A stretch of DNA of 64,000 bases. Source: Agarophyton chilense. Taxonomy: Eukaryota; Rhodophyta; Florideophyceae; Gracilariales; Gracilariaceae. Numbering within the stretch: position 1 is the first letter of the stretch; each line of letters starts with the position of its first letter. The notes beneath the pieces were generated by a model. The model had not been told where the DNA came from, did not search any database, and saw only the letters and a list, made by a program, of their open reading frames with translations. Shown here in pieces: positions 1 through 64,000 of this stretch. A program made the translations under genes and the position numbers. The stretch spans positions 186,001 through 250,000 of the forward strand of contig JARGXX010000098.1 in the NCBI GenBank assembly GCA_030374765.1. The letters run 5' to 3'.

Positions 1-36
1 CGTATCTAACCGACGGATGAGGACACCGAAAAGGGG

Positions 37-387
37 ATGTCCCGCCAGCGAAAGTCTCGTAAAGAGAAGAAGCACCGTATCGAAAAGAGTAAGGCTGAGT
101 ACACGAACCAGAAACGGGAGCGAGAGCAGGCGAAGTTGTGTCGGATTGAAGAGCGCCGTGGAACGGACTTGCGAACCTTGAAGGCCGAGACAATGACTGC
201 AAACGCCGCTGCAGCGAGCGTGAAAACTGCGGCACGCCAGTTTGAGCAGTGTGCAACGTTTTTCTCCATGTACACAGCGCTGTACAAAGTGGCGAATCTG
301 GAACCGACTACTCCGCTGTCTGTGCCGTTGAAAACTGAGTCACTGGAAATGAACTCATCCATCTCCAGCAAAAGCCAACCGGCGTAA
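37..387 (+). CDS. small basic helical protein, possibly ORF2 of the adjacent Harbinger element
   Basis: This 116-codon ORF starts with a true ATG, with an in-frame TAA 30 bp upstream. The first 45 residues are very rich in Lys, Arg and Glu and look like a basic helix. The rest is Ala/Thr-rich with a helical stretch and then a Ser-rich tail. No domain is recognised with certainty. It points towards the decayed Harbinger-type transposase on the opposite strand (790-1827). PIF/Harbinger elements typically carry a second small DNA-binding protein gene beside the transposase, so that is the favoured reading, but it rests on position only. It could also be the 3' part of an unrelated gene cut by the window edge. 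Confidence 0.35.
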   Translation: MSRQRKSRKEKKHRIEKSKAEYTNQKREREQAKLCRIEERRGTDLRTLKAETMTANAAAASVKTAARQFEQCATFFSMYTALYKVANLEPTTPLSVPLKTESLEMNSSISSKSQPA

Positions 388-789
388 AAGCGGCATCGAC
401 CAACAAGCCGCCTGTTTCTAAAGAGTAAAGAAGGTCTGGGTAGAGCCCGGTGCGGTCTGGGGCAGAGCCCCAGCGTTGTGTGCACGAGCCCCCGAAAAAT
501 TTTCATGTCTCGACATGTACTTGTCGCAATTTGAGGCTACTTGAGGGCGAGTGAAGGAGGTGGAACCAGTGGGCGGAGGGATCGTGTTTGAAGCATTTTA
601 TCGAAGTAAACTACTCACTACTGATTTCAGCCCGTTTCATCTTCTCCTGGTATCACTTCAGCGTCTGCAAGGCGTAGCCACGTCTTCCGAGGCGCCCGCT
701 AGCTATCATCGCCGACGTAGTGAACGCTGGAGGGAACAGGCGTTTCTCCAGCGCCCACCTCCCGAGAAAGATTCTATGGCGATTGCTTG

Positions 790-1827
790 TGCACACTATC
801 CCCCACTTATTCAACATGCTTTGCTTCCTTACGTCGCGGTTGTGTGCGCCCCTGAAGTGCCACTAGGTGCTCTCGTTGGCCGTGAAGGGCCCCACGAGGT
901 CCCCGTCACCAGGGAAGCCCATGTCCGCCATACCGTGCTCCCCTTGGGAGAGGTATGCGTTGCGATTTTGGTACACATCAGAATCTACATAGAGCGTACG
1001 GTCGCTCTGGGCTCCCTTTTCTGTGATCTTTAGACGAATAAAGCGGCCGAATAGGTCACAATACACGAGAAGTGCAAAGACGTGTTTGCGCTTGTAACTG
1101 TCGTATGCGCGTTCTTGTTCATGGTCTTCGCCGGGCCTGAATCTCTTTGCCTTGTTTCCATCTACGAAAAACACGCACTGCAGGAATCCGATTACGAGAC
1201 CCTACGTCTCCTTCCGTTCATCTTTATCGGCCCAACGTATGAGAGGAAAGTCAACCGCAAGTAACGTCTTGAAGGCGCCTAAGAGAGCTTGGCGAAAGTA
1301 GTTAGAAACCGTACCAGAAGACACGTCGAACTTCATCGCGGCCTATTCTACGCCAACACCGCCCTCGTTCAGGCCTCCTATATCGAGGAGGAAGAGAAAA
1401 AACATTTCTTTTGTCTGTAGTTTGCGCTTCCGATTTTGCCGCATGCTGTTTTTTCATCGCTTAGCTCATGACGCACGTCCATGGTCTGCTTTAGTTCAGG
1501 GCGCACGAGATCCAGATGGTCGTCAAACTCCTCACGACTGGGGTGGATGAGTTTATCAAAGATACCTACGTCTGGATCGCCGTTTTGCACGCACGAATAG
1601 AACGCGCTGAGCTTGCGTCGCGCGTATTTTGCCTTCGCGTAGCCATTAGCAGTGTGTCAACGATCAGGGCCTAAGATGTTTTCGTCTGAACTCGATACAT
1701 CTTCCTGCTTTTGCATGCAGCGTGTAGCATGAAGAGAGGAGGAATGGGCTAGAAGATGGGCTGTGCATGCTGAAACGGCGGCAGCCTGCTGCATAAGAAT
1801 CATGCCTATAATATCGTCGTCGTCCAT
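790..1827 (-). pseudogene. decayed PIF/Harbinger (DDE_4-type) transposase
   Basis: Reading the minus strand from the ATG at 1827 gives an acidic start (MDDDDIIGMIL), then a segment typical of Harbinger N-termini (FDKLIHPSREEFDDHLDLVRP, about 1500-1560). Next comes a helix-turn-helix-like stretch (FDVSSGTVSNYFR, about 1300-1340) and the catalytic region: VDGNKAKRFRPG, the YKRKHVFALLV block, the Gly/Ser-Asp block (GAQSDRTLYVDSDVY) and MADMGFPGDGDLVGPF. That order is the DDE_Tnp_4 signature. The frame is broken by an in-frame stop near 1657, a frameshift near 1380, stops near 1340 and 1200, and the TAG at 863-865. The element is therefore dead. Family assignment is confident from motif order; exact element ends were not found. 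Confidence 0.8.
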
Positions 1828-1984
1828 GGTCTACGGTAGGTAGCAAATCTCGTGATTGGATTCAGTATGTCGCGCACACTCTCTGAAACACCAATGTAAA
1901 TTGCCAGCGAGCTGTTCTTATGGAATACGAACAGCTTAAATACTGGCCTTCAGATTTACCAGATTTTTTGTTAGTTAAAAACCT

Positions 1985-2338
1985 TTAGTATATCAAACAC
2001 TTTTTTGCTCGTTTAAAGTGGCTGTACACGTGTGGCACTGAGAGGTTGTAGTTTATCAAACACCTTTTTTGGTTGTTAAATGGGGCTGTACACGTGTGGC
2101 ACTGAGAAAGTTTGAAATTTATCAAACACCTTTTCGCTGTTAAAAGTGATTCTACATGTGTTACTAGTGGACACGTGTCTGTTGAAGTCTAGTAAACACC
2201 TTTATCCTCGGTGAGAGTTGTTATACACTTGTGGCACAGGGACGTTGTGACATTTCAAGGCACGAAGAAGTGGTTTTCTTTTAGATCAAACATCTTTTTG
2301 GTCGTCGAAGGCAGTTGTACACGTGTGAGAAACAGGAC
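1985..2338. repeat. tandem array of about five degenerate 65-90 bp units with CACGTG boxes
   Basis: Each unit starts with a variant of TTTATCAAACACCTTTTT and, 25-35 bp later, carries GTACACGTGTGGCAC or a variant. Unit starts lie near 1988, 2053, 2117, 2190 and 2286. The palindromic core CACGTG is the E-box/G-box recognised by bHLH and bZIP factors in plants and fungi. The array ends where the copia LTR-like sequence begins. A looser relative occurs at 19035-19270 upstream of a host gene. Confidence 0.6.
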
Positions 2339-2340
2339 GG

Positions 2341-2521
2341 TTATTAATATCCGTGCCCCTCATTCAAGGCGAAGGCGCAGCACTAGACGCGCATCATTAC
2401 GTGTGTACTGTGCCTTGCTCCATGGCCAGCACTGAAACAAATAAAACGCACGGCCGCCGAGAGTGGTCACCCACTGTCAGAGAGCCCAAGAAAGAGAGGC
2501 TCTAGCGCTCCAGTTCCAACA
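2341..2521 (+). repeat. copia 5' LTR
   Basis: This copy is about 181 bp, ending GCTCCAGTTCCAACA. It shares several blocks with 5514-5664. An AAATAAA motif near 2440 may be the polyadenylation signal. The left boundary is uncertain because both copies are preceded by GACGG. Confidence 0.6.
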
Positions 2522-2828
2522 TGGTAGCATTCGCCTGGATCTGCGCACCACTGCAGCGCCACTATGGGTCGCCTTGCGCCTTGCCTTCGGGCGCATCCTC
2601 GACGTACGACTTCCGCGCATCCTCAGCCTCCGGACTCCGGGCATCTTAGCTTTCGGCCTTCGGGCGCATCTTCGGCCTTCGGCCTCTGCGCTTCATCGAC
2701 CTACGAATTCCGCGCCTCCTCGGCCTTCCGGCCCCCGCACTCCGTAAGAGCTTTCGGCTTCCGCGCTTCCTCGGCCTGCGGCCTCCGCGCTTCTTGGCAT
2801 TTGGACTCTAAGTTTCTTCAGCTTCACA

Positions 2829-3128
2829 GCCTCCACGCGCATCGGTTCCTTGGCTTGCGCCTAGCCTCTGCGCCTTGGTTCCTCGGCTTGTGCCTCGCCT
2901 CTGCGCATCGGCTCCTCGGCCTGCGCCTCGCCTCTGCGCATCGGTTCCTTGGCTTGCGCCTCGCCTCTGCGCCTTGGTTTCTTGGCTTGCGCCTCGCTTC
3001 GGCGCAACGGTTCCTTTGCTTGCGCCGACCCTCTGCGCCTTGGTTCCTCGGCTTTCGCTTTGCCTCCGCTCATCAGTTCCTTGACTTGCGCCTCGCCTTT
3101 GCGCCTCGGATCCTCGTCTTGCGCCTTT
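2829..3128 (+). repeat. 33-bp GC-rich minisatellite
   Basis: About nine imperfect copies of a 33-bp unit around GGCTTGCGCCTCGCCTCTGC are arranged head to tail. Because 33 is a multiple of three, both strands stay open and translate to 11-residue repeats (hydrophobic on +, Arg/Glu/Ala-rich on -). A looser version of the same simple sequence extends left to about 2570. It lies inside the copia element where gag would be expected. There is no sign that it is coding. Confidence 0.7.
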
Positions 3129-3372
3129 CTTGCTTTGAGATTTGACCGCCTTTGGCTATTGCGGTCTTCCACGTCTTATGTTTTATCGCTCTCGAGAGAA
3201 GAAGAGATAAATTCAATCAACAACATACCTCCCTGTCCTTTCTGGTCGAGAAGCTCCTTACATTTGAAGGTTCAAATCCGTCAACTCCTCCCCACTTCCC
3301 AGTATTTCTACTCTTCTGGAAGGAGTACCAAGACAAAAAGAGACCGAGGACACAGAACCTTACGAAGGCAAA

Positions 3373-5046
3373 TTGGACAGTCCCGACATGGAGGAACTTC
3401 TGATCAAGGCATTAAACAAAATGACTCACAACTTCCCTAACGTTTGGATCTCCAAAAAAACTCTAGAAGACCCCTCGGTTCCGAGCAGCTTCAAGGAAGC
3501 CTGCACGGATACCGGCTGGCGCGAAGCCATTGATCGTGAAGTGGATGCGCTCATCCATCGTAAAACATGGGAACTAATTCCACATAAATCTTGGATGAAG
3601 CCAGTTCCCTACACTTGGATGTTCAAGGAGAAGATGCTCGATGCGATCCGGAAGAAATTTCTGAAGAAGACAGACTGCTGTCTACGTGGGGACAAGCAGA
3701 AGCAGCTCGTTGAATTTGATCCTTTGATCACATACGCTCTTATGGCCTGTCATGAAGCTCTTTGCATTCTCATAAACTTTGCCGCTGCACAAAATCTTGT
3801 TGTAGAAGCCCCAGAGTTTTCCAACGCATACTTGTACGGAAAACTGGATGTGCCGGTCATCATTGAACAGCCAACAAACTCGTCTGGGACACTCGAAAAG
3901 CCAGATCACGTATGTAAACTGCTAAACTCTCTGTACGAAGCAGTAAAGGCTGGCATGATATGGGGCTCTCTCTTCTCGGAAACTGTCCTTTCATTGAACT
4001 TTGTGACATATGCATTAGATTCGAGAGTATTCATGTTCCAGAAACAAGAAAGTTTCGTTATTTTGGCTGTTATCGTTGACGATTCGGCGTTCGCTTTAAA
4101 CAGCTCTGAGCTTCTTTGTGATTTCAAGGAGAAACTTTCGGCAACCTTCGATGTCAAATTATATGGAGAACTCAAGTCATTCATCGGATGGAGCATCAAA
4201 CGCTCTCCCCTCGGCATCAAGGTCTCACAGTATGGATACGCTCTGCAACTACTCAAGAAGCTTGGAATGCAGAATTCCAACCCAGTTGGATCACCTTTAC
4301 CAACTGCAGCAGATCTTCTACCAACTAAGGAAAACGATAACGTACTCTCCGCAAGCGATCATACCAACTATCGCTCTAGAATTGGTGGACTTCTCTACAT
4401 AGCGGTTTCTACTCGCCCGGATCTTTACTATCCGGTTTCGGCTCTTTCAAAACATTTGCATAATCCTTGTGAATGACATTACTCCCTACTAAAACTAGTT
4501 TTTCGAAACTTGGTGGGTACTATTAACCATGGAATTCATTTCCCGTCTGGACGTTCCATTTTACCAGCTTCTCTTCGGGCTTTCGCTGAAGCTGATTGAG
4601 TTGGATGTATTTGGACAAGGAGATCTACATCTGGGTACGTAATCGTCGTCAACGACGCACCGATTTTGTGGAAGTCTAAGCAACAAACTTTGGATGCACT
4701 CTCCTCAGCGGAAGCTGAATATGTTGCGCTTTGTACATGTGCTAAGGACGTTATTTGGCTAAGAAAAATATTATGGGAAGTCGCACACCATCAGCTTTGG
4801 AGCGAAGACTTGTGGTACGAGACTACCAAGGTCCTGATTGACAGCTCGTCTGCATTCTTCTTAACCACTAAAACGCATATATCGGGTCGAAATAAGCATA
4901 TTGACTTGATGATGCACGTTGTGAAAGAGTTATCTCGTATGGGAATTGTTGAACTCGAGAATGTTTACAGGAGTCTACAGATCGCTGACATAATGAGAAA
5001 GTGTGCGCTCCTTCAAGATGTAAGGAGGATGGTCTGCTTGATCTAA
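3373..5046 (+). pseudogene. copia reverse transcriptase-RNase H remnant
   Basis: The first ORF (to 4476) matches copia RVT_2: it has WREAIDREVDALIHRKTWEL, the PEFSNAYLYG block and the catalytic IVDD (YVDD in active copies) near 4070-4085, followed by the flGw and KYxxdLL-like segments. After a TGA at 4474 the same protein continues to RNase H (STSGYVIVVNDAPILWKSKQQTLDALSSAEAEYVAL and KHIDLMMHVVKE, 4600-4930). A second TGA lies near 4600. Both stops fall where copia proteins have Trp (E-W-H and AD-W), so they look like TGG to TGA changes. The part between the RT N-terminus and the palm is scrambled. The element is dead; homology is certain. Confidence 0.85.
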
Positions 5047-5513
5047 CATGACTCATTCTGAAGAAGAATTGTGGGAACTGCTATGTACTATTACAAAAAC
5101 CTTTGTTTTTCTTTTTTTGGTTTTGTTTTACGACAGAATTTTGTATTGAATAACTATTTGGATTCACTTTTGAATATTTGCTTTGTTCTTCACAATCCTT
5201 CTTCTTTTTCTCAGAAAGAAGGCTTAATTTTTGTCCCAAGAGGTTTATATATGTTCTGGGTTTAGAAGTTCACCGGTGTGTATGAAATGGTTTCAATGTG
5301 TGGCAGCTACGTGCAACATTTGTTTTACTTTTTTTTGGATATTTTTTTTACAATCACTACACCTCTCACTTCTGAAAGATACTTTGCATGAAAGAGAAAA
5401 TTCTCGATAAGAGATGTTTAAGTTGTTTTGTTTTATTAATGTCGGATTGATCCTCAGTTTGATCTTCGAAGTGGTGAATGTTGAAACCTTGGTACTTCGC
5501 CTTGAGAGACGGT
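5047..5513. other. copia 3' untranslated stretch, no gene
   Basis: This T-rich sequence lies between the RNase H remnant and the 3' LTR, with runs of T near 5100 and 5330-5350. It ends in CCTTGAGAGACGG directly before the LTR, where a polypurine tract is expected. No open frame looks real. Confidence 0.5.
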
Positions 5514-5664
5514 GTTAATATCCGTGCTTTTCATGCAAGGAGAAGGCGCAGCACGACACACGAATCATTACGTGTACACTGCGCCTTGCTCGGTAGCTTG
5601 CACTGAAACAAATAAAATGCACGGCCGCCGACAGTGGTCACACCCACATTCAGAGAGGCCAAGG
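5514..5664 (+). repeat. truncated copia 3' LTR
   Basis: It begins TGTTAATATCCGTGC and follows the 5' LTR to the CCAAGGAAGG region. The terminal GCTCCAGTTCCAACA is missing. Instead the sequence runs into GGCCAAAATACCCGACGTC, a segment found inverted at about 18965-19000 next to an intact LTR end. Confidence 0.6.
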
Positions 5665-5709
5665 AAGGGGCCAAAGGCCAAAATACCCGACGTCTGGTAT
5701 GTATGAAAT

Positions 5710-5967
5710 AGATTGGATGTAGACCAATTATAATTCTGGCCGCATTTCAGATACCGTACAATGCGCCGTGGCCTCCAACTCGGAGTGCGCTCTCTGAGCT
5801 CGCATGGCGCTCTTTGCGCATATGCGTACCAGGCCAATCACACATCGTCCACATCGTCCATGCTCTCTTCTCGTCCAATGCGCAAGCCGGCCGGAACTCG
5901 AGCTCTTTCTCCCCCAATCACCTCGCTCCAAGTCCTCGCCATGTAGCTAAGAAAAATGGCGCGATAT
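5710..5967. other. intergenic, nothing recognised
   Basis: About 260 bp of mixed sequence lie between the copia remnant and the fold-back repeat. Short ORFs occur on both strands, but none shows a domain or a consistent start. Confidence 0.4.
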
Positions 5968-6076
5968 TTGAACCTGAGAAGGGAAGATGACTACTCCTTT
6001 CGGGAAGTCATTAGTCGCGCGACTAATGACTTCCCGCACAGATGGTGGAGCAGTCATCGGTTCTTCTCAGGTTCAG
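5968..6076. repeat. fold-back element with a perfect 36-bp palindrome at its centre
   Basis: Positions 6001-6036 are a perfect palindrome (two 18-base arms, CGGGAAGTCATTAGTCGC and its complement). It is nested in longer imperfect inverted arms: GAACCTGAGAA near 5970 pairs with TTCTCAGGTTC near 6064, and AGATGACTACTCC is partly matched by GGAGCAGTCATC. The whole could extrude as one long hairpin. It sits just outside the left end of the gypsy element (6088). Confidence 0.75.
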
Positions 6077-6087
6077 TTCTCCTTTCT

Positions 6088-6952
6088 TGTAGGACAATGC
6101 CCCCAAGGGGGAAAACCTATGAAGACGTCCGGATCTTCCTCTCACGAGGTAACCGGCACGGTAGAGCCCTCCCAGGGATCGGCGCGCAATGCCGGGTGTA
6201 AGCCGAAAGCCGAACCGTCGCGACGGGCGCAGGGAGGCTGAAAGAAGCCGAGTATATCGGCTGAAGTGGTGCTTGCGTATCCTCTGAGGAGGCAAAACCC
6301 ACGAGAGTGGCGAGCACGACAGGTGTCAGTGCGAGCCGCAAGAGCGGGATTTGCCCAATGAAGGGGAGGAAAAGGGGAGGAAAATGGGAACGGAGGCAAG
6401 AGGGCGAGGTTGACCACGAGTCGCAAGAGGGGACTCGGGAATAGCCGGCACTGCCGGGTGTAGCAAACCGTATGCACTGGCGGAACCACGAAAGTGGGAA
6501 TAGATACCCAACACACAAAGGCTGCTTGAACGTCCAAGGGGGTTGGGAAGCCGTGCACCACTGGAAATCCCTCCGTAAGGAGTTGTATATCCGCGCAGGC
6601 GGTTTGACCCAGAGCCAAGATCTGGAAGACCAAGATCACCCTTGTTGGGAAGACTTTACTGGACCGGCGGCCGCGAAGCCGGCGGCCTAAGTACTGTAGT
6701 CACCGTAGAATAGAATAAATAAAGTCTATCCTAAATAGCTAAATGTCCGTCTAACAAAGGGGCCAATCTGGCGGCCACGTGTCTTGCGGGCGCTGCGGCC
6801 ACGCGTATGGCACCCGGTCCCGCCGGTGCATCACCGGCGTTCCGGCCATCGCCGTGAAAACGGATTACTCCTACTCATAACGAGGTTGCACGCCGGAGGC
6901 TCCGGAAAAAACTTAAGTCCCCAAAAACCTCCCTGGAAGACGTTGCTCTTCA
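6088..6952 (-). repeat. gypsy 3' LTR (865 bp)
   Basis: It is near-identical to 16625-17488 with scattered substitutions. It reads TGAAGAGCAACGTC at one end and GTCCTACA at the other on the minus strand. It lies next to the polypurine tract, which identifies it as the 3' LTR. Confidence 0.95.
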
Positions 6953-6955
6953 TAT

Positions 6956-6966
6956 CCCCCCCTTAA
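6956..6966 (-). promoter_or_regulatory. polypurine tract
   Basis: On the minus strand the sequence is AAGGGGGGG followed by ATA and then the LTR start TGAAGAG. This is the standard plus-strand primer position for LTR retroelements. Confidence 0.8.
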
Positions 6967-6998
6967 GACAGGGCGAACACCTCGAAGAGGAAGTCGGC

Positions 6999-8774
6999 AT
7001 GGCAGCTCGTCATGATAAGAGCGCGTCCGACACTGGGTCTCCGGAAACCAACACACCTTCACCAAGGATCCCATTCAAGCTCTTTGCATCCGATTCCAAC
7101 CACAGCACACCAACACGCGCCATGTCCAACCCCGACCGTCATAACACATCCGCGACTCCCGCCCTTGGCGGTTCCACCGGCTTCCGGTCCGCGCCCCACC
7201 CTGGGGATGTTACCAACCTCGCGTACGAAGACCGCCGTATTGGCGCCCGCTTTCGCGGACAGGCGGACCCACCGCAGTGGCCGACCTATGACGCCCTTGT
7301 GGGTGCAAATCCGAGAACTCGGCATGGCTCCGCGATGTTGCGGTATGCGCCTTGGTTTCATCCATTGGCTGTCCGCGACGAGGATTTGATCCACTCCTAC
7401 ACCGATAACTCGGAGATGCTCCCGGGCGACCTGCCCGGCGTGGTGACCATGTCCTGGGATTGGCGTAATCGTATCGCCATCCCGGTACACCACATACTCC
7501 GCCGACGCGGTGAATCCTCTGCGGAGGCTCAGGGCGCGCTTGTGCGGATCGCTTATCTCAGACACCATCGGGCGCCTTTCGAGTTCCCGATACCGCCAGA
7601 GGTCGAATTCGACGTCCACCTTTACCGCACTCGCGGGGGAATGTCGTACTGTGACCGTCTTAACGGATTGGAAACCCTCGCTTGGAGGGGCACACCGATC
7701 GCTCGGCAAGAAGCCCTTTGATGGGGACGACCGATTCTTCGGGCACAGTTCCACTACCAACCGCGGCAGTCGCGCTCGAACTTCCTTCAGAACTTCATTA
7801 GCGATGAGCGGCATTGGCGGGTCCGGACCGGGTATTTCGTACCGTACCAGAACACGGAGATTGAGCGCATCGCGCCTGCCCACCGACGTGGTCGGTACGT
7901 CAGTCTCCCAGACTGGTGGTCCTCCTTGGAGGCGTGCTGGGGTTGCTTCATTGAGCTGCCCCCAGTCTTCACCTATGTAGGGTCGTCGTTCTTGAACGAT
8001 CCCCAGTCGGGGTGGTGGTCCGTCGTGGTAAGCGAATGGGCCGTCCGCACTGCGGCTTTTATCCTCGCTGAGGCGTACGACCAATACCGATTGTGGTACG
8101 TGCCACCGCGTGTGCGGGCTGCGATCCGCCGTTTGGACATGCGCATGCCCCTCGGGGGCGAGGCGAACGAAGAAGAGATGCTGGGCCTCCTCGACTTTGT
8201 GGAGGGGGCCCAGTGGGATGAGGTCCCGCTGGAGAACTCCCAACGCATTCAACCGCGTCGCGGGTCTGGCCCCGGATTCGGGAGGAATACTGCGCTAGCG
8301 GAGGATTTCATCTACTTCGACCCCTGGGAGTACCACGAGATCAGCCGCGAGGAAGCGGAAGCCAACCTGCATGCGCCGCGTGAAGTCCCGGCCGACCACC
8401 CGCGAGGGTATTTCGACTCGAGCGACTATTACCGCGGCTATGCGGATGGTGACCCGATGGTCGACAACGAACCGGGGGATTCGGGTTACGCTCCGATGGA
8501 GGATGACGAGTCCGGCGAGGCCGGTGAGGGGTCCGTTGAATACGGTGGTGAGGCTCCATCCGGGGCTGCTGATGCCGTGCGAACGGATTCCTATCCGACT
8601 CCATCGGTGGCGGGCCCGCCCGCAACTGCCGCTGGCGCGGAGCGGGGCGAGGTCATCGCGCGCTTCCTTCGGGAAGTGGGGCTTCGCCCTTCCGAGATCT
8701 CGGGTGATGTGGCCGCCATGCGGGATGCCTTAGCCAACCGCCTGGGCGGGGGTCCACCTCGTGCGGAGGAATGA
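6999..8774 (+). CDS. antisense accessory gene of the gypsy element, unknown family, one in-frame TGA
   Basis: From a real ATG at 6999 the frame runs 591 codons to TGA at 8772, interrupted only by TGA at 7719-7721. The sequence after the TGA continues without a frame change. The N-terminus (about 70 residues) is polar and Pro/Ser-rich. The middle (residues about 90-430) is rich in aromatic residues and globular-looking, with ELPPVFTYVGSSFLNDP and WWSVVVSEW near 7950-8040 and WDEVPLENSQR near 8215. The C-terminus is acidic, then Pro/Ala-rich. I see no membrane segment, zinc finger or known catalytic motif. Homologous copies at 52268-53955 and 48607-50240 show it is a true coding strand. It starts 47 bp from the LTR and is divergent to the element, so an antisense promoter in the LTR or tract is likely. 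Function unknown. Confidence 0.8.
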
Positions 8775-9110
8775 CCGGAGCTTCCGGTAGAATGTAGGGC
8801 GGCGCCACTAGGGTGCCCTTGCCAGTAGTGAGAAATAAAAGAAGAGGGTCGCCTTTCCGACGCCCTTTCCCAAGTCCACTTCTTTCTTTCTGGGGTACCG
8901 GCCTTCAACCGGGGTTCCAGCGTTGCAGGGAACCAGCCTAGCTGGGAGTTACGTGTTTGTTTAACGGTGGGCGCTTTGCGCGCGGACCAGGTAACTGGCA
9001 CGACCACCAACGACGTTGGGATAGCGTGAGCGGTTGTTTCCTTCCCCGCGTTGGGGCATGGACGGAGATGACGCGTGGCGCCATCAGCCATTCCATTCTG
9101 TGTTCACGGT

Positions 9111-12100
9111 TTATCCCTCTTGGGCGTTTAACAGCGTGGCTGGGAGTGCGGTCCCCGCAAGGCGGTGGTATCGCATCACCGCGGAGCGCGGGAGGTGCTC
9201 GATGGGCTTCGGGGTGTCCCACTCCGGCCCGTATCCGTACCAGCGGGTCCGGTACTGGAACACCCCGTGCTCATCGTAGCTATGTCCGACGATTCGGTCG
9301 AGGACGTACTCCTGCACGTAAACTTGCCGGCCTTGCCGGGTGGTGGTGAACCGAGCCTCAGCGCCGTGTGGTGCTGGGCTCTTCGTCGCCTGTTCCGGGT
9401 CACCCGGTTTGTCATTCCGCTCTGCGGTTGTTGCCGGGTTGCCGGGGCTGCCGTACCGCTTCGTGGAAGTTGCCGGCGCGGCCGGGTTGTGTTTTCGCTG
9501 GGCGGTAGGGGCTTCCCTGAAGTCAGCTCTTACCGCGAGTTTGCGGGGGTCCTTCCGTCTTGGTGACGGTTCGCCGGAGGCCTCCGCTTGATTTGCGGCA
9601 TGCGGCGTTCCCATTTGTGGGCAGTTTCCGCCGAGCGGTGCGCCGTGGGCGGTGAGTGGTTCACCGTCACGGCGATCTGCCTCCGCGGGGTGGCTGTCAG
9701 CCAATGACCGGGATGCCGGGTGCCCATTGGTCCGATCTTCCGCCCGGGTCACGTGACCTTGATGACGGGTGGTCGGACCGTTGCGGACGGTTGGCTCCGA
9801 TTGTTCGGCAAGGGAGGCGGTTTTCGACTTGTCGTCGCGCCCCTTTTCCCCCATGGGGTTCGTACCGTTCTCAACGGAGTGGCTCGCTAGACCTGCTTGC
9901 GCAGCGCCCGCCGGAGTACCGGTATCGACCGAAACGCTCGGTGCGCGACCGCGAATGTGCGGGGAGCCCTCAGTTGCTTCCACGCGATGCGGAGCGTCCG
10001 TAGGGTCTCGCTTCCCGGCTTCGGGTCTTCGAGCGCCTTGGTTTTCCTTGCGGGGTTGCGTGGCGGTCGGGTTGACCGCTGCGTCCTCCGGGAGCGGATT
10101 GGCCTCCGGCGACGATGCCGGTTGCCCGCTTGGGGGCCTTGCCCGGGGTGTCCGGTTAAACTTCCGTTGCGACGGCGATGCTTCCGCGATTGAGCGGGTC
10201 CCCTCCCCCTCCTTAGACGGAGCGACGGGTGATGGTGGGCCAACCGCATGGCGGGTATAGATACCGCTGCGCGGCGCCTGTAAGGGTAGCTGGCCGCGAG
10301 GGCCAGGTGTTTCCGGTATTGCCGGTGGTTCCGATAAAGTCGGTATAGCGGAGGGACCCCGTGAGGGGTGCGGTACCACGGCGGGGCGTGGTGCCACCGT
10401 TGTACCCGTGGTATCCGAGGCCGTTTCGACGGGGGCTGATGCGTTTTCCGCCGGCGGCGGTGGGGCGGCTACGATGCGGTCTTGTGAAAGACGTTCGTGG
10501 TCGCCGTTCTTGTCCACCACAACGGTGCCGGGGAGGGAGGACACGACCCGGAACGAACCTTTAGCGACAGGCGAGAGCTTGTGACGCTTGTCGGTCCGGA
10601 GGTTGTAGTACTCCCGGCGAACGAACACGTAGGTTCCCGGCTTGGGCGGTGCCGGTAGTGGTCCGCGTAAGCGGTTATCAAAATCCCGCTTGTAGGCGGC
10701 CTGGGCACGTTCCATGGACTTCCGGGCGACCGGTACGAGCTTGGAAAGCCAGTTCTTCCACTTGGGGCGGTATTGACCTACGGATGGGAAAGAGTTGACC
10801 CAGTGTTGGGGTTCGACCGCCACTGGCGGGGGTGTCCTGGAGAGCACAAGCTCGGAGGGAGTCAGACCGGTTGTCCGGTGAACTTGCGTGTTGTAGGCGT
10901 AGGTGATAGCATCAGAATAAATGTCCCACGTCATTGGGTGATCGGATACGTAGGAGCGTAGCGACGCGAGTAGGGTGCGGTTGAAGCGTTCCACCTGCCC
11001 GTTTGTTTGCGGGTGGTAGGTGGTAGTAAACAGGTTCTTGACGTCAAGGAAGCGGCAGACGTCCTGAAAGAACTTAGAGGCGAACTGCTTACCGTTATCA
11101 GATAGAACCTCTATCGGAGGGCCATAAACGAACGCCCAGTGCGCAACGAAGGCGTTCGCAACCGTGAAAGCGGTGATCTTCCGTAAAGGTACGGTGCGCA
11201 CCAGCCTCGAAAAGCGGTCAGTGATAACCAAGAAAAACTTGTTTCCCTTGCGCGTTTTGAGTAGAGGCCCGAGAATGTCGATTGCGACAAACTCGAGGGG
11301 CACCCTTGCGGGGAAAAGCTTCATCCGTTTGGAGTGCTTCCGGAGTTTCACCCGGTTCTTTGCGCATTGGGTGCAGAACTGCACCGTAGCGTAGCAATCA
11401 ACCGCCATAGCGGGCCAATAAAAGTCCCTTCGCAGGGTTAGATAAAGTTTTCTCCCACCGGAGTGTCCCCCGAGGGTCGGGTAGTGTGAGAGGTGGAGCA
11501 CCCTGGTTTGCAGGGTGTGGGGGACCACGATCTGGGATCGGTGGTCCACCGTCCGGACGAGGTAACCGATGTCGTTTACCTCGAACGGGAGGTCCTCTCC
11601 ACCGTTTAGGCGGGCCCGTATGCGCGTGCAGAACGGGTCGCCGAACTGTTCTCGGATCATCTCCTTGGTGGAGATGGGTACAAAGGTCCCGGGTACGGGT
11701 GTTTCATTCTCGCGCGCTGCGAGTAGCTCATCCATTTCCATGGTGTCTTCCCCGGTTTCGGGCCAATCCGACTCCGTCGGTGTTTCCCCTTCCAAGGTAA
11801 AGCACGGGATCTCGTCGACCTCCGGGTCGGCAAGTGCTTCACCTGTCGACGGTAATCGAGAGAGGGCGTCTGCTTGGGTGTTCTGGACACCCTTTTTGTA
11901 GACGACCTCGAAGTCGAATTCCGCTAAGCAGAGGCGCCACCGCATTAAGCGGCCAGAAGGATCTGCGATGTTCAGCAGCCACCTCAACGAGGCATGGTCC
12001 GTGTACACGGTGAAATGAACGCCCATGAGGTATGGGCGCAGAGTGGATAGCGCCCAGACCACTGCGAGGCACTCCTTCTCGGAGACCGAGTAGTTGCGCT

Positions 12101-14402
12101 CGTGGACGTTTAGCGTGCGGGACCAATAGCCAATTGGTATGCGTTCCCCCTCGGGGGTGGTTTGGAACAGTGCGCAGCCCACCTGGTGGTCGCTGGCGTC
12201 GGTGTCGATGGAGTAGGGAAGCCCAGGTTTGGGCAAGGATAGGATGGGAGCTGTCGTAACTGCCTTAATCAAGGAGCGAAAAGATTCCGACTGATCGGTG
12301 GTAAATGGCGAAAGCTTCGGTGGCTGGCCCTTCCGCAGTAGCGCGTTTAGCGGAGCGGCGATATCCGAGAAACTCGGTATAAACCGTCGATAGACGTTGA
12401 CCAGACCTAAAAAGGATCGGAGCTCCGTTTGAGTACGGGGCTCCTTCGCCTCACAGAGGGACTGGATATGAACTTGTTCGATCATTAACCGTCCAGGACG
12501 GATGACGTGCCCGAGATACTTCAACGTGTCGGTGAAGAACTCGCACTTCCTCAAGTTGAGGGTTATTCCTGCGTCTCGCAGTACGGTCATCACGTCCCGC
12601 ACGTGGGTCAGGTGATCGTCCAGGTTTCTGGAAAAGACAATGATGTCGTCCAAGTAGACAAGGCACGTGCGCCACTTGAAACGCGACATCAGTATGTCTA
12701 TTGCCCTTTGAAAGTTGGCCGGTGCATTGGTTAAACCAAACGGCATCCGCTTGAAGCGGTAGGAACCCGAGTGGCAAACAAACGCGGTTTTGTCTCGGTC
12801 CTCTTCCCGGACTGGGACCTTCCAGTAGCCCCAGTTAGCATCCAGAGCCGTAAACACGGTAGCGTCCCCGAGCGAGTCTATACAGTCGTCCATGCGCGGA
12901 ATCGGGTAGGTGTCCCTTACGGTGACGGCATTGAGGCGGCGGTAGTCAACGCAAAACCGCCACGTGCCGTCAGCCTTGAGGGCCAGCACCACCGGTGAAG
13001 CCCAAGGAGATTGGGCGGGCTCGATGACTCCAGCACGGAGCATCTGGTCCACCTGAAATTCTTCCTCCTCCCGAGCTTTCGGTCCCGCCCTGTAAGGTGG
13101 TTGTGCAACCGGACGTGCGTCCGGTAGCAAGTCTATCCGATGTTTGGTTGTATTGATCTCACCCAGTGAGCCGTCCCACATTGTGGTAAACTCGCCTAGC
13201 ATTCCGCGTAAGCGGTCCCGGTGTGAGACCGGTACATGACTCAGGTCCAGGTCCTCGAGGGCCTTGATCGGGTCTATCTTATCGTAGCTCGTAGGCTGTG
13301 CCCTGGTGTCAGGTGTGGGAACCGACGAGGTCGGAAATGCATCCGTCTTGACGGGTTTACCGAGCGCCAACTGCTGTGCCTCCCCGGAGGTTTCTGCACC
13401 GGATACCGGGAGACCATCCTCGGTGGAGGGAGTTATTCCGAGTACTTCGGCAGCCGTCACCTTTGTAGGGAGCATCGCGAGCGGGTGCGGCGTCACAGAC
13501 CCAATGACTTGGTTCTTTGCCAGCGTTTGGGGAGCCTTTCCCAGATTGGCAACCAACACCCTGAAAGGGGAATTCGGCGTGACTTGCACGATTCCGTTCG
13601 CAACGGTTAACTGAAATTTCTCGTACAACGAGGGCAAGGGCTGAACAACCCAAAGACCGTGTTGACGGGAATTGACTGAAACCATAACCTGGCTCTCCGG
13701 GGGTATGGTGACTGACGAGGCAACGCGTAGCTTCGTAGAATCCCGGTTCGCCTGTGTGGGTTCCTGTGCGGCAGGTAGAGGAACGTGTTTCCTCGATGCC
13801 CGCTTCAGCGGTTGACGAACAATGGGGACGGTCGATCCGTCCTCAAGTTCCACCTGCTTAAGGCGTGGGCGGATGGCGTCGACAAACCTGTCGCAGTAGT
13901 CACATTCCAGTATAACTGGCGCGGCCAGCGAGCGGCACACAATAAAAGTTAGTTTAACCACCATCCGCCCTAGCCTGACGACCAGGTCGATCACACCAGC
14001 CGTTTTCAACGGGTTGTTATTGGCGTCTGAGACGTCGGGTACCGTTTCAAAACGGATGAGTGACTGCAATGGCGGGGGTAAAACCGATTCCACAATAAAG
14101 TTCGGCCCAGCACCTGTATCCAGGACAGTGAGATATCTCACCATAAACTGCGTGTGCAGACCAAGGTCAGCGTAAACCTTGTAGTTACGCTTGGCCATTA
14201 CCAAGACTCTATCCGGGATCCGGCTATTTCTAATCCGTATCCACGGTCGACGCAAAACACCGAGGTGTTTAGAGTCCGCGTCTGCGGTGTCCTTCCTTGT
14301 CAGGATTTTCAACGGGGAGCGAGGCATCGGCGCCTCGGGCGTCGTCAGCCTCAACTCTGAGGACGCCTCTCCCGAAAGGGAGACTCCGTCTATTCTTTTC
14401 CC
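9111..14402 (-). CDS. pol: gypsy pol polyprotein (protease, RT, RNase H, integrase, chromodomain)
   Basis: The frame is open from the frameshift site at 14402 to the stop at 9111, about 1,760 codons. Numbered from codon 14354, the protease has LDTGAG (residue about 79). RT runs from about 400 and has YLDD at about 565 (12644-12658). RNase H carries TDASDHQVGCALF. Integrase has the HHCC zinc site (HLSHYPTLGGHSG to FCTQC, about 950-1000) and a DDE core (VAIDILGP, SDNGKQF, QVERFNR, about 1025-1125). A GPY/F-like module (KLSPVAKGSFRV) follows, then a long Pro/Ala-rich linker of about 350 residues and a C-terminal chromodomain-like module (YVLDRIVGHSYDEHG to WYGYGPEWDTPKPIEHL). All catalytic residues are present. 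No independent ATG is needed if it is made by frameshifting from gag. Confidence 0.95.
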   Translation of the reverse strand, partial: GKRIDGVSLSGEASSELRLTTPEAPMPRSPLKILTRKDTADADSKHLGVLRRPWIRIRNSRIPDRVLVMAKRNYKVYADLGLHTQFMVRYLTVLDTGAGPNFIVESVLPPPLQSLIRFETVPDVSDANNNPLKTAGVIDLVVRLGRMVVKLTFIVCRSLAAPVILECDYCDRFVDAIRPRLKQVELEDGSTVPIVRQPLKRASRKHVPLPAAQEPTQANRDSTKLRVASSVTIPPESQVMVSVNSRQHGLWVVQPLPSLYEKFQLTVANGIVQVTPNSPFRVLVANLGKAPQTLAKNQVIGSVTPHPLAMLPTKVTAAEVLGITPSTEDGLPVSGAETSGEAQQLALGKPVKTDAFPTSSVPTPDTRAQPTSYDKIDPIKALEDLDLSHVPVSHRDRLRGMLGEFTTMWDGSLGEINTTKHRIDLLPDARPVAQPPYRAGPKAREEEEFQVDQMLRAGVIEPAQSPWASPVVLALKADGTWRFCVDYRRLNAVTVRDTYPIPRMDDCIDSLGDATVFTALDANWGYWKVPVREEDRDKTAFVCHSGSYRFKRMPFGLTNAPANFQRAIDILMSRFKWRTCLVYLDDIIVFSRNLDDHLTHVRDVMTVLRDAGITLNLRKCEFFTDTLKYLGHVIRPGRLMIEQVHIQSLCEAKEPRTQTELRSFLGLVNVYRRFIPSFSDIAAPLNALLRKGQPPKLSPFTTDQSESFRSLIKAVTTAPILSLPKPGLPYSIDTDASDHQVGCALFQTTPEGERIPIGYWSRTLNVHERNYSVSEKECLAVVWALSTLRPYLMGVHFTVYTDHASLRWLLNIADPSGRLMRWRLCLAEFDFEVVYKKGVQNTQADALSRLPSTGEALADPEVDEIPCFTLEGETPTESDWPETGEDTMEMDELLAARENETPVPGTFVPISTKEMIREQFGDPFCTRIRARLNGGEDLPFEVNDIGYLVRTVDHRSQIVVPHTLQTRVLHLSHYPTLGGHSGGRKLYLTLRRDFYWPAMAVDCYATVQFCTQCAKNRVKLRKHSKRMKLFPARVPLEFVAIDILGPLLKTRKGNKFFLVITDRFSRLVRTVPLRKITAFTVANAFVAHWAFVYGPPIEVLSDNGKQFASKFFQDVCRFLDVKNLFTTTYHPQTNGQVERFNRTLLASLRSYVSDHPMTWDIYSDAITYAYNTQVHRTTGLTPSELVLSRTPPPVAVEPQHWVNSFPSVGQYRPKWKNWLSKLVPVARKSMERAQAAYKRDFDNRLRGPLPAPPKPGTYVFVRREYYNLRTDKRHKLSPVAKGSFRVVSSLPGTVVVDKNGDHERLSQDRIVAAPPPPAENASAPVETASDTTGTTVAPRPAVVPHPSRGPSAIPTLSEPPAIPETPGPRGQLPLQAPRSGIYTRHAVGPPSPVAPSKEGEGTRSIAEASPSQRKFNRTPRARPPSGQPASSPEANPLPEDAAVNPTATQPRKENQGARRPEAGKRDPTDAPHRVEATEGSPHIRGRAPSVSVDTGTPAGAAQAGLASHSVENGTNPMGEKGRDDKSKTASLAEQSEPTVRNGPTTRHQGHVTRAEDRTNGHPASRSLADSHPAEADRRDGEPLTAHGAPLGGNCPQMGTPHAANQAEASGEPSPRRKDPRKLAVRADFREAPTAQRKHNPAAPATSTKRYGSPGNPATTAERNDKPGDPEQATKSPAPHGAEARFTTTRQGRQVYVQEYVLDRIVGHSYDEHGVFQYRTRWYGYGPEWDTPKPIEHLPRSAVMRYHRLAGTALPATLLNAQEG
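14368..14402 (-). promoter_or_regulatory. -1 programmed ribosomal frameshift site joining gag to pol
   Basis: On the minus strand the last gag codons read CAG GGA AAA GAA TAG. The heptamer G GGA AAA (14402-14396) is in exact register for -1 slippage (X XXY YYZ). Pol is in the -1 frame and is open across this point. Twelve nucleotides downstream lies a strong hairpin, TCTCCC-TTTC-GGGAGA (14383-14368), beyond the gag stop. This is the standard layout for gag-pol frameshifting. Confidence 0.85.
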
Positions 14403-16501
14403 TGTACAGGGTCCTGGTCGGGCGAAGGCCCGACTTTCTCGGCAACGAGTGCATGATTCCGTTGCACGGTAGCTACCGCCGGAGCGGGTTGAGATCCACC
14501 AGCGTGGTTTGGCGCTGGTGCGGCGCGTGCCGGCTGAGCTGGTTTGTACCGAGAATTCGGAGTGTGAGCCAATGCGTTGGGGAAGTCCGTCTTCGCGCGG
14601 AGATATGACGTGAGTGGCACGGAGCCCTTCTCCTGCGGGGAGAGGGCTTCGTAATTATCCACCACTAGCGCCATATCGCGTAGCGATAAAAGGCATTGCA
14701 GGGAGGTGTGCCCGTGCTCGTAGCAAAAGTGGAACACCAACGTCACTCCCGCGTTTCGCGGTACGGCGTTCCGAGCATCGGTGTATCTTCTGGGTTCCCG
14801 GTTTCCAACCCATCCAGGGCGCTGACTTCGTGTCATTCCGTTCGAGTACGGCATAAGGGGGGCCGGAGTGCGGCGGTCATTAAGATAAAAGACCTGCCCG
14901 TTCTCCGTGTCCCTTGCGGTTGAGTCAACCGAGCCATCCGTCGTAGACGGTAATTCCGTTGTCAAAATAGATAAACCATCGTGATGGATGACATTCATAT
15001 TTTCATAACCCTGTTTGGGGATGCCATCCGTCGCAAATGACGGTGAAGAAGAGTCCGACTCAAGCAGCAATGCCTTAGCGGCCTTCGACCGGGTTCCCGG
15101 ATGGCGTGCACGTAGTGCATCTCCCTCTGCGCGGGCAAACTGTACGAGTTCAAGGTAGGTCACCTTCGGCTCTTGTTCCCTGTAACGGGCGACAAGAGTC
15201 TTGATGGCTGGATCCAAGCCATCAATGAACATCGTACAGCGTTCCCCAGCGGGGTATACATTACCACAACGGTGGAAAGCCTTATTCAGGCGTACCGAGT
15301 AATAGGTCTCGAGCTCGCCGGAGCGTTGTCGAGTGTCTCGCAAAGCGAGTATCGCCGCTTGTATCGCGGAGTTGGTTGCGTAGGAACGCAGGAGGTACTG
15401 CACGGCCTCGGGCCAGCAGGTCACACCTCCTTCGGAGGCTCGCGACGAGCCCCGAACCGACAAAAACTGATCTTCAGCGACACCCCGTAGAAAGTAGGGT
15501 AGCGCCACGTAGGCTTGTCCTTCGTTCATTCCGAGTATATCGGCTTCCGCTACAAAGCGGTGTAGGAAATCCAAGACCAGAATTGAATCATCCCCAGTAA
15601 ACGACTGGTTACGAAGTGAAAGCTGCATCCGCTTGATGCAGACTTTCACTTTACCCGTGTCACGCGGTGTCCGACCTAAAGAGGAATCTTCTAGCCGGTG
15701 ATACCCGTAGGACAGGAGTGTCCTGTACAGAGGGTTGGTGGGCTTCAAGGGTTTGAGGCCCGGATGTCGCCGACCCTTGGGGCGCGACCGGATGGCCCCG
15801 TAGGTGGCAGAGGACCGCTTTGAGCGGGAAGAGCGCCCATAGCGATCCTGTGGGTCATCGCTCACCGACGAATCGGAACTCTCCGAGTCACTCTGTTTAC
15901 CGTCCGACTCAGATGATGAGTCGGACGGGTGTCCGTGCTTACGGTTAGAATCCCGGTTCTTCCGGCTCTTCCGGTTCCGCGACTGGGTCTCTCGATGAGA
16001 GACAACCGGTCTAGCCGCGTTCGCGGGCGAGGTTAACGTCCTCTCGACCGACTCAAGTCGGCTTCGGAGACGCTCGAAGCGATTCTCCATACCTTCTGCG
16101 AAGGAAAACAAAGCGCCAAAACACGCGAGTAGTGTATTGACGTCCGACCGCAATACGCGGATATCCTCGGCTAACTCACTTGGAGGGGGGTTTGCGAGGC
16201 TTCCTCGTAAAGAGGTGAACTCCCTCGAGAGGGTATTGTGAGCAGCCCGCAGGGAGCGGAGCTGCTCTTCCAAGCGTACAATCCGCGCTTGGTCGACCAA
16301 CCGCGGAGGCGGAGAAACCAACGTTGCGACGGTCGTTAACCCGGAATCGGGCTGCGGGTCTTCAGTGCCGGTGACCGGTATCTCCCGGGAATCCGGTGTT
16401 GGAGCCAGGGCCTGTGGAACATCAGTGCCCCTGGCATCACCGCTTTGGCGGGAACGGCTGCGTGTTGCAGGAGGCTCCATGCTAGGCGGTTTCCTTGGCA
16501 T
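14390..16501 (-). CDS. gag: gypsy gag polyprotein
   Basis: The frame is 703 codons from the ATG at 16501 (an ATG at 16480 is also possible). The N-terminus is basic. A coiled-coil-like segment (RLEEQLRSLRAAHNTLSREF) lies at about residues 75-165, then an Arg/Ser-rich patch. A capsid domain of the Ty3/gypsy type follows: ILVLDFLHRFVAEADILGMN to TMFIDGLDPAIKTLVARYRE (about 310-460). Near residue 600 is a zinc-knuckle relic, CYEHGHTSLQC, in which the first Cys of CCHC is replaced by Phe. It ends at TAG 14390-14392 just after the slippery heptamer. Homologues are decayed at 42690-44697 and begin at 63573. Confidence 0.9.
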   Translation of the reverse strand: MPRKPPSMEPPATRSRSRQSGDARGTDVPQALAPTPDSREIPVTGTEDPQPDSGLTTVATLVSPPPRLVDQARIVRLEEQLRSLRAAHNTLSREFTSLRGSLANPPPSELAEDIRVLRSDVNTLLACFGALFSFAEGMENRFERLRSRLESVERTLTSPANAARPVVSHRETQSRNRKSRKNRDSNRKHGHPSDSSSESDGKQSDSESSDSSVSDDPQDRYGRSSRSKRSSATYGAIRSRPKGRRHPGLKPLKPTNPLYRTLLSYGYHRLEDSSLGRTPRDTGKVKVCIKRMQLSLRNQSFTGDDSILVLDFLHRFVAEADILGMNEGQAYVALPYFLRGVAEDQFLSVRGSSRASEGGVTCWPEAVQYLLRSYATNSAIQAAILALRDTRQRSGELETYYSVRLNKAFHRCGNVYPAGERCTMFIDGLDPAIKTLVARYREQEPKVTYLELVQFARAEGDALRARHPGTRSKAAKALLLESDSSSPSFATDGIPKQGYENMNVIHHDGLSILTTELPSTTDGSVDSTARDTENGQVFYLNDRRTPAPLMPYSNGMTRSQRPGWVGNREPRRYTDARNAVPRNAGVTLVFHFCYEHGHTSLQCLLSLRDMALVVDNYEALSPQEKGSVPLTSYLRAKTDFPNALAHTPNSRYKPAQPARAAPAPNHAGGSQPAPAVATVQRNHALVAEKVGPSPDQDPVQGKE

Positions 16502-16605
16502 TGGCCACACCGTCTCGACGGAAGAATAGAAAGCAAACCGGTGAGACCGGAGAAAACCGGTTAAACGGAAAACAACCTCAGAGAGGACACAAGCGGTCTT
16601 GACTT

Positions 16606-16621
16606 CTAAGTCGGGAGACCA
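16606..16621 (-). promoter_or_regulatory. primer-binding site
   Basis: On the minus strand the LTR end TACA is followed by three bases and then TGGTCTCCCGACTTAG. The same 16 bases occur at 63360-63375 in another element. The implied tRNA 3' end is CTAAGTCGGGAGACCA. Its last 11 bases closely resemble the 3' end of eukaryotic tRNA-Tyr (yeast ends CCGGGAGACCA), so tRNA-Tyr priming is a reasonable guess. Confidence 0.7.
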
Positions 16622-16624
16622 ATT

Positions 16625-17488
16625 TGTAGGACAGTGCCCCCAAGGGGGAAAACCTACGAAGACGTCCGGATCTTCCTCTCACGAGGTAACCGGCGCGGTA
16701 GAGCCCTCCCAGGGATCGGCGCGCAATGCCGGGTGTAAGCCGGAGCCGAACCGTCGCGACGGGCGCAGGGAGGCTGAAAGAAGCCGAGGATATCCGCTGA
16801 AGCGGTGCTTGCGTATCCTCTGAGGAGGCAAAACCCACGAGAGTGGCGAGCACGACAGGTGTCAGTGCGAGCCGCAAGAGCGGGAATTGCCCAATGAAGG
16901 GGAGGAAAATGGGAGGAAAATGGGAACGGAGGCAAGAGGTCGAGGTTGACCACGAGTCGCAAGAGGGGACTCGGGAATAGCCGGCACTGCCGGGTGTAGC
17001 AAACCGTATACACGGGCGGATCCACGAAAGTGGGAATAGATACCCAACACACGAAGGCTGCTTGAACGTCCAAGGGGGTTGGGAAGCCGTACACCACGGG
17101 AAATCCCTCCGTAAGGAGTTGTATATCCGCGCAGGCGGTTCGACCCAGAGCCAAGATCTGGAAGACCAAGATCACCCTTGTTGGGAAGACTTTACTGGAC
17201 CGGCGGCCGCGAGGCCGGCGGCCTAAGTACTGTAGTCACCGTAGAATAGAATAAATAAAGTCTATCCTAAATAGCTAAATGTCCGTCTAACAAAGGGGCC
17301 AATCTGGCGGCCACGTGTCGCGCGGGCGCTGCGGCCACGCGTATGGCACCCGGTCCCGCCGGTGCATCACCGGCGTTCCGGCCATCGCCGTGAAAACGGA
17401 TTACCCCTACTCATAACGAGGTTGCACGCCGGAGGCTCCGGAAAAAACTTAAGTCCCCAAAAACCTCCCTGGAGGACGTTGATCTTCA
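16625..17488 (-). repeat. gypsy 5' LTR (864 bp)
   Basis: It pairs with 6088-6952. It is followed outward by TTTCT at 17489-17493, matching the duplication at 6083-6087. Confidence 0.95.
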
Positions 17489-17750
17489 TTTCTCATGACC
17501 ACCATTATAACGCAAGTCTTGTGCATGCAGCGAAGATCGCTCTGCTACCTTATCAAGTCGCAGATAAAGCGAATGTTAGGCAATTTGTAAGTGTTATTAC
17601 TCAGAATACTGAAGGATTGCTTTTATATCTAGTTTACTTACGATGTACACTTTCTATGATTTCTATTGCTCTGGCCTGCGCGATATGTAACTCAGATTGG
17701 GACGGTAGACTCATGGTTTGAGATTGACAGCCATAAACAGCAGTAAGGTA

Positions 17751-18500
17751 TCACTTTGGAGTACCATGTTGTTGATATTTGGTAGCAAATCTCTCAATGG
17801 AGCTCTTCTTTCGTTTTGAAGACCTCACAGATGACAAGATTGTTGGTAGGATTTTGGAGAAGTCGATTTTGTCAACCGATAAGGAATCGAAGTGGTTGGT
17901 CCCCGCCAAGTTCGTTAGACTCTCAGGTTTGTAATTGGTTATTAGAGACAGTGAATGAATAGAACCATCGGAAAGAATTTTCTTCACTGTCTTGAGGAGC
18001 CTATGTACTCTCTGAGGTGCAAAATTCCCCATGCTCGAAGCCAAACAATGTATCTGGTCGTATATGGCCTTCACATATGAATAAAGACCTTAGTTCCGAA
18101 TCTCTACATCCAAATTGCCAGGTACCAGATCATCTATCTCTGCGTTGTCGTCCTCCTCCCCATCCATGGGTAAGAGCTTCGACTTTAACGCATCTGCATC
18201 AATCACATCGGCAGTTTGAAGAATGTTGGACACTGTCGAAATATCCCAGTCCTCGGAATTTCTATTCCAATACGTATCAAACAATTTTTCGATTGCAATG
18301 TACTCCAAGAGTACATCCTTAAACCGCGGCTGATGTAGAACCTCTTCCCCATACACCATCGCGCATCGAACTACATGATGGCACGGGAAACCCATAATGA
18401 TGCTCTTTCTACAGCCAAAGCGCACTTCCAGGTTTTCTTCGCTTTTGTGCCACTTCCTTTTACTTTGAAAGCAAAAAACACAGTGATGGGTAGTACTGGC
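17751..18500 (-). pseudogene. C-terminal remnant of a MULE-like transposase with SWIM zinc finger
   Basis: On the minus strand one frame runs from about 18500 to 17751, broken by a TAA at 18090. It contains FGCRKSIIMGFPCHHVVRCA, which fits the SWIM pattern (Cys, Cys, then Cys-x-His), followed by a helical tail. SWIM fingers near the C-terminus are typical of Mutator-like (MULE) transposases and FAR1-like proteins. The DDE core upstream is not seen. A host SWIM protein fragment is the alternative. Confidence 0.45.
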
Positions 18501-18961
18501 GATGAATTAAAAATGAATTTTGAAGTTGATGGAAAATTCGGTTGCGAAAGTGGTTTGGACGCTGCGGCATACCCGTTTCTCTACATTTACTCGAACTTTG
18601 CCACAGGGTCAACAAAGCTATCATCTGATATCGCCTCATGCAATTTCAAATCTTCAACGTCTACTAATGTTGCGCTTAGAACTGCGTAGGTATTCTACGG
18701 GACTATACTGAGCTCTTTAAACTTCAAGAGCGCGTAACTAGTGTACTCGTCAATCATATAGTTCAAAACTAAGAGGGGATAGAGAGTTTTGTGTCTCAGA
18801 TTGATCTATGACGCGAGCTGAGCGGAGTAAGGGATTTGAAATGTGAGGATCGCCTTTCAACTCTCCTTTCGCTTGTCAGTCGAAGCATTTCATAGAGATT
18901 TTAGAGAAAGGCACCTTCGACAGAATGTATGCCCGGTAGCATATAACTCATGTAGTCGATT
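18501..18961. other. intergenic, nothing recognised
   Basis: About 460 bp with short ORFs on both strands; none has a domain, and none continues the MULE frame convincingly. Confidence 0.4.
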
Positions 18962-19034
18962 TCATACATACCAGACGTCGTGTATTTTGGCCTTTCGCCA
19001 AGGAAGGGAGGCTCCAGCGCTCCAGTTCCAACAA
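18962..19034. repeat. copia LTR end joined to an inverted repeat segment
   Basis: The right part (CCAAGGAAGGGAGGCTCC through CCAGTTCCAACA, about 18999-19034) matches the 3' end of the copia LTR at 2521. The left part (about 18962-18998, containing CCAGACGTCGTGTATTTTGG) is the reverse complement of about 5666-5708. This is a solo fragment of the same repeat family in a different arrangement. Confidence 0.6.
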
Positions 19035-19270
19035 CGTTTGTAGTTTATGAAAAACATTTTATGAAAAACATTTTGCTCTTCATAAGCAGCGGTACACACA
19101 TTGCACACGTGGCGTTTGGGATTCTTCAAGATTTTTGGCGCTATTTTCCATGTCAAACGCAGTGGTGTACACGTGCAACTTTGTACACGTGTTGAAGTGA
19201 AGTGAGAGACAGCAGGCGCAGGTGCGTTGGGGGGACGTGGATTGCACGTGTAACGTGTAGCGTGACACGT
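19035..19270 (+). promoter_or_regulatory. CACGTG-rich upstream region of the 19599 gene
   Basis: The region contains several CACGTG or near-CACGTG boxes (GCACACGTGGCG, GTACACGTGCAAC, GTACACGTGTTG, GCACGTGTAACG). It begins with a duplicated TTATGAAAAACATTTT motif that resembles the unit starts of the array at 1985-2338. It lies 330-560 bp upstream of the ATG, so it may bind bHLH/bZIP factors. That role is inferred from motif only. Confidence 0.4.
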
Positions 19271-19598
19271 AACGCAAGAGAAGCTGGATGATGTTGCGCA
19301 CAGCGAGTGCGGCGCCGCTTCGCCTCTTTTCGTTTGGTGTTTGATAGCGCGCGCCGTGACGCGAAGTTGCGTTGCGTGGCACTTTGCAGTCGCGCTTGTG
19401 CGATGCATGCACTTCTCGCCGCTGCATGCCATGCTACAAATACCCCCCAACCCCTTACCTCGCCCTTACTTAAGCACGCTGCCTTGGTGATCTCTAACAT
19501 CTCCATGCCACCCTCCGTCCTATCCCACTGTAACCACCGCTTCCTCTTTGGTTTCTCCTTCCTCCCCGCGCCACTCAGCACCACAAAACACCATCGCC

Positions 19599-20393
19599 AT
19601 GGGTTTCTACGACGTTGTCTTCCGCAGAAATCCGCACTTCTCGTATGACGAAGACGCAAAGCCGTACTCGGGAATTCTGCGCTCTCCCGGCCGCAACGAC
19701 CGCGGCCACCGACTGCACCCGTCGCCGCGACGCGTCAGCTTCGCCTCCGAGGACGGGCTTCACCCTTCGCCGAAGAGGTCGCCGCGCTCGAAATCGCGCT
19801 TCAAAGACCACTCCAACAGCTATTCCAGTGACGATTCCTCCGACGCGTTCAGTGGCTACTCTAGCGACTCGAGCTACAACTCAAGCACCAACTCAAATGA
19901 CTTTTCGTGGCCCAAGAGGCAGCGGGGCGCTTTCAGATTTCAACTGTTTGATGACCGCGTGTTTTCCAAACTATCCGGGCCACATGACTCTGACCACTCT
20001 AGCAACTCGTCGAGTGGGCACAAAGGGGTTGAGCGTAGTGAGCGGCATGAACGTCGCGAACGTCGCGAACGTCGCGAACGTCGCGAACGTCGCGAGCGTC
20101 GCGAGCGTCGCGTTAAACGCGAGCGCAATGGATCGCTTGAGAGATATCCGAGACGGTCTTCGTCGCGGCGTCTCGGGAAACACCCCATTCGGCGTGGAGA
20201 GGAGGAGGACAAGCTGCACCATCACCGAAAGCGCAATCGTGGCAAATATGCCTCACCGCAAAGAGGCAGCGCCCATCGCTATGCACGTCATGAGCGTCGT
20301 GAGCGCCATGATGAGCTGCGTGATGATCGGAACAAACATCGTGCCAAGCACCACCCCCCTTTGAGGCGGAAGAGACGCTCCAAACACCATTGA
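19599..20393 (+). CDS. basic low-complexity protein with RVSF (PP1-docking-like) motif
   Basis: The protein has 264 residues. The ATG at 19599 sits in a good context (CGCCATGG). The N-terminus is MGFYDVVFRRNPHF, then KPYSGILRSP and RRVSFASEDG. RVSF at residues 45-48 fits the RVxF motif used to dock protein phosphatase 1, and a GILxSP segment often precedes it in such regulators. A Ser-rich stretch follows, then R-R-E repeats (about 148-175) encoded by a 9-bp tandem repeat around GAACGTCGC, and a His/Arg/Lys-rich tail. It lacks a folded domain and resembles nuclear RS/RE-rich proteins. The 5' side is a CACGTG-rich region. Function is inferred; a regulatory subunit or a chromatin/RNA-associated protein is possible. 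Confidence 0.65.
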   Translation: MGFYDVVFRRNPHFSYDEDAKPYSGILRSPGRNDRGHRLHPSPRRVSFASEDGLHPSPKRSPRSKSRFKDHSNSYSSDDSSDAFSGYSSDSSYNSSTNSNDFSWPKRQRGAFRFQLFDDRVFSKLSGPHDSDHSSNSSSGHKGVERSERHERRERRERRERRERRERRERRVKRERNGSLERYPRRSSSRRLGKHPIRRGEEEDKLHHHRKRNRGKYASPQRGSAHRYARHERRERHDELRDDRNKHRAKHHPPLRRKRRSKHH

Positions 20394-21759
20394 TAGTGTG
20401 CTGAATCGCTAACTGTGTAATTTAGTAGTTTGCAAGCGTTCGCCACACTGCATCGCTCGGTAAAAAAGTAGATGATGCTCGACGCTTTGATTTCCGAATG
20501 AGACGTTAGATGGGCGGTTGACGATGACAGTTTCCGACATTGCCAACTGTGCGAGAATGTGGTTGTCTCCAGCAGGGCAGATGTCACGCACAATGCGCGC
20601 GTCAACTCTGCAGCTGCTCCCCGAACGTGTGGGGCTGCCGCTTAGCGGGGCGCATGCGCCAATCAAAACGGCGCGTGCCTCTTTTTGTTGTTGTTCTGTA
20701 ACGCCCGGGCGCCACCTGCGTGCTGCCTACCAGCAGTGATCACTAGCGCTCGACTGCCACGTGCCACACCAAGTATCCATCTACCTTCGAAACCTACTGC
20801 CTTTGGTACCAACGGTACAGACTACTGTTTTTTCATGCACTTCAAAAATGCCGTGCATCGCTTGTGCGCTTGGTCCGCTTCTGTGTAGCAGCTTTCTGAT
20901 GCGGTGTAGGCTACGACTACAACGAGGCAATTTATTTTCAAACGCTGTTCAGTTCATCACTTGCAAATATGCTCACCACCTTGCCAAATTTGAACCTACT
21001 GACTGACCCAAAACAGATCCTCTGGCTGTTCCACGCCTTGCGAACTATCCCATTTCGTCTCGCTTGTAATCCTCCCCGGACGTCCCGAACGTCTCGAACA
21101 TGTCAAAACGTACGCCTCATTTCTTGTGATACCGCTGTCGTGTACTGACTGATGGATTGGATTGCAACTACAGCGGTGACAGTGCACTTCTGTTACACGA
21201 AACGTCAACACTTTCGGTCACGCTCACCCCGTTCAAATCCCCTCTGTAGGCAACATGTGCATCACCCCTCACTACCATCCTGATTCCATGGCCGACGAAA
21301 AGTGCACGTACCACGCTCGAATGAAACAAAACATTTTGCACCACCGTCCCGTAAAAAGGCCAACATTTTCTACCGTTGTTGCTTTCTCAAGCCAGTAGCT
21401 CACACCGTCGTGTTCACAGTCGAGCCAAATGCATGTGCTGGCCACGCGTTTTGTCACGGAGCAAGAATCATTCCGCCGTCTTTGTTCCGACTCTCCTCTT
21501 CACCATTCCACGTCGAATCTACCAACGCTTTTGCTATTTTCTCTATTTCTTTGGTCTAGCCCTCACATCGGAGAGGCCTGTAGCTATACCTCCAATAAGC
21601 TGTAGAGTAAGTGGAAAAGGTAGCCTCAGACTTGGCCCCTGAGTATCCACACGCTCAAGGAGTTTGAACGAACTATGCGTTCTTCAAGTCATGAGAACCA
21701 CAATTAAAAAAGAGCGATGCACCCCATGGGCAACCTGTGTGTACTTTGTCATTTCAGCC
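20394..21759. other. intergenic, nothing recognised
   Basis: About 1.37 kb separate two genes pointing towards each other. It holds only short ORFs without domains, no obvious repeats and no tRNA. It presumably contains 3' UTR sequence for both neighbours. Confidence 0.5.
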
Positions 21760-22452
21760 TCAGGTTTGAAAGCGTGAAACATAATGGGTTTCCAACGGAG
21801 TTGCCTCCGTACAGCAAAGTGGGTCTGAAAGAGGCCTACTCAAAATATGTTGTCGAAGCTCGCGTACTTGGTCAGATATATCCGTTATAGATACTATCCC
21901 TTCACCTTTGAAACCTTCGAGAGCTTTTCCTCTAATTCCAACCTGAATAACTCGATACGGCATAGGGGCTCCGGTGAAAACGTGATGGTCCGGGTCCCAC
22001 TGAATCAAAACATCACTGTTCTTAAGGCATTCCTTCCACTCTTCCACTCTAGAATGCTGTTTCTTTTCCCATGACGTCGGTACACTTTGAGAGAGCAGCG
22101 CATCAAAATATTTTCGCCACAGGCGAATGGCCACAATCACTTCCTGATTTGGCTTTGAAGCCCATCCCGAACGATACATCATCCATGACAAATTTGGCTT
22201 AATCCATGTCATCCGCGAAAAGCTGAATTCTGAATTGACAAAGTTCCCATTTCTGACAGCTGCTGAGCCTATCGATGGCTTATACGCCTGGTAAACTGTG
22301 ATGGTTTCATCATCGTGTTGAGCGAGAAGGAGCCGAGGCTTGAGACGGGAGTTGCTGTTGGGCTGCAGTCCACGTGCTCGCAGGTAATCGCATATTCTTT
22401 CTTGTTGATGCTTCCACGCCTGGCACGTCCCAAGAGCTCCTGAGCTACCCAT
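21760..22452 (-). CDS. DUF4291 family protein
   Basis: From the ATG at 22452 (MGSSGALGTCQAW) the frame gives 230 residues. Near residue 50-60 it has ETITVYQAYKPSIG, then FSRMTWIKPNLSWMMYRSGWA (about 83-103) and NQEVIVAIRLWRKYFDALL. These are the hallmark blocks of DUF4291, a family common in bacteria and scattered in eukaryotes. Length is close to the family norm. No intron, signal or membrane segment is seen. The frame stays open upstream with a GTG at 22491, but the ATG fits better. The biochemical role is unknown to me. Patchy eukaryotic distribution makes horizontal transfer plausible. Confidence 0.85.
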   Translation of the reverse strand: MGSSGALGTCQAWKHQQERICDYLRARGLQPNSNSRLKPRLLLAQHDDETITVYQAYKPSIGSAAVRNGNFVNSEFSFSRMTWIKPNLSWMMYRSGWASKPNQEVIVAIRLWRKYFDALLSQSVPTSWEKKQHSRVEEWKECLKNSDVLIQWDPDHHVFTGAPMPYRVIQVGIRGKALEGFKGEGIVSITDISDQVRELRQHILSRPLSDPLCCTEATPLETHYVSRFQT

Positions 22453-22499
22453 TGCTCTAAGCCAATGGAAGCGTGAGTTTCGCTTCTTCACACAAAGAG

Positions 22500-23419
22500 A
22501 GTTTCGGAGATTCTACCACAAGACTTCGTCGCCCTAAGCTACTCAAGAGAATGTTGGTTCATAGTCAACAGAAGTAGGGCTCATACGATAATATTCTGCA
22601 CGAACCTTAAGAAATTGTAGAGCATTCAAGTATTCCTACTGCCAGTTCTAAACATGAGACCTCCAAACCGCCAGCGAAGCATTGAAGGCTTAATCATCCT
22701 TACCTCGGAAAAATGGATTATTCCCCGAGACATACTGTAAAGAATCCATTTGACGAAATGCCAGCCGTATGACGGATCAGCACGCAAACCATCACCCACC
22801 CAGCTTGGAAGCGCTCCAAGCTGCTGAAACGCCTGTTCGTTTCTCATATTGAATTCAATGGGCGTTCACATCCAGGTATGTGAAAGCGGGGTTGCCTGCA
22901 GATATTGATGAAAAAGTGTTTACTGGATCTTTAGTTTTCGAAGTTGACATCGCAGTTCTTGCGTCTGTTTTATACGCCCCTTGCTCGGGAGGTGCTGAGG
23001 CTGGACAAAAATTTGAGCACGCTTGAAACGGCGTTGATCGCTGAGCCCCAGGAAAAAAGAAAACCCCTCAAAAATATTCGTTTTGGCATGGTTCACATTC
23101 CTTTTCTTTGACACTTGAGTTCCGTAATGACTGTTCCGAATGATCCATTGGGCGTGATTGACGTGATATACAACCGAAAACAGTGACAAGAAACTGAACA
23201 GGCCTAAATGTGATTTGCACATGGCTGACATGATCTTAGTTCATTGGGTTGATGGTAGGGATTTTTATTCTCCAAGCAGCGTGACAGCGACGACAAAACG
23301 AATCAGTGTGTACAGAAGACAGGGGTAATGGCATGAGCAGGTTAATTGAGAGTCGCACGCTGCGGCATGTGGTATGCATTCACATGGCGTGATAGATATG
23401 ACAAGCTCAAACAAAGCGA
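22500..23419. other. intergenic with two short unassigned ORFs
   Basis: Minus-strand ORFs at 22626-22847 (73 codons) and 22920-23231 (103 codons) are open, but neither shows a recognisable domain. They could be 5' exon material of the DUF4291 gene, or chance. Nothing else is seen. Confidence 0.3.
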
Positions 23420-24136
23420 CTAGACCCAGGCTAGGCGCCACAACTGAATCAGGTATTGAATTATCTCATCAGCGCCCATCTTACTCTCGCCGAACAATCT
23501 GTCCACAAATGTGATAGGAACCTCACGCACATCAAACCCCATTCGCTTCGCTCTGACAATGATCTCCATCTGGAACACGTAACCTGTCGCCTCCATCTGG
23601 CTCATAATGGCGTCAAAACAGTTTCTCCTATACAATCGAAAGCTGCCAGTGAGATCCGAGACGCCAGGCCGCAGCACAATGTGCGCGAGATAATTTGCAA
23701 CGCGCGACACAAGTTTCCTCCGTAAAGTCCATCCGTAAACGCCACCGCTGGGGACGTAGCGCGTGCCGGTGACGACATCGCAGCCAGTTTGTGTCTGTTT
23801 TTCGATAAAGGTCGGGATGAACTTGGGATGATGAGAGAGGTCGGCATCCAGTATGATGACAAAATTGCCGGTGGCATATTTTGCTCCGTGCATGTAGGCA
23901 CTGCCAAGCCCCGCTCGGCGCTCTCGCGGGCGCAGAATGATCTTGTCCGCACCATACGACAGTTGGAGCTGTTTTGCAACTTGGAGAGTGCCGTCCGGAG
24001 ATGAGTCATCTACAATGATGACCTCATAATTGACGTCCGCCTGCCGGAACGCCTCGTGCAGAAAGAAGATGACGTAGGGAAGATTCTCGCGTTCGTTGAA
24101 GGTGGGTAAGAGGACGGAGTATTTATCGGTAGTCAT
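23420..24136 (-). CDS. DPM1: dolichyl-phosphate beta-D-mannosyltransferase
   Basis: This 238-residue GT2-family enzyme transfers mannose from GDP-mannose to dolichyl phosphate at the cytosolic face of the ER, supplying N-glycan, GPI and O-mannose synthesis. It has KYSVLLPTFNERENLP at the start, DDSSPDGT at 43-50, the metal-binding DAD at 97-99 (IILDADLSHHP), GSFRLYRR and the VPITFVDRLFGESKMG block. It ends without a C-terminal membrane helix, like the human and S. pombe type that needs DPM2/DPM3-like anchors. The ATG at 24136 gives the canonical start; the open frame upstream is leader. No intron. Confidence 0.95.
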   Translation of the reverse strand: MTTDKYSVLLPTFNERENLPYVIFFLHEAFRQADVNYEVIIVDDSSPDGTLQVAKQLQLSYGADKIILRPRERRAGLGSAYMHGAKYATGNFVIILDADLSHHPKFIPTFIEKQTQTGCDVVTGTRYVPSGGVYGWTLRRKLVSRVANYLAHIVLRPGVSDLTGSFRLYRRNCFDAIMSQMEATGYVFQMEIIVRAKRMGFDVREVPITFVDRLFGESKMGADEIIQYLIQLWRLAWV

Positions 24137-24460
24137 GTTGGCGGGATGAAGGCAGTGCTCGATAAGGGAGGAGAACGCACACACGGCATGGGTTGCGACT
24201 AGCAGAGCGGTGTGGAATTCGGAAGATGACGGAATTGGGAGAGGGGAGCGCGACGTTGCAGGTATCTCTCTGGCTTGGTTGATCCGGGGACACAGTGACA
24301 ACGATGACGTCTCACGTGGCATCGCGGCCAAGTTGATTGCGGCACGCTCATATGGCGATTCTGGAAGCGCGCCGGCATCAGTGCGAGGCACTGGTGCGAA
24401 GCTGAGCGCCGACATGCGCGCACCCTCTGCCACGATGCACCTCACGAGCTACGAAGGTAG

Positions 24461-24859
24461 CTAGCCAAGGCGCCCATGGTCGCCATCGCCATCGCCGTCG
24501 GGCACGAAGTCAACGCACAGCGCCAGCTGGTCCCCACGCACCGATACCGTATCGTGTTGCCTCAGCTTGCGGCCGCGTCGATGCTCCACATGCCCGTTGA
24601 CGAGGACTAGGCCCTTGGCGATCATGACCTTTGCCTCGCCACCCGTGCAGCACATGGCTTGCAGCTTTAGGAACTGTTCCAAGCGGATGTATTGACGCCC
24701 TTCGTTATCGAATCGGTCTCTCATGCGTACTCCTCCGCGCACGCGCTTGCTGCGTGTGGGCGCGTTTCGGCGCTGCGCGCATCTCGCAGCAGCCTTTTGG
24801 GAAGTGAACGGCAGCGCCGCCGCCGTTACGAAGGCGCTGTTGTTTGACGCTGCTAGCAT
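24461..24859 (-). CDS. S4-domain RNA-binding protein, probably plastid-targeted
   Basis: The S4 domain (about residues 62-115) has IRLEQFLKLQ, TGGEAKVMIAKGLVLVNG and RRGRKLRQHDTV. This is the pattern of small stand-alone YbcJ/YaaA-like S4 proteins of bacteria that bind structured RNA. From the ATG at 24859 the first 50 residues (MLAASNNSAFVTAAALPFT to VRGGVRMRDRF) are Ala/Ser/Arg-rich with almost no acid, like a chloroplast transit peptide. An ATG at 24892 in the same frame would add 11 residues. A bacterial-type protein with a transit peptide suggests plastid ancestry. It is divergent from the lipase gene, with 362 bp between the two starts that probably serve as a shared promoter. Confidence 0.8.
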   Translation of the reverse strand: MLAASNNSAFVTAAALPFTSQKAAARCAQRRNAPTRSKRVRGGVRMRDRFDNEGRQYIRLEQFLKLQAMCCTGGEAKVMIAKGLVLVNGHVEHRRGRKLRQHDTVSVRGDQLALCVDFVPDGDGDGDHGRLG

Positions 24860-25221
24860 GGTGTGAGGCTGGGGCAAGCGCCGCTTGCGCATTCGCTTGC
24901 TGAGTGGCACGGAGCGAGACGAAGAAGACGGCTTGCGCGAAGGCCCGACCGAATCCCCCCGCGCACAGCTCGATCTCATACCGGCCCATTACAATTGTTG
25001 CAGGCGTCTGGCACCAGCGCCACGCCGCCTAAAGGCAGCACGTTTACAACTCGTTTTCAGGAGGCCACGTGACATTGTGTATCGGACGACGAAAAGTGGG
25101 CAACGAAACTGCGTGGCCCGTCCCTCTCTCGCCATGTTTCTTCAGCATAACACACCACTCTGCTTGCCCTCAGAGCCACAGTCGTCTCTGTCATCGTCAT
25201 GCCGCTTCAAACCTATCCATC

Positions 25222-26388
25222 ATGTTCTCCGACCAGCCGCGTCCCCGGATGAACTTTCATCGCTTTTCTGCGCCTACTCCACTCATGTCCGCAGCCCTTC
25301 GCATTGTGTCCGTTCACACGCGCCACAGCATTTTGTACCTTCTCTGGGCCGTCTTATATGTATTTCTTGTCTTGTTGGAACCGGCGATCAATGCCATGGT
25401 TGTATGTACTGATTGGTTATGGCTCAAGTGGCCGTGGTCAGATTTGCGCCTTATGATTATTGCCGGCGCAAAGCGTATTCTTACCGCGTGCTCTCCAGCT
25501 TTAGCCGAGCATTGTTTGTCGCGTTCATTGCTCAGGCGATACATTGGCACCGATCGCTCTCTTCTACCCAGTGAAAAAAAGCAATTGCCATTGCACTCCG
25601 TTTCCCTTAACGGATGTGCGTGGCAGCTGCCGTATCACATTGGTGTATGTGAAGGTACGATTCATTCTATTTGTTCTTTTGTTCTCGCCCACTGTGTCCA
25701 GGTGCTAACAGCTGCTTTTGTTTCCACCTTTGCAGTTTTGAAAGGCGAAAAAGTCGTAGACCACAACACTGTATGGCTAGGTTCATCCGGAGGCGCTCTC
25801 ATTGCTGCTGCCGCCGTTCTCGACCTCGACCTACAATTCCAACTCAAGTTTTGTATTAGTATGGGTATAGAGAGTGTAGAGCGCCACACGCTAGGACCAC
25901 TTGGTACTGTGAGTAATTACACTTTGCCTCATATCTTTCGGTCGCTGCCAAAAGATGCGCATGTCAAAGCAACAGACCGTCTCTTCATTTCTGTCACGGA
26001 AACCCCTCAGAAGGCCAAAGTTTTCGGAAACGCGATAGTCGGAAAATTTAGGAGCAAGGCTCATCTTCACAGCATGCTTGCGGCATCTACATACATTCCC
26101 ATTTACTACGAGAGGCCGGTGCGACCTGGTATTGGAAGGTTTTACTGGGATGGAGGCTTCTCCAATAATCAGCCAGTATTGCACGACGATTGTGGAAGGA
26201 TAGTTACCACAACTGTCAATCCTAGTGCAATGACTGCTGACATTTGTCCACCAACGGACTTACAAGAGACCTGTAATATTGAGCATCTTTTTCCATGCGG
26301 TCATGACCAGGCAATGAGACTTTATGAACAAGGGCGAAGAGATGCCGCAAATTACGTCAAGTCGCTTAGGGCTCATCATGCGTGCTGA
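25222..26388 (+). CDS. patatin-like phospholipase/lipase (PNPLA type) with one 81-nt intron
   Basis: From the first in-frame ATG (25222), with the intron 25655-25735 removed, the protein is 361 residues. A hydrophobic segment at about 36-61 should anchor it to a membrane. The patatin domain has an oxyanion-type stretch LNGCAWQLPYHIGV, the nucleophile elbow GSSGG (Ser162) and the catalytic DGG (Asp283, FYWDGGFSNNQP). The order and the GCxxxxxYHxGV form resemble animal PNPLA2/3 more than plant patatins, so triacylglycerol or phospholipid hydrolysis is likely. The intron has GTACG at the donor, a CTAAC branch site and TTTGCAG at the acceptor. Being 27 codons without a stop, it also reads through. 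AATAAA lies at 26397-26402, 9 bp after the stop. Confidence 0.85.
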   Translation: MFSDQPRPRMNFHRFSAPTPLMSAALRIVSVHTRHSILYLLWAVLYVFLVLLEPAINAMVVCTDWLWLKWPWSDLRLMIIAGAKRILTACSPALAEHCLSRSLLRRYIGTDRSLLPSEKKQLPLHSVSLNGCAWQLPYHIGVCEGTIHSICSFVLAHCVQVLTAAFVSTFAVLKGEKVVDHNTVWLGSSGGALIAAAAVLDLDLQFQLKFCISMGIESVERHTLGPLGTVSNYTLPHIFRSLPKDAHVKATDRLFISVTETPQKAKVFGNAIVGKFRSKAHLHSMLAASTYIPIYYERPVRPGIGRFYWDGGFSNNQPVLHDDCGRIVTTTVNPSAMTADICPPTDLQETCNIEHLFPCGHDQAMRLYEQGRRDAANYVKSLRAHHAC

Positions 26389-26520
26389 CCCGTATCAATA
26401 AAAGTCAACTTTGCCAAACTGTAACTTCGGGGGTTTAATGTATGGTAGATACCAGACTATGTGTTATGAACCAGCGTTCGGCTCGCCAGATTCCCACTGG
26501 AAGTTCGTCTATTCCCTTGT

Positions 26521-28197
26521 CTATTGTGGAACTGGTTTTCTTTTCGGAATGTACGGGAAGGGAGCGAACTTTCTCTCACGTTCGTTATCTACTTTTAAGT
26601 TCTGTAACTGCTCTTTCAGGGAACTTCCCTCCTGTCCTTCGTTTCGCGCGGATACTTCTGTCGTAACGTTTGTGAATGCCGGGTTTGAGAAGGCTTCGAT
26701 AACAAGCTTTGCCAGGTCATCTCTGTTGAGAATTCCCGTCAGAAAATCTCCTTGATCAAACACCAAGTTTTCGATTCCAACAGCGCCAGTAGTGTCATTC
26801 AAGCCAGTTGATCGCAAAACGCAGTACGGAACATCGGAGGTGCGGATCGTATCTTCCCCGGCGAGCTTCCAGTCAAGAATCCGCCCAAGCTTATCACTTA
26901 ACTGTACAATGGGAATCTGTTCCTTGAATTCATTTTTCCGCAAAGTTCTAGTCGAGGCCGCCGTCCCAACATGGACAAGTTTGGGACAATCGGTATTGGG
27001 GTCGTCCACGTAGGCGCGAATGTCAGAAACGCGCAATTCAAACGGTCCCGGGTTGAACGTGGGATTCAGCTCTCCATCGTACTCAAATTTACTGAGCATT
27101 AGCTGCAGAGCCACAATGTTACTTGGATTGAGCGTTGGAGCATCGTCAACTGTCTTCGCGCGACGCACCGAGTTGAACTCATCAAAAGGCATTCTGACCT
27201 CTATCCATTCATCCTTGGTTGTTTCGAAGGTTAGGCAGTGGCATAACCCGTCCCATTTTTGTTCACATCTCACTATCATCTTATAGTTTTTTCCATCGCC
27301 TTTGACCCGCATCAGCAATCCGTCATATCCGCTGAGATTTATTGGCGTTTCAAGGTCAGACATTCTTGCGGACGCAAACCCGCCATTGTTCTCAGTTGAC
27401 ACGATGCCTGCAAAAACCAGCTCACCGTTCTTGGACTGTACTGAACTTGTACTGACTCCACCCATGACCCCATCATTCACCGGGGACCATTGCGAGCACA
27501 CAGCAGTCACGTCTGAAAGGTCTATAATGGAGATCGAGGGATTTCCTGCTCTCGTTCGGGAAAAATGCTTCTGGGCCTCGTGGACCAAGTTTCGAATACC
27601 AACGTACTCTACGTTTTCAGGTTTACTCTCCAAAACGAAAGGAGGCCTTTGGCTCGTCCCAGGAGAGGTATCTCTCTCTGTAGTACTCACTGATCGGGAG
27701 GTAGTACCAGTACAACTTGCTATACACACCACATCATCGAAGATTTGAGGCGAAAGATTGAACAAGTCAGCTACAAACACCTTTAGCCTTCCGTTGTGCT
27801 CTTCTTCGTCGACATTGACTTCAAGATTTTCCAAGGCGTCAATCAGTCGTTGATGATCTCTTGTTAGTGCATTCACTCTCTTTCCTTCTGAGAGGAGATT
27901 ACGAACAACACGACTCCCTGTGCGACCACTTGCACCCGTCACAAGATACGCGCCATCTTTGCACAGCCGCAGGTGACGAGCTATGCGTTCCGAAAACTGT
28001 TCGGTTGCAGTCAAGTTTGACAGCTTTCCCATCTTGTATAGAAGTTGAGTTTGCAGGTGTCGGTAGAAGGGCCAAGGGGGTCGACTAGCGGAAGCTATCA
28101 CGCTGTGTCGAGTACTTTGTACTGTTGAGCAGTTTTCAGCTCGAAGATTGCTGTATCTCTTGAAGTGAAGATGTCCTGAAGATATGAAGGAGTACAT
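26521..28197 (-). CDS. NmrA-like Rossmann plus CIA30 domain protein, HCF173-type
   Basis: From the ATG at 28197 the protein is 558 residues, close to plant HCF173. The first 60 residues are Ser/Arg-rich and poor in acids, like a transit peptide. A Rossmann fold begins with LVTGASGRTG (about 85-94) and NLLSEGKRVNALTRD. The CIA30 domain is inserted at about 255-420 (SPVNDGVMGGVSTSS, GYDGLLMRVKGDG, RMPFDEF). The C-terminal atypical-SDR part follows (VPYCVLRSTGLND, NRDDLAKLVIEAF). In plants this architecture belongs to HCF173, needed for psbA mRNA translation in photosystem II biogenesis. The orthology is inferred. It is convergent with the lipase gene, with 132 bp between stops. Confidence 0.85.
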   Translation of the reverse strand: MYSFISSGHLHFKRYSNLRAENCSTVQSTRHSVIASASRPPWPFYRHLQTQLLYKMGKLSNLTATEQFSERIARHLRLCKDGAYLVTGASGRTGSRVVRNLLSEGKRVNALTRDHQRLIDALENLEVNVDEEEHNGRLKVFVADLFNLSPQIFDDVVCIASCTGTTSRSVSTTERDTSPGTSQRPPFVLESKPENVEYVGIRNLVHEAQKHFSRTRAGNPSISIIDLSDVTAVCSQWSPVNDGVMGGVSTSSVQSKNGELVFAGIVSTENNGGFASARMSDLETPINLSGYDGLLMRVKGDGKNYKMIVRCEQKWDGLCHCLTFETTKDEWIEVRMPFDEFNSVRRAKTVDDAPTLNPSNIVALQLMLSKFEYDGELNPTFNPGPFELRVSDIRAYVDDPNTDCPKLVHVGTAASTRTLRKNEFKEQIPIVQLSDKLGRILDWKLAGEDTIRTSDVPYCVLRSTGLNDTTGAVGIENLVFDQGDFLTGILNRDDLAKLVIEAFSNPAFTNVTTEVSARNEGQEGSSLKEQLQNLKVDNERERKFAPFPYIPKRKPVPQ

Positions 28198-29013
28198 TCC
28201 TAAGGTCGTTATCACGTAACTGCGATCTAGTTAACTTGTCATTTACAACACACTCGATGAGCTATGGTGGCGGTCGAATACCTTTTGACCTTCATGTTTT
28301 TCAATAAAAGAGGATGCTCTAAATTCCATGCTTTTTTTATCTCCACCCATTTCGCCCAAAGCAAATATGGGAACAGTTCTGGCGTCGGTGGCTGAAACCG
28401 CTCGAACTAATAATCGCATGACGAACAGTTGTCCAATGCCCCTCTGGGTGATTCCAGCCTCAAATGAAGGCGTTTGCGATTGAAATAAAATGTTGCTTTC
28501 GTTCGTCATCAGTATCATCTAGCATTTATCGCACTGTAGGAGTGCTGATATCTGAGCGGTCCTTGATTATCACACTCGTTTCGTGTGATATCAAATCGGG
28601 CCTTTTTTCGTACGATAAGGTTGTGCCCCGTTATCTGTTATCTACTTCTCTACTGTAGGAGCAACCTTTCTCACAGCTCAGAGCCGACAAGGGAAAATAT
28701 TCATCTGTGATAATAATTGCGACCTTTACAGGACAACAGGACAAACAAAATGTCCAAAGGCACGTTCTGAACTTCCATTCTCTCTCCCCCTCTCTCTCTC
28801 CCGTCTATACATATATCTATCAATCTACGAAGGTATACATACATATATATATCTCTCTCTTTTGTATGTTCCTGCCAACCGTTTGAATACTATAATATTT
28901 CTCTCGCGCAGAAGAATCCGTTTATCTTGATGTACGACGTTTACAGTTGTTAATGTGCATCTACGAGCTACGGCGAAGGAGTTTTGTTGTGGGGGATCTA
29001 TTGCAACGGAATC
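28198..29013. other. intergenic with CT/AT microsatellites
   Basis: Positions about 28780-28870 hold CTCTCTCT tracts and TATACATACATATATATAT, probably in the 3' UTR of the next gene. A 91-codon ORF at 28243-28518 (minus, true ATG) shows no domain and is separated from the HCF173-type frame by stops. Confidence 0.5.
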
Positions 29014-31548
29014 TCAGCTTCCGTCTGTTCTACTGTGCTCTAGTTGGGACATGACTTCTTCGCAAATCTGATTCAGTTCATCACATTCTCTGCATTTTGC
29101 GTCTAACTGGTCCTCTAGTTCTCTCATTCGCATCATGTCATCGTAAGCTCTTGCTTTCAAGGATTGCCTCTCTATTGTAAGCGTTTCAAGTCTCTTCTCC
29201 ACATCTGATAGTTGCTGAGCCTTTTCCTTGAGTCCCGCGACTTGGGTTCTCAGGTGATTTAATTCTTCTTCTGCTTTCGTAAGTTCGGCTTGAAATTGAT
29301 CTTTTTGGTTGGTTACCCGAGTCAAAGAACTTTTCGCTGTCGCTAGGGCGGCCTCGGCAGAGGCTCGTGCATCTTGTTCTTTGTGCATATCTGACTCTAC
29401 AGTTGCGAACTTGGCCGCAGTTTCAGCATGACTTTGCTGAGCCTTCTCAAGTTCCGCACTCGTACGCTTAAGGTCGCTCAAAGCCTTATTGGCATGTGCT
29501 TCTTTGTCAATGTAAGATGCACGATACGCGGTGACACTCTCGAATGCTTTCGAAAGCTTCTTCTCAGAGTTTGCCTTTAAGTCGTTGCTCCACTTCTGCA
29601 GCTCCACCATGTTTCTTTTCAACTCTTTGATTTGATCGACGAAGCGACTTTCTTTGTTCTCGTACACAACGATTGCTTCTTTCGCGTTTTCATATTTCTC
29701 CTTCAGTTTCTCAAAGGCGTCAGATCTTTCTATTAGTTCGGCTTTAAGCTTGCTCTTTTCCGTTTCCAGGATTATTTGTTGGGCGTTTGCTTTAGAATTA
29801 CCCTCGGAGACCATTTTCTTCATGGTAAGTTCAAACTCCTCCAGAACCGCCCTTAAGTCTTCCACCTCTGCATGTTCTCTCTGAAGTTTCTGGCGCATAT
29901 CGTCCATTTCTCTAGCGCGCTTTTGAAGTTCTTTAGCATGCGACGTCTTGAATTTCTCTACGGCAATCCTAACAGAATGCCTTCGTATACTCTCAACTTC
30001 TTCTTCAGAGTAGACCCGACCGCTTCGTGTTGACTGAGGACTGGCCTTTCTGACAGAGTCGCCAAGCTTCATATTCTTCAAAACGTGAGACCCCGACCGG
30101 AAATCCAAGGTAGAGGGTTCGCCTATCTTTGAAGAAAAATCGGTGTTGTTTCCTCGAAGGGAGGCTATCTGCCCGCTAGTCTCCAGTGGGACTTTTGAGG
30201 AAGGCGTTCTTAAATTCTTTGAGCGCAATGAAGCTAGTCTCCTTCCCAGGTTCGGAGTCGACCTTGCGGACAGGTTTCCCTGTCCGAAGGAGGGCATGCT
30301 TCCAGAAGTTCCATCAGCGCGAGCGTTCGTGCCGGCTGGGGTGGTATCTGGCGCCGAAATTGGTCGGGCTGGGCTCGGAAGTGCGTTTGGAAGTTCCTTT
30401 CGAAGGTGCTCCATTGCAACTGAGGCGTTCTGACTTGTAATGTTATCCCTCGACTCTATCAATTGGTTGACTAGTTGCATGAGACGTTCTGAGTTGTCTG
30501 CATCTCGCAGATTAGTTGCTAGGCGTTTGTCATAGTTCAACATGTGAACCAAAGTTCGTGCAGCACTTTCTGCCGTTAACGAACGTCCACATGCGACATC
30601 CATAACGCTCGGAAACACTTCTTTGGAGAATTCGCTCGCAGTTCCAAGTCTTTTGACAACGATCGCATCAATCAGACCAAGAGCAGAAGTGATAACTGTC
30701 GGGCGAAGTTCTTCAAGATGGTCATTCATTGTCGTCGAAAACTTTGAAATGCATTCTCTCAAGACTTGATCGGCTTCCTTTGGATGGACATTCACGGCTT
30801 TCGAAAGTGTCAAGAGGGCATCCTTCCGGTTCGGCCATGACCACTTGTCTTTACCTTCAAGAATTTTGCGTAGGTCACTTTCAAAATTAGCGCTCTCGAA
30901 AACTCCGTGCCCTTCGGTTCGGCAATTGTGGCCATTTTTCTCAACCAAAGCATCTGTCCTTCTCCCGCTGTCCGTTCTTTCTCTGCAGTGGCTTTCTTTT
31001 GACCCATGACTGTTATTCATTGAAGGGGTGTGCGCTGATTCGGCCGCGACAAAGGAACGCTTTGCTGAAACATCTTCTGGAGTCGGCAACAAGTCTGTGG
31101 AGCTGCTGTCTTCTTGCAGTTTGAACTCTGAACCATACTCAGAACTCTCTTGTTTGTTTCCTCTCAAGGACAGCGTTCCGGTTCCGTCGCCCGCAGCCGT
31201 CGGGGAATGGAACAAGTTGATTCCCTTTAGAATGTGACCCTCCTTCTGGGTTTCAGCGTAGAAATTCTCTTTGTCCCCCAGAGTTTCATGACGTTGTGAT
31301 TCGATAATTTCCTTTCGTTTTGCTGCGGCCACCTTCGCAAAATCTGAAGAGTCTGGTGGTGAATCGATGTGAAACATTCGAAGTTTGTTTGCTAGAGCAG
31401 TCATTTCCGATGGCTTCGATGATGCACTTTGGTTCTCAGCGGCGCGAAGTTCTTGGAGGGCGGCAGGAATAGGGACGCCCTCAAAAGTCGGAGTGGGTGC
31501 CGCCTTTTCCCGGAATATTACATCCGGTGAATCGGACGATGACGCCAT
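29014..31548 (-). CDS. TACC-domain coiled-coil protein with N-terminal TOG/HEAT-like segment
   Basis: The protein has 844 residues from the ATG at 31548 (context CGACGATGG) and no intron. The first 215 residues are disordered and Ser-rich. Residues about 220-365 form a helical-repeat region (WPNRKDALLTLSKAV, LRPTVITSALGLIDAIVVKRLG, ESAARTLVHMLNYD) resembling a CLASP/TOG array. A Ser/Pro/Arg-rich linker follows (370-510). A continuous coiled coil then runs from about 520 to 840, with a TACC signature near its start (LEEFELTMKKMV, then LKEKYENAKEAIVVYENKE and KANSEKKLSKAFESVTAYR). TACC proteins recruit XMAP215/ch-TOG to centrosomes and spindle microtubules. Here both kinds of module seem to be in one chain. 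TACC assignment is good, TOG assignment tentative. Confidence 0.75.
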   Translation of the reverse strand: MASSSDSPDVIFREKAAPTPTFEGVPIPAALQELRAAENQSASSKPSEMTALANKLRMFHIDSPPDSSDFAKVAAAKRKEIIESQRHETLGDKENFYAETQKEGHILKGINLFHSPTAAGDGTGTLSLRGNKQESSEYGSEFKLQEDSSSTDLLPTPEDVSAKRSFVAAESAHTPSMNNSHGSKESHCRERTDSGRRTDALVEKNGHNCRTEGHGVFESANFESDLRKILEGKDKWSWPNRKDALLTLSKAVNVHPKEADQVLRECISKFSTTMNDHLEELRPTVITSALGLIDAIVVKRLGTASEFSKEVFPSVMDVACGRSLTAESAARTLVHMLNYDKRLATNLRDADNSERLMQLVNQLIESRDNITSQNASVAMEHLRKELPNALPSPARPISAPDTTPAGTNARADGTSGSMPSFGQGNLSARSTPNLGRRLASLRSKNLRTPSSKVPLETSGQIASLRGNNTDFSSKIGEPSTLDFRSGSHVLKNMKLGDSVRKASPQSTRSGRVYSEEEVESIRRHSVRIAVEKFKTSHAKELQKRAREMDDMRQKLQREHAEVEDLRAVLEEFELTMKKMVSEGNSKANAQQIILETEKSKLKAELIERSDAFEKLKEKYENAKEAIVVYENKESRFVDQIKELKRNMVELQKWSNDLKANSEKKLSKAFESVTAYRASYIDKEAHANKALSDLKRTSAELEKAQQSHAETAAKFATVESDMHKEQDARASAEAALATAKSSLTRVTNQKDQFQAELTKAEEELNHLRTQVAGLKEKAQQLSDVEKRLETLTIERQSLKARAYDDMMRMRELEDQLDAKCRECDELNQICEEVMSQLEHSRTDGS

Positions 31549-31559
31549 CGTCGACAAGC

Positions 31560-33269
31560 TTAGAAGACGTTACGCTACGCTGTATGAGGAGAAGATCAGT
31601 TACAGCGGGAGGGGATATGCGAAAGGTATGGCCGGGCTGTTTTAGCTAGAACTGCAGTTGAGCAAGATGAGCCAGTGGGTCAATCTAAGAAGTTTGAATT
31701 TTCAAATCGAACAGTGCATCCGGTCGTTGAAATTTTAAATTTTGTTTGACACACGACTGGTTTGAAGCTCGTACTCAGGTATAGCCGTGAGTTTGCATCT
31801 TCAAACGAGATGGATATTTATTGGATCTTGTCTTTCCTGTCATTATAGAAGAAATCCTACTAATGGGGTGCTGTGCAGTAGTTCAGTCTTGTCTCGCCGG
31901 TTTCGTACCATGTTGTTTAAAAGAGGTTTTTATTCTGCACCGTCGTAGTATGTGACGAATGTACCTCCGCTTTTGCCACGACATGCACTCTCGAAGTGAG
32001 TCACCTTGCACTTATGATGACATCTGAAGAGCGAAGATATCTTGTTTACGAAAGTATAAGCCCGGAGGAAAAATTGCTGCGCCCTGCTTCGAAAATTCAA
32101 AGGCACAGCGTAGCGACTAGCTTTGCTTTACTCTGAACGGTCGTGTAGTGGATGCTACGCACCCACTTCGAGGCATACGCAATTCTGCCATCCACGATAG
32201 TATCCTAGATGGCACAGTGAATTAAATTAGTGGATACTAAGCAGCTTCGAGGCACACCTTCTTGTGCCATTCACGATATCATTATTGTTGTCACACGTAG
32301 CTGGCAGCAACCACAGCCGCCGCTGCCTCCCATAAGCACACCTTGGACCGACAACTCTCTTTAAAACAACTTCGAGTCATCGGCTCCTTTAGTCGTGTTT
32401 CCATAGATTATGAGCCACATATCAACACCACGCGAAAAACGGTCCGCTGCTCCCAACGATGATAACGTCGTGATCGTCCAAAACATTTGCGCCGCCACGC
32501 CTATAAGACAATTTATCGCGGTCCAACCGCTCCGGCAGCATTTAGCACAACATAAACAAGCTGCTCACAAATCATCAGAATAACGATTGACAGACCAAAT
32601 GAAAACAACCAACACCACATTAGCCGTACCAAGCACAAAACAAGAATTTACTTCTCTTCAACAACATTTCCAAAGCTCGCAAACGGCTCATACATCATTT
32701 TGAGACATTTACAGCGAAAATCTCAAAGACATTGGGAATCGAAGCTTTAAAAAGTGGCGGCGTCTTTCCCTGACATCACGAATACACATGATGACAGTTT
32801 TATTGGGATCGAATGCTTTTCTAACAACTCAGATACAAACTGAAGATTATACACATTGTACAGCAAGTCTGTCACAAACAGCTTAGCCGAAGATATCATT
32901 AAGCTGAGACTATCTAGATTCATTGTTCTTGCACTTGCTCAAGAAAAACCGTTGTACTAAAAAAACGATTATAGACACTTCCTCTCAACACAAATCCAAT
33001 CAGCTGGGTTTTGAAGCGTGTCAGATCGCGCACACGGGCGAAATATTCTACCTGCCTGTAGTCGAGACCGTACCTTCCCCACCGTGTTAAAGTGGAGCAG
33101 TTTTCGAATGAAGCAATTAAAAATGTGGGAAACTTAACTCCAATTTAATCGAAAAACTGCTCAAACTGAACATGTTTTGGTCGCGGATGGCGACAGACCA
33201 CTCCAAAAACCGTTCACTGTTTTTCTCACTAGATTCAAAGCAAAACAGAACTCCCAATTCCTGGCATAT
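31560..33269. other. intergenic with a short degenerate duplication
   Basis: No convincing ORF is present. Near 32145-32280 two 60-75 bp segments are partly repeated in tandem (GTGGATGCTACGCA to GCCATCCACGAT, and GTGGATACTAAGCAG to GCCATTCACGAT, each with CTTCGAGGCA). The rest is AT-rich and unremarkable. Confidence 0.5.
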
Positions 33270-36200
33270 ATCCCTAGTACAACATTTTAAGGTCCATTTT
33301 TCTGCACATTAACTTTGAGCTTCTGTGCTTAGAAGCCTTTGAAACGAATCGCAAAAGTAAGCCCGTAGCCTTGTTGGGGACAATGTGTTCCGTGTTTGTG
33401 CGAAGTTTCAGCGTAATTAAACAAGTAGTTCAAGAGTTACAGAGTGTCAAAGTTGGGCTCTTCAAACTACCTCAAGCAGTCTCGAAATGGCCTAATGTGC
33501 GATAAATTGGACTTTACGACCACCCTCCTGCTCCCCAAACAGCGACATTTGCTACATCCCTCTATCTCTGTCCTAATTGTCTCGCCCTGGATTGTCACTC
33601 CCCTCTTCTCCTCTTTGAATGCGGCCCTCGGCTTGCGTTTGTGCCTTCTGAAAGTCGTCTTGAAGACCTTAATGATACCATATTGGATCTTCTTTGGAGA
33701 TTGCTACCAACAGGCTCTATTTTATCCTCAACTTTCTCAAATTCCTCAGAGCTTCTCTGCACATCATCAACACTAAGTCTTTGGCCACTCCCATTCACCC
33801 CTGACATAGCTCCTGAGGCACTTGTACCATCTCTGCTTTGAGAACGTGAGGGTGCTCTCGCTGGAATCCTGCGCGTCTGTAGAAATTTATCTCTGTGCTA
33901 GATGTGGGAACAACTCTTCCTGAAACCTGGCGCTACCTTCAGGCAAAGGTGCACAAACCAGGTTGGCATTTCCACTGAGTCCGATGTCCTCGATACCCTT
34001 GAGTGTGTGCCCCACACAGCGCACATTGTTGCAATGGTGCTGCTTCAGCGTGATGGCCCTTGACAGAACCTCGAAGTTTAACTCCATCAATAGAGTTGAA
34101 GAAAGTCAGCCTGTATCGCTTCTTGGTTTTCGCAAGAGAAGTTAAGCGCTTAGTCTCAACATCATTTGTCTCCAATTTATTTTCGTTGCAATCTTCGCTG
34201 TGCGTCTGTAGCTGGATACTAGCCGCGTAGCTGAGTAGCTCCTGAGCCACCTCAAACATGAAATCCGAGGTTGATTGAACCTTGTTCAACTCGTGACGAT
34301 AGCTATCGATTGAGCAAAACTATTCATCTGATTCCGACCACTCTTGGCGCTGAAACATCCGCCATGCAATGTGAGCATTTGCAGAAAGGGTCTCCAGTTT
34401 TTGTGAGACAATCTTTTGCTCCCACTTGAACCGAGAGGTAGAACTGCGCAGGATTGCTCTTTGCTGAGTAGGCCCATCAACTCCTCCCTTCGTCTTAGAA
34501 TAAAAGCTCTGCGCAGCATGCTTGAATAGCTTCAAAGGCACAAAACAACCATTGCTCTGGACGTGTTCGTCAACCATCTTCCATAATTTGAGCCGAGCCT
34601 TCAAACGGTGTTTTTCTTCCACTTTAACGAAGGGTGGAAATGAACATTCGCTCTTATAGGCCCATTCAACCAACGGTTTGGCCATAGAGACGATACTTCG
34701 CTCAAACAGTTCACGAGTCGTCGATGGTACCCGTATGATGACAGTGTACAGTACTCCCGTCTCACCAGCAACAACGTAGACGCAGAACTCAACTGTCAGA
34801 ACGACAGCTTGGTGAACAATTTGAGCCATGTGCTCGTGTGGGATGTACTTCTTGAATGTATCATCGCCAACAACGCAACGTACTATGTCCGGCGATGACA
34901 ATTGTATAGCTTCTCCAAGAGTAGAAGAGGCAACCCTCGTCTTAATCTCCAGCGAAGCCAAGACAAGTGTCTCGGATTCGAACCCCTCCAGCAGCCTCGC
35001 GTCCCCCCAGTCCTCGTACAACTCGATGTCCAAAACCAACACTGCATCGGGTAAACATGCTATGTAGGGTTCGTGTTTCATGGAGACCATGCCGACCTCG
35101 AAGATAGCCTTCACGGCTTCCAGTCTTGTAAGGGCACTAACAACTGCAGACTCATTCAATGTACCCCTCTTCATGGCTTCAGTAGAAACCTTCGAGCTAA
35201 ACCAGCCGCCATGCAGCAGCGAAAACCATTCCGCCAAAGTCTTCTCATTCCCTCCCGACTGCAGTCCAAGTTGAGCTCTAACATCGTCAAGAGTCATCAA
35301 AAGGTGCCCCGCATTTGTACCAGTCACCCTGAACTGACGCAGAACGAACCAGTCAGCATATCTCTGATCCAATGTCAGAACGTCGCAAACAGCAATAATC
35401 ATTCCTTCTGCAACTAATCTCATCTTCTCTGCCGCTTCATTCGGCTGCTCATTACCGCTGAACAGAGTCGATTGCAAAGAAGCATTTGCTTTAGGCACTG
35501 GGAGCCATGTGTTGAGGCTTTTCTGCAGCGAAGACGGCACAGTATACATGAAACGGAGGATCTTTGAATACTTCTCTGTGCCGTGCTCACGCACAGCAAT
35601 AGCAGTGACACGGTTGCTTCCATTTCTGGTTCCAACACCTGAGATAGCCTTCGATGCAAAGAAAACATCTGGACCCAATTCTGGGTCGTCATCTATAACG
35701 AACTCCTTGCGCCGATCAAATGAGGTGATCTCAGTGCGCCATGCGGCCTGCTCGGCATCGCTTTCACTTCCCATGACTTGTTCAGAGTCCCTTTCTTCCG
35801 TTCGACAACTCCCGGTTGCCACCTGTATCGGGGTCGTTTCGCACCTTGCTGTCCCAGTTTGGGACACATCTGCTCTTGCATTTTGTTCCAATTGGTTCCT
35901 CACTTCTCCTGCACCCGACTCTACAATCCCTTCTTCAAGTACCTCTCTGTAAGGGCTATAGTAAGATTCACCCAGAAACGGATGGCAGCGTATAACACGC
36001 TCTGGCATGATAAAAATGGAGCACAGACCAAACTCCATCAAGATTTTTACCATCGACTCCTTGCCATACACTCGATCCGTCCTGACAATACATCCCACCA
36101 ACGATTCTTCACCCCGTCCATCTAACAGCTTCTCGAACAACTTTGTAACGGTTACCGTTTGTCCTTCCCCCCGTCTTCTAAATCGTTTGGCCAGTGTGAC

Positions 36201-37497
36201 TCTGAACAACGCATCAGCCACAGCGTCAGCTGTGTGACCCTCTCGGTCTGCCTTGCGTGAGCTAAGAGTCTTCACCTGAGTATCACCAGCGCGTGTGCCA
36301 AATAGATCATCATCTAAGGTTATGATACTATGCAAGGGCTCAAAAAAGACCTTCCTAGTGTCTGCAAAAGCAATGGTCTCGAACTCTGTGAGCTTTTGCG
36401 TCTGATCTCGTTGCGAATTCCATGTTGCCTGTCCACTTTCACCTCTTCCTGTTGTCGGATACGCCAGGACATGTGACGCTATGTATCTCATCCTATCTAA
36501 ATCAGGTGGAACACAACCTGCCTGTCTTAAGATAGAAATGGCCTCATGAAAACTTAATCCATTTTTGTGATAAAACAGCAAAACAGCGACATAGCGATAC
36601 ATGTCGGGTAGTGAGAACGATGCTGCGGATCCACGCTCAGTGGGTTTCTTTAACCTGACATACTCATTGAGCCATTCCAATAACTGCCGTATCAAACGAT
36701 TAAGAAACAGAACAAGCACTCCACACCTTGTTTGGGATAAGCCTTTTACCTCTAGCTCCAACTTCAGATTCCTCATTGAGGCCTTACAGAAATAGCGAGC
36801 GCGGTGTTGTAAGACATTGTCAAAGAACTCCTTTTCCATCATCAAGCCGTTGCGTTGTGTCTTGCTCATAACCCAACCAGCGCTCGCCTCCTCCAACAAT
36901 TTGTTTGATCTCCGTTTTGAAAACCCTTTGCCACGCGCTCTTCCCCTCCCTCGTCCCCTTTCCCGCCCAGTTGTAGCTCCTCGTCCTCTTCCTCGCCCTC
37001 TGCCGCGTATAGTTGGCCGACAATCCACACGTACGTCTTCATAAAGCAGAACGGTTGCCTATGAAGGCGCTTGACGTGGTATTTGCCCAACTTCTGCGGT
37101 GGAATTCGGCACAAACGGGGCAGCTTGTCGGGGACCATCTGTTGGGGCATCTGGAGTGCTTTGGTTGGTGTTATCCACTTCTTCAATCGACAACGGAAGA
37201 TCGTCGAAAGGCATGGATGACATGGTGGAAGACTTGGAGTAACTCGGCCACAGACACGGTAATTGGGCTCCGATTGCAAAGGTTGGAAACCTGGAAGGTC
37301 GGGAAAAGACCGCTGAACCCAGTCGTAAACTCAGAATTGGATCAAATTAAACGGTTAGAGAGCTAGAGGCCGTCAAAGTGGGGCGTTTTACGGCTCTAAA
37401 GGCCAAATTATCGCACATAAGAACAAAACGATCTCATCTGCATTTCTCATAAAGCCCATTTTTTGGACCTTAGCGTACTAGGGATATCTGCTTTTCA
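33270..37497 (-). mobile_element. DNA transposon with piggyBac-like and YqaJ-like nuclease ORF
   Basis: Inverted repeats flank the large ORF. Outer: ATATCCCTAGTAC then AAGGTCCA (about 33273-33302), matched by TGGACCTTAGCGTACTAGGGATAT (about 37472-37497). Inner: ATGTGCGATAAATTGG (about 33495-33511), matched by CCAAATTATCGCACAT (about 37404-37420). The left side carries about 150 bp more between outer and inner repeats. No target duplication was identified, so the exact ends are uncertain. Confidence 0.6.
33939..37028 (-). CDS. piggyBac-like DDE domain + YqaJ-like nuclease + zinc ribbon, one in-frame TAG
   Basis: The open frame has 902 codons to TAG (34320), and the same frame continues another 125 codons to 33939. 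Numbering from 37028 (a GTG; the first ATG is residue 54, and an upstream exon is possible), an RG-rich tail (1-40) comes first. A DDE-like region follows with LDDDLFGTR (238) and RTDRVYGKES (315-324), then an acidic linker. At 560-730 is a PD-(D/E)XK pattern: FRVTGTNAG, then RGTLNESAV (Glu626), LPDAV (Asp661) and LEIKTR (Glu694, Lys696), as in YqaJ/lambda-exonuclease domains. After the TAG comes CALCGAH and WKCQPGLC, a piggyBac-type zinc ribbon. Similar domain mixes occur, as I recall, in oomycete genomes. The TAG may be a recent mutation. Confidence 0.65.
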
Positions 37498-38131
37498 AGT
37501 CATTGCGAAGCAGCGCCTTCTCTCTCTATTACATTTCAAGAGCTCCCATTCGTACAGCCTCTGACCGACTTAAAACCAACAATCTATTTAAATAAAAAGC
37601 GCGTGTGTTTGAAGAACAGTTGGGTCGATTCCTTTAAGATTTAAAAGACTTTGTCGCACGTTCCTTTTCGTGGAAAATGTCCTTCTGACGCAACATATCA
37701 TGTTCAGAACTGAAAAAGCCCCAATCATTCCGTTCATGTCTTTGAAAATGTGTAATACATGCACAAATCGTAAGCATTTATGTTGTTTTCGACAGCAGAT
37801 CTCAGCAAGAGCAGATCAAGTTCAACACATTGCGTTACGTTACGTTCTGTTTGTTGCACTCCCCATCTAGTCGTCGAAACGTCTGAAGAGAAGTATCATT
37901 TCCTGCCGTGCGAACCCTCGCTTTTGGGCACTTTATTGCCACCCCCGTAAATATAGTAAAATTACTGGCGTGACTGAAAGTTCGTCTGAGAACTCGCCAT
38001 GAAAACCACCAAAATGCGCCCCTTACCTTATAATATTAGCGTAAGTAACCTCATGGAGACAGTACACGTCTCCAAATTTTTGATAGACACCCTACCTCAG
38101 TAAACTGTTCTTCTTTTTACACTCAAGTATC
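37498..38131. other. intergenic, nothing recognised
   Basis: Mixed AT-rich sequence. A 66-codon ORF at 37670-37870 has no domain. Confidence 0.4.
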
Positions 38132-38500
38132 TTGTATGTTGTTTGTTCGTTTTGGGACACCTCTATTATTTCTTCTTCTGCACCCGTTTCGCGCATCAAC
38201 CATCCAAAAGAATGTCCGATCTACCTCGAAATTCTTGAAGGAAATGTAGCAAAACTTTTCTGTCAACATGTGTTTTGTAACGATTGCCTTTCGAGGAATA
38301 TGAACACAGATGATGGATGGAAATGCCCAATTTGCCGTCGCTACATTCACAGCGGACATGTTATCATTTATATGGACTACACCCCTCAGGTTTCGATTCA
38401 GGTAAAACTACGATGTCCCTCACTCACGGTCAATGAGTGTCAACGTTTAGAAAAAAATTGGTGGCAAACCGTAAGCGCCGCGAGCGCAGAGAGAAGATGA
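38132..38500 (+). pseudogene. RING-finger fragment with second zinc ligand replaced
   Basis: The frame contains ECPIYLEIL, LFCQHVFCNDCL and GWKCPICRRYI, the C3HC4 order of a RING E3 ligase. The second Cys of the first CxxC is Tyr (CPIY for CPIC). No suitable ATG precedes the RING, and the frame starts mid-domain-like, so a 5' exon or the gene start is missing. A GT donor-like CAG-GTAAAA occurs near 38399. It is most likely a gene fragment carried here with the cullin fragment next to it. Confidence 0.5.
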
Positions 38501-38548
38501 AAGGGCTACGCCCACCTTCTTCTCTTAATCAAAATGGGGGTAGTGGGG

Positions 38549-38699
38549 ATAATGGAGCACCATTGCAGTCACCCGAAAGTTGTATCTGAAGTTCGAACCA
38601 AATACTCAGGAGATAAAGAAGAGAATTGAGAGTCTAGTGAAGAGGGAGTATTTGGAGAGACAGAAGGATAAAATACAGATATACCAGTATGTAGAATAA
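38549..38699 (+). pseudogene. C-terminal (winged-helix/Nedd8) fragment of a cullin
   Basis: The frame from about 38577 reads LYLKFEPNTQEIKKRIESL, then VKREYLERQ and a terminal YQYVE before TAA (38697). This is the conserved end of cullins (rF.P....IKkrIE.LieReYleR...Y.YvA). Just upstream, in a different frame, IMEHHCSHPKVVSEV matches the preceding cullin block, so an indel near 38575 breaks the frame. The rest of the cullin is absent. It is too short for any product to be expected. Confidence 0.7.
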
Positions 38700-38991
38700 G
38701 TCGAAGCAACTATGTTATATTGAAACTCTTATTCTTGGGGTAGGAGGGAGACGTCTGTTGAGTCCTTTTGCATCTCTCATGCGATGATCCTTGGAATTGG
38801 GCTAGAACCAACCCGGACGGCGAATTTGTGGCGGAGCGGGCGTGGGGAACATGTCTTGAAACCCAAACTCATCTCATAATATAGAATGCCCATATATTGT
38901 AATGTTGACGAATTTATGTCTTTTTCTCATTTAGCTTTCAACGCAGATAAAAAAACAAACATCAATCAATGAAATTGCAGTGATGCCAAGC

Positions 38992-39340
38992 CTATGAATT
39001 CAACGATAAGTTTTCAACCCTGTTTTCTAATTGTTTGCCATCATTCTGTGGGTTATCACCGGGTTTGATGTTAGTTACGTCAGCTTCCAAAGAGTCGAGA
39101 TATTCGTAAATTGTTTGAGATACAGAAATGCCGAAAGAAAAACGCGTGGACTCCCAGAGTCTCACCCATTTTAGAACACTGAGCAGAACGATTTCCATTT
39201 CCGAGAATCCCGCAGTCAGCTCTGTCATAAGATAAGTTTCATCCGGCTGTACCTCCTCTGAATTTTCTACGGCACGGATCTTGGTAGCCTCTTCAAAGTC
39301 TAGTACACTGTCTCGGTAATCATCGTAAAGCTATTCTTAG
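38992..39340 (-). other. unassigned open frame of 116 codons
   Basis: The minus strand is open from a TAG near 39340 to 38992, with an internal ATG at 39228. The translation (LYDDYRDSVLDFEEATKI, then SEMEIVLLSVLKWVRLWEST) has normal amphipathic composition and may be a fragment of a coding gene or a hAT-like transposase. I do not recognise it. Confidence 0.25.
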
Positions 39341-39349
39341 AGATATCGG

Positions 39350-42300
39350 TATTCATTGGAACCAAGATATTCATTGACATTTGAGCCTCGATTCAATCCT
39401 ATCTTCGAAGCTCCTCGCCCTCCCTTCCCCCTCGTTCATCTCGTCCACCTCGTCCACCTCTTCCGACGCGTCCGCCGCATCCACCTCTGCCACCCCGTCT
39501 TCTGTTCTCTCGGCGATCACTTGCGCTGTCGCGGCTTAGAGCCGACCGCCAACACGGACCAGAGAGCAAAACATTCTCCATTCGATTCTAGAAATGTCCC
39601 GATCGATCGTTAAGATGTGTAATATGTTTGCCACCAATAAATGATATCACAAAGGGCAAGAGCTGAGATTTCTGAAGACGCGATTTGGCGCTAAAGACAA
39701 ACAGAGATAGTTCGTCTCTTGGGTGACGAAGATTTGATGTTATTAGACGTTGAGGAAATAGCCCTGAGCGGAGTAGGGCCGTCTTTCATACAGAACGGAA
39801 AGCCAAAAGCTTATCAATATCGAGCAAATACGACGGTACTTGCCAGCGATTGCGATTTCTACTCATCGCAATCGCGGCTCGATTGTATTAAATGGAGTGA
39901 ATGGGTACCAGGAAATTGAAGGTGACACAGGGGAAAGGATTGATAAGAGACCCTTCAGGTGGCAGAAAAGAAGCCAGAATACCCCTCTGCTACACGTCAC
40001 CAATAGGAAATCAGTGCAATATCAAAATGGCGATGCAAAGGTCCACCCAGTTGGAAGTATTCACTCATCGTCCCGAAACCTTGTAGCTGCGTATGAAAGT
40101 ATGGTACATGAGAAAAACGATTCCATCAGCTGCGAGGACTATTTTGCCGTTGTTGAAGGGGGAAGTAGTCATGGAAGCTTTGTAGATATTGGATCAGATC
40201 TGTAATCGCTGGCGCTTTTTTCGGAAAGATTTGAAAGCGTATCTTTTGCTGCATCCAATACTCCTCCGATGAGCTCTGTAAATGACGAAAAGAAGGCAAA
40301 GAAAGTCGAATACGAACGGCTGGCTAGTTTGATTTACACAGCCGAGCATTCCAGCATTTCCCAACGCGCAATGGAGGTGCTTATAAAGAAGTCTCCAATT
40401 AGTTCTAGCTTCTCGCAAAGGACGCTGATTGCCTCTGCTGTGCACCAGCCTTTCATTACAAAGTCCTTTTTTCACATGTGCCAAATGTACGACACACGCA
40501 GGTGCTAGGCTCAACAGTGTAAAATCTGTTGGAATGTAGCGAGTGCGGCATCGTCGGAGCGACTCCAAGTTAATCGTTTGTTACGCGCATCAGGAACGGA
40601 TACACTGTTTGCCACAAAAGTCCCGCTAGCTGGGCTCTTCCAACGGTGGCTGAACTACCAGCACGAGCTCGAACCGGTTGGGAAACAACAATTCCACGCG
40701 AAGAGGTTGTACCAAAGACATGGGCGACTTAACTGTATCCTACTTCTACAGATTTTTACAGACCTCTCGTGGCGCCACATCTTCGCGAACAGCGGCGCTT
40801 TCGAGACGCCGCGCCAGGGGTGCAAGGTGCCGCTGTGACAAGATGTGAGCAAGTGAGGTCGTATTGAAACGCCTTGACGATGATGAGAGGTTAACGCGCC
40901 ATTATATACCGTTGTGGTGGCAGTGCTGCGCTACTAAGAGTAAAGTCTAGCCTAGTAAACCACGCGATGTCAGAGCTTCGATTGAGCTTGTGGCATGGCA
41001 TAGATTTTTAAAGCTTTTGGACTTCTCTGCGCTGCGGGCATGTATTCCCATATTAAATCAGATTCAAAGGCTTTGGTAGGAATTGCATCGCGCTGCAGCG
41101 AAAGGCGCTCAATGGTCTTCGCCTTGCAAGTTCACGACGGCCACTCATCAGATCCTGTGTTTTGTAGGTGGCGGAGGCCTGGAGAGGTGACAACAAGAAT
41201 GAAAACGCGGTGCTACAGTTTGAGCAAAGTTTTTCAAAAAGACGAGAGATATATGCACAACAACAGTTCAAAATCTTGAAATGCGACGAAGGAGTTGATG
41301 GAAATTCGAATAGCTCTAATGGGTTTGGCAACAGTTCAAGTTTCAGTAGTTTGAGTTCCTACAGTTCTAGATCGCGGTCTCTTATCTCATCATTTGTTCC
41401 ACAGAGCAATGCCTTCGACATTGAGTCCAACATTGGAAATAAAGAACAAGAGGGTCAGGCTTTGGGCCATAAAGCATTTGCTTCTTCGCTATACGTGTAT
41501 GAGGTTCATATTGACACAAACTTTTTAAAGACTTAGTCCCACTTTCTGACTCCAGCAGTGACTCCAGCAGGGCCACTCGATGATAGCTCTGTTGTGCTGC
41601 GAATTGGAAAAGAAGCAAACAAAATCACAGTCTCCGACGAGGCTGACTGGGAAGACCATCTGGCATGATACAGAGTGGTTTTCTTGCCCCTCGGTTGCAT
41701 AGCATATACGAACGCGTTCGGTACCGGAGCAGCATGTACGGTAAGCAGCCTGGTTATGTAGGTGGCCGGATTGGTTCGGTGGGATTTGTGGTGGTGTGGA
41801 ATGTATAAGGGAGGATGGACTTAAGGGCAGCACAGTATCTACCACATTTCGGGGCGAAGACCAATATGTATTTCACAACGGCAAAGATTTGATGTACGAA
41901 ACTTGATTACTGGATTATTGTTGAAGCTGAACATAGAGACACTTTTCTCATCTATAATCCTCAACCACTTACGTGCTGGGACTTCAAGGTGTGGCAGTGG
42001 TAAACCTTGAACTTCTTTCCTGCCCTTCACCGCCACCTCTTCTGTTATATCCCTTGCATCCGGGATCCTTGTCCAATCCGTACTTATTATTGACTTCCTC
42101 GCGTGTCAGCGTACCGAAAGATTGAGGACTTGTGACCAGACGTACAAAGGACTACCCAGTTTGAATACATATTGGATGAAAGACGCGAAACAAAGCCTTC
42201 AGGGGTCTCGATCGTTCACTCAAATTCAGCGGTATCTCCTTCCACAAAACTGGAATCCCACAACTCAATCGTGATATTTCTCTTGCATCCTACGTATTTG

Positions 42301-42689
42301 AAATACGCCAAGTGATAATTCCAGATAGAGACGACGAATCGTCTTCTTTAATCAGCGTACCCTCCTCATCATCATCACCCAAATATTCTTCATCACTGCT
42401 CTCCGAGTCGGCATCTGAGCTCAGATGTTCGATAGTTACTAAACCTAACCAGTAAATCCGACTCCTCGTAACGTTTGAAAGTTGAGTCTGGGTTTCAGAC
42501 AGGAAAACATGCGTTGATCCAGTTCTAGATATACCCTCTTTCATCACGTCTTCGACCACAGACTCGAAATCTATGCTCTTTCCAATCCTTACAAAATCAG
42601 GGTAGCACTCGCTGCCGCGCCTAACAGGTCTTCCCGGGACTGCGTGGCGGTGAGCCCATCCAATGGTGTCAAAACTAAACGATTTCTGA
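39350..42689. other. gene-poor stretch with short unassigned ORFs
   Basis: Several short ORFs occur: 39719-39919 and 39840-40205 (plus, overlapping, possibly one broken gene), 40269-40508, 41168-41536 (plus, Ser-rich) and 42290-42559 (minus, acidic). None shows a domain, and several overlap ORFs on the other strand. I see no repeats or RNA genes. The 5' LTR expected for the gypsy remnant that starts near 42690 was not found here. Confidence 0.35.
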
Positions 42690-44697
42690 GCAATGCGGTG
42701 AGCAGCAGTACTGTTGCCCCGGGTATGTTTTATCCATGCCCAAAACCAAAGCTTGCGTCATCTACCGAAGCAGGAGCTCGAATGTACCGACAGGCAATCA
42801 ACTGATCTCGCTTTGGGACTGATGGACGAGATCTCTCGGATGTCTCTGTACCCGTGAACTTGGCGATAGCGCCTCCAACGGAGCCACCTATGACCCCTGC
42901 TGAACCTAGTGCTCAACAGGCCACGACTTCTATTTAGGAAGATTATTTTAGCGCTGAGGTGCTTCGTCTCAGATCTCAGTCAATTGCCTACGGTGTAAAG
43001 ATCATTGGATGAGAATCGCAAACAACGGTCATTACTTAAGACGCTGAGCACATTCGTAGGGAGCAAGTTTCACTCGCACGTCGAGGAGAGAAGGAACAAA
43101 TGTCTGTGATTTTTAAAACTTTGAAAGAGGACCAAACCCAATTGATGGAAAGGCACAGTAATGATCCGGAGGCTTTACTGGTCCTGACCGGTGACTTGGA
43201 GGAAGTCTTCAATCGAGTTTACTCTCGTTTGGAACGCCCCAAGGCATTGGTGGATGCGTAAACTGCTGGTACCCCAGTCGTCATAGAGGAGGATGAAACC
43301 CCTTTGAGGGAAGATCTCTCGAAGAAATCGAAAACTAAATCTTAGAGACGCAAGAAAAGACGGTACAAACCGGAAACCAGCGATAATTCGTCAGATTCGG
43401 AGGATGAGGACTCCAGTTCTGACGATTTTGATTCGTAAGGTACGTCTGATAGCGACTCCTGTAATGATGATCATCGTAGCTCCCAATCAAGGAAGGGGAA
43501 CGAGTCTTCTTGGTTATTAAGGAAAAAAGGCTCCAAGTACAAGCGGCCCAAGCCCCTTCCTTGTACGAATCCATTATATTGGAAGGCCCTGAACTATAGG
43601 TATTACCGTCTACAGAACAGAAGAAAAGAACCGATCCAGTCTCGAAACAGCTAAAGTTATGGACCACATCAAATGGCTAAGGTTTGAACTAAATGATGTA
43701 GTCTTCGATGGCAAACCCCCCATTCTCGTCATCGAGTTCCTTACCCGTTTCGTTTACAAGGCGGATACCCTCGCAATGAGTGATCCTGAAGGTTGGGTTT
43801 TCGTGCTCTACTTCTTGGTACGTTTTACGTTAGAGCAATGTCATTCCGTTTGCAGATCCCTAACAGCCACCGACGGATGTGTAACCTCCTGTCCAGGAGA
43901 AGTACTCTACTTACTGTGAAGCTATGCGACTTCCAACACAATCCGACAGGCTATCCTAGATCTTCGTGATGTGACCCAGAAACCTGGTGAAAGAGAAGCA
44001 GGATATAGCTTGAGGCTTAACAAAGCCGTCACTCGCTGTGAAAACGTTCATTCAACGGAAAACAAGGTTTCATTTTTCATTGATCGGCTAGATCCCAATA
44101 TCAAGTCTTGAGTAGCTCGACTTCGAGAGAAGAATGCTAGAACCTTCTTTCTGGAGTTGGTTGAGTTTGCGTAAGCTGAAGGTGATGCGGTGAGATATCG
44201 CGGTTGTTATGCATCACACCACGAAACTTGGTTCATCCAAGGCAGAGAAGCGACGCAAACAAACCGCGAAATCCGCTCCCAATGTGTTACATCTGTAATC
44301 TCCTGTGTACTCACGAGAGTCCTCGTTCAGTAGGTATGATGACCAATCGTGGCACGATGCTATCTACTTCATAGATTATCGGCAGTCATCAGTGCCCACA
44401 TGCAAGTTACCTCATTCGGAGTCACAGGATGAAAAAGCCGTAATGGCTACAGAGGGCAGACGCCCAGTATATCGTGCATATAGATTTCCTCCAGAGGGAG
44501 GGTTCAGGAATGAAAAACACGGACGGGTGGACACTCCGGTTGCATACCGATCCCAGCCGACGACAGAAACACGCCGAGAAGCGTTAATATGCTCCCTGTG
44601 TTACGGTCGTCATCATCAGTCGGCAGAATTCCCACTTCCTGCTAAGGATTTAATGCGATTTCTCACAAATTATGAAGCCCTCTCGGAGGAAGAATGA
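42690..44697 (+). pseudogene. gypsy gag remnant
   Basis: Its start matches the gag at 63573: GACGAGATCTCTCGGATGT at about 42829 is shared. The capsid part (43659-43919: ILVIEFLTRFVYKADTLAMS) matches the intact gag at 14390-16501. The zinc knuckle is ICSLCYGRHHQSAEF, with the first Cys present but the last replaced by Phe. Numerous stops and frameshifts interrupt it. Confidence 0.85.
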
Positions 44698-45089
44698 AAC
44701 CGAGTGCCGGCCAGTAATTACTGGAGGGTAAAGGCATGGCTTAGCTACAGACCCAGACGTCAATCTGGAGTCCCAGTGGTTCAGAACCCCGAAGAAGCAC
44801 AGTCAAACAAGCCATTTGAGAGCAATGCTCGTACAGCGAAGGAAACGAATCAGTCGTAAAAGTAAGTGAGGGAACCCCAAGGGGGTCGTTCCTAGGCCGC
44901 ACTGTAGTACCAATCAGGCAGAACTCGCTTCCCTGTTCCCACTCTTGGAGTTCCAAGATCTTGGTAAGGACTCACCACATTCCGTCGAGTGGATTGAAAC
45001 CGTCCGTTTGAAAGCGAGTACAATTTGACGGTCAACTAAAACGCCCATGGCGACGCTACGTTTAACCGTCGAAACGAAACAACTTCATT

Positions 45090-46950
45090 ATGATAATGCA
45101 GAAGAGAAACTATAACGTTTACGCTGACACTGGCTCGGATTGAAGTTTAGCAACCCGCCGCTTTAGCGTTCTGAACAATGGGGCAGAAACGAACTTTATT
45201 CGGATCTCGGAACTATCAGCAGCAGATATGGAATATATCCGCTACGGTCTGCTGCCGGATATCCGGGATGCTCACAGGATTGCAATGCGAACACTTGGAA
45301 CATTGAGGCTGCTCGTTCAGCTCGGAGACTTTTTAGTGATAGTGAGGTTTATTGTCTGCCAGTTTCTGGCTGTACCAGTTGTTCTAGGATGTGAGTATTG
45401 CGATAAGTTCGTTAAATGAATCTGCCCCCGGGGACGACTAGTCGAGCTGGACGATGGCTCAACGGTTTCAATAGGGCGAAGACTACAACAGAGAGTCCCT
45501 ACAGTAACTCCAGTTGTGCCTTCATTGGAATACAAGTTGGCTCGTGGTCGTACATCACCGAAGATTCGCGTGTCGAAGCCTACATTATTGAAGGCTCAAT
45601 CCCAACCCTGGGTACAAATCCTAACAGAACGACACGATCCCGTGATAATACAGCCCATTATCGCTAGGTACGAGCATCAAGGCTTATTCGAAGCAAATTT
45701 GAATTATCCAAGTTGAACCGTCTAAGCCTTTCTGGATACTTGTCAGTAACTTTACCGATAACGATTATAGTTTGAAGAAGAATCAGATTGGTGTAGCTGC
45801 TCTGCTGCACCTCACAACAGTGGTTTCGACACATGTTTCTACTGTAGATGTGCTAGGGCTCACGGGAGTTTCCAAAGAATCAGAGAATGTTCTGGAGGGT
45901 CCTAGAGAACAGTCGCAAACGACAGAAGAACGAAAATACCCAGATCAGCTGGTAGAGGAGCTCACTCTCTTTCACGCTCCCGCGAAATACAAGGAAAAAC
46001 CCAAAGAAATGTTGAAAAAGTATTCCTCTTTGTGGAGTGGAAAACTAGGATAGATCTCCCCCACAAAAAAAAACATTGATGTTATTTCGGGATCTCGTCC
46101 AATTTGCCAGCCACGATACAGAGCAGGCCCAAGAACTCATCAGATCGAGGAAGACTCTGTAGCCGAGATGTTGGAAGCAGCTCTCATCTAAGTGTCTCAA
46201 TCGACCTCGGCCTCACCAATGGTGTTAGTACCGAAACTTGACGGTTCCTCAAGGTTTTTTATTGACTATATAAAACCGAATGCAGTAACAGTAAGAGATA
46301 AATACCCGCTGCCTCGCATGGAAGAGGGAATATACAGCCTAGGCGAAGCAAACTTGTTTACCACGCTTGACGCCAACACTGGTTATTGGCAGGTTCCTGT
46401 AGCCGAAAACGACCAGAATAAGACTACATTCGTATGCAACTCTGGATTTTACCGTTTAAAGTGCATTTCAGTTGAACTAACCAATGCCCTAGCGACTTTC
46501 CAGCGCGCTCTGGATATATTACTCTCCAATTATAAATGAAAGACATGTCTAGTCTACTTGGGGGACATCATAATCTTCTCAAAGAACATAGAGACCCATT
46601 TGCAACATTTGGAGGAGATTCCCAAAGCGCTGCAGACAGCCGGTTAAACCTTGAAGTTCAAGATTTGTGAATGGTTCGCGAGTACGGTGAAGTAATGGGC
46701 ACACATAATTAAGCGCAGTCAGCGCTCAGTGCATGAAGCTCAAACGGCGGCTATCCAAAAAGCTCGACCGTTCTCTACACAGACCCAAATGGGATTCTTT
46801 CTTGCATTATTCAACTTCTATCGACGATTCATAACCTGCTGCTGGCACGTTGCAGCTCCACTAAACGCATCGTTGCGTATAGGACAACCTGTTCGGCTCA
46901 AAGAACTCAGAGCGGCCAAACAAAATGCCCTCGAGACTGACGCTGTGAGT
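45090..46950 (+). pseudogene. gypsy pol 5' half (protease and RT)
   Basis: It starts like the intact element (MQKRNYNVYAD against MAKRNYKVYAD). The protease site is LNNGAETNF in place of LDTGAGPNF. RT runs from about 46190, with ANLFTTLDANTGYWQVPV, and the catalytic box is YLGD in place of YLDD (about 46555). The match ends near 46950 at the start of RNase H, where foreign sequence begins. Stops near 45145, 45417, 45714, 46190 and 46538 confirm decay. Confidence 0.9.
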
Positions 46951-48606
46951 TATCGCTCGTTGTGTACGTAGGATTTTCTGTGAGATGTACTATGAAGGGC
47001 AACTTTGGATCAGGACAAGATCGCCTCCTCCGCTGAGGGCTTTCTCTCCCCTCTCTGCGTCGTTCTGGTTTACTCTTTAGGACTCTACCTTTCAGTCTGC
47101 CTTGTGTCCTTTCCATCGTACACAATCTCTGAAGCTGACAATGTCCTTGCACTCACGGCGGAGTACGCGTTCAATAGGGTTCTGTGTAGATACAAGCGAC
47201 GTTGCAGCATCGATACCCTTTCATTGCTTTTATTGCATCTGGACTGCAATCTACTATCCAATTGTACGTCTCATACCATTGTCTCACATACCCCCCAGTT
47301 TCATGACGTGATGGTAAAGCAACTTTGTATCAAACAGCTTTCGTCCATGTCTTGATTTTCAATGCGAATGAACAATGTGAAGGGAGCTGTCACATCCCTG
47401 TGACGGCGACCTGGTTCAGTAATCTGTGGGAAATGGGGTTATGTTTTTTCAAAGTGTTTGCAACATTAACGTTTCCATGAACCCACCTTAATACATTCAG
47501 CTCTTTGGATTCAAATGAATCACGGAGACGTTGCACAGTTTGACGTAAGCGGTATTCTTTCCCCTCATGTAGTGTCGTTATCTTGTCAAGCAATCCTTTC
47601 GAATCGACATTGAGCACATGGTTTAATTCGTCAGCAGTAGAAACAGATTTCAAAACACACTTAAGGTTGTACCCTCGATCATCAGCGTCCGTGTATGCCA
47701 GAATTTTGGCGCCATAGGAATAGTACGACACTCTTCTCTGCTTCAAGCTTGCCCAGTCAATAAGATGGTACGTTCTAGCATCTCCGTCATCAGTTCTGTA
47801 TCTAATACCAGTGATGAGTCCCGTTTGTCCATACTGTTGACTTGAAGAGGCATTGAACGCTGCATCCGAAAATGTGACTACTTCAGCTGCTTGTAAGGTG
47901 CCATAAGTTCGTCTGAATGATATGATTGGCGTCATTCTTCTTAGTTCATTCAAAACCTTATTTGCATCAATGAGATCTTTCACAGAAAGGTAAGGGATTC
48001 TTTGTTGCATGAAAGATCCGACATATGCTGCATGAGGCAAAGCGCCGCTACCAAGCGATATCATTCCTCCCGCCATCTTCCGCTATGATTTTCTTTCACC
48101 TCCGTTTGCCTTTTCAAGCTGCATAGCTCGTCGAGGTTTGCTGACATTCAGTGGCTTAACAGCTTTAGAATATTCCTTCATAGATAACACTATGTCAAAG
48201 TTCTCATTCTGCCTGATTGTGCACCCGTTGAACTTAATTTCGTCGTCGATAATAGTCTTGCTTACCTTGAACCTACGACCAATATCGTCTGCAAACTGAT
48301 GCATTTCGTCTAGCGATTCAGTCATGAGAAGGTCATCCGTAAGCTTGGCGAGCAGGAATTTATGTCGCCTTCTTTGCTTCTCCGAATGAATAACTGACTG
48401 ACACCAAATACCCTTTAGATCTCCGCACTGCCCAATAGCCACCCTTCTATTACTTGTGCCCATGGTCTGCCTGCTTCCCTGATTCAATATGGTAGCGTCA
48501 CAAGTATCGCTCAATGTGTACGTAGGATAGTCTGTGAGATGGACTATGAAGGGCAACTTTGAATCAGGACAAGATCGCCTGCTCCACTGAGGGCTTGCTC
48601 TCTACG
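46951..48606 (-). mobile_element. truncated Ty1/copia element flanked by 95-bp LTR remnants
   Basis: About 95 bp are repeated directly at 46951-47045 and 48509-48606 (shared core GTGTACGTAGGAT to GGGCAACTTTG). On the minus strand the copia pol remnant ends near 47390. A G-rich tract (CTGGGGGG, 47290-47299) follows, then TGTGAGACAATGG (from 47288), which fits a polypurine tract and LTR start. The direct repeats are then best read as the shared 3' part of two LTRs, the 5' one truncated at 48606. Confidence 0.55.
47390..48556 (-). pseudogene. copia RT-RNase H remnant
   Basis: One frame, broken by a single TAG (48080-48082), contains LLAKLTDDLLMT (RT catalytic box region), DEMHQFADDIGRRFKV and, after the stop, the copia RNase H pattern: TFSDAAFNASSSQQYGQTG, IDWASLKQRRVSYYSYGAK, VDSKGLLDKITTLHEG and LNVLRWVHGNVNVANTL. 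RT is missing its N-terminal half. It belongs to a copia lineage different from the one at 3373-5046. Confidence 0.8.
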
Positions 48607-50240
48607 GGCAGGACAAAGGGACCTTCACCGAAGGATTCTCCATCGGACATACCAGCTGGAACCAACGGCGTGGCTTCCACCCCAGGCTCGAAGCGTAGGG
48701 GATCGAAACCAACGGCCTTCGTGAAATATTCAGGCACATGAAGCCTCGGAATTTCCGATGGTTGATTCCTCAAAGGCTTGGTGGGATAAGCACAAGCGTC
48801 GTCCCGACCCTGCGGATGTAGCGGAATCAGCGTGAGCGAGTCGGTATCGTGGTCATACCAAAGGGACCCGGAAGTATTGCCCCACTCGACCTGTAGGACA
48901 TGATCCGAAAGCGCCTCGGCCTCCTCGACGTCGAACTGAGTCCCACGGATGATAATGCGAGTGCCCAGGTTCCTTAGGGAACGGATCATGATGTCCGGGA
49001 GCGGGATTTTACGACCTCGAGAACAGGATATGTTCCCGTCCTACCATACCCCTTAATCATTCGAACGGAAATTGACACGGACTCCTTACTTCATAGTACC
49101 CAAGAAGGCCATAAAAGACATCAACTGAACTCAAAGAAGAGTACCAGCCAAGACAACCAAGACCTTCGGTCATTGTCGTCACCCATGAGCTGGGACGAAT
49201 GATACGCTACCACGGACGGCGTAGGGACCAAAAGGAGCGGCGAGACACGCCAGTACGTGGCTCAGTTTTTCTCATCTACGCGGGGCAGTGAAAGATATAA
49301 CGGAGGACGTTTGTCTGCGCTCATGAAGTGGAACTCCACCTGGTGCCAACAAAAGAAGAACTACATGGACTGATGTAAACGACCATCGGGCTCGTTCATC
49401 TCGTTCCAATAGACCCCATTGGAGATCCAAAACAGGCAGTCATACGGCGAACGGAAACACGTGAGCGCTAAGAGGTTGTGACCTCACATGCCGTGAGATG
49501 AATTCCGTGCATAGGTCCGAAAGGAGTATGTTCACCCTGAACTGGTACCCGGTTTCTCCCTCCGAGCGGACGTACGGCATGTCCGCTTGGATGAGGATGC
49601 AATAGTGCGTTTCCGAGCGCGGATCCACAGGACAATGCAAGCACCAGCTATACCACGAGACGCTGAGCGCGTTTTTACTGCCCCTCCGGAAATCGGATAT
49701 CTTGGCAAACCATCGGTCGTCGATATACATATGACAGAACCGCTGGTATTCTTCCACAGAGGACGGAAAATTTTCATTGCGCACCGCCCGCGGATTCCGT
49801 CCGATTGTATGGTCATAGCGGTCCACGGGGCATTCATAGGCCACTTGGTATCCAGAGGAGCTCCCCGCTTGGTTGTTCGAAACCATGGTACCGCTGCCGA
49901 CAGGTTGGTCCGCCGGGAAATTTATAGGAAAACCGACGGAAACGACGAATTCCGGGGTGAGAATAGCGTATCCGACGGGCTTATAAGGTCAGTTCGGCAA
50001 CGCGCGCGACCGATGGAAAAGTACCACGATGAAAAGAGTAGACGACGGAATTGACCTAAGCGGAATGAAAGGCGTAAACAACGGTGCTCGAAACGTGGAG
50101 GGTCGCCAAAGGAAGAGCGGAGACTAAGGAAGGCCTCAATGACCATCAGAGTAGAAGGAGCCAATGGACCATCTCGTAAACACGACACTGGCAATGCGCC
50201 GGCTATGCAACTATGGCCAGCGACCACGGCGCGCATGAGT
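48607..50240 (-). pseudogene. third, most decayed copy of the antisense accessory gene
   Basis: On the minus strand three blocks align with the accessory genes at 6999-8774 and 52268-53955. They are: YIDDRWFAKISDF to QFRVNILLSDL (about 49750-49540); a stretch with VVAYHSSQLMGDD (about 49225-49185), matching the TYVGSSFLNDP block; and an end block with LWYDHDTDSLTLI and VPEYFTKAVGFD (about 48870-48680). Several frameshifts and stops separate them. The gene start lies near 50240, and a polypurine-like tract and LTR-like start follow at 50422-50435, the same layout as in the intact element. The 3' end runs into the copia LTR remnant. Confidence 0.6.
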
Positions 50241-50434
50241 TTCAGTCCTTCGGCAAATTAATTGCCACCCTGGCTCCAATGGTCAGCTCACGCTGCCTCG
50301 TACCCCCACAGGTGACGACGCGACGTCCCGTCGTGCCCAATGGTACTGGAAGCAACTAAGTGCTCACCACCCCTTGGTCAATCATGAAGCCATCTGGACT
50401 TCGCCGTGACGGCCGAGTCTTAAGGAGGGAGAAG

Positions 50435-50640
50435 TGTGAAGAAGCAACGTTAACGGTTAAGCCATTGGTATTTACTTGGCTCGAGTGACGCTTCTCCCTT
50501 TAGGTAAGGTAGGCACCGTTAGAATACAAAATTACCCTCTTAGATACAATAGTTCCACCAATTGGTCTTCAAGCCATCGTTTACTTAGCTCCAACCTGTA
50601 GGAATACGCAGTAAACTCCAGCCCATTGCACCAAGTATCC
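50435..50640 (+). repeat. LTR-like sequence of a third gypsy-type element
   Basis: It begins TGTGAAGAAGCAACGTTAAC directly after the purine run AAGGAGGGAGAAG (50422-50434). The start resembles the LTR start of the intact element (TGAAGAGCAACGTC). The right boundary is uncertain. No partner LTR was found. Confidence 0.45.
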
Positions 50641-50710
50641 TGGGAGTGCCGCCGTCAGGGATTCGAACCTTAGGACCCGCTCTACCAAACTACCTCAGGT
50701 GGAGACCAGT
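50641..50710 (-). other. degenerate tRNA-like sequence
   Basis: On the minus strand GGTTCGAATCC (50659-50669) is a perfect B-box/T-arm, and TTTGGTAGAGCG upstream resembles a D-arm. The anticodon arm and acceptor pairing are missing, so it cannot be a functional tRNA. A tRNA relic or the head of a tRNA-derived SINE are the options. Confidence 0.35.
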
Positions 50711-50745
50711 ACGCTGACCCACCAGTTTTTGCGTTACACTTACCT

Positions 50746-52070
50746 ATGAGGTTGGATGAAGTTGACGAAGACAAGCCGATACCGGCGAAGAACCATCTGA
50801 AACGGAGAGACGACCTCAAGCCAAGAATAGAGCAAGCGGCTCGGGAGTTGGAAAAACCGCAAGCTCATTACAAACGTAACTCGGACACCTGTCGGCGAAG
50901 ACAAGTGTCAGATCTCGAGATAGGAGGATACGCTTTTGTTTGCGTGGAACGACCTGAAAAGCAGGATTGACCGCGTCAAAAATTGTCGCCAGTAGAATCC
51001 GAACCCTTCCCGGTAATAGACGTTACAGAAATTACTGTGGTCTTGAAGACAAAAGAAGAATTAGAACGGTTTTCGCGCGATCGCTTTGAAACAGCACCAG
51101 AACCGGACATGGAAGTCCAAGAAGCTGGAAGAGGAAGCGCCGCACCGCATAATGACCGGGAGCTACTCGTGGACTCACAAAACGGCCCGTTTTCTGTGGC
51201 AGACGTCGTTGAAATGGTCCCTGGTCTCCCACCGAGCGCAGGCACGATAGCCAATGACGGCATTACTCCAAAAAATCGGGACATTCCCCTTTGCAAGAGC
51301 CAGCGCTCTATAGTACTCGAGGGCACGACGGATATTTTTAATTTTGGCCCGTTGAGATCCGGTCCTGAAGCGACTACAAACGCGCCGTAAACCGTTCAGT
51401 GCTAACTGCCAAGCCGGAAACCACTCCCTGAACCATTGCGCTTGTCAACCAACAGTGGCGATGAAGGCCAAGAGTAGGATACAAATGATTTATTGTTGGA
51501 TAGATCTCCCCTCGAACCTTCGGTAAAGGAGGCCCGTGTGGCTGAGAACCGTAAGATAGGCCGAAGGATCACGGAACGTGGAAAAAACCGGTAACCGAAG
51601 ACCTTAAGAGTATGGAATCAGAAGCCGAAAGCGGCACTGCAATTGCAGAACAGCGCTTCGAGCTCTTCTAGCAGACTGTTCAGAGTAGTATTGAAAAATC
51701 AGGAAGTTCCCAAGTACTCACATGGGAGGTTCAAAGAAACGACAATCTTGAACCATCCAGCATGGAACTCTCTCGATCTAGTATCAGGCGTTACAAGCCG
51801 GTGGACCTGAGTCTCGCCCTATTCGCCGATGCGTTGGAAAAGGCCAAGGAGTACTTCATGGATCACATTATAGATTACGGCGAGGGGGATGAATCACACA
51901 AATTACTGTATCGCGTCAGTTGGTACGGTTTTCCTCTGGAAGCGGATACTGGGGAGCCTATTAAGCATATTCCGAGTTGGAAGGTCGTTCGTTATCATCG
52001 CCGCATTCGACAGTCACTCGCTTTGGAGACTGACACTGCAATAATGCGTTTCTTGGACTCGCTATCGTGA
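50746..52070 (+). pseudogene. gypsy pol 3' end with chromodomain
   Basis: The sequence resumes at the integrase C-terminus: LEKPQAHYKRNSD and IGGYAFVCVERPEKQD match MERAQAAYKRDFD and PGTYVFVRREYYN of the intact pol. The GPY-like module follows (KLSPVESEPFPVIDV), then an eroded linker and a chromodomain (51850-52000: YFMDHIIDYGEGDE to VSWYGFPLEADTGEPIKHI). The integrase DDE core is lost with the foreign insertion. Confidence 0.85.
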
Positions 52071-52267
52071 AATCACTTGTAACTCAGTTCCACTTTAGGG
52101 GAAGTGAGGACTATGAAGAAAGAATATGAAGATCAGAACACTCCAGGCAAGAAGAAGAAGCATTTGATTTATGAAAATTTGAAGTCATGGAGGCAGAATT
52201 GACAGTATTACGAGGTCACCTCAAGGATGTTCAGGAGATCTAGAAAATATCGATTCTAACAAGAGTG

Positions 52268-53955
52268 CTACCGGCTGGTATGATTATGCAGCATGTCACG
52301 AAGTTCATCACGATCGACCTGCATCTGGGCTTCGGAAAATTCTGCATCCAATAGGAATAGCCTCAAAGGACCCAAGAAAGGATCCTCTGCATCATTCGGT
52401 TGCTCGGGAAACCCATGATAATACGCAGGTTGGGAACTTAAAGCCGGCACGGGCTGAGAAGATATGAAAGGCGAAATAACCACAATAGGCACAGTACTGG
52501 ATAGCTGTGGCTCATTCTCAAACCCGAGATGCGCATCCCAACCTTGAGATTTTTCGTATCCTTGTTCCACGAATTCAGAAGGTGTCGATTCATAGACACA
52601 ACCCGTACTTTTATTTAAAGGGAGTTCTTTGAGATTCGCACGAAAATTGCAAGCCTCATCAGACGTCATCAGCTGAAGAGTCCCGGTGTTGTACCATATT
52701 AAGTCTCCAGCATTGGCTGTGTGACCCGGCGAGTGATCTTGTTGTCGCACCCGTGTGCCTCTCTCTGAATGCTCCAATGGACCTCCATCCCAGTCCATAC
52801 TGTCGATGAATTCCACCAAGAATAGGAACTCGTCGTATGGGCACGTGAGCTCAACAACAGGGAGAGGTCGAGCTGTCTGGCATATCCTCGCGCATTTGGC
52901 GACATGTACTACACACGAGAGGTGTGTTATACATCCCAGAAGATATAGACTGTCATCTTGGCAATAAACTCGGAGAATACTACCGTCCAGTGTTCCGAGA
53001 ACGGGTCGTCGATCAAAGCAGAACCAATATATGTTATTGTCGGAGGAAGCTCCACGGGACATCCAAAAGGACTCTCGATCGCCGCCCAATGTTCAATATT
53101 CGCTATTTGGCGTCCGACGCGGGCATTCAACCTAAATCGATCGATTTCGATTATTCGGTACGGTGCCGAGCACCCCAGACGGAATTTCGCGCGTCGTTCC
53201 CAACAGGGTTTTTACCAAAAGGGAATATATCCCTTGTGGAGAAAACAGAAACCCGCCCGAAGCAATGGTCGACGGAAGCAAAGTGCAGCGTCGGGCAGAG
53301 AGCCTTCAACGAGACACTCTTCGACATCGACTTCATATAATGCCTCTATATACGACTGTCCTTCGCCGTTGGTACGAGCCATCCAGGTATCCCGGTTCAA
53401 ATCTTCCGTGAGAACAACCATGCTGATAAAATAGCGCATACGCTGGTAAATCAGCTTAATGAACCGAGTTTGGCCGTCGTCTCTGCTTTCATTGGTATAT
53501 CACGCAACAGTGTTGTTCGGCAAGGCACAGTGAATCCGCCATTCGTAATTTTGAACCGTGTCATTCAGCAGACTATCCAGAAGGTAATCGCTAAAGACGT
53601 ACGTTCCTATCAACGTGTCATCGTAAAAAGAAATGGGGTCGAACTAGGGAGCGTGAGCGAAAAAATTCGCATCGTGTAAAGGTTCTCGTCCTACTTAGTC
53701 CGCTAGATGCAGGTAGTTGCGTAAGGAACGACGAGATGGAGCTTGAAAGACACCGCCAGGAGACACGTAAGCCGCGTTCGGCATCCCGCCAGAAACAGAA
53801 GGTTGCAACGGCAAAGAATAAAATCTGACGCGCAGAGCGGGACCCGATCTGAATGCAGAATGAACAGCGGATTTCGAGATGACGCCACTGCTGGCGAGAG
53901 CTCCCTCTGCTGGCGCATCCCCATTGTTGGATTCGTACGGAGTATTCGGGTTCAT
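52268..53955 (-). pseudogene. second copy of the antisense accessory gene
   Basis: From the ATG at 53955 the minus strand aligns end to end with the gene at 6999-8774. Shared blocks are AP-stop-FDPISFYDDTLI (APWFHPLAVRDEDLI in the intact copy), APYRIIEIDRF (VPYQNTEIERI), ELPPTITYIGSALIDDP (ELPPVFTYVGSSFLNDP), HWTVVFSEF (WWSVVVSEW) and WDGGPLEHSERG (WDEVPLENSQRI). Stops occur near 53690, 53630, 53515 and 53210, with a frameshift near 52930. The last 273 codons are open. It lies 198 bp beyond the chromodomain stop and 160 bp before the LTR, as in the intact element. Protein similarity outlasts nucleotide similarity. Confidence 0.8.
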
Positions 53956-54120
53956 CGCTGAATGATTGGAAACAGACTGGCGTGAATCGTCTAAGAGCGT
54001 GTTGAACTTGAATTTGGAAGGTGTTCGTAAGGACTAAGAAAACTCGGAAGACCGATGCATCATTCTGGCGCAGTATATAAAGACGTCTTCCGTCACTGTG
54101 ACTTCGCGCTTAAAGGGGAA

Positions 54121-54735
54121 TGTGTAGTTTTCGACAACTTCGGATAGTCCATGCATCTTTTTCTTCTTCAAAGTACGACGATACTCACATAAAGCTGTTA
54201 CGGCATGGATTGAGTTATGAGCAGCCTCCCACAGAGTTTGTATGTTTCACGTGCGAGTTGGCTCGCCACGGCGCATGTAGTGGATGGTCACGTGGAAGGT
54301 AAGTCTACTCTTCGTAGACGGAAGCCCATAAAAACCGGTTACCCTGTACTGTAAAGGGGCTAGTTGGCTTATCAAGTTCTATATCTAGATAGTAATTTGT
54401 TGCCCTCACCTCTGCGCACAGTACATATGGTACAGAGGTGAGCGCCAACTCCAGAATAAAGGAGACAATAACGTGTCATAACTGGCTTGTTCCTTATTCA
54501 GGGTTCCTTAATCGAAGATCCGGACAAGCTACAGCAAGTATTTGTCTGTTCAATAACGCTCGTAGTCTACCAACTACCCTCATTAGCAAGTGGGGCGCTA
54601 CAACTACCATATTCTATCTCGTTATTGCTGTAGCTCTATTACTCCCTTTATCCTTCGCCGAAAGCACCCCTATTGGCATTCCGATCGCTGTCGCAGATAT
54701 TTGCTCTCTCCGTTAAGGCGGATACTAAAAGTTTC
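54121..54735 (+). repeat. gypsy 3' LTR
   Basis: It begins TGTGTAG after the tract AAAGGGGAA. It matches the LTR at 62689-63357 throughout (shared blocks GGCGCATGTAGTGG, AGAGGTGAGCGCC, GGTTCCTTAA, GATCCGGACAAGCTA, TTTGCTCTCTCCGTTA). The right end near GATACTAAAA is approximate. Confidence 0.85.
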
Positions 54736-57700
54736 GCGAAATTTCATGTACACCGCGACTCTTTTATGCAATGCCAGAAATTTTTATTGACCTATCGAGG
54801 TATTCGATACCCCTGTCTACGAGCAATCGATGACTAACGCACAAAACGGCCCTTTGTACTAAATGATTTTGATTAGAATTCAACGGAAGTTAAATGACAT
54901 AGCTATAAAAGTGATACTAAAACAGTAGAAGTAAAAAAGTCGTGTAATGCAATGCCACGAGTCAAATTGGTCACGAAAATGTTCGGATGTTTTTTCTAAA
55001 TAGGCTAAATCAACAAGAAATGCATGTCTAGTTTCAAAAAACGAAGTCAGTGAATAAAAATTAGATTCAAATTTTCGACAAGCGCAAAGAAAAGAGTATA
55101 AAATGCATGATCTAGAAAATATGTCTACGGTATCTCTCAATGAGTCCAAGCTTTCAAAAAATTAATGCCATCAACGACAAGATATCGAGAGCCTTTAGTT
55201 TTGAAGACAACAAAAATAATTCCAACAAGAGAGGTAAAGAAACGAAGAAAGTGATAGTAAAAAATTGAAGAATATGAAGTGAAGAAGAGAGCGAAAAACT
55301 AATAATCTAAATAATCTACAGAATCCTTGTAAAGATAAATGAAAACTGTTTCGATGAAACTCTTGTTGAAGTAGAGGAGACAGAAAGAACGTGAGCTACA
55401 CTGATCACTCTTTGATATGTGTGAGTACTCCCGCAGGCAAACAAATCCAGAGCAAAAAACCTTTTCTTAAAAGGTTTATTTGGTGTCCCAGAGCAGTGTC
55501 CGAGACATTATATAGGGTTTAGTACTGTAGTGAATCTCCCTGCATACGTTTAAAAAACTAGGGTACATATCTCAAATAGTCAACAAGGCTGTATCAACAT
55601 CCATAAGTAACAAACCGACCTTCGACAAACTTCGAATTGAAAGCCACCTAAGAAGGTTTCATGCACCTTATAGTGGTTGGGCTACAAATAAATTTGAGAT
55701 AGTATAAGATCAGTAAAAGAAGAAGTAAAATTAGATGCAAATGAAAGATGCAATAAAGCAAACAAGACGCACGATGGAGTTAACAGACATGGAAAAGATA
55801 AACTCGACAATGAATGAACGGTGCAGCATTGCAGAAAAACTCTACAAAGGGGCGACGTACTGATCGCATACAGAGAAGAAAAAGTGATCGATAAAGACAG
55901 ATTAAGTGTGCTACATTTGATGTCCATCGGGGATAGTGTTCCATCGTGCGCGGTCCTTATCAAAGAGTTAGAAACTTCGCGTGGAAGACATAAATTAAAG
56001 AAGCACACTAGGGGCTGGCTTTAATGAACAAAGAGGATTGCCAAGGTGCCATCACCAAAGTATGTAATAGCATACGACTGTGTTGACTTCCTACTGTATA
56101 GCAGACCATCTCTTGTTCATAAACGTCGCAAATGTTTCCTTCTTCATATCAAGATCCACTTGTTGACATTGACTCTAGAAACAATATATCGACAAATAAA
56201 GCAAAAATGTGCCCCATATCCAATCATAAAACCGCCCACAAAACATTCCGAAAACATTTTCCATACACAAAATTACTCATAAAAGAGTGGTTTCTCATCT
56301 AACACATTGGCGCCTCTACGAATAGTAAACCATGTCAAAGTTCAAAATTTAATTTGCACTTTAGAATCTTTTTTGCAACAGTTGTACGGTCATAATCTTT
56401 GCAACGGCACCGTCGTGAGGCCGGATTTCAGCGGTTTATGCGCAGTATTATTCGTTTGCGTTTGTCATCAGTAGCAAACATTTTCAGCATAGCGTCATTA
56501 CCCGATTGATGTGCTCCGCGTACGCGTTGTACACGCCTGCGCGCCTGGTCACTCCGATTGGGGAGTGATTGGGACCCATGTGGCATGGTTGGCTTTCAGT
56601 AAGTCAAAATAGCTTTTCACAATGTAATCCTAGTTTGCTAGGAAGTTAAATACATTAAAATGAACTACATTCAGGCTCGAGGACCTCGCAATAACTTACA
56701 GCAGTCCTCTCTAACTGGGGTTTCTGGCTATCAGTGGTTTTTCCTTTCGTGTGCTAAAACTCTCTACGAACGTTGAGCAACTTGTTCCATGGAATACGTA
56801 GTAATCCTGCATATTAAAGAGACTTTTTCCACTGTTGCTTAGTTTTATTTTCTCTTTCACGCGTTCTCGTCCCTTTACAAAGTTTGTCCCTTTTTATGCT
56901 TTGGGCTCATCAGCCCCACTGTCCAGCTCCGGCTCTTCGGGAAACCTATTTTAGCCTCTAAAGTACCTCCTTGGAGAAATTCCCCACCAACGTGGACAGA
57001 ATTCTCTCTCGAGCAAGACTCTTCTTGCCTATACGTCCCACTTGTCACGTCATTCTGCCTTGAGCATACACCTGGACTGTGTTATACAGACCCAGAAAGA
57101 CCATGTCTATGTTTTAATCTCTAGAGATAAGGATTTGAACATTTTCTTTTTGCTTTGGCTTCGGATATATCACGACAAATTGGTCAATCTACATAGAACT
57201 ATTCAAAAGAGACATCTGACACATATATGATTTGTTTACCGTTCTCGAATGATTCCACAACCCAGAACTCATTTCTCATTCGCTGGATTTGTGGTTACTT
57301 CGTCTAAAAGTCCGAATGACCCTGACACCGAAGAGAATATTGCGGTGTGATACAAAAACCATCAGATACCGCCCCCGTTATAACGCACAGCCACTCCGCT
57401 CTTTACGTGTCACCCACAATTGGCCTTCAAAATAAGAAGAGGTTCTTTTTGTTCCTCTCACTTATGCTTATCTCGAAGCTCAACTAGGAAAGGCCAGGGT
57501 CTCGAAGGAGCCAAAACGAAGCATCGAATGCGGCTGGAACGATCCCATGTCTGGCTCAGATCCGTCCTCTGGCAAGGATTTACCGGCTAGCAACAATTCA
57601 TATCATTCCAGAGAGGATGAAATCAATATCGACAACGAAGCAATATTGCAATGTTCAACGATAAGAAAATTCAGAAAGACGTTCGGGTTCTTCCTCTCAC

Positions 57701-58768
57701 GAGGCGGATCTAGTAGGAGATATTTTTTAAAAGCGGAAGGATCAAATTGGCTAGAGAAAGTGAGATACGAACGTAGAAGGTATACAAACAGAAGCACCAG
57801 GCGGCTATTAGGAGACAGAGCGGTCGAATATCGCCATGAAAAGTCAGGAACATGAGAAAGGTAAGAAATAATTTGAAATCAGGAGCAAAAACGGTCGGGA
57901 TAGTCCCTGATCTGCACGGACGACCAAGACAAAAGGTTAGAGATGCTTATCGTTCACACTCATAAATGGCGCCCGAACTCGGGGTTTTCAGTGCTCCATA
58001 GCTCATATTTTACTGCAATTTGGATTCTTTTCTAAATAAAAAATGAAAACAGATACTAGATTTGACCTTGTTTTTCGTCCACGCGCACCCGTCCGGATGT
58101 CTCGCTGCCCGTCTTGCCTCGGTGTATTTTCCTCCATTGTTTGTTAATTTGTCCGTAACTTGCATCTCCGTACAGTTATATGGCAATGAAATGTGAGCAG
58201 ATTGCCTTCAACAGACATGTCTCCATACCGCCCGTCTGTATGACACTGCAGCTCAGCCGCACGGTTCCGCCACTTTACTACAGACCTCCGTTCCTAGAGA
58301 ACGCTTTGTCCTCGGATCTTAAAGCTTTTTAGGGCAGACGGGCAGGTCAGATCTACTAAACAAGAGCTCCTGGTAATGGCGCGTGAAGCACCGAGTGGGC
58401 GCGCCCCGCAGTACTTCCCCAGAACGGAGAGAGGTTTTTGTCGCATGTTTTTTCGTGCTAGTACTTAAAGAGCGCGTAGAGAGTCAAAACATCTGAATGG
58501 TGACCTCGTAGAAACGCGAGGGGGCGTGCAAACCGCCACGAAGAAATGTTCCAGTCGATCCTTACCGAGTCCGAGGTCAATTTTCAGCCCCTCTCATTCT
58601 GTGCGGCCCTTTCAAATAGAGATTCCGAAGTGGGGACCGCATCCCAAGGAGTTTTTGGTGTCTCCACTGTATTCAGTATGGTGCTGAGCGCTTTTGAATT
58701 TACACTTCGTGGGTTCGTTCGGTTATTTTGGGGCGCGCCCGAAACCGTTCTAGGAAATTCAGCTTGCC
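54736..58768. other. AT-rich gene-poor stretch
   Basis: About 4 kb with no credible gene. At 57690-57710 the string TTCCTCTCACGAGG and its surroundings resemble part of the 865-bp gypsy LTR (about 6133), perhaps a degraded LTR relic. Short ORFs (for example 55821-56024, 57547-57855, 58546-58854) show no domain. Confidence 0.45.
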
Positions 58769-59273
58769 TAGTGTCTACAAGCCCGGAGGAATGGCCTCAC
58801 CTGAGGCCAGCTTGGCCTCATTTGAGGCCAAAATTTCTCTTAAAAAGTAACTGAATTTTAGTCAAGATATGAAATTTCAAATTTCGAACAGAAAGAAAGA
58901 AAATAAAAATAAAAACCATGCATCTTTATCGTTAAGGTAAAGCCTCGTTAATCTATTCAAACAGAGCATTAATAATCTTCTTTAAAACGATCTAATTTTT
59001 GTGTAGCAAACTTAAGTCGTCGCAGAAAAGCAACAACCAACTATTTTTGGCCTCGAACTATCCAATAAAACATATCAAAAGGAAATATCTCTTTCAATCA
59101 TCTAGAAATGCATATTTCAAATCTTGAGGTCATCAAAGGAAGAGTGTTTGGCAATATTTTCCAGTTATGCAGAGCTTTTAGATTGCATTTATTGCCTAAT
59201 TACAGAGAAATAAAAAGTGGCCTCATATGAAGCCAATTGTCTTCAAATGAGGCCATCGGTCGTATAGACACTA
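58769..59273. mobile_element. about 500-bp MITE with long inverted ends and TA target duplication
   Basis: The left end TA-GTGTCTACAAGCCCG and right end CGGTCGTATAGACAC-TA are inverted copies. The inverted region continues inward through ATGGCCTCACCTGAGG and its partner near 59220-59254, giving arms of about 65 bp. The interior is AT-rich and noncoding. A TA duplication is the mark of Tc1/mariner/pogo-type transposition, and a pogo-like transposase relic lies 1.5 kb away. Confidence 0.75.
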
Positions 59274-60793
59274 TATGCTTCGCGTTTGTGAGCTCGGGTC
59301 GAACAGGAAATGGCCTCTATTTAATTTAAAAATGCAGCGAGGTGACCTTAGCCAAGCATGGAAGCCAGCGGTAGAACTTCCTGCAGGAATGAAGGCGCAC
59401 AAAGGGGGTTGGTAGTAATGATAGTAAGAGTGTTGGGAAGAGCCGGTGCAGAAGCTTGAATTTGCGGTTGTCCCGAGGAGCTGCAATTCGTTTGTTGTTT
59501 CTGATTGGGTTTTTTTTGACATTGTTCTGATAATTGTGGGGTTAGGACCGGTCGCAACTATTATTCGGGCGTAGGTGGCCGTGGGAGTAAAACCAATGTA
59601 TTTCCACTCAAAAGTTGAAGAAGGGGGAGGGAAGACTTTGAAAAAGGATGTGTAGTAGGAGTGGATTAGAATGGACTGGTGGGAGTTTGCGTTTCTGCAG
59701 TGCGCCATGGGAACAAGTTGTTCGAGGAGAGCGACAATCGACAGAGAGGTGTCTAGAGCGCAGAATATTGTGACGGGGTTTGCTGTAAGGAGGTTCGTAT
59801 ACATGAATTCTGAGCATGGTTTATTGGATGCGAGAGTGAGGGCTGTGGAAAAAAACGTGGATGAGTTAAAGGCAGGGGTAAATGTCGTGGAGAGTCTCGA
59901 GGATGTTTTGTGACAGTGAGATTCAGGGTTATAAGGGGTGGAGGGCACAGAGTGTTTCTTGAGAGTAATGAGGATGTATATTATGTGAAAGGGTCTTAGA
60001 ATGTGAAGGAGAAAAAGGGGAGAGCTGGGAAAAAAGGCCGACTTTTGTGTGCGATATGATGGGGGAGAAATAAAGGGTAAAGGTTGGCGAGAGGAAACGA
60101 AATTAAAACGAGAGTGAGGTAGGCGGGTTCAAAAATTCGGAGACTTCTATCAGGGAGGCGGCGAGGTTTTAAGTGGAGAAAGATAGTAAGAGGTGGGGTG
60201 CTCTGAAGGAAAAGGAGGCGCGTGGTGGGGCTTAAGTTGGTAAGGAGGAGGTTCAGATTCCTCGTCAGAAAGTCTATGCTCAGACGCTCCCTGATACAAT
60301 AACGTAACTGCCACCAGTCTGAGAGTGCTTCTGAAAGCGAAGAATGATAGATACAATACTTCGATAGTGAGGTGATTGAAGAGTTGATTTGTGTTCGGTA
60401 AATAGAAATAAACTAGCGTTTCGTTTTCATTGAATTAGGTGCGAAACCGCACTTTAATGTCCTTCCATTCCGCATTTGCATGCGGTATTATTCGCGTGAA
60501 TGCGCGAAGGTACAGAATACGAATATTGGGACTTCGTTGATTGTACCCTTCCAGAAAAGGAAAATAGAACACAGAAAAAGTGGAAAGAGAGCCATTAGCA
60601 TTTTGCTCTCTCTATATGGATCTTTGGTACGTCTATCCGATTGAAATCCTCTTTATCTTGGCTCTAGTACACGCAATCGTCATCAGAAACCTTTCTCATT
60701 GAGTTCCTACACCTTCATCGTCAGAAATCGGTACCACGACCAAAGATATCTGACACTTGTTGTTTTTAACAATAGAAACAGTTCAAACCGAGT
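59274..60793. other. intergenic, strand-biased purine/pyrimidine sequence
   Basis: From about 59280 to 60360 the plus strand is strongly purine-rich, which leaves long but unconvincing ORFs on both strands (225 codons on minus at 59271-59948, 80 codons on plus at 59671-59913). No domain, repeat or RNA gene is seen. Confidence 0.4.
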
Positions 60794-62673
60794 ATGGCTC
60801 CAAAACGGCATGCAAGGCAAGTCCGCTCGTTAACTAATTTCGATGTATTCTCTGTCTCCAGCTTTTGCGTGCAGATTGCTTCCTTGCTTAAGAAGTCCAC
60901 TGTGCAATATGGTTATTTTTTCAGTGCGAAAGCAATATCCTTCTATAAAAAGAGCCAAGAACAACTCAATCAACTACTTGAACAACGAAAACAAGCCATA
61001 GTACTACTGCAAGAACAGAAGATTGTTCACAGTTTTTGTGATTGCACTTGTCTGTCAATCGGCACAGTTCATCGTCTGCAAAAAGCGATGGACAAGTCCA
61101 AACAAAGTGGCACTACATGTTGCGAAAGTATGCACCATTCTCGTGTTGGTCGTCCCACAATGCTCTCCGAGAACGAAGAGGAGATGATTGTTGACAGATT
61201 TAAAATGATTGCGTCTCGAGGCTTTGCGGCGACTGTTGACGTTCTGAAAGCTATTGAGAGAAAGATTGCAAAAGACGGATGACGAGGTTTCCAGAATGGT
61301 TACCCACCCAACGACTGTATGAGGAGCTTCCAAGCAAGGCACCATGACAAAACCCTTCGAAAGACAGAGAACAAGAAATCTACAAAAATAGCGGCAGAAC
61401 ATCCGCACCATGTTGAGAGCTTTGTCCGTGTTTTAAAAGAGTGCGAAAAAGCCAATCCAGGTATACTGAATTACCTGCAACGCATCTTGAATATGTATGA
61501 AACAATGGTTGGAGGATAGTAAGGTAAGCTTACGAAGTCCTTCGTTGCATCATTCACACATTGCAGTGGATACAACATGTCGTTCACCAAGCCAGATAAA
61601 ATATTTGACAGCTTGTGTGATAGCTTCTGCAACTGGCACTGTACTGCATCCATTCCTTATATATACGGGAAAGAGGAATATGATGCGAAGGTATGATCCA
61701 CTTCCTTCTGAAAGTTTCAAAGACTGTAACGGCGTCCTGCATTGGTTGACACCTGAAGAATGGTATCCAGGCCATTCCTCAGCATGAGGCACAGAAAATG
61801 GCTTAATGAAAATGGAAATAATTGAATACCTCATGAGTAATATTAATTCAAACACCAAAAGGAAACCGAAACCAAACTACAAGGTGCTGCTTCTCCTTGA
61901 TGGACAAAAGTCTCGAAACGGGTTCTCATCGTTAATGAATGAAAAACTATTTGACACCGACATCATCCGTAGCCCGGCTAATACTTCTCATTTTCTGCAG
62001 GGCTGCAATAACTCCATCAACCGTGTATTTCAGAAGATAGTGCGGCAGACACATGAAAATCTTAACTCGTCTTCAATATGTCACTTTGCCGATATGGGAA
62101 TGCGCATTAAGCTTGCGGTTGCAGGATACCGTTCACTGACGAAATCTGTGGTGGAATAGGTTTTTGTAGACATTAGTCTGTGGCCAATGGACTTTTGCTT
62201 CTTAGATTGGGCACAAATAAATAGAGCGTAAGCTATGCAATCCTAGACACGAGGTTTCAAAGACTGAAAATGGGGAGAATATTCCAACATGTGAAGGAAG
62301 CGAAGGCTTTTCTTGATAAACACACGACTCCCCACCAAACGTGGAAGTCACTCACTGCGTACGTGAAGGGGACAACACAGGTAGAGGATATAATCGAAAA
62401 ATGCATACCAACAACAAAACGGGAGTTATAGTATACGGTTTAAAACAGGTCTGGTTTTCCTCCCTCGAGCGCCGCGCCGGCTTCCTACTTAGCTCACAAT
62501 CAAATGATTGCATCACAAAACAAAAGATCCAAGAAGCCGAGGAAGCAGTGGAAACAAAGAGAAAACTTGCGCAAAATCGACAGGAAAAGCGACGAGCATC
62601 GGAGATTAAGAAAAAGGAACGAAAGCGAGAAAAGGCGGCCAGGCATGAGGGGAACCAGAAAAGTTGCTCTTAA
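60794..62673 (+). pseudogene. pogo/Tigger-like (DDE_1) transposase relic
   Basis: The first ORF ends with a helix-turn-helix-like part and GRPTMLSENEEEMIVDRF, typical of pogo/Tigger DNA-binding ends. After several breaks the DDE_1 core is visible: KYLTACVIASATGTVLHPFLIYTG (61600-61680), then YKVLLLLDGQKSRNGF and SPANTSHFLQGCNNSINRVFQKIVRQ (61880-62040), the second catalytic block. A basic coiled tail follows (62500-62673). Stops at 61280, 61520, 61785 and 62159, with frame changes, make it dead. The gypsy LTR at 62689 starts 16 bp after its end. Confidence 0.8.
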
Positions 62674-62688
62674 GAGAAAGTTGAAGGA

Positions 62689-63357
62689 TGTGTAGTATTC
62701 TACTATGTCGGGGAATCCTGTATGTTGGTTTTTCGCGAAGTCGCGGTTGGAACTCATAAGTGAGTGATGTCATCAAACTTGTGATATGAAACGGCACACC
62801 GCGTAGGATGCTTAGAGGCAGAATTTCTTAGAGCGACACGTGGTATCACGAGTGGAATTGCTTGCAACGGCGCATGTAGTGGCGATCCACGTGGCTGGTT
62901 TTACTACCCTTTGTAGCTAGACGTCCATTAGGGACCGTACCCATACAGTGGTTTGGCTAAGTGGCTGACCACTGGGTATTATTTATATATTTACTTGGGC
63001 ACTCACCCTGGTACACAGTATATAGTGTACAAGAGGTGAGCGCCGACTCCAAGTAAAGGAGAGAACATGGGCATCATGAGTATTCTGTTCCTCGCTTAGG
63101 ATTCCTTAACCGGAGATCCGGACGATCTATAATAGATAGTCAGCCGTTAACCACTTCACGAGCCGTCTCGTACCTACGTCCCATCAACGTTTTACAGTTG
63201 CACTGTTCACCCTCGCTGGCGAGTAGTGGCCTTACACCCCACTTCCAGCTCGCTGGTGTTGTAGCTCTACCACCCCTTTTCTTTCGCCGCAAGCAACCCA
63301 TCGGCAGTCCAAACGCTGTCGCAGGTGTTTGCTCTCTCCGTTAGAGCGGGTACTATA
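62689..63357 (+). repeat. gypsy 5' LTR
   Basis: It begins TGTGTAGTATTC and ends near GGGTACTATA. It matches 54121-54735. It is about 670 bp long. Confidence 0.85.
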
Positions 63358-63359
63358 AG

Positions 63360-63375
63360 TGGTCTCCCGACTTAG
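63360..63375 (+). promoter_or_regulatory. primer-binding site
   Basis: TGGTCTCCCGACTTAG is identical to the site of the 6088-17488 element, although the LTRs of the two differ. Both elements therefore use the same tRNA primer, probably tRNA-Tyr. Confidence 0.75.
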
Positions 63376-63572
63376 AACCACTGTGGTCAGCTGCACTGAA
63401 CAATTCGCTCTTGGAACGAGGAATCGATATCGATACTTGGAAGAAGTGGAATCACTACAGTTATTGTTTATCTAACCACCTCCGGCAATTGCGGAATTCA
63501 TCGTGGTTGAACACGTGGTCGAGAAGTCGAAGACAACATTTGGTTCGCACCTAGACTCAGGTTTGGTCTAGG

Positions 63573-64000
63573 ATGCAGAACACCCGAAGCCCGTCGAGTA
63601 CTGGTCGCCCCAGTCCTGCGGGACCACCCCCGAAACCGAGGCTCGCCTCATCTGTTGAAGCCGGAGAGCGGCTGTATCGTCAAGCGATGTCGCGCTCACG
63701 CTCGGTGAATGATGAACGAGATCTCTCGGATGTACCGGCCCCTGTGGCAGCGGCAGTCACGCCCACCACAGAAGCCGTAGTTGACCCTGAGGTCGTCGGA
63801 CCTCAAGAAGAGGATGATTCGCGCAGGGAAGTGCGTCGTCTCAAGTCTGAGTCAAACGCTTCGCATGTGCGCATGGATTCGTTGGAATCGCAGATCGCTG
63901 CTCTCATCGCTGATGTTGAACAATTACGCAGTGCGCATCAAGCACTCATTCGTCAAGACGATGGGAAGCAGGTATCTGCATTAGTGAAAACATTACGTGA
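63573..64000 (+). CDS. gag: gypsy gag, N-terminal part (runs off the window)
   Basis: From the ATG at 63573 the frame is open to the window end (142 codons). It starts MQNTRSPSSTGRPSPAG, Pro-rich and basic, with RLYRQAMSRSRSVNDERDL, then acidic sequence and a coiled-coil-like segment (VRRLKSESNASHVRMDSLES, IADVEQLRSAHQALIRQ). Its order matches gag of the intact element (basic, then coil) and the decayed gag at 42690-44697. The capsid domain should lie just beyond the edge. Confidence 0.85.
   Translation, partial: MQNTRSPSSTGRPSPAGPPPKPRLASSVEAGERLYRQAMSRSRSVNDERDLSDVPAPVAAAVTPTTEAVVDPEVVGPQEEDDSRREVRRLKSESNASHVRMDSLESQIAALIADVEQLRSAHQALIRQDDGKQVSALVKTLR

What the first reader, a model, noticed from the sequence alone, without database searches (positions are those of the whole stretch)
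6999..8774. Conserved antisense accessory gene in three diverged gypsy elements
An open frame of about 590 codons lies on the strand opposite gag-pol, between the chromodomain and the 3' LTR. Homologues sit in the same place and orientation in two other elements (52268-53955 and 48607-50240). Blocks such as ELPPVFTYVGSSFLNDP / ELPPTITYIGSALIDDP and WDEVPLENSQR / WDGGPLEHSER are kept, while LTRs and spacers no longer align. That pattern implies past selection on the antisense protein. I recognise no family. It could act in packaging, silencing suppression or integration, or be env-like.
Basis: partly seen in the sequence, partly recalled or inferred. Interest (0 to 1): 0.88.

Follow-up and report, generated by a model that had tools for sequence, protein, structure and literature searches.

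The report
Antisense accessory gene of seaweed retrotransposons
Several old families of copy-and-paste mobile elements in a Gracilaria-type red seaweed carry the same extra protein gene, written backwards behind their normal genes and kept by natural selection; such backward genes are known from land-plant elements, but this protein matched nothing in the databases searched.

Summary
The 592-codon + strand frame at 6999-8774 (one TAG in this copy) lies inside a complete Ty3/gypsy element (6088-17488; LTRs 97% identical) whose gag-pol is on the - strand. The genome holds at least 116 close copies (82 of 116 without a stop in the piece tested) and diverged families down to about 30% identity. 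In 69 of 73 loci gathered through the ORF, a chromodomain-bearing pol end lies on the opposite strand 188-494 bp behind it. Between families only this frame shows coding selection (third positions 28-47% identical, first and second 43-84%; dN/dS about 0.1-0.2, dS near saturation). ORF and chromodomain diverge together (r 0.87). Relatives occur in Agarophyton chilense, Gracilariopsis chorda and Gracilaria domingensis. Pfam, PDB and viral folds gave no convincing match; the core model is fair (pLDDT 77). The layout is the known aORF-3R kind of plant elements; protein family and host group appear new. Most likely a nuclear accessory protein made from an antisense transcript begun in the 3' LTR; function and expression are inferred.

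The parts
6088..17488 (-). Element 1: complete Ty3/gypsy element with chromodomain, gag-pol on the - strand
   Evidence: LTR pair 97.2% identical; ends TGTAGGACA...CTTCA, target duplication TTTCT on both sides (read)
6088..6952 (-). 3' LTR of element 1 (antisense ORF starts 46 bp from it)
16625..17488 (-). 5' LTR of element 1
6953..6967 (-). Polypurine tract (AAGGGGGGGATA) next to the 3' LTR
   Evidence: read; a similar C-rich tract on the ORF strand precedes the ORF in families 2 and 3
16603..16624 (-). Probable primer binding site (AAT-TGGTCTCCCGACTTAG) after the 5' LTR
   Evidence: read; tRNA partner not identified
14390..16678 (-). gag frame (stop to stop)
   Evidence: Retrotrans_gag E 0.0017, below Pfam's cut-off
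9111..14654 (-). pol frame: RT, RNase H, integrase, C-terminal chromodomain
   Evidence: RT, RNase H, integrase above cut-offs; Chromo E 0.064, below cut-off; its counterpart in family X is above cut-off
6999..8774 (+). Antisense accessory ORF of element 1; one in-frame TAG at 7719-7721 in this copy
52271..54033 (-). Decayed antisense ORF of element 2 (several frames, stops)
43475..46899 (+). gag and first part of pol of element 2
   Evidence: tblastn
50800..52001 (+). end of integrase region and chromodomain of element 2, antisense to its ORF
   Evidence: tblastn
48567..49988 (-). Fragments of the third, remote ORF family (family X), inside the broken pol of element 2

Best explanation
The ORF is a true accessory gene of chromodomain-bearing Ty3/gypsy elements of Gracilariales, encoded antisense between pol and the 3' LTR and kept by purifying selection since before families 1, 2, 3 and X split. 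Shown: position, orientation, the reading frame under selection, long co-inheritance with the pol end, and an intact frame in many copies. Inferred: since in element 1 the start codon lies 46 bp from the 3' LTR, its mRNA must begin in that LTR (a U3 antisense transcript) or outside the element. Inferred: the product is a soluble, compact, mostly helical protein with an acidic linker and a small C-terminal helical motif; it works in the nucleus on nucleic acid or chromatin and helps the element's own expression or the nuclear steps of replication, as is supposed for the aORF-3R proteins of Grande and Retand.
For: At least 116 close copies and diverged families. Chromodomain opposite and downstream in 69 of 73 loci. 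Between-family codon pattern: F1/F3 w 0.19, F2/L043 w 0.13, with 2 or more stops in both partners in every other frame for 16 of 16 pairs. In F1 the ORF core has w 0.66 for singletons and 0.38 for shared variants (23 N, 19 S), the adjacent pol end 0.82 and 0.82 (17 of 20 copies). ORF and chromodomain distances correlate at r 0.87, 0 of 2000 permutations (31 of 35 loci). Homologues in three named Gracilariales. Nuclear hints: PPKKRTRL / PPKKRARL in the two intact X copies read and a subthreshold Ish1-like C-terminus (E 0.09). No TM-strength segment in 4 of 4 proteins (highest window 1.57).
Against: No transcript or protein evidence was available. Nuclear hints are weak: Ish1 is below cut-off, in 2 of 10 sequences scanned; the basic run was read in two X copies only. 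The core fold matches nothing, so no biochemical role is indicated. Among close F1 copies the signal is mild: whole ORF w 0.68 and 0.59; for the N-terminal piece a reverse frame full of stops gives a lower ratio (0.65) than the ORF frame (0.71). Family 2 shows no clear contrast (0.78 v 0.69; core 0.71 v 0.75). Between-family dS is near or beyond saturation. 5 of 20 F1 copies lack the ATG at 6999, one of them frame-shifted; in family 2 the start is uncertain.
Confidence: 0.5

Rival explanations
1. A particle or packaging protein: the antisense product joins the virus-like particle (a second capsid- or nucleocapsid-like part) rather than acting in the nucleus.
For: Long, helical, soluble core with disordered ends and acidic linker; the families are very numerous.
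Against: No fold match in PDB or BFVD; no gag or zinc-knuckle match in Pfam; antisense expression would be an odd way to make a bulk structural protein.
Confidence: 0.15
2. A suppressor of host silencing, or a trans-acting copy-number regulator with the role of the Ty1 factor p22 of yeast (recalled; p22 is a sense-coded Gag fragment).
For: A trans-acting protein kept in all families seen would fit; purifying selection between families.
Against: Nothing in sequence or fold points to it; no similarity to gag was seen.
Confidence: 0.15
3. Env-like or cell-to-cell movement protein.
For: Location between pol and the 3' LTR, where env sits.
Against: Antisense; no 19-residue window above 1.6 on the Kyte-Doolittle scale in 4 of 4 proteins.
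Confidence: 0.04
4. A sequence captured once that hitch-hikes, the antisense RNA rather than the protein being what matters (dsRNA control).
For: The aORF review allows an RNA role (PMC7264820, parts 1 and 2 of 3 read).
Against: The codon-position pattern and intact frames point to selection on the protein. No relative outside elements was recognised among the hits, but their genomic context could not be seen.
Confidence: 0.08

Closest known systems
aORF-3R of plant Ty3/gypsy elements (maize Grande gene23, rice RIRE2, Silene Retand; PMC7264820, PMC11963269)
   Same: Antisense ORF between pol and 3' LTR, kept in many copies, of unknown function; for Grande the review reports a nuclear product and a promoter upstream of the gene
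   Different: No Transposase_28 (PF04195) in 13 of 13 members at E up to 10; host is a red alga; ORF starts almost at the LTR edge in element 1; the pol-3' LTR stretch is about 2.2 kb here against 2.9-6.6 kb in Retand, which is described there as a non-chromovirus lineage
Boty of Botrytis cinerea (cited in PMC7264820)
   Same: Non-plant element with an antisense ORF between pol and 3' LTR
   Different: Protein not compared here (sequence not at hand)
HTLV-1 HBZ (recalled; HTLV antisense genes and a 3' LTR antisense promoter are cited in PMC7264820 and PMC11963269)
   Same: Antisense gene with its promoter in the 3' LTR; nuclear regulator
   Different: No bZIP or other Pfam domain here; animal retrovirus; 3' LTR start is only inferred here
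Chromodomain Ty3/gypsy elements (chromoviruses)
   Same: Gag, RT, RNase H, integrase, C-terminal chromodomain, LTRs, PBS, PPT, 5-bp TSD
   Different: The antisense gene; RT tree not built here

Membership tests
[quoted passage not shown]
   Element 1. Other families: pol side in 69 of 73 loci; LTR side only by a PPT-like tract in families 2 and 3, no LTR pair seen there
aORF-3R (antisense additional ORF between pol and 3' LTR) | Antisense to gag-pol | tested here: met
   69 of 73 loci opposite to the chromodomain; 3 without a hit (L004, L029, L050), 1 on the same strand (L052). Family X: 2 of 3 copies with enough flank
aORF-3R (antisense additional ORF between pol and 3' LTR) | Present in most copies of the element family | tested here: inconclusive
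   Loci were gathered through the ORF, so elements lacking it would not appear
aORF-3R (antisense additional ORF between pol and 3' LTR) | Own antisense transcript or promoter | not testable with these tools
   No RNA data held
Retand / TRP28 (PF04195) antisense protein | Transposase_28 domain | tested here: not met
   No PF04195 among Pfam matches up to E 10 for 13 of 13 members, nor for two family X proteins up to E 1
Retroviral or plant env-like protein | Sense orientation | tested here: not met
Retroviral or plant env-like protein | Transmembrane segment | tested here: not met
   0 of 4 proteins with a 19-residue window above 1.6; highest 1.57
HBZ-type antisense retroviral regulator | bZIP domain | tested here: not met
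   No bZIP among Pfam matches
HBZ-type antisense retroviral regulator | Transcript starting in the 3' LTR | not testable with these tools
   Inferred only from the start codon 46 bp from the LTR of element 1
Chromodomain Ty3/gypsy element | RT, RNase H, integrase in order and a C-terminal chromodomain | tested here: met
   Chromo below cut-off in element 1, E 0.064; Chromo 27.7 bits, above cut-off, in family X
Chromodomain Ty3/gypsy element | RT phylogeny within chromoviruses | not tested
   -

The most novel reading that the evidence does not exclude
A protein family with a fold not yet in the PDB has been an essential, antisense-coded gene of red-algal Ty3 elements since before the Gracilaria-Gracilariopsis split, driven from a bidirectional 3' LTR. 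It would be an independent, deep counterpart of HBZ and of the plant aORF-3R genes, and an unusually well-supported case that such antisense genes act as proteins.
Probability: 0.35. Interest if true: 0.8.

Novelty: new variant of a known kind. Interest (0 to 1): 0.6.

Why it matters
The role of antisense ORFs in LTR elements has stayed open since Grande, RIRE2 and Retand; the review read leaves it open whether the protein, the RNA or both matter. Here hundreds of copies of several families in one compact genome give codon-level evidence that the protein is kept, a core model good enough to guide constructs, and a clear transcription test (a start inside the 3' LTR). If the protein proves essential, antisense genes would be a recurrent, perhaps convergent, solution in plant, algal, fungal and animal retroelements.

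Tried and rejected
Tried without result: Pfam, PDB sequences, Foldseek PDB and BFVD and VIA-align, tblastn in phages, viral contigs (no match), prokaryote genomes (20 pattern matches, none a relative). A first AlphaFold run on the full protein was poor (pLDDT 41); a second on the core with 25 sequences gave pLDDT 77, pTM 0.77, its five models ranging from 43 to 77. E3_binding, DEC-1, BcsO, DUF2357, UBE2O and HTRA1 matches were taken as noise. An LTR pair for element 2 was sought and not found.

Rejected: (a) that the third region is not a homologue, my own first conclusion, corrected; (b) a selected opposite frame: the - frame of 411 codons (7059-8294) has no open counterpart in other families; the reverse frame that shares third positions shows a shadow of the signal (w 0.61 and 0.73 in F1 with 19 stops per copy; 0.63 and 0.65) and was not taken as coding; (c) env.

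Against my reading: in family 2 shared variants were not clearly more constrained, and its control frames behaved erratically (shared w 0.55 to 2.29), so that test is uninformative there. In F1 singletons that shadow frame (0.61) lies slightly below the ORF frame (0.68), and for the N-terminal piece likewise (0.65 against 0.71).

Full report
What is there. The window lies in an unnamed 79.8-Mb assembly of 135 contigs. Database proteins of Agarophyton chilense (Gracilaria chilensis) share identical stretches of 403, 430 and 359 residues with loci of this genome (P0006/L043, P0001/L059, P0005/L023; a fourth pair, P0003/L051, only 37). The host is therefore very probably that seaweed; the published assembly (76.07 Mb, 138 contigs; PMC10388701, passages seen) is close but not the same. 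Element 1 spans 6088-17488: two LTRs of about 865 bp, 97.2% identical, TG...CA ends, target duplication TTTCT, a polypurine tract at the 3' LTR and a TGG-type primer site at the 5' LTR (read). Gag and pol are on the - strand. The + frame from ATG 6999 to TGA 8774 fills most of the space between the pol stop and the 3' LTR. This copy has one TAG at 7719-7721.

More than chance. The genome search with the 350-codon C-terminal piece scored 116 places, at 90-100% identity; by my hand count of that table 82 of 116 have no stop in the piece. 1685 candidates were seen but only 116 scored, so counts are lower bounds. A sister copy (L002) is open for all 591 codons; 2000 dinucleotide-preserving shuffles of it averaged 13.9 stops and none was free of stops.

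Relatives inside the genome. The piece from element 2 (52271-53092) finds 142 matches at 38-100% identity. Two distant homologues used as queries find 83 and 68 scored places (the lists overlap with each other and), among them family 2 (frames of about 611 codons) and family 3 (about 652; L073 is intact). Of the 73 loci fetched up to then, 69 have a pol chromodomain on the opposite strand, starting 188-494 bp behind the end of the ORF match; 3 show none within the fetched flank (L004, L029, L050) and 1 shows it on the same strand (L052). The 73 include the window's own two copies (L001, L021), one place fetched twice (L056/L072) and at least two near-identical pairs (L003/L004, L016/L017). As all were collected through the ORF, this says nothing about elements that lack it.

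The third copy. Two - strand pieces there, however, each find 150 scored matches in the genome, and open frames of 698 and 748 codons were read in other copies (L076, L077). Profile-profile alignment of this family X (5 rows) with the first family (A3, 13 rows) gives E 2.9e-5, probability 74%, over 148 columns at 25% identity; with A4 the E-value was 1.5e-4 and the probability 51%. 60 column-shuffled versions scored at most 23.7 against 48.8, and the reversed one 15.8. Behind the ORF of L076, on the opposite strand, lie a chromodomain above Pfam's cut-off and an RNase H; this pol is 37% identical to that of element 1 over 665 residues, and L077 shows the same pol end about 340 bp behind its ORF, while L075 shows none although it has room. 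So family X is a remote relative with, as far as seen, the same layout. In the window it is a fragment inside the interrupted pol of element 2, next to a 1.65-kb stretch with 98-bp terminal direct repeats.

Which strand is selected. For pairs from different families, third codon positions of this frame are 28-47% identical and first and second positions 43-84% (for example L055/L043: 0.76, 0.80, 0.46; F1/F3: 0.64, 0.68, 0.39); dN/dS is 0.09-0.19 where dS is finite, and dS is near or beyond saturation. The closer pair L052/L032 gives 0.78, 0.79, 0.63 and 0.32, and the remote pair X/F2 0.40, 0.49, 0.30. In all 16 pairs every other frame on either strand has two or more stops in both partners. 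Among copies of one subfamily the ratio is 0.57-0.92 (7 pairs), and 0.44 between the two X copies, as expected for copies decaying after insertion. Within F1, mean dN over mean dS is 0.55 for the C-terminal and 0.71 for the N-terminal piece against 0.78 for the adjacent pol end (18, 17 and 15 of 20 copies used); for the C-terminal piece the ORF frame has the lowest ratio of the six frames, for the N-terminal piece it does not. Splitting variants into singletons and shared ones gives 0.66 and 0.38 for the core, 0.68 and 0.59 for the whole ORF, and 0.82 and 0.82 for the pol end (17 copies; L004, L007 and L017 dropped as duplicate or frame-shifted). Family 2 (20 copies, L072 dropped) does not show this contrast (0.78 and 0.69) and is uninformative. 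Distances of ORF and chromodomain across 31 of 35 loci correlate at r 0.87, with 0 of 2000 permutations as high: they have travelled together.

Relatives elsewhere. Three protein searches gave 8, 10 and 9 hits, 21 distinct proteins (P0001-P0021): Agarophyton chilense; Gracilariopsis chorda BWQ96_03215 (55% identical to L002 in the search table, 61% in the alignment), BWQ96_05177 and BWQ96_10156; Gracilaria domingensis FGB62_50g12; 8 from unnamed records. Only about 8000 candidates sharing most words were scored each time, so absence from other algae is not shown. Four Gracilaria species are said to have diverged about 100 million years ago in PMC12502185 (start of abstract in the listing).

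Expression. In F1 the start codon lies 46 bp from the 3' LTR (ATG in 15 of 20 copies). In family 3 (L073) it lies about 35 bp behind what looks like the same LTR edge and C-rich tract; in family 2 an in-frame ATG lies about 24 bp behind such a tract in L053 and L060 but not in L055, whose first ATG is about 150 bp away (read by eye; LTR edges of families 2 and 3 were not established by an LTR pair). For element 1 an antisense mRNA would thus have to begin in the 3' LTR or outside. This is inference; no RNA data were at hand.

Known or new. [quoted passage not shown] PMC11963269, passages read). Retand's carries PF04195, which was not found here. Nine full-text searches were answered. The one on Gracilaria + retrotransposon + antisense returned no paper, and I saw none on such a gene in red algae in the other listings; only open-licence PMC papers are held, so this is not proof of absence. 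Text searches of two Gracilaria genome papers found no occurrence of 'LTR'. I call it a new variant of a known kind.

Noticed in passing
46951-48602: A 1.65-kb stretch inside element 2's pol bounded by 98-bp direct repeats (91% identical), with - strand frames of 230 and 172 codons; no convincing Pfam family.
   Followed up: partly
3268-4476 +: Ty1/copia-type reverse transcriptase (RVT_2, E 5e-34); another class of retroelement in the window.
   Followed up: no
2804-3159: Tandem array with a 33-bp period, overlapping an open + frame of 205 codons (2528-3145), upstream of the copia-type RT.
   Followed up: no
21760-31569: Host-like genes between the elements: DUF4291 (E 3e-60), glycosyl transferase family 2, patatin-like, CIA30, TACC_C.
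   Followed up: partly
34320-37058 -: 912-codon frame without a Pfam match at E 0.01.
   Followed up: no
L052 2335-2502 (oriented with the ORF): Chromodomain on the same strand as the ORF, while another pol piece nearby is opposite: a local inversion or nested copy.
   Followed up: no
G000 C68:3138904, 3148101, 3157298; C77:296612, 305861: ORF copies at regular spacing of about 9.2 kb with equal scores, as if whole elements lie in tandem.
   Followed up: no
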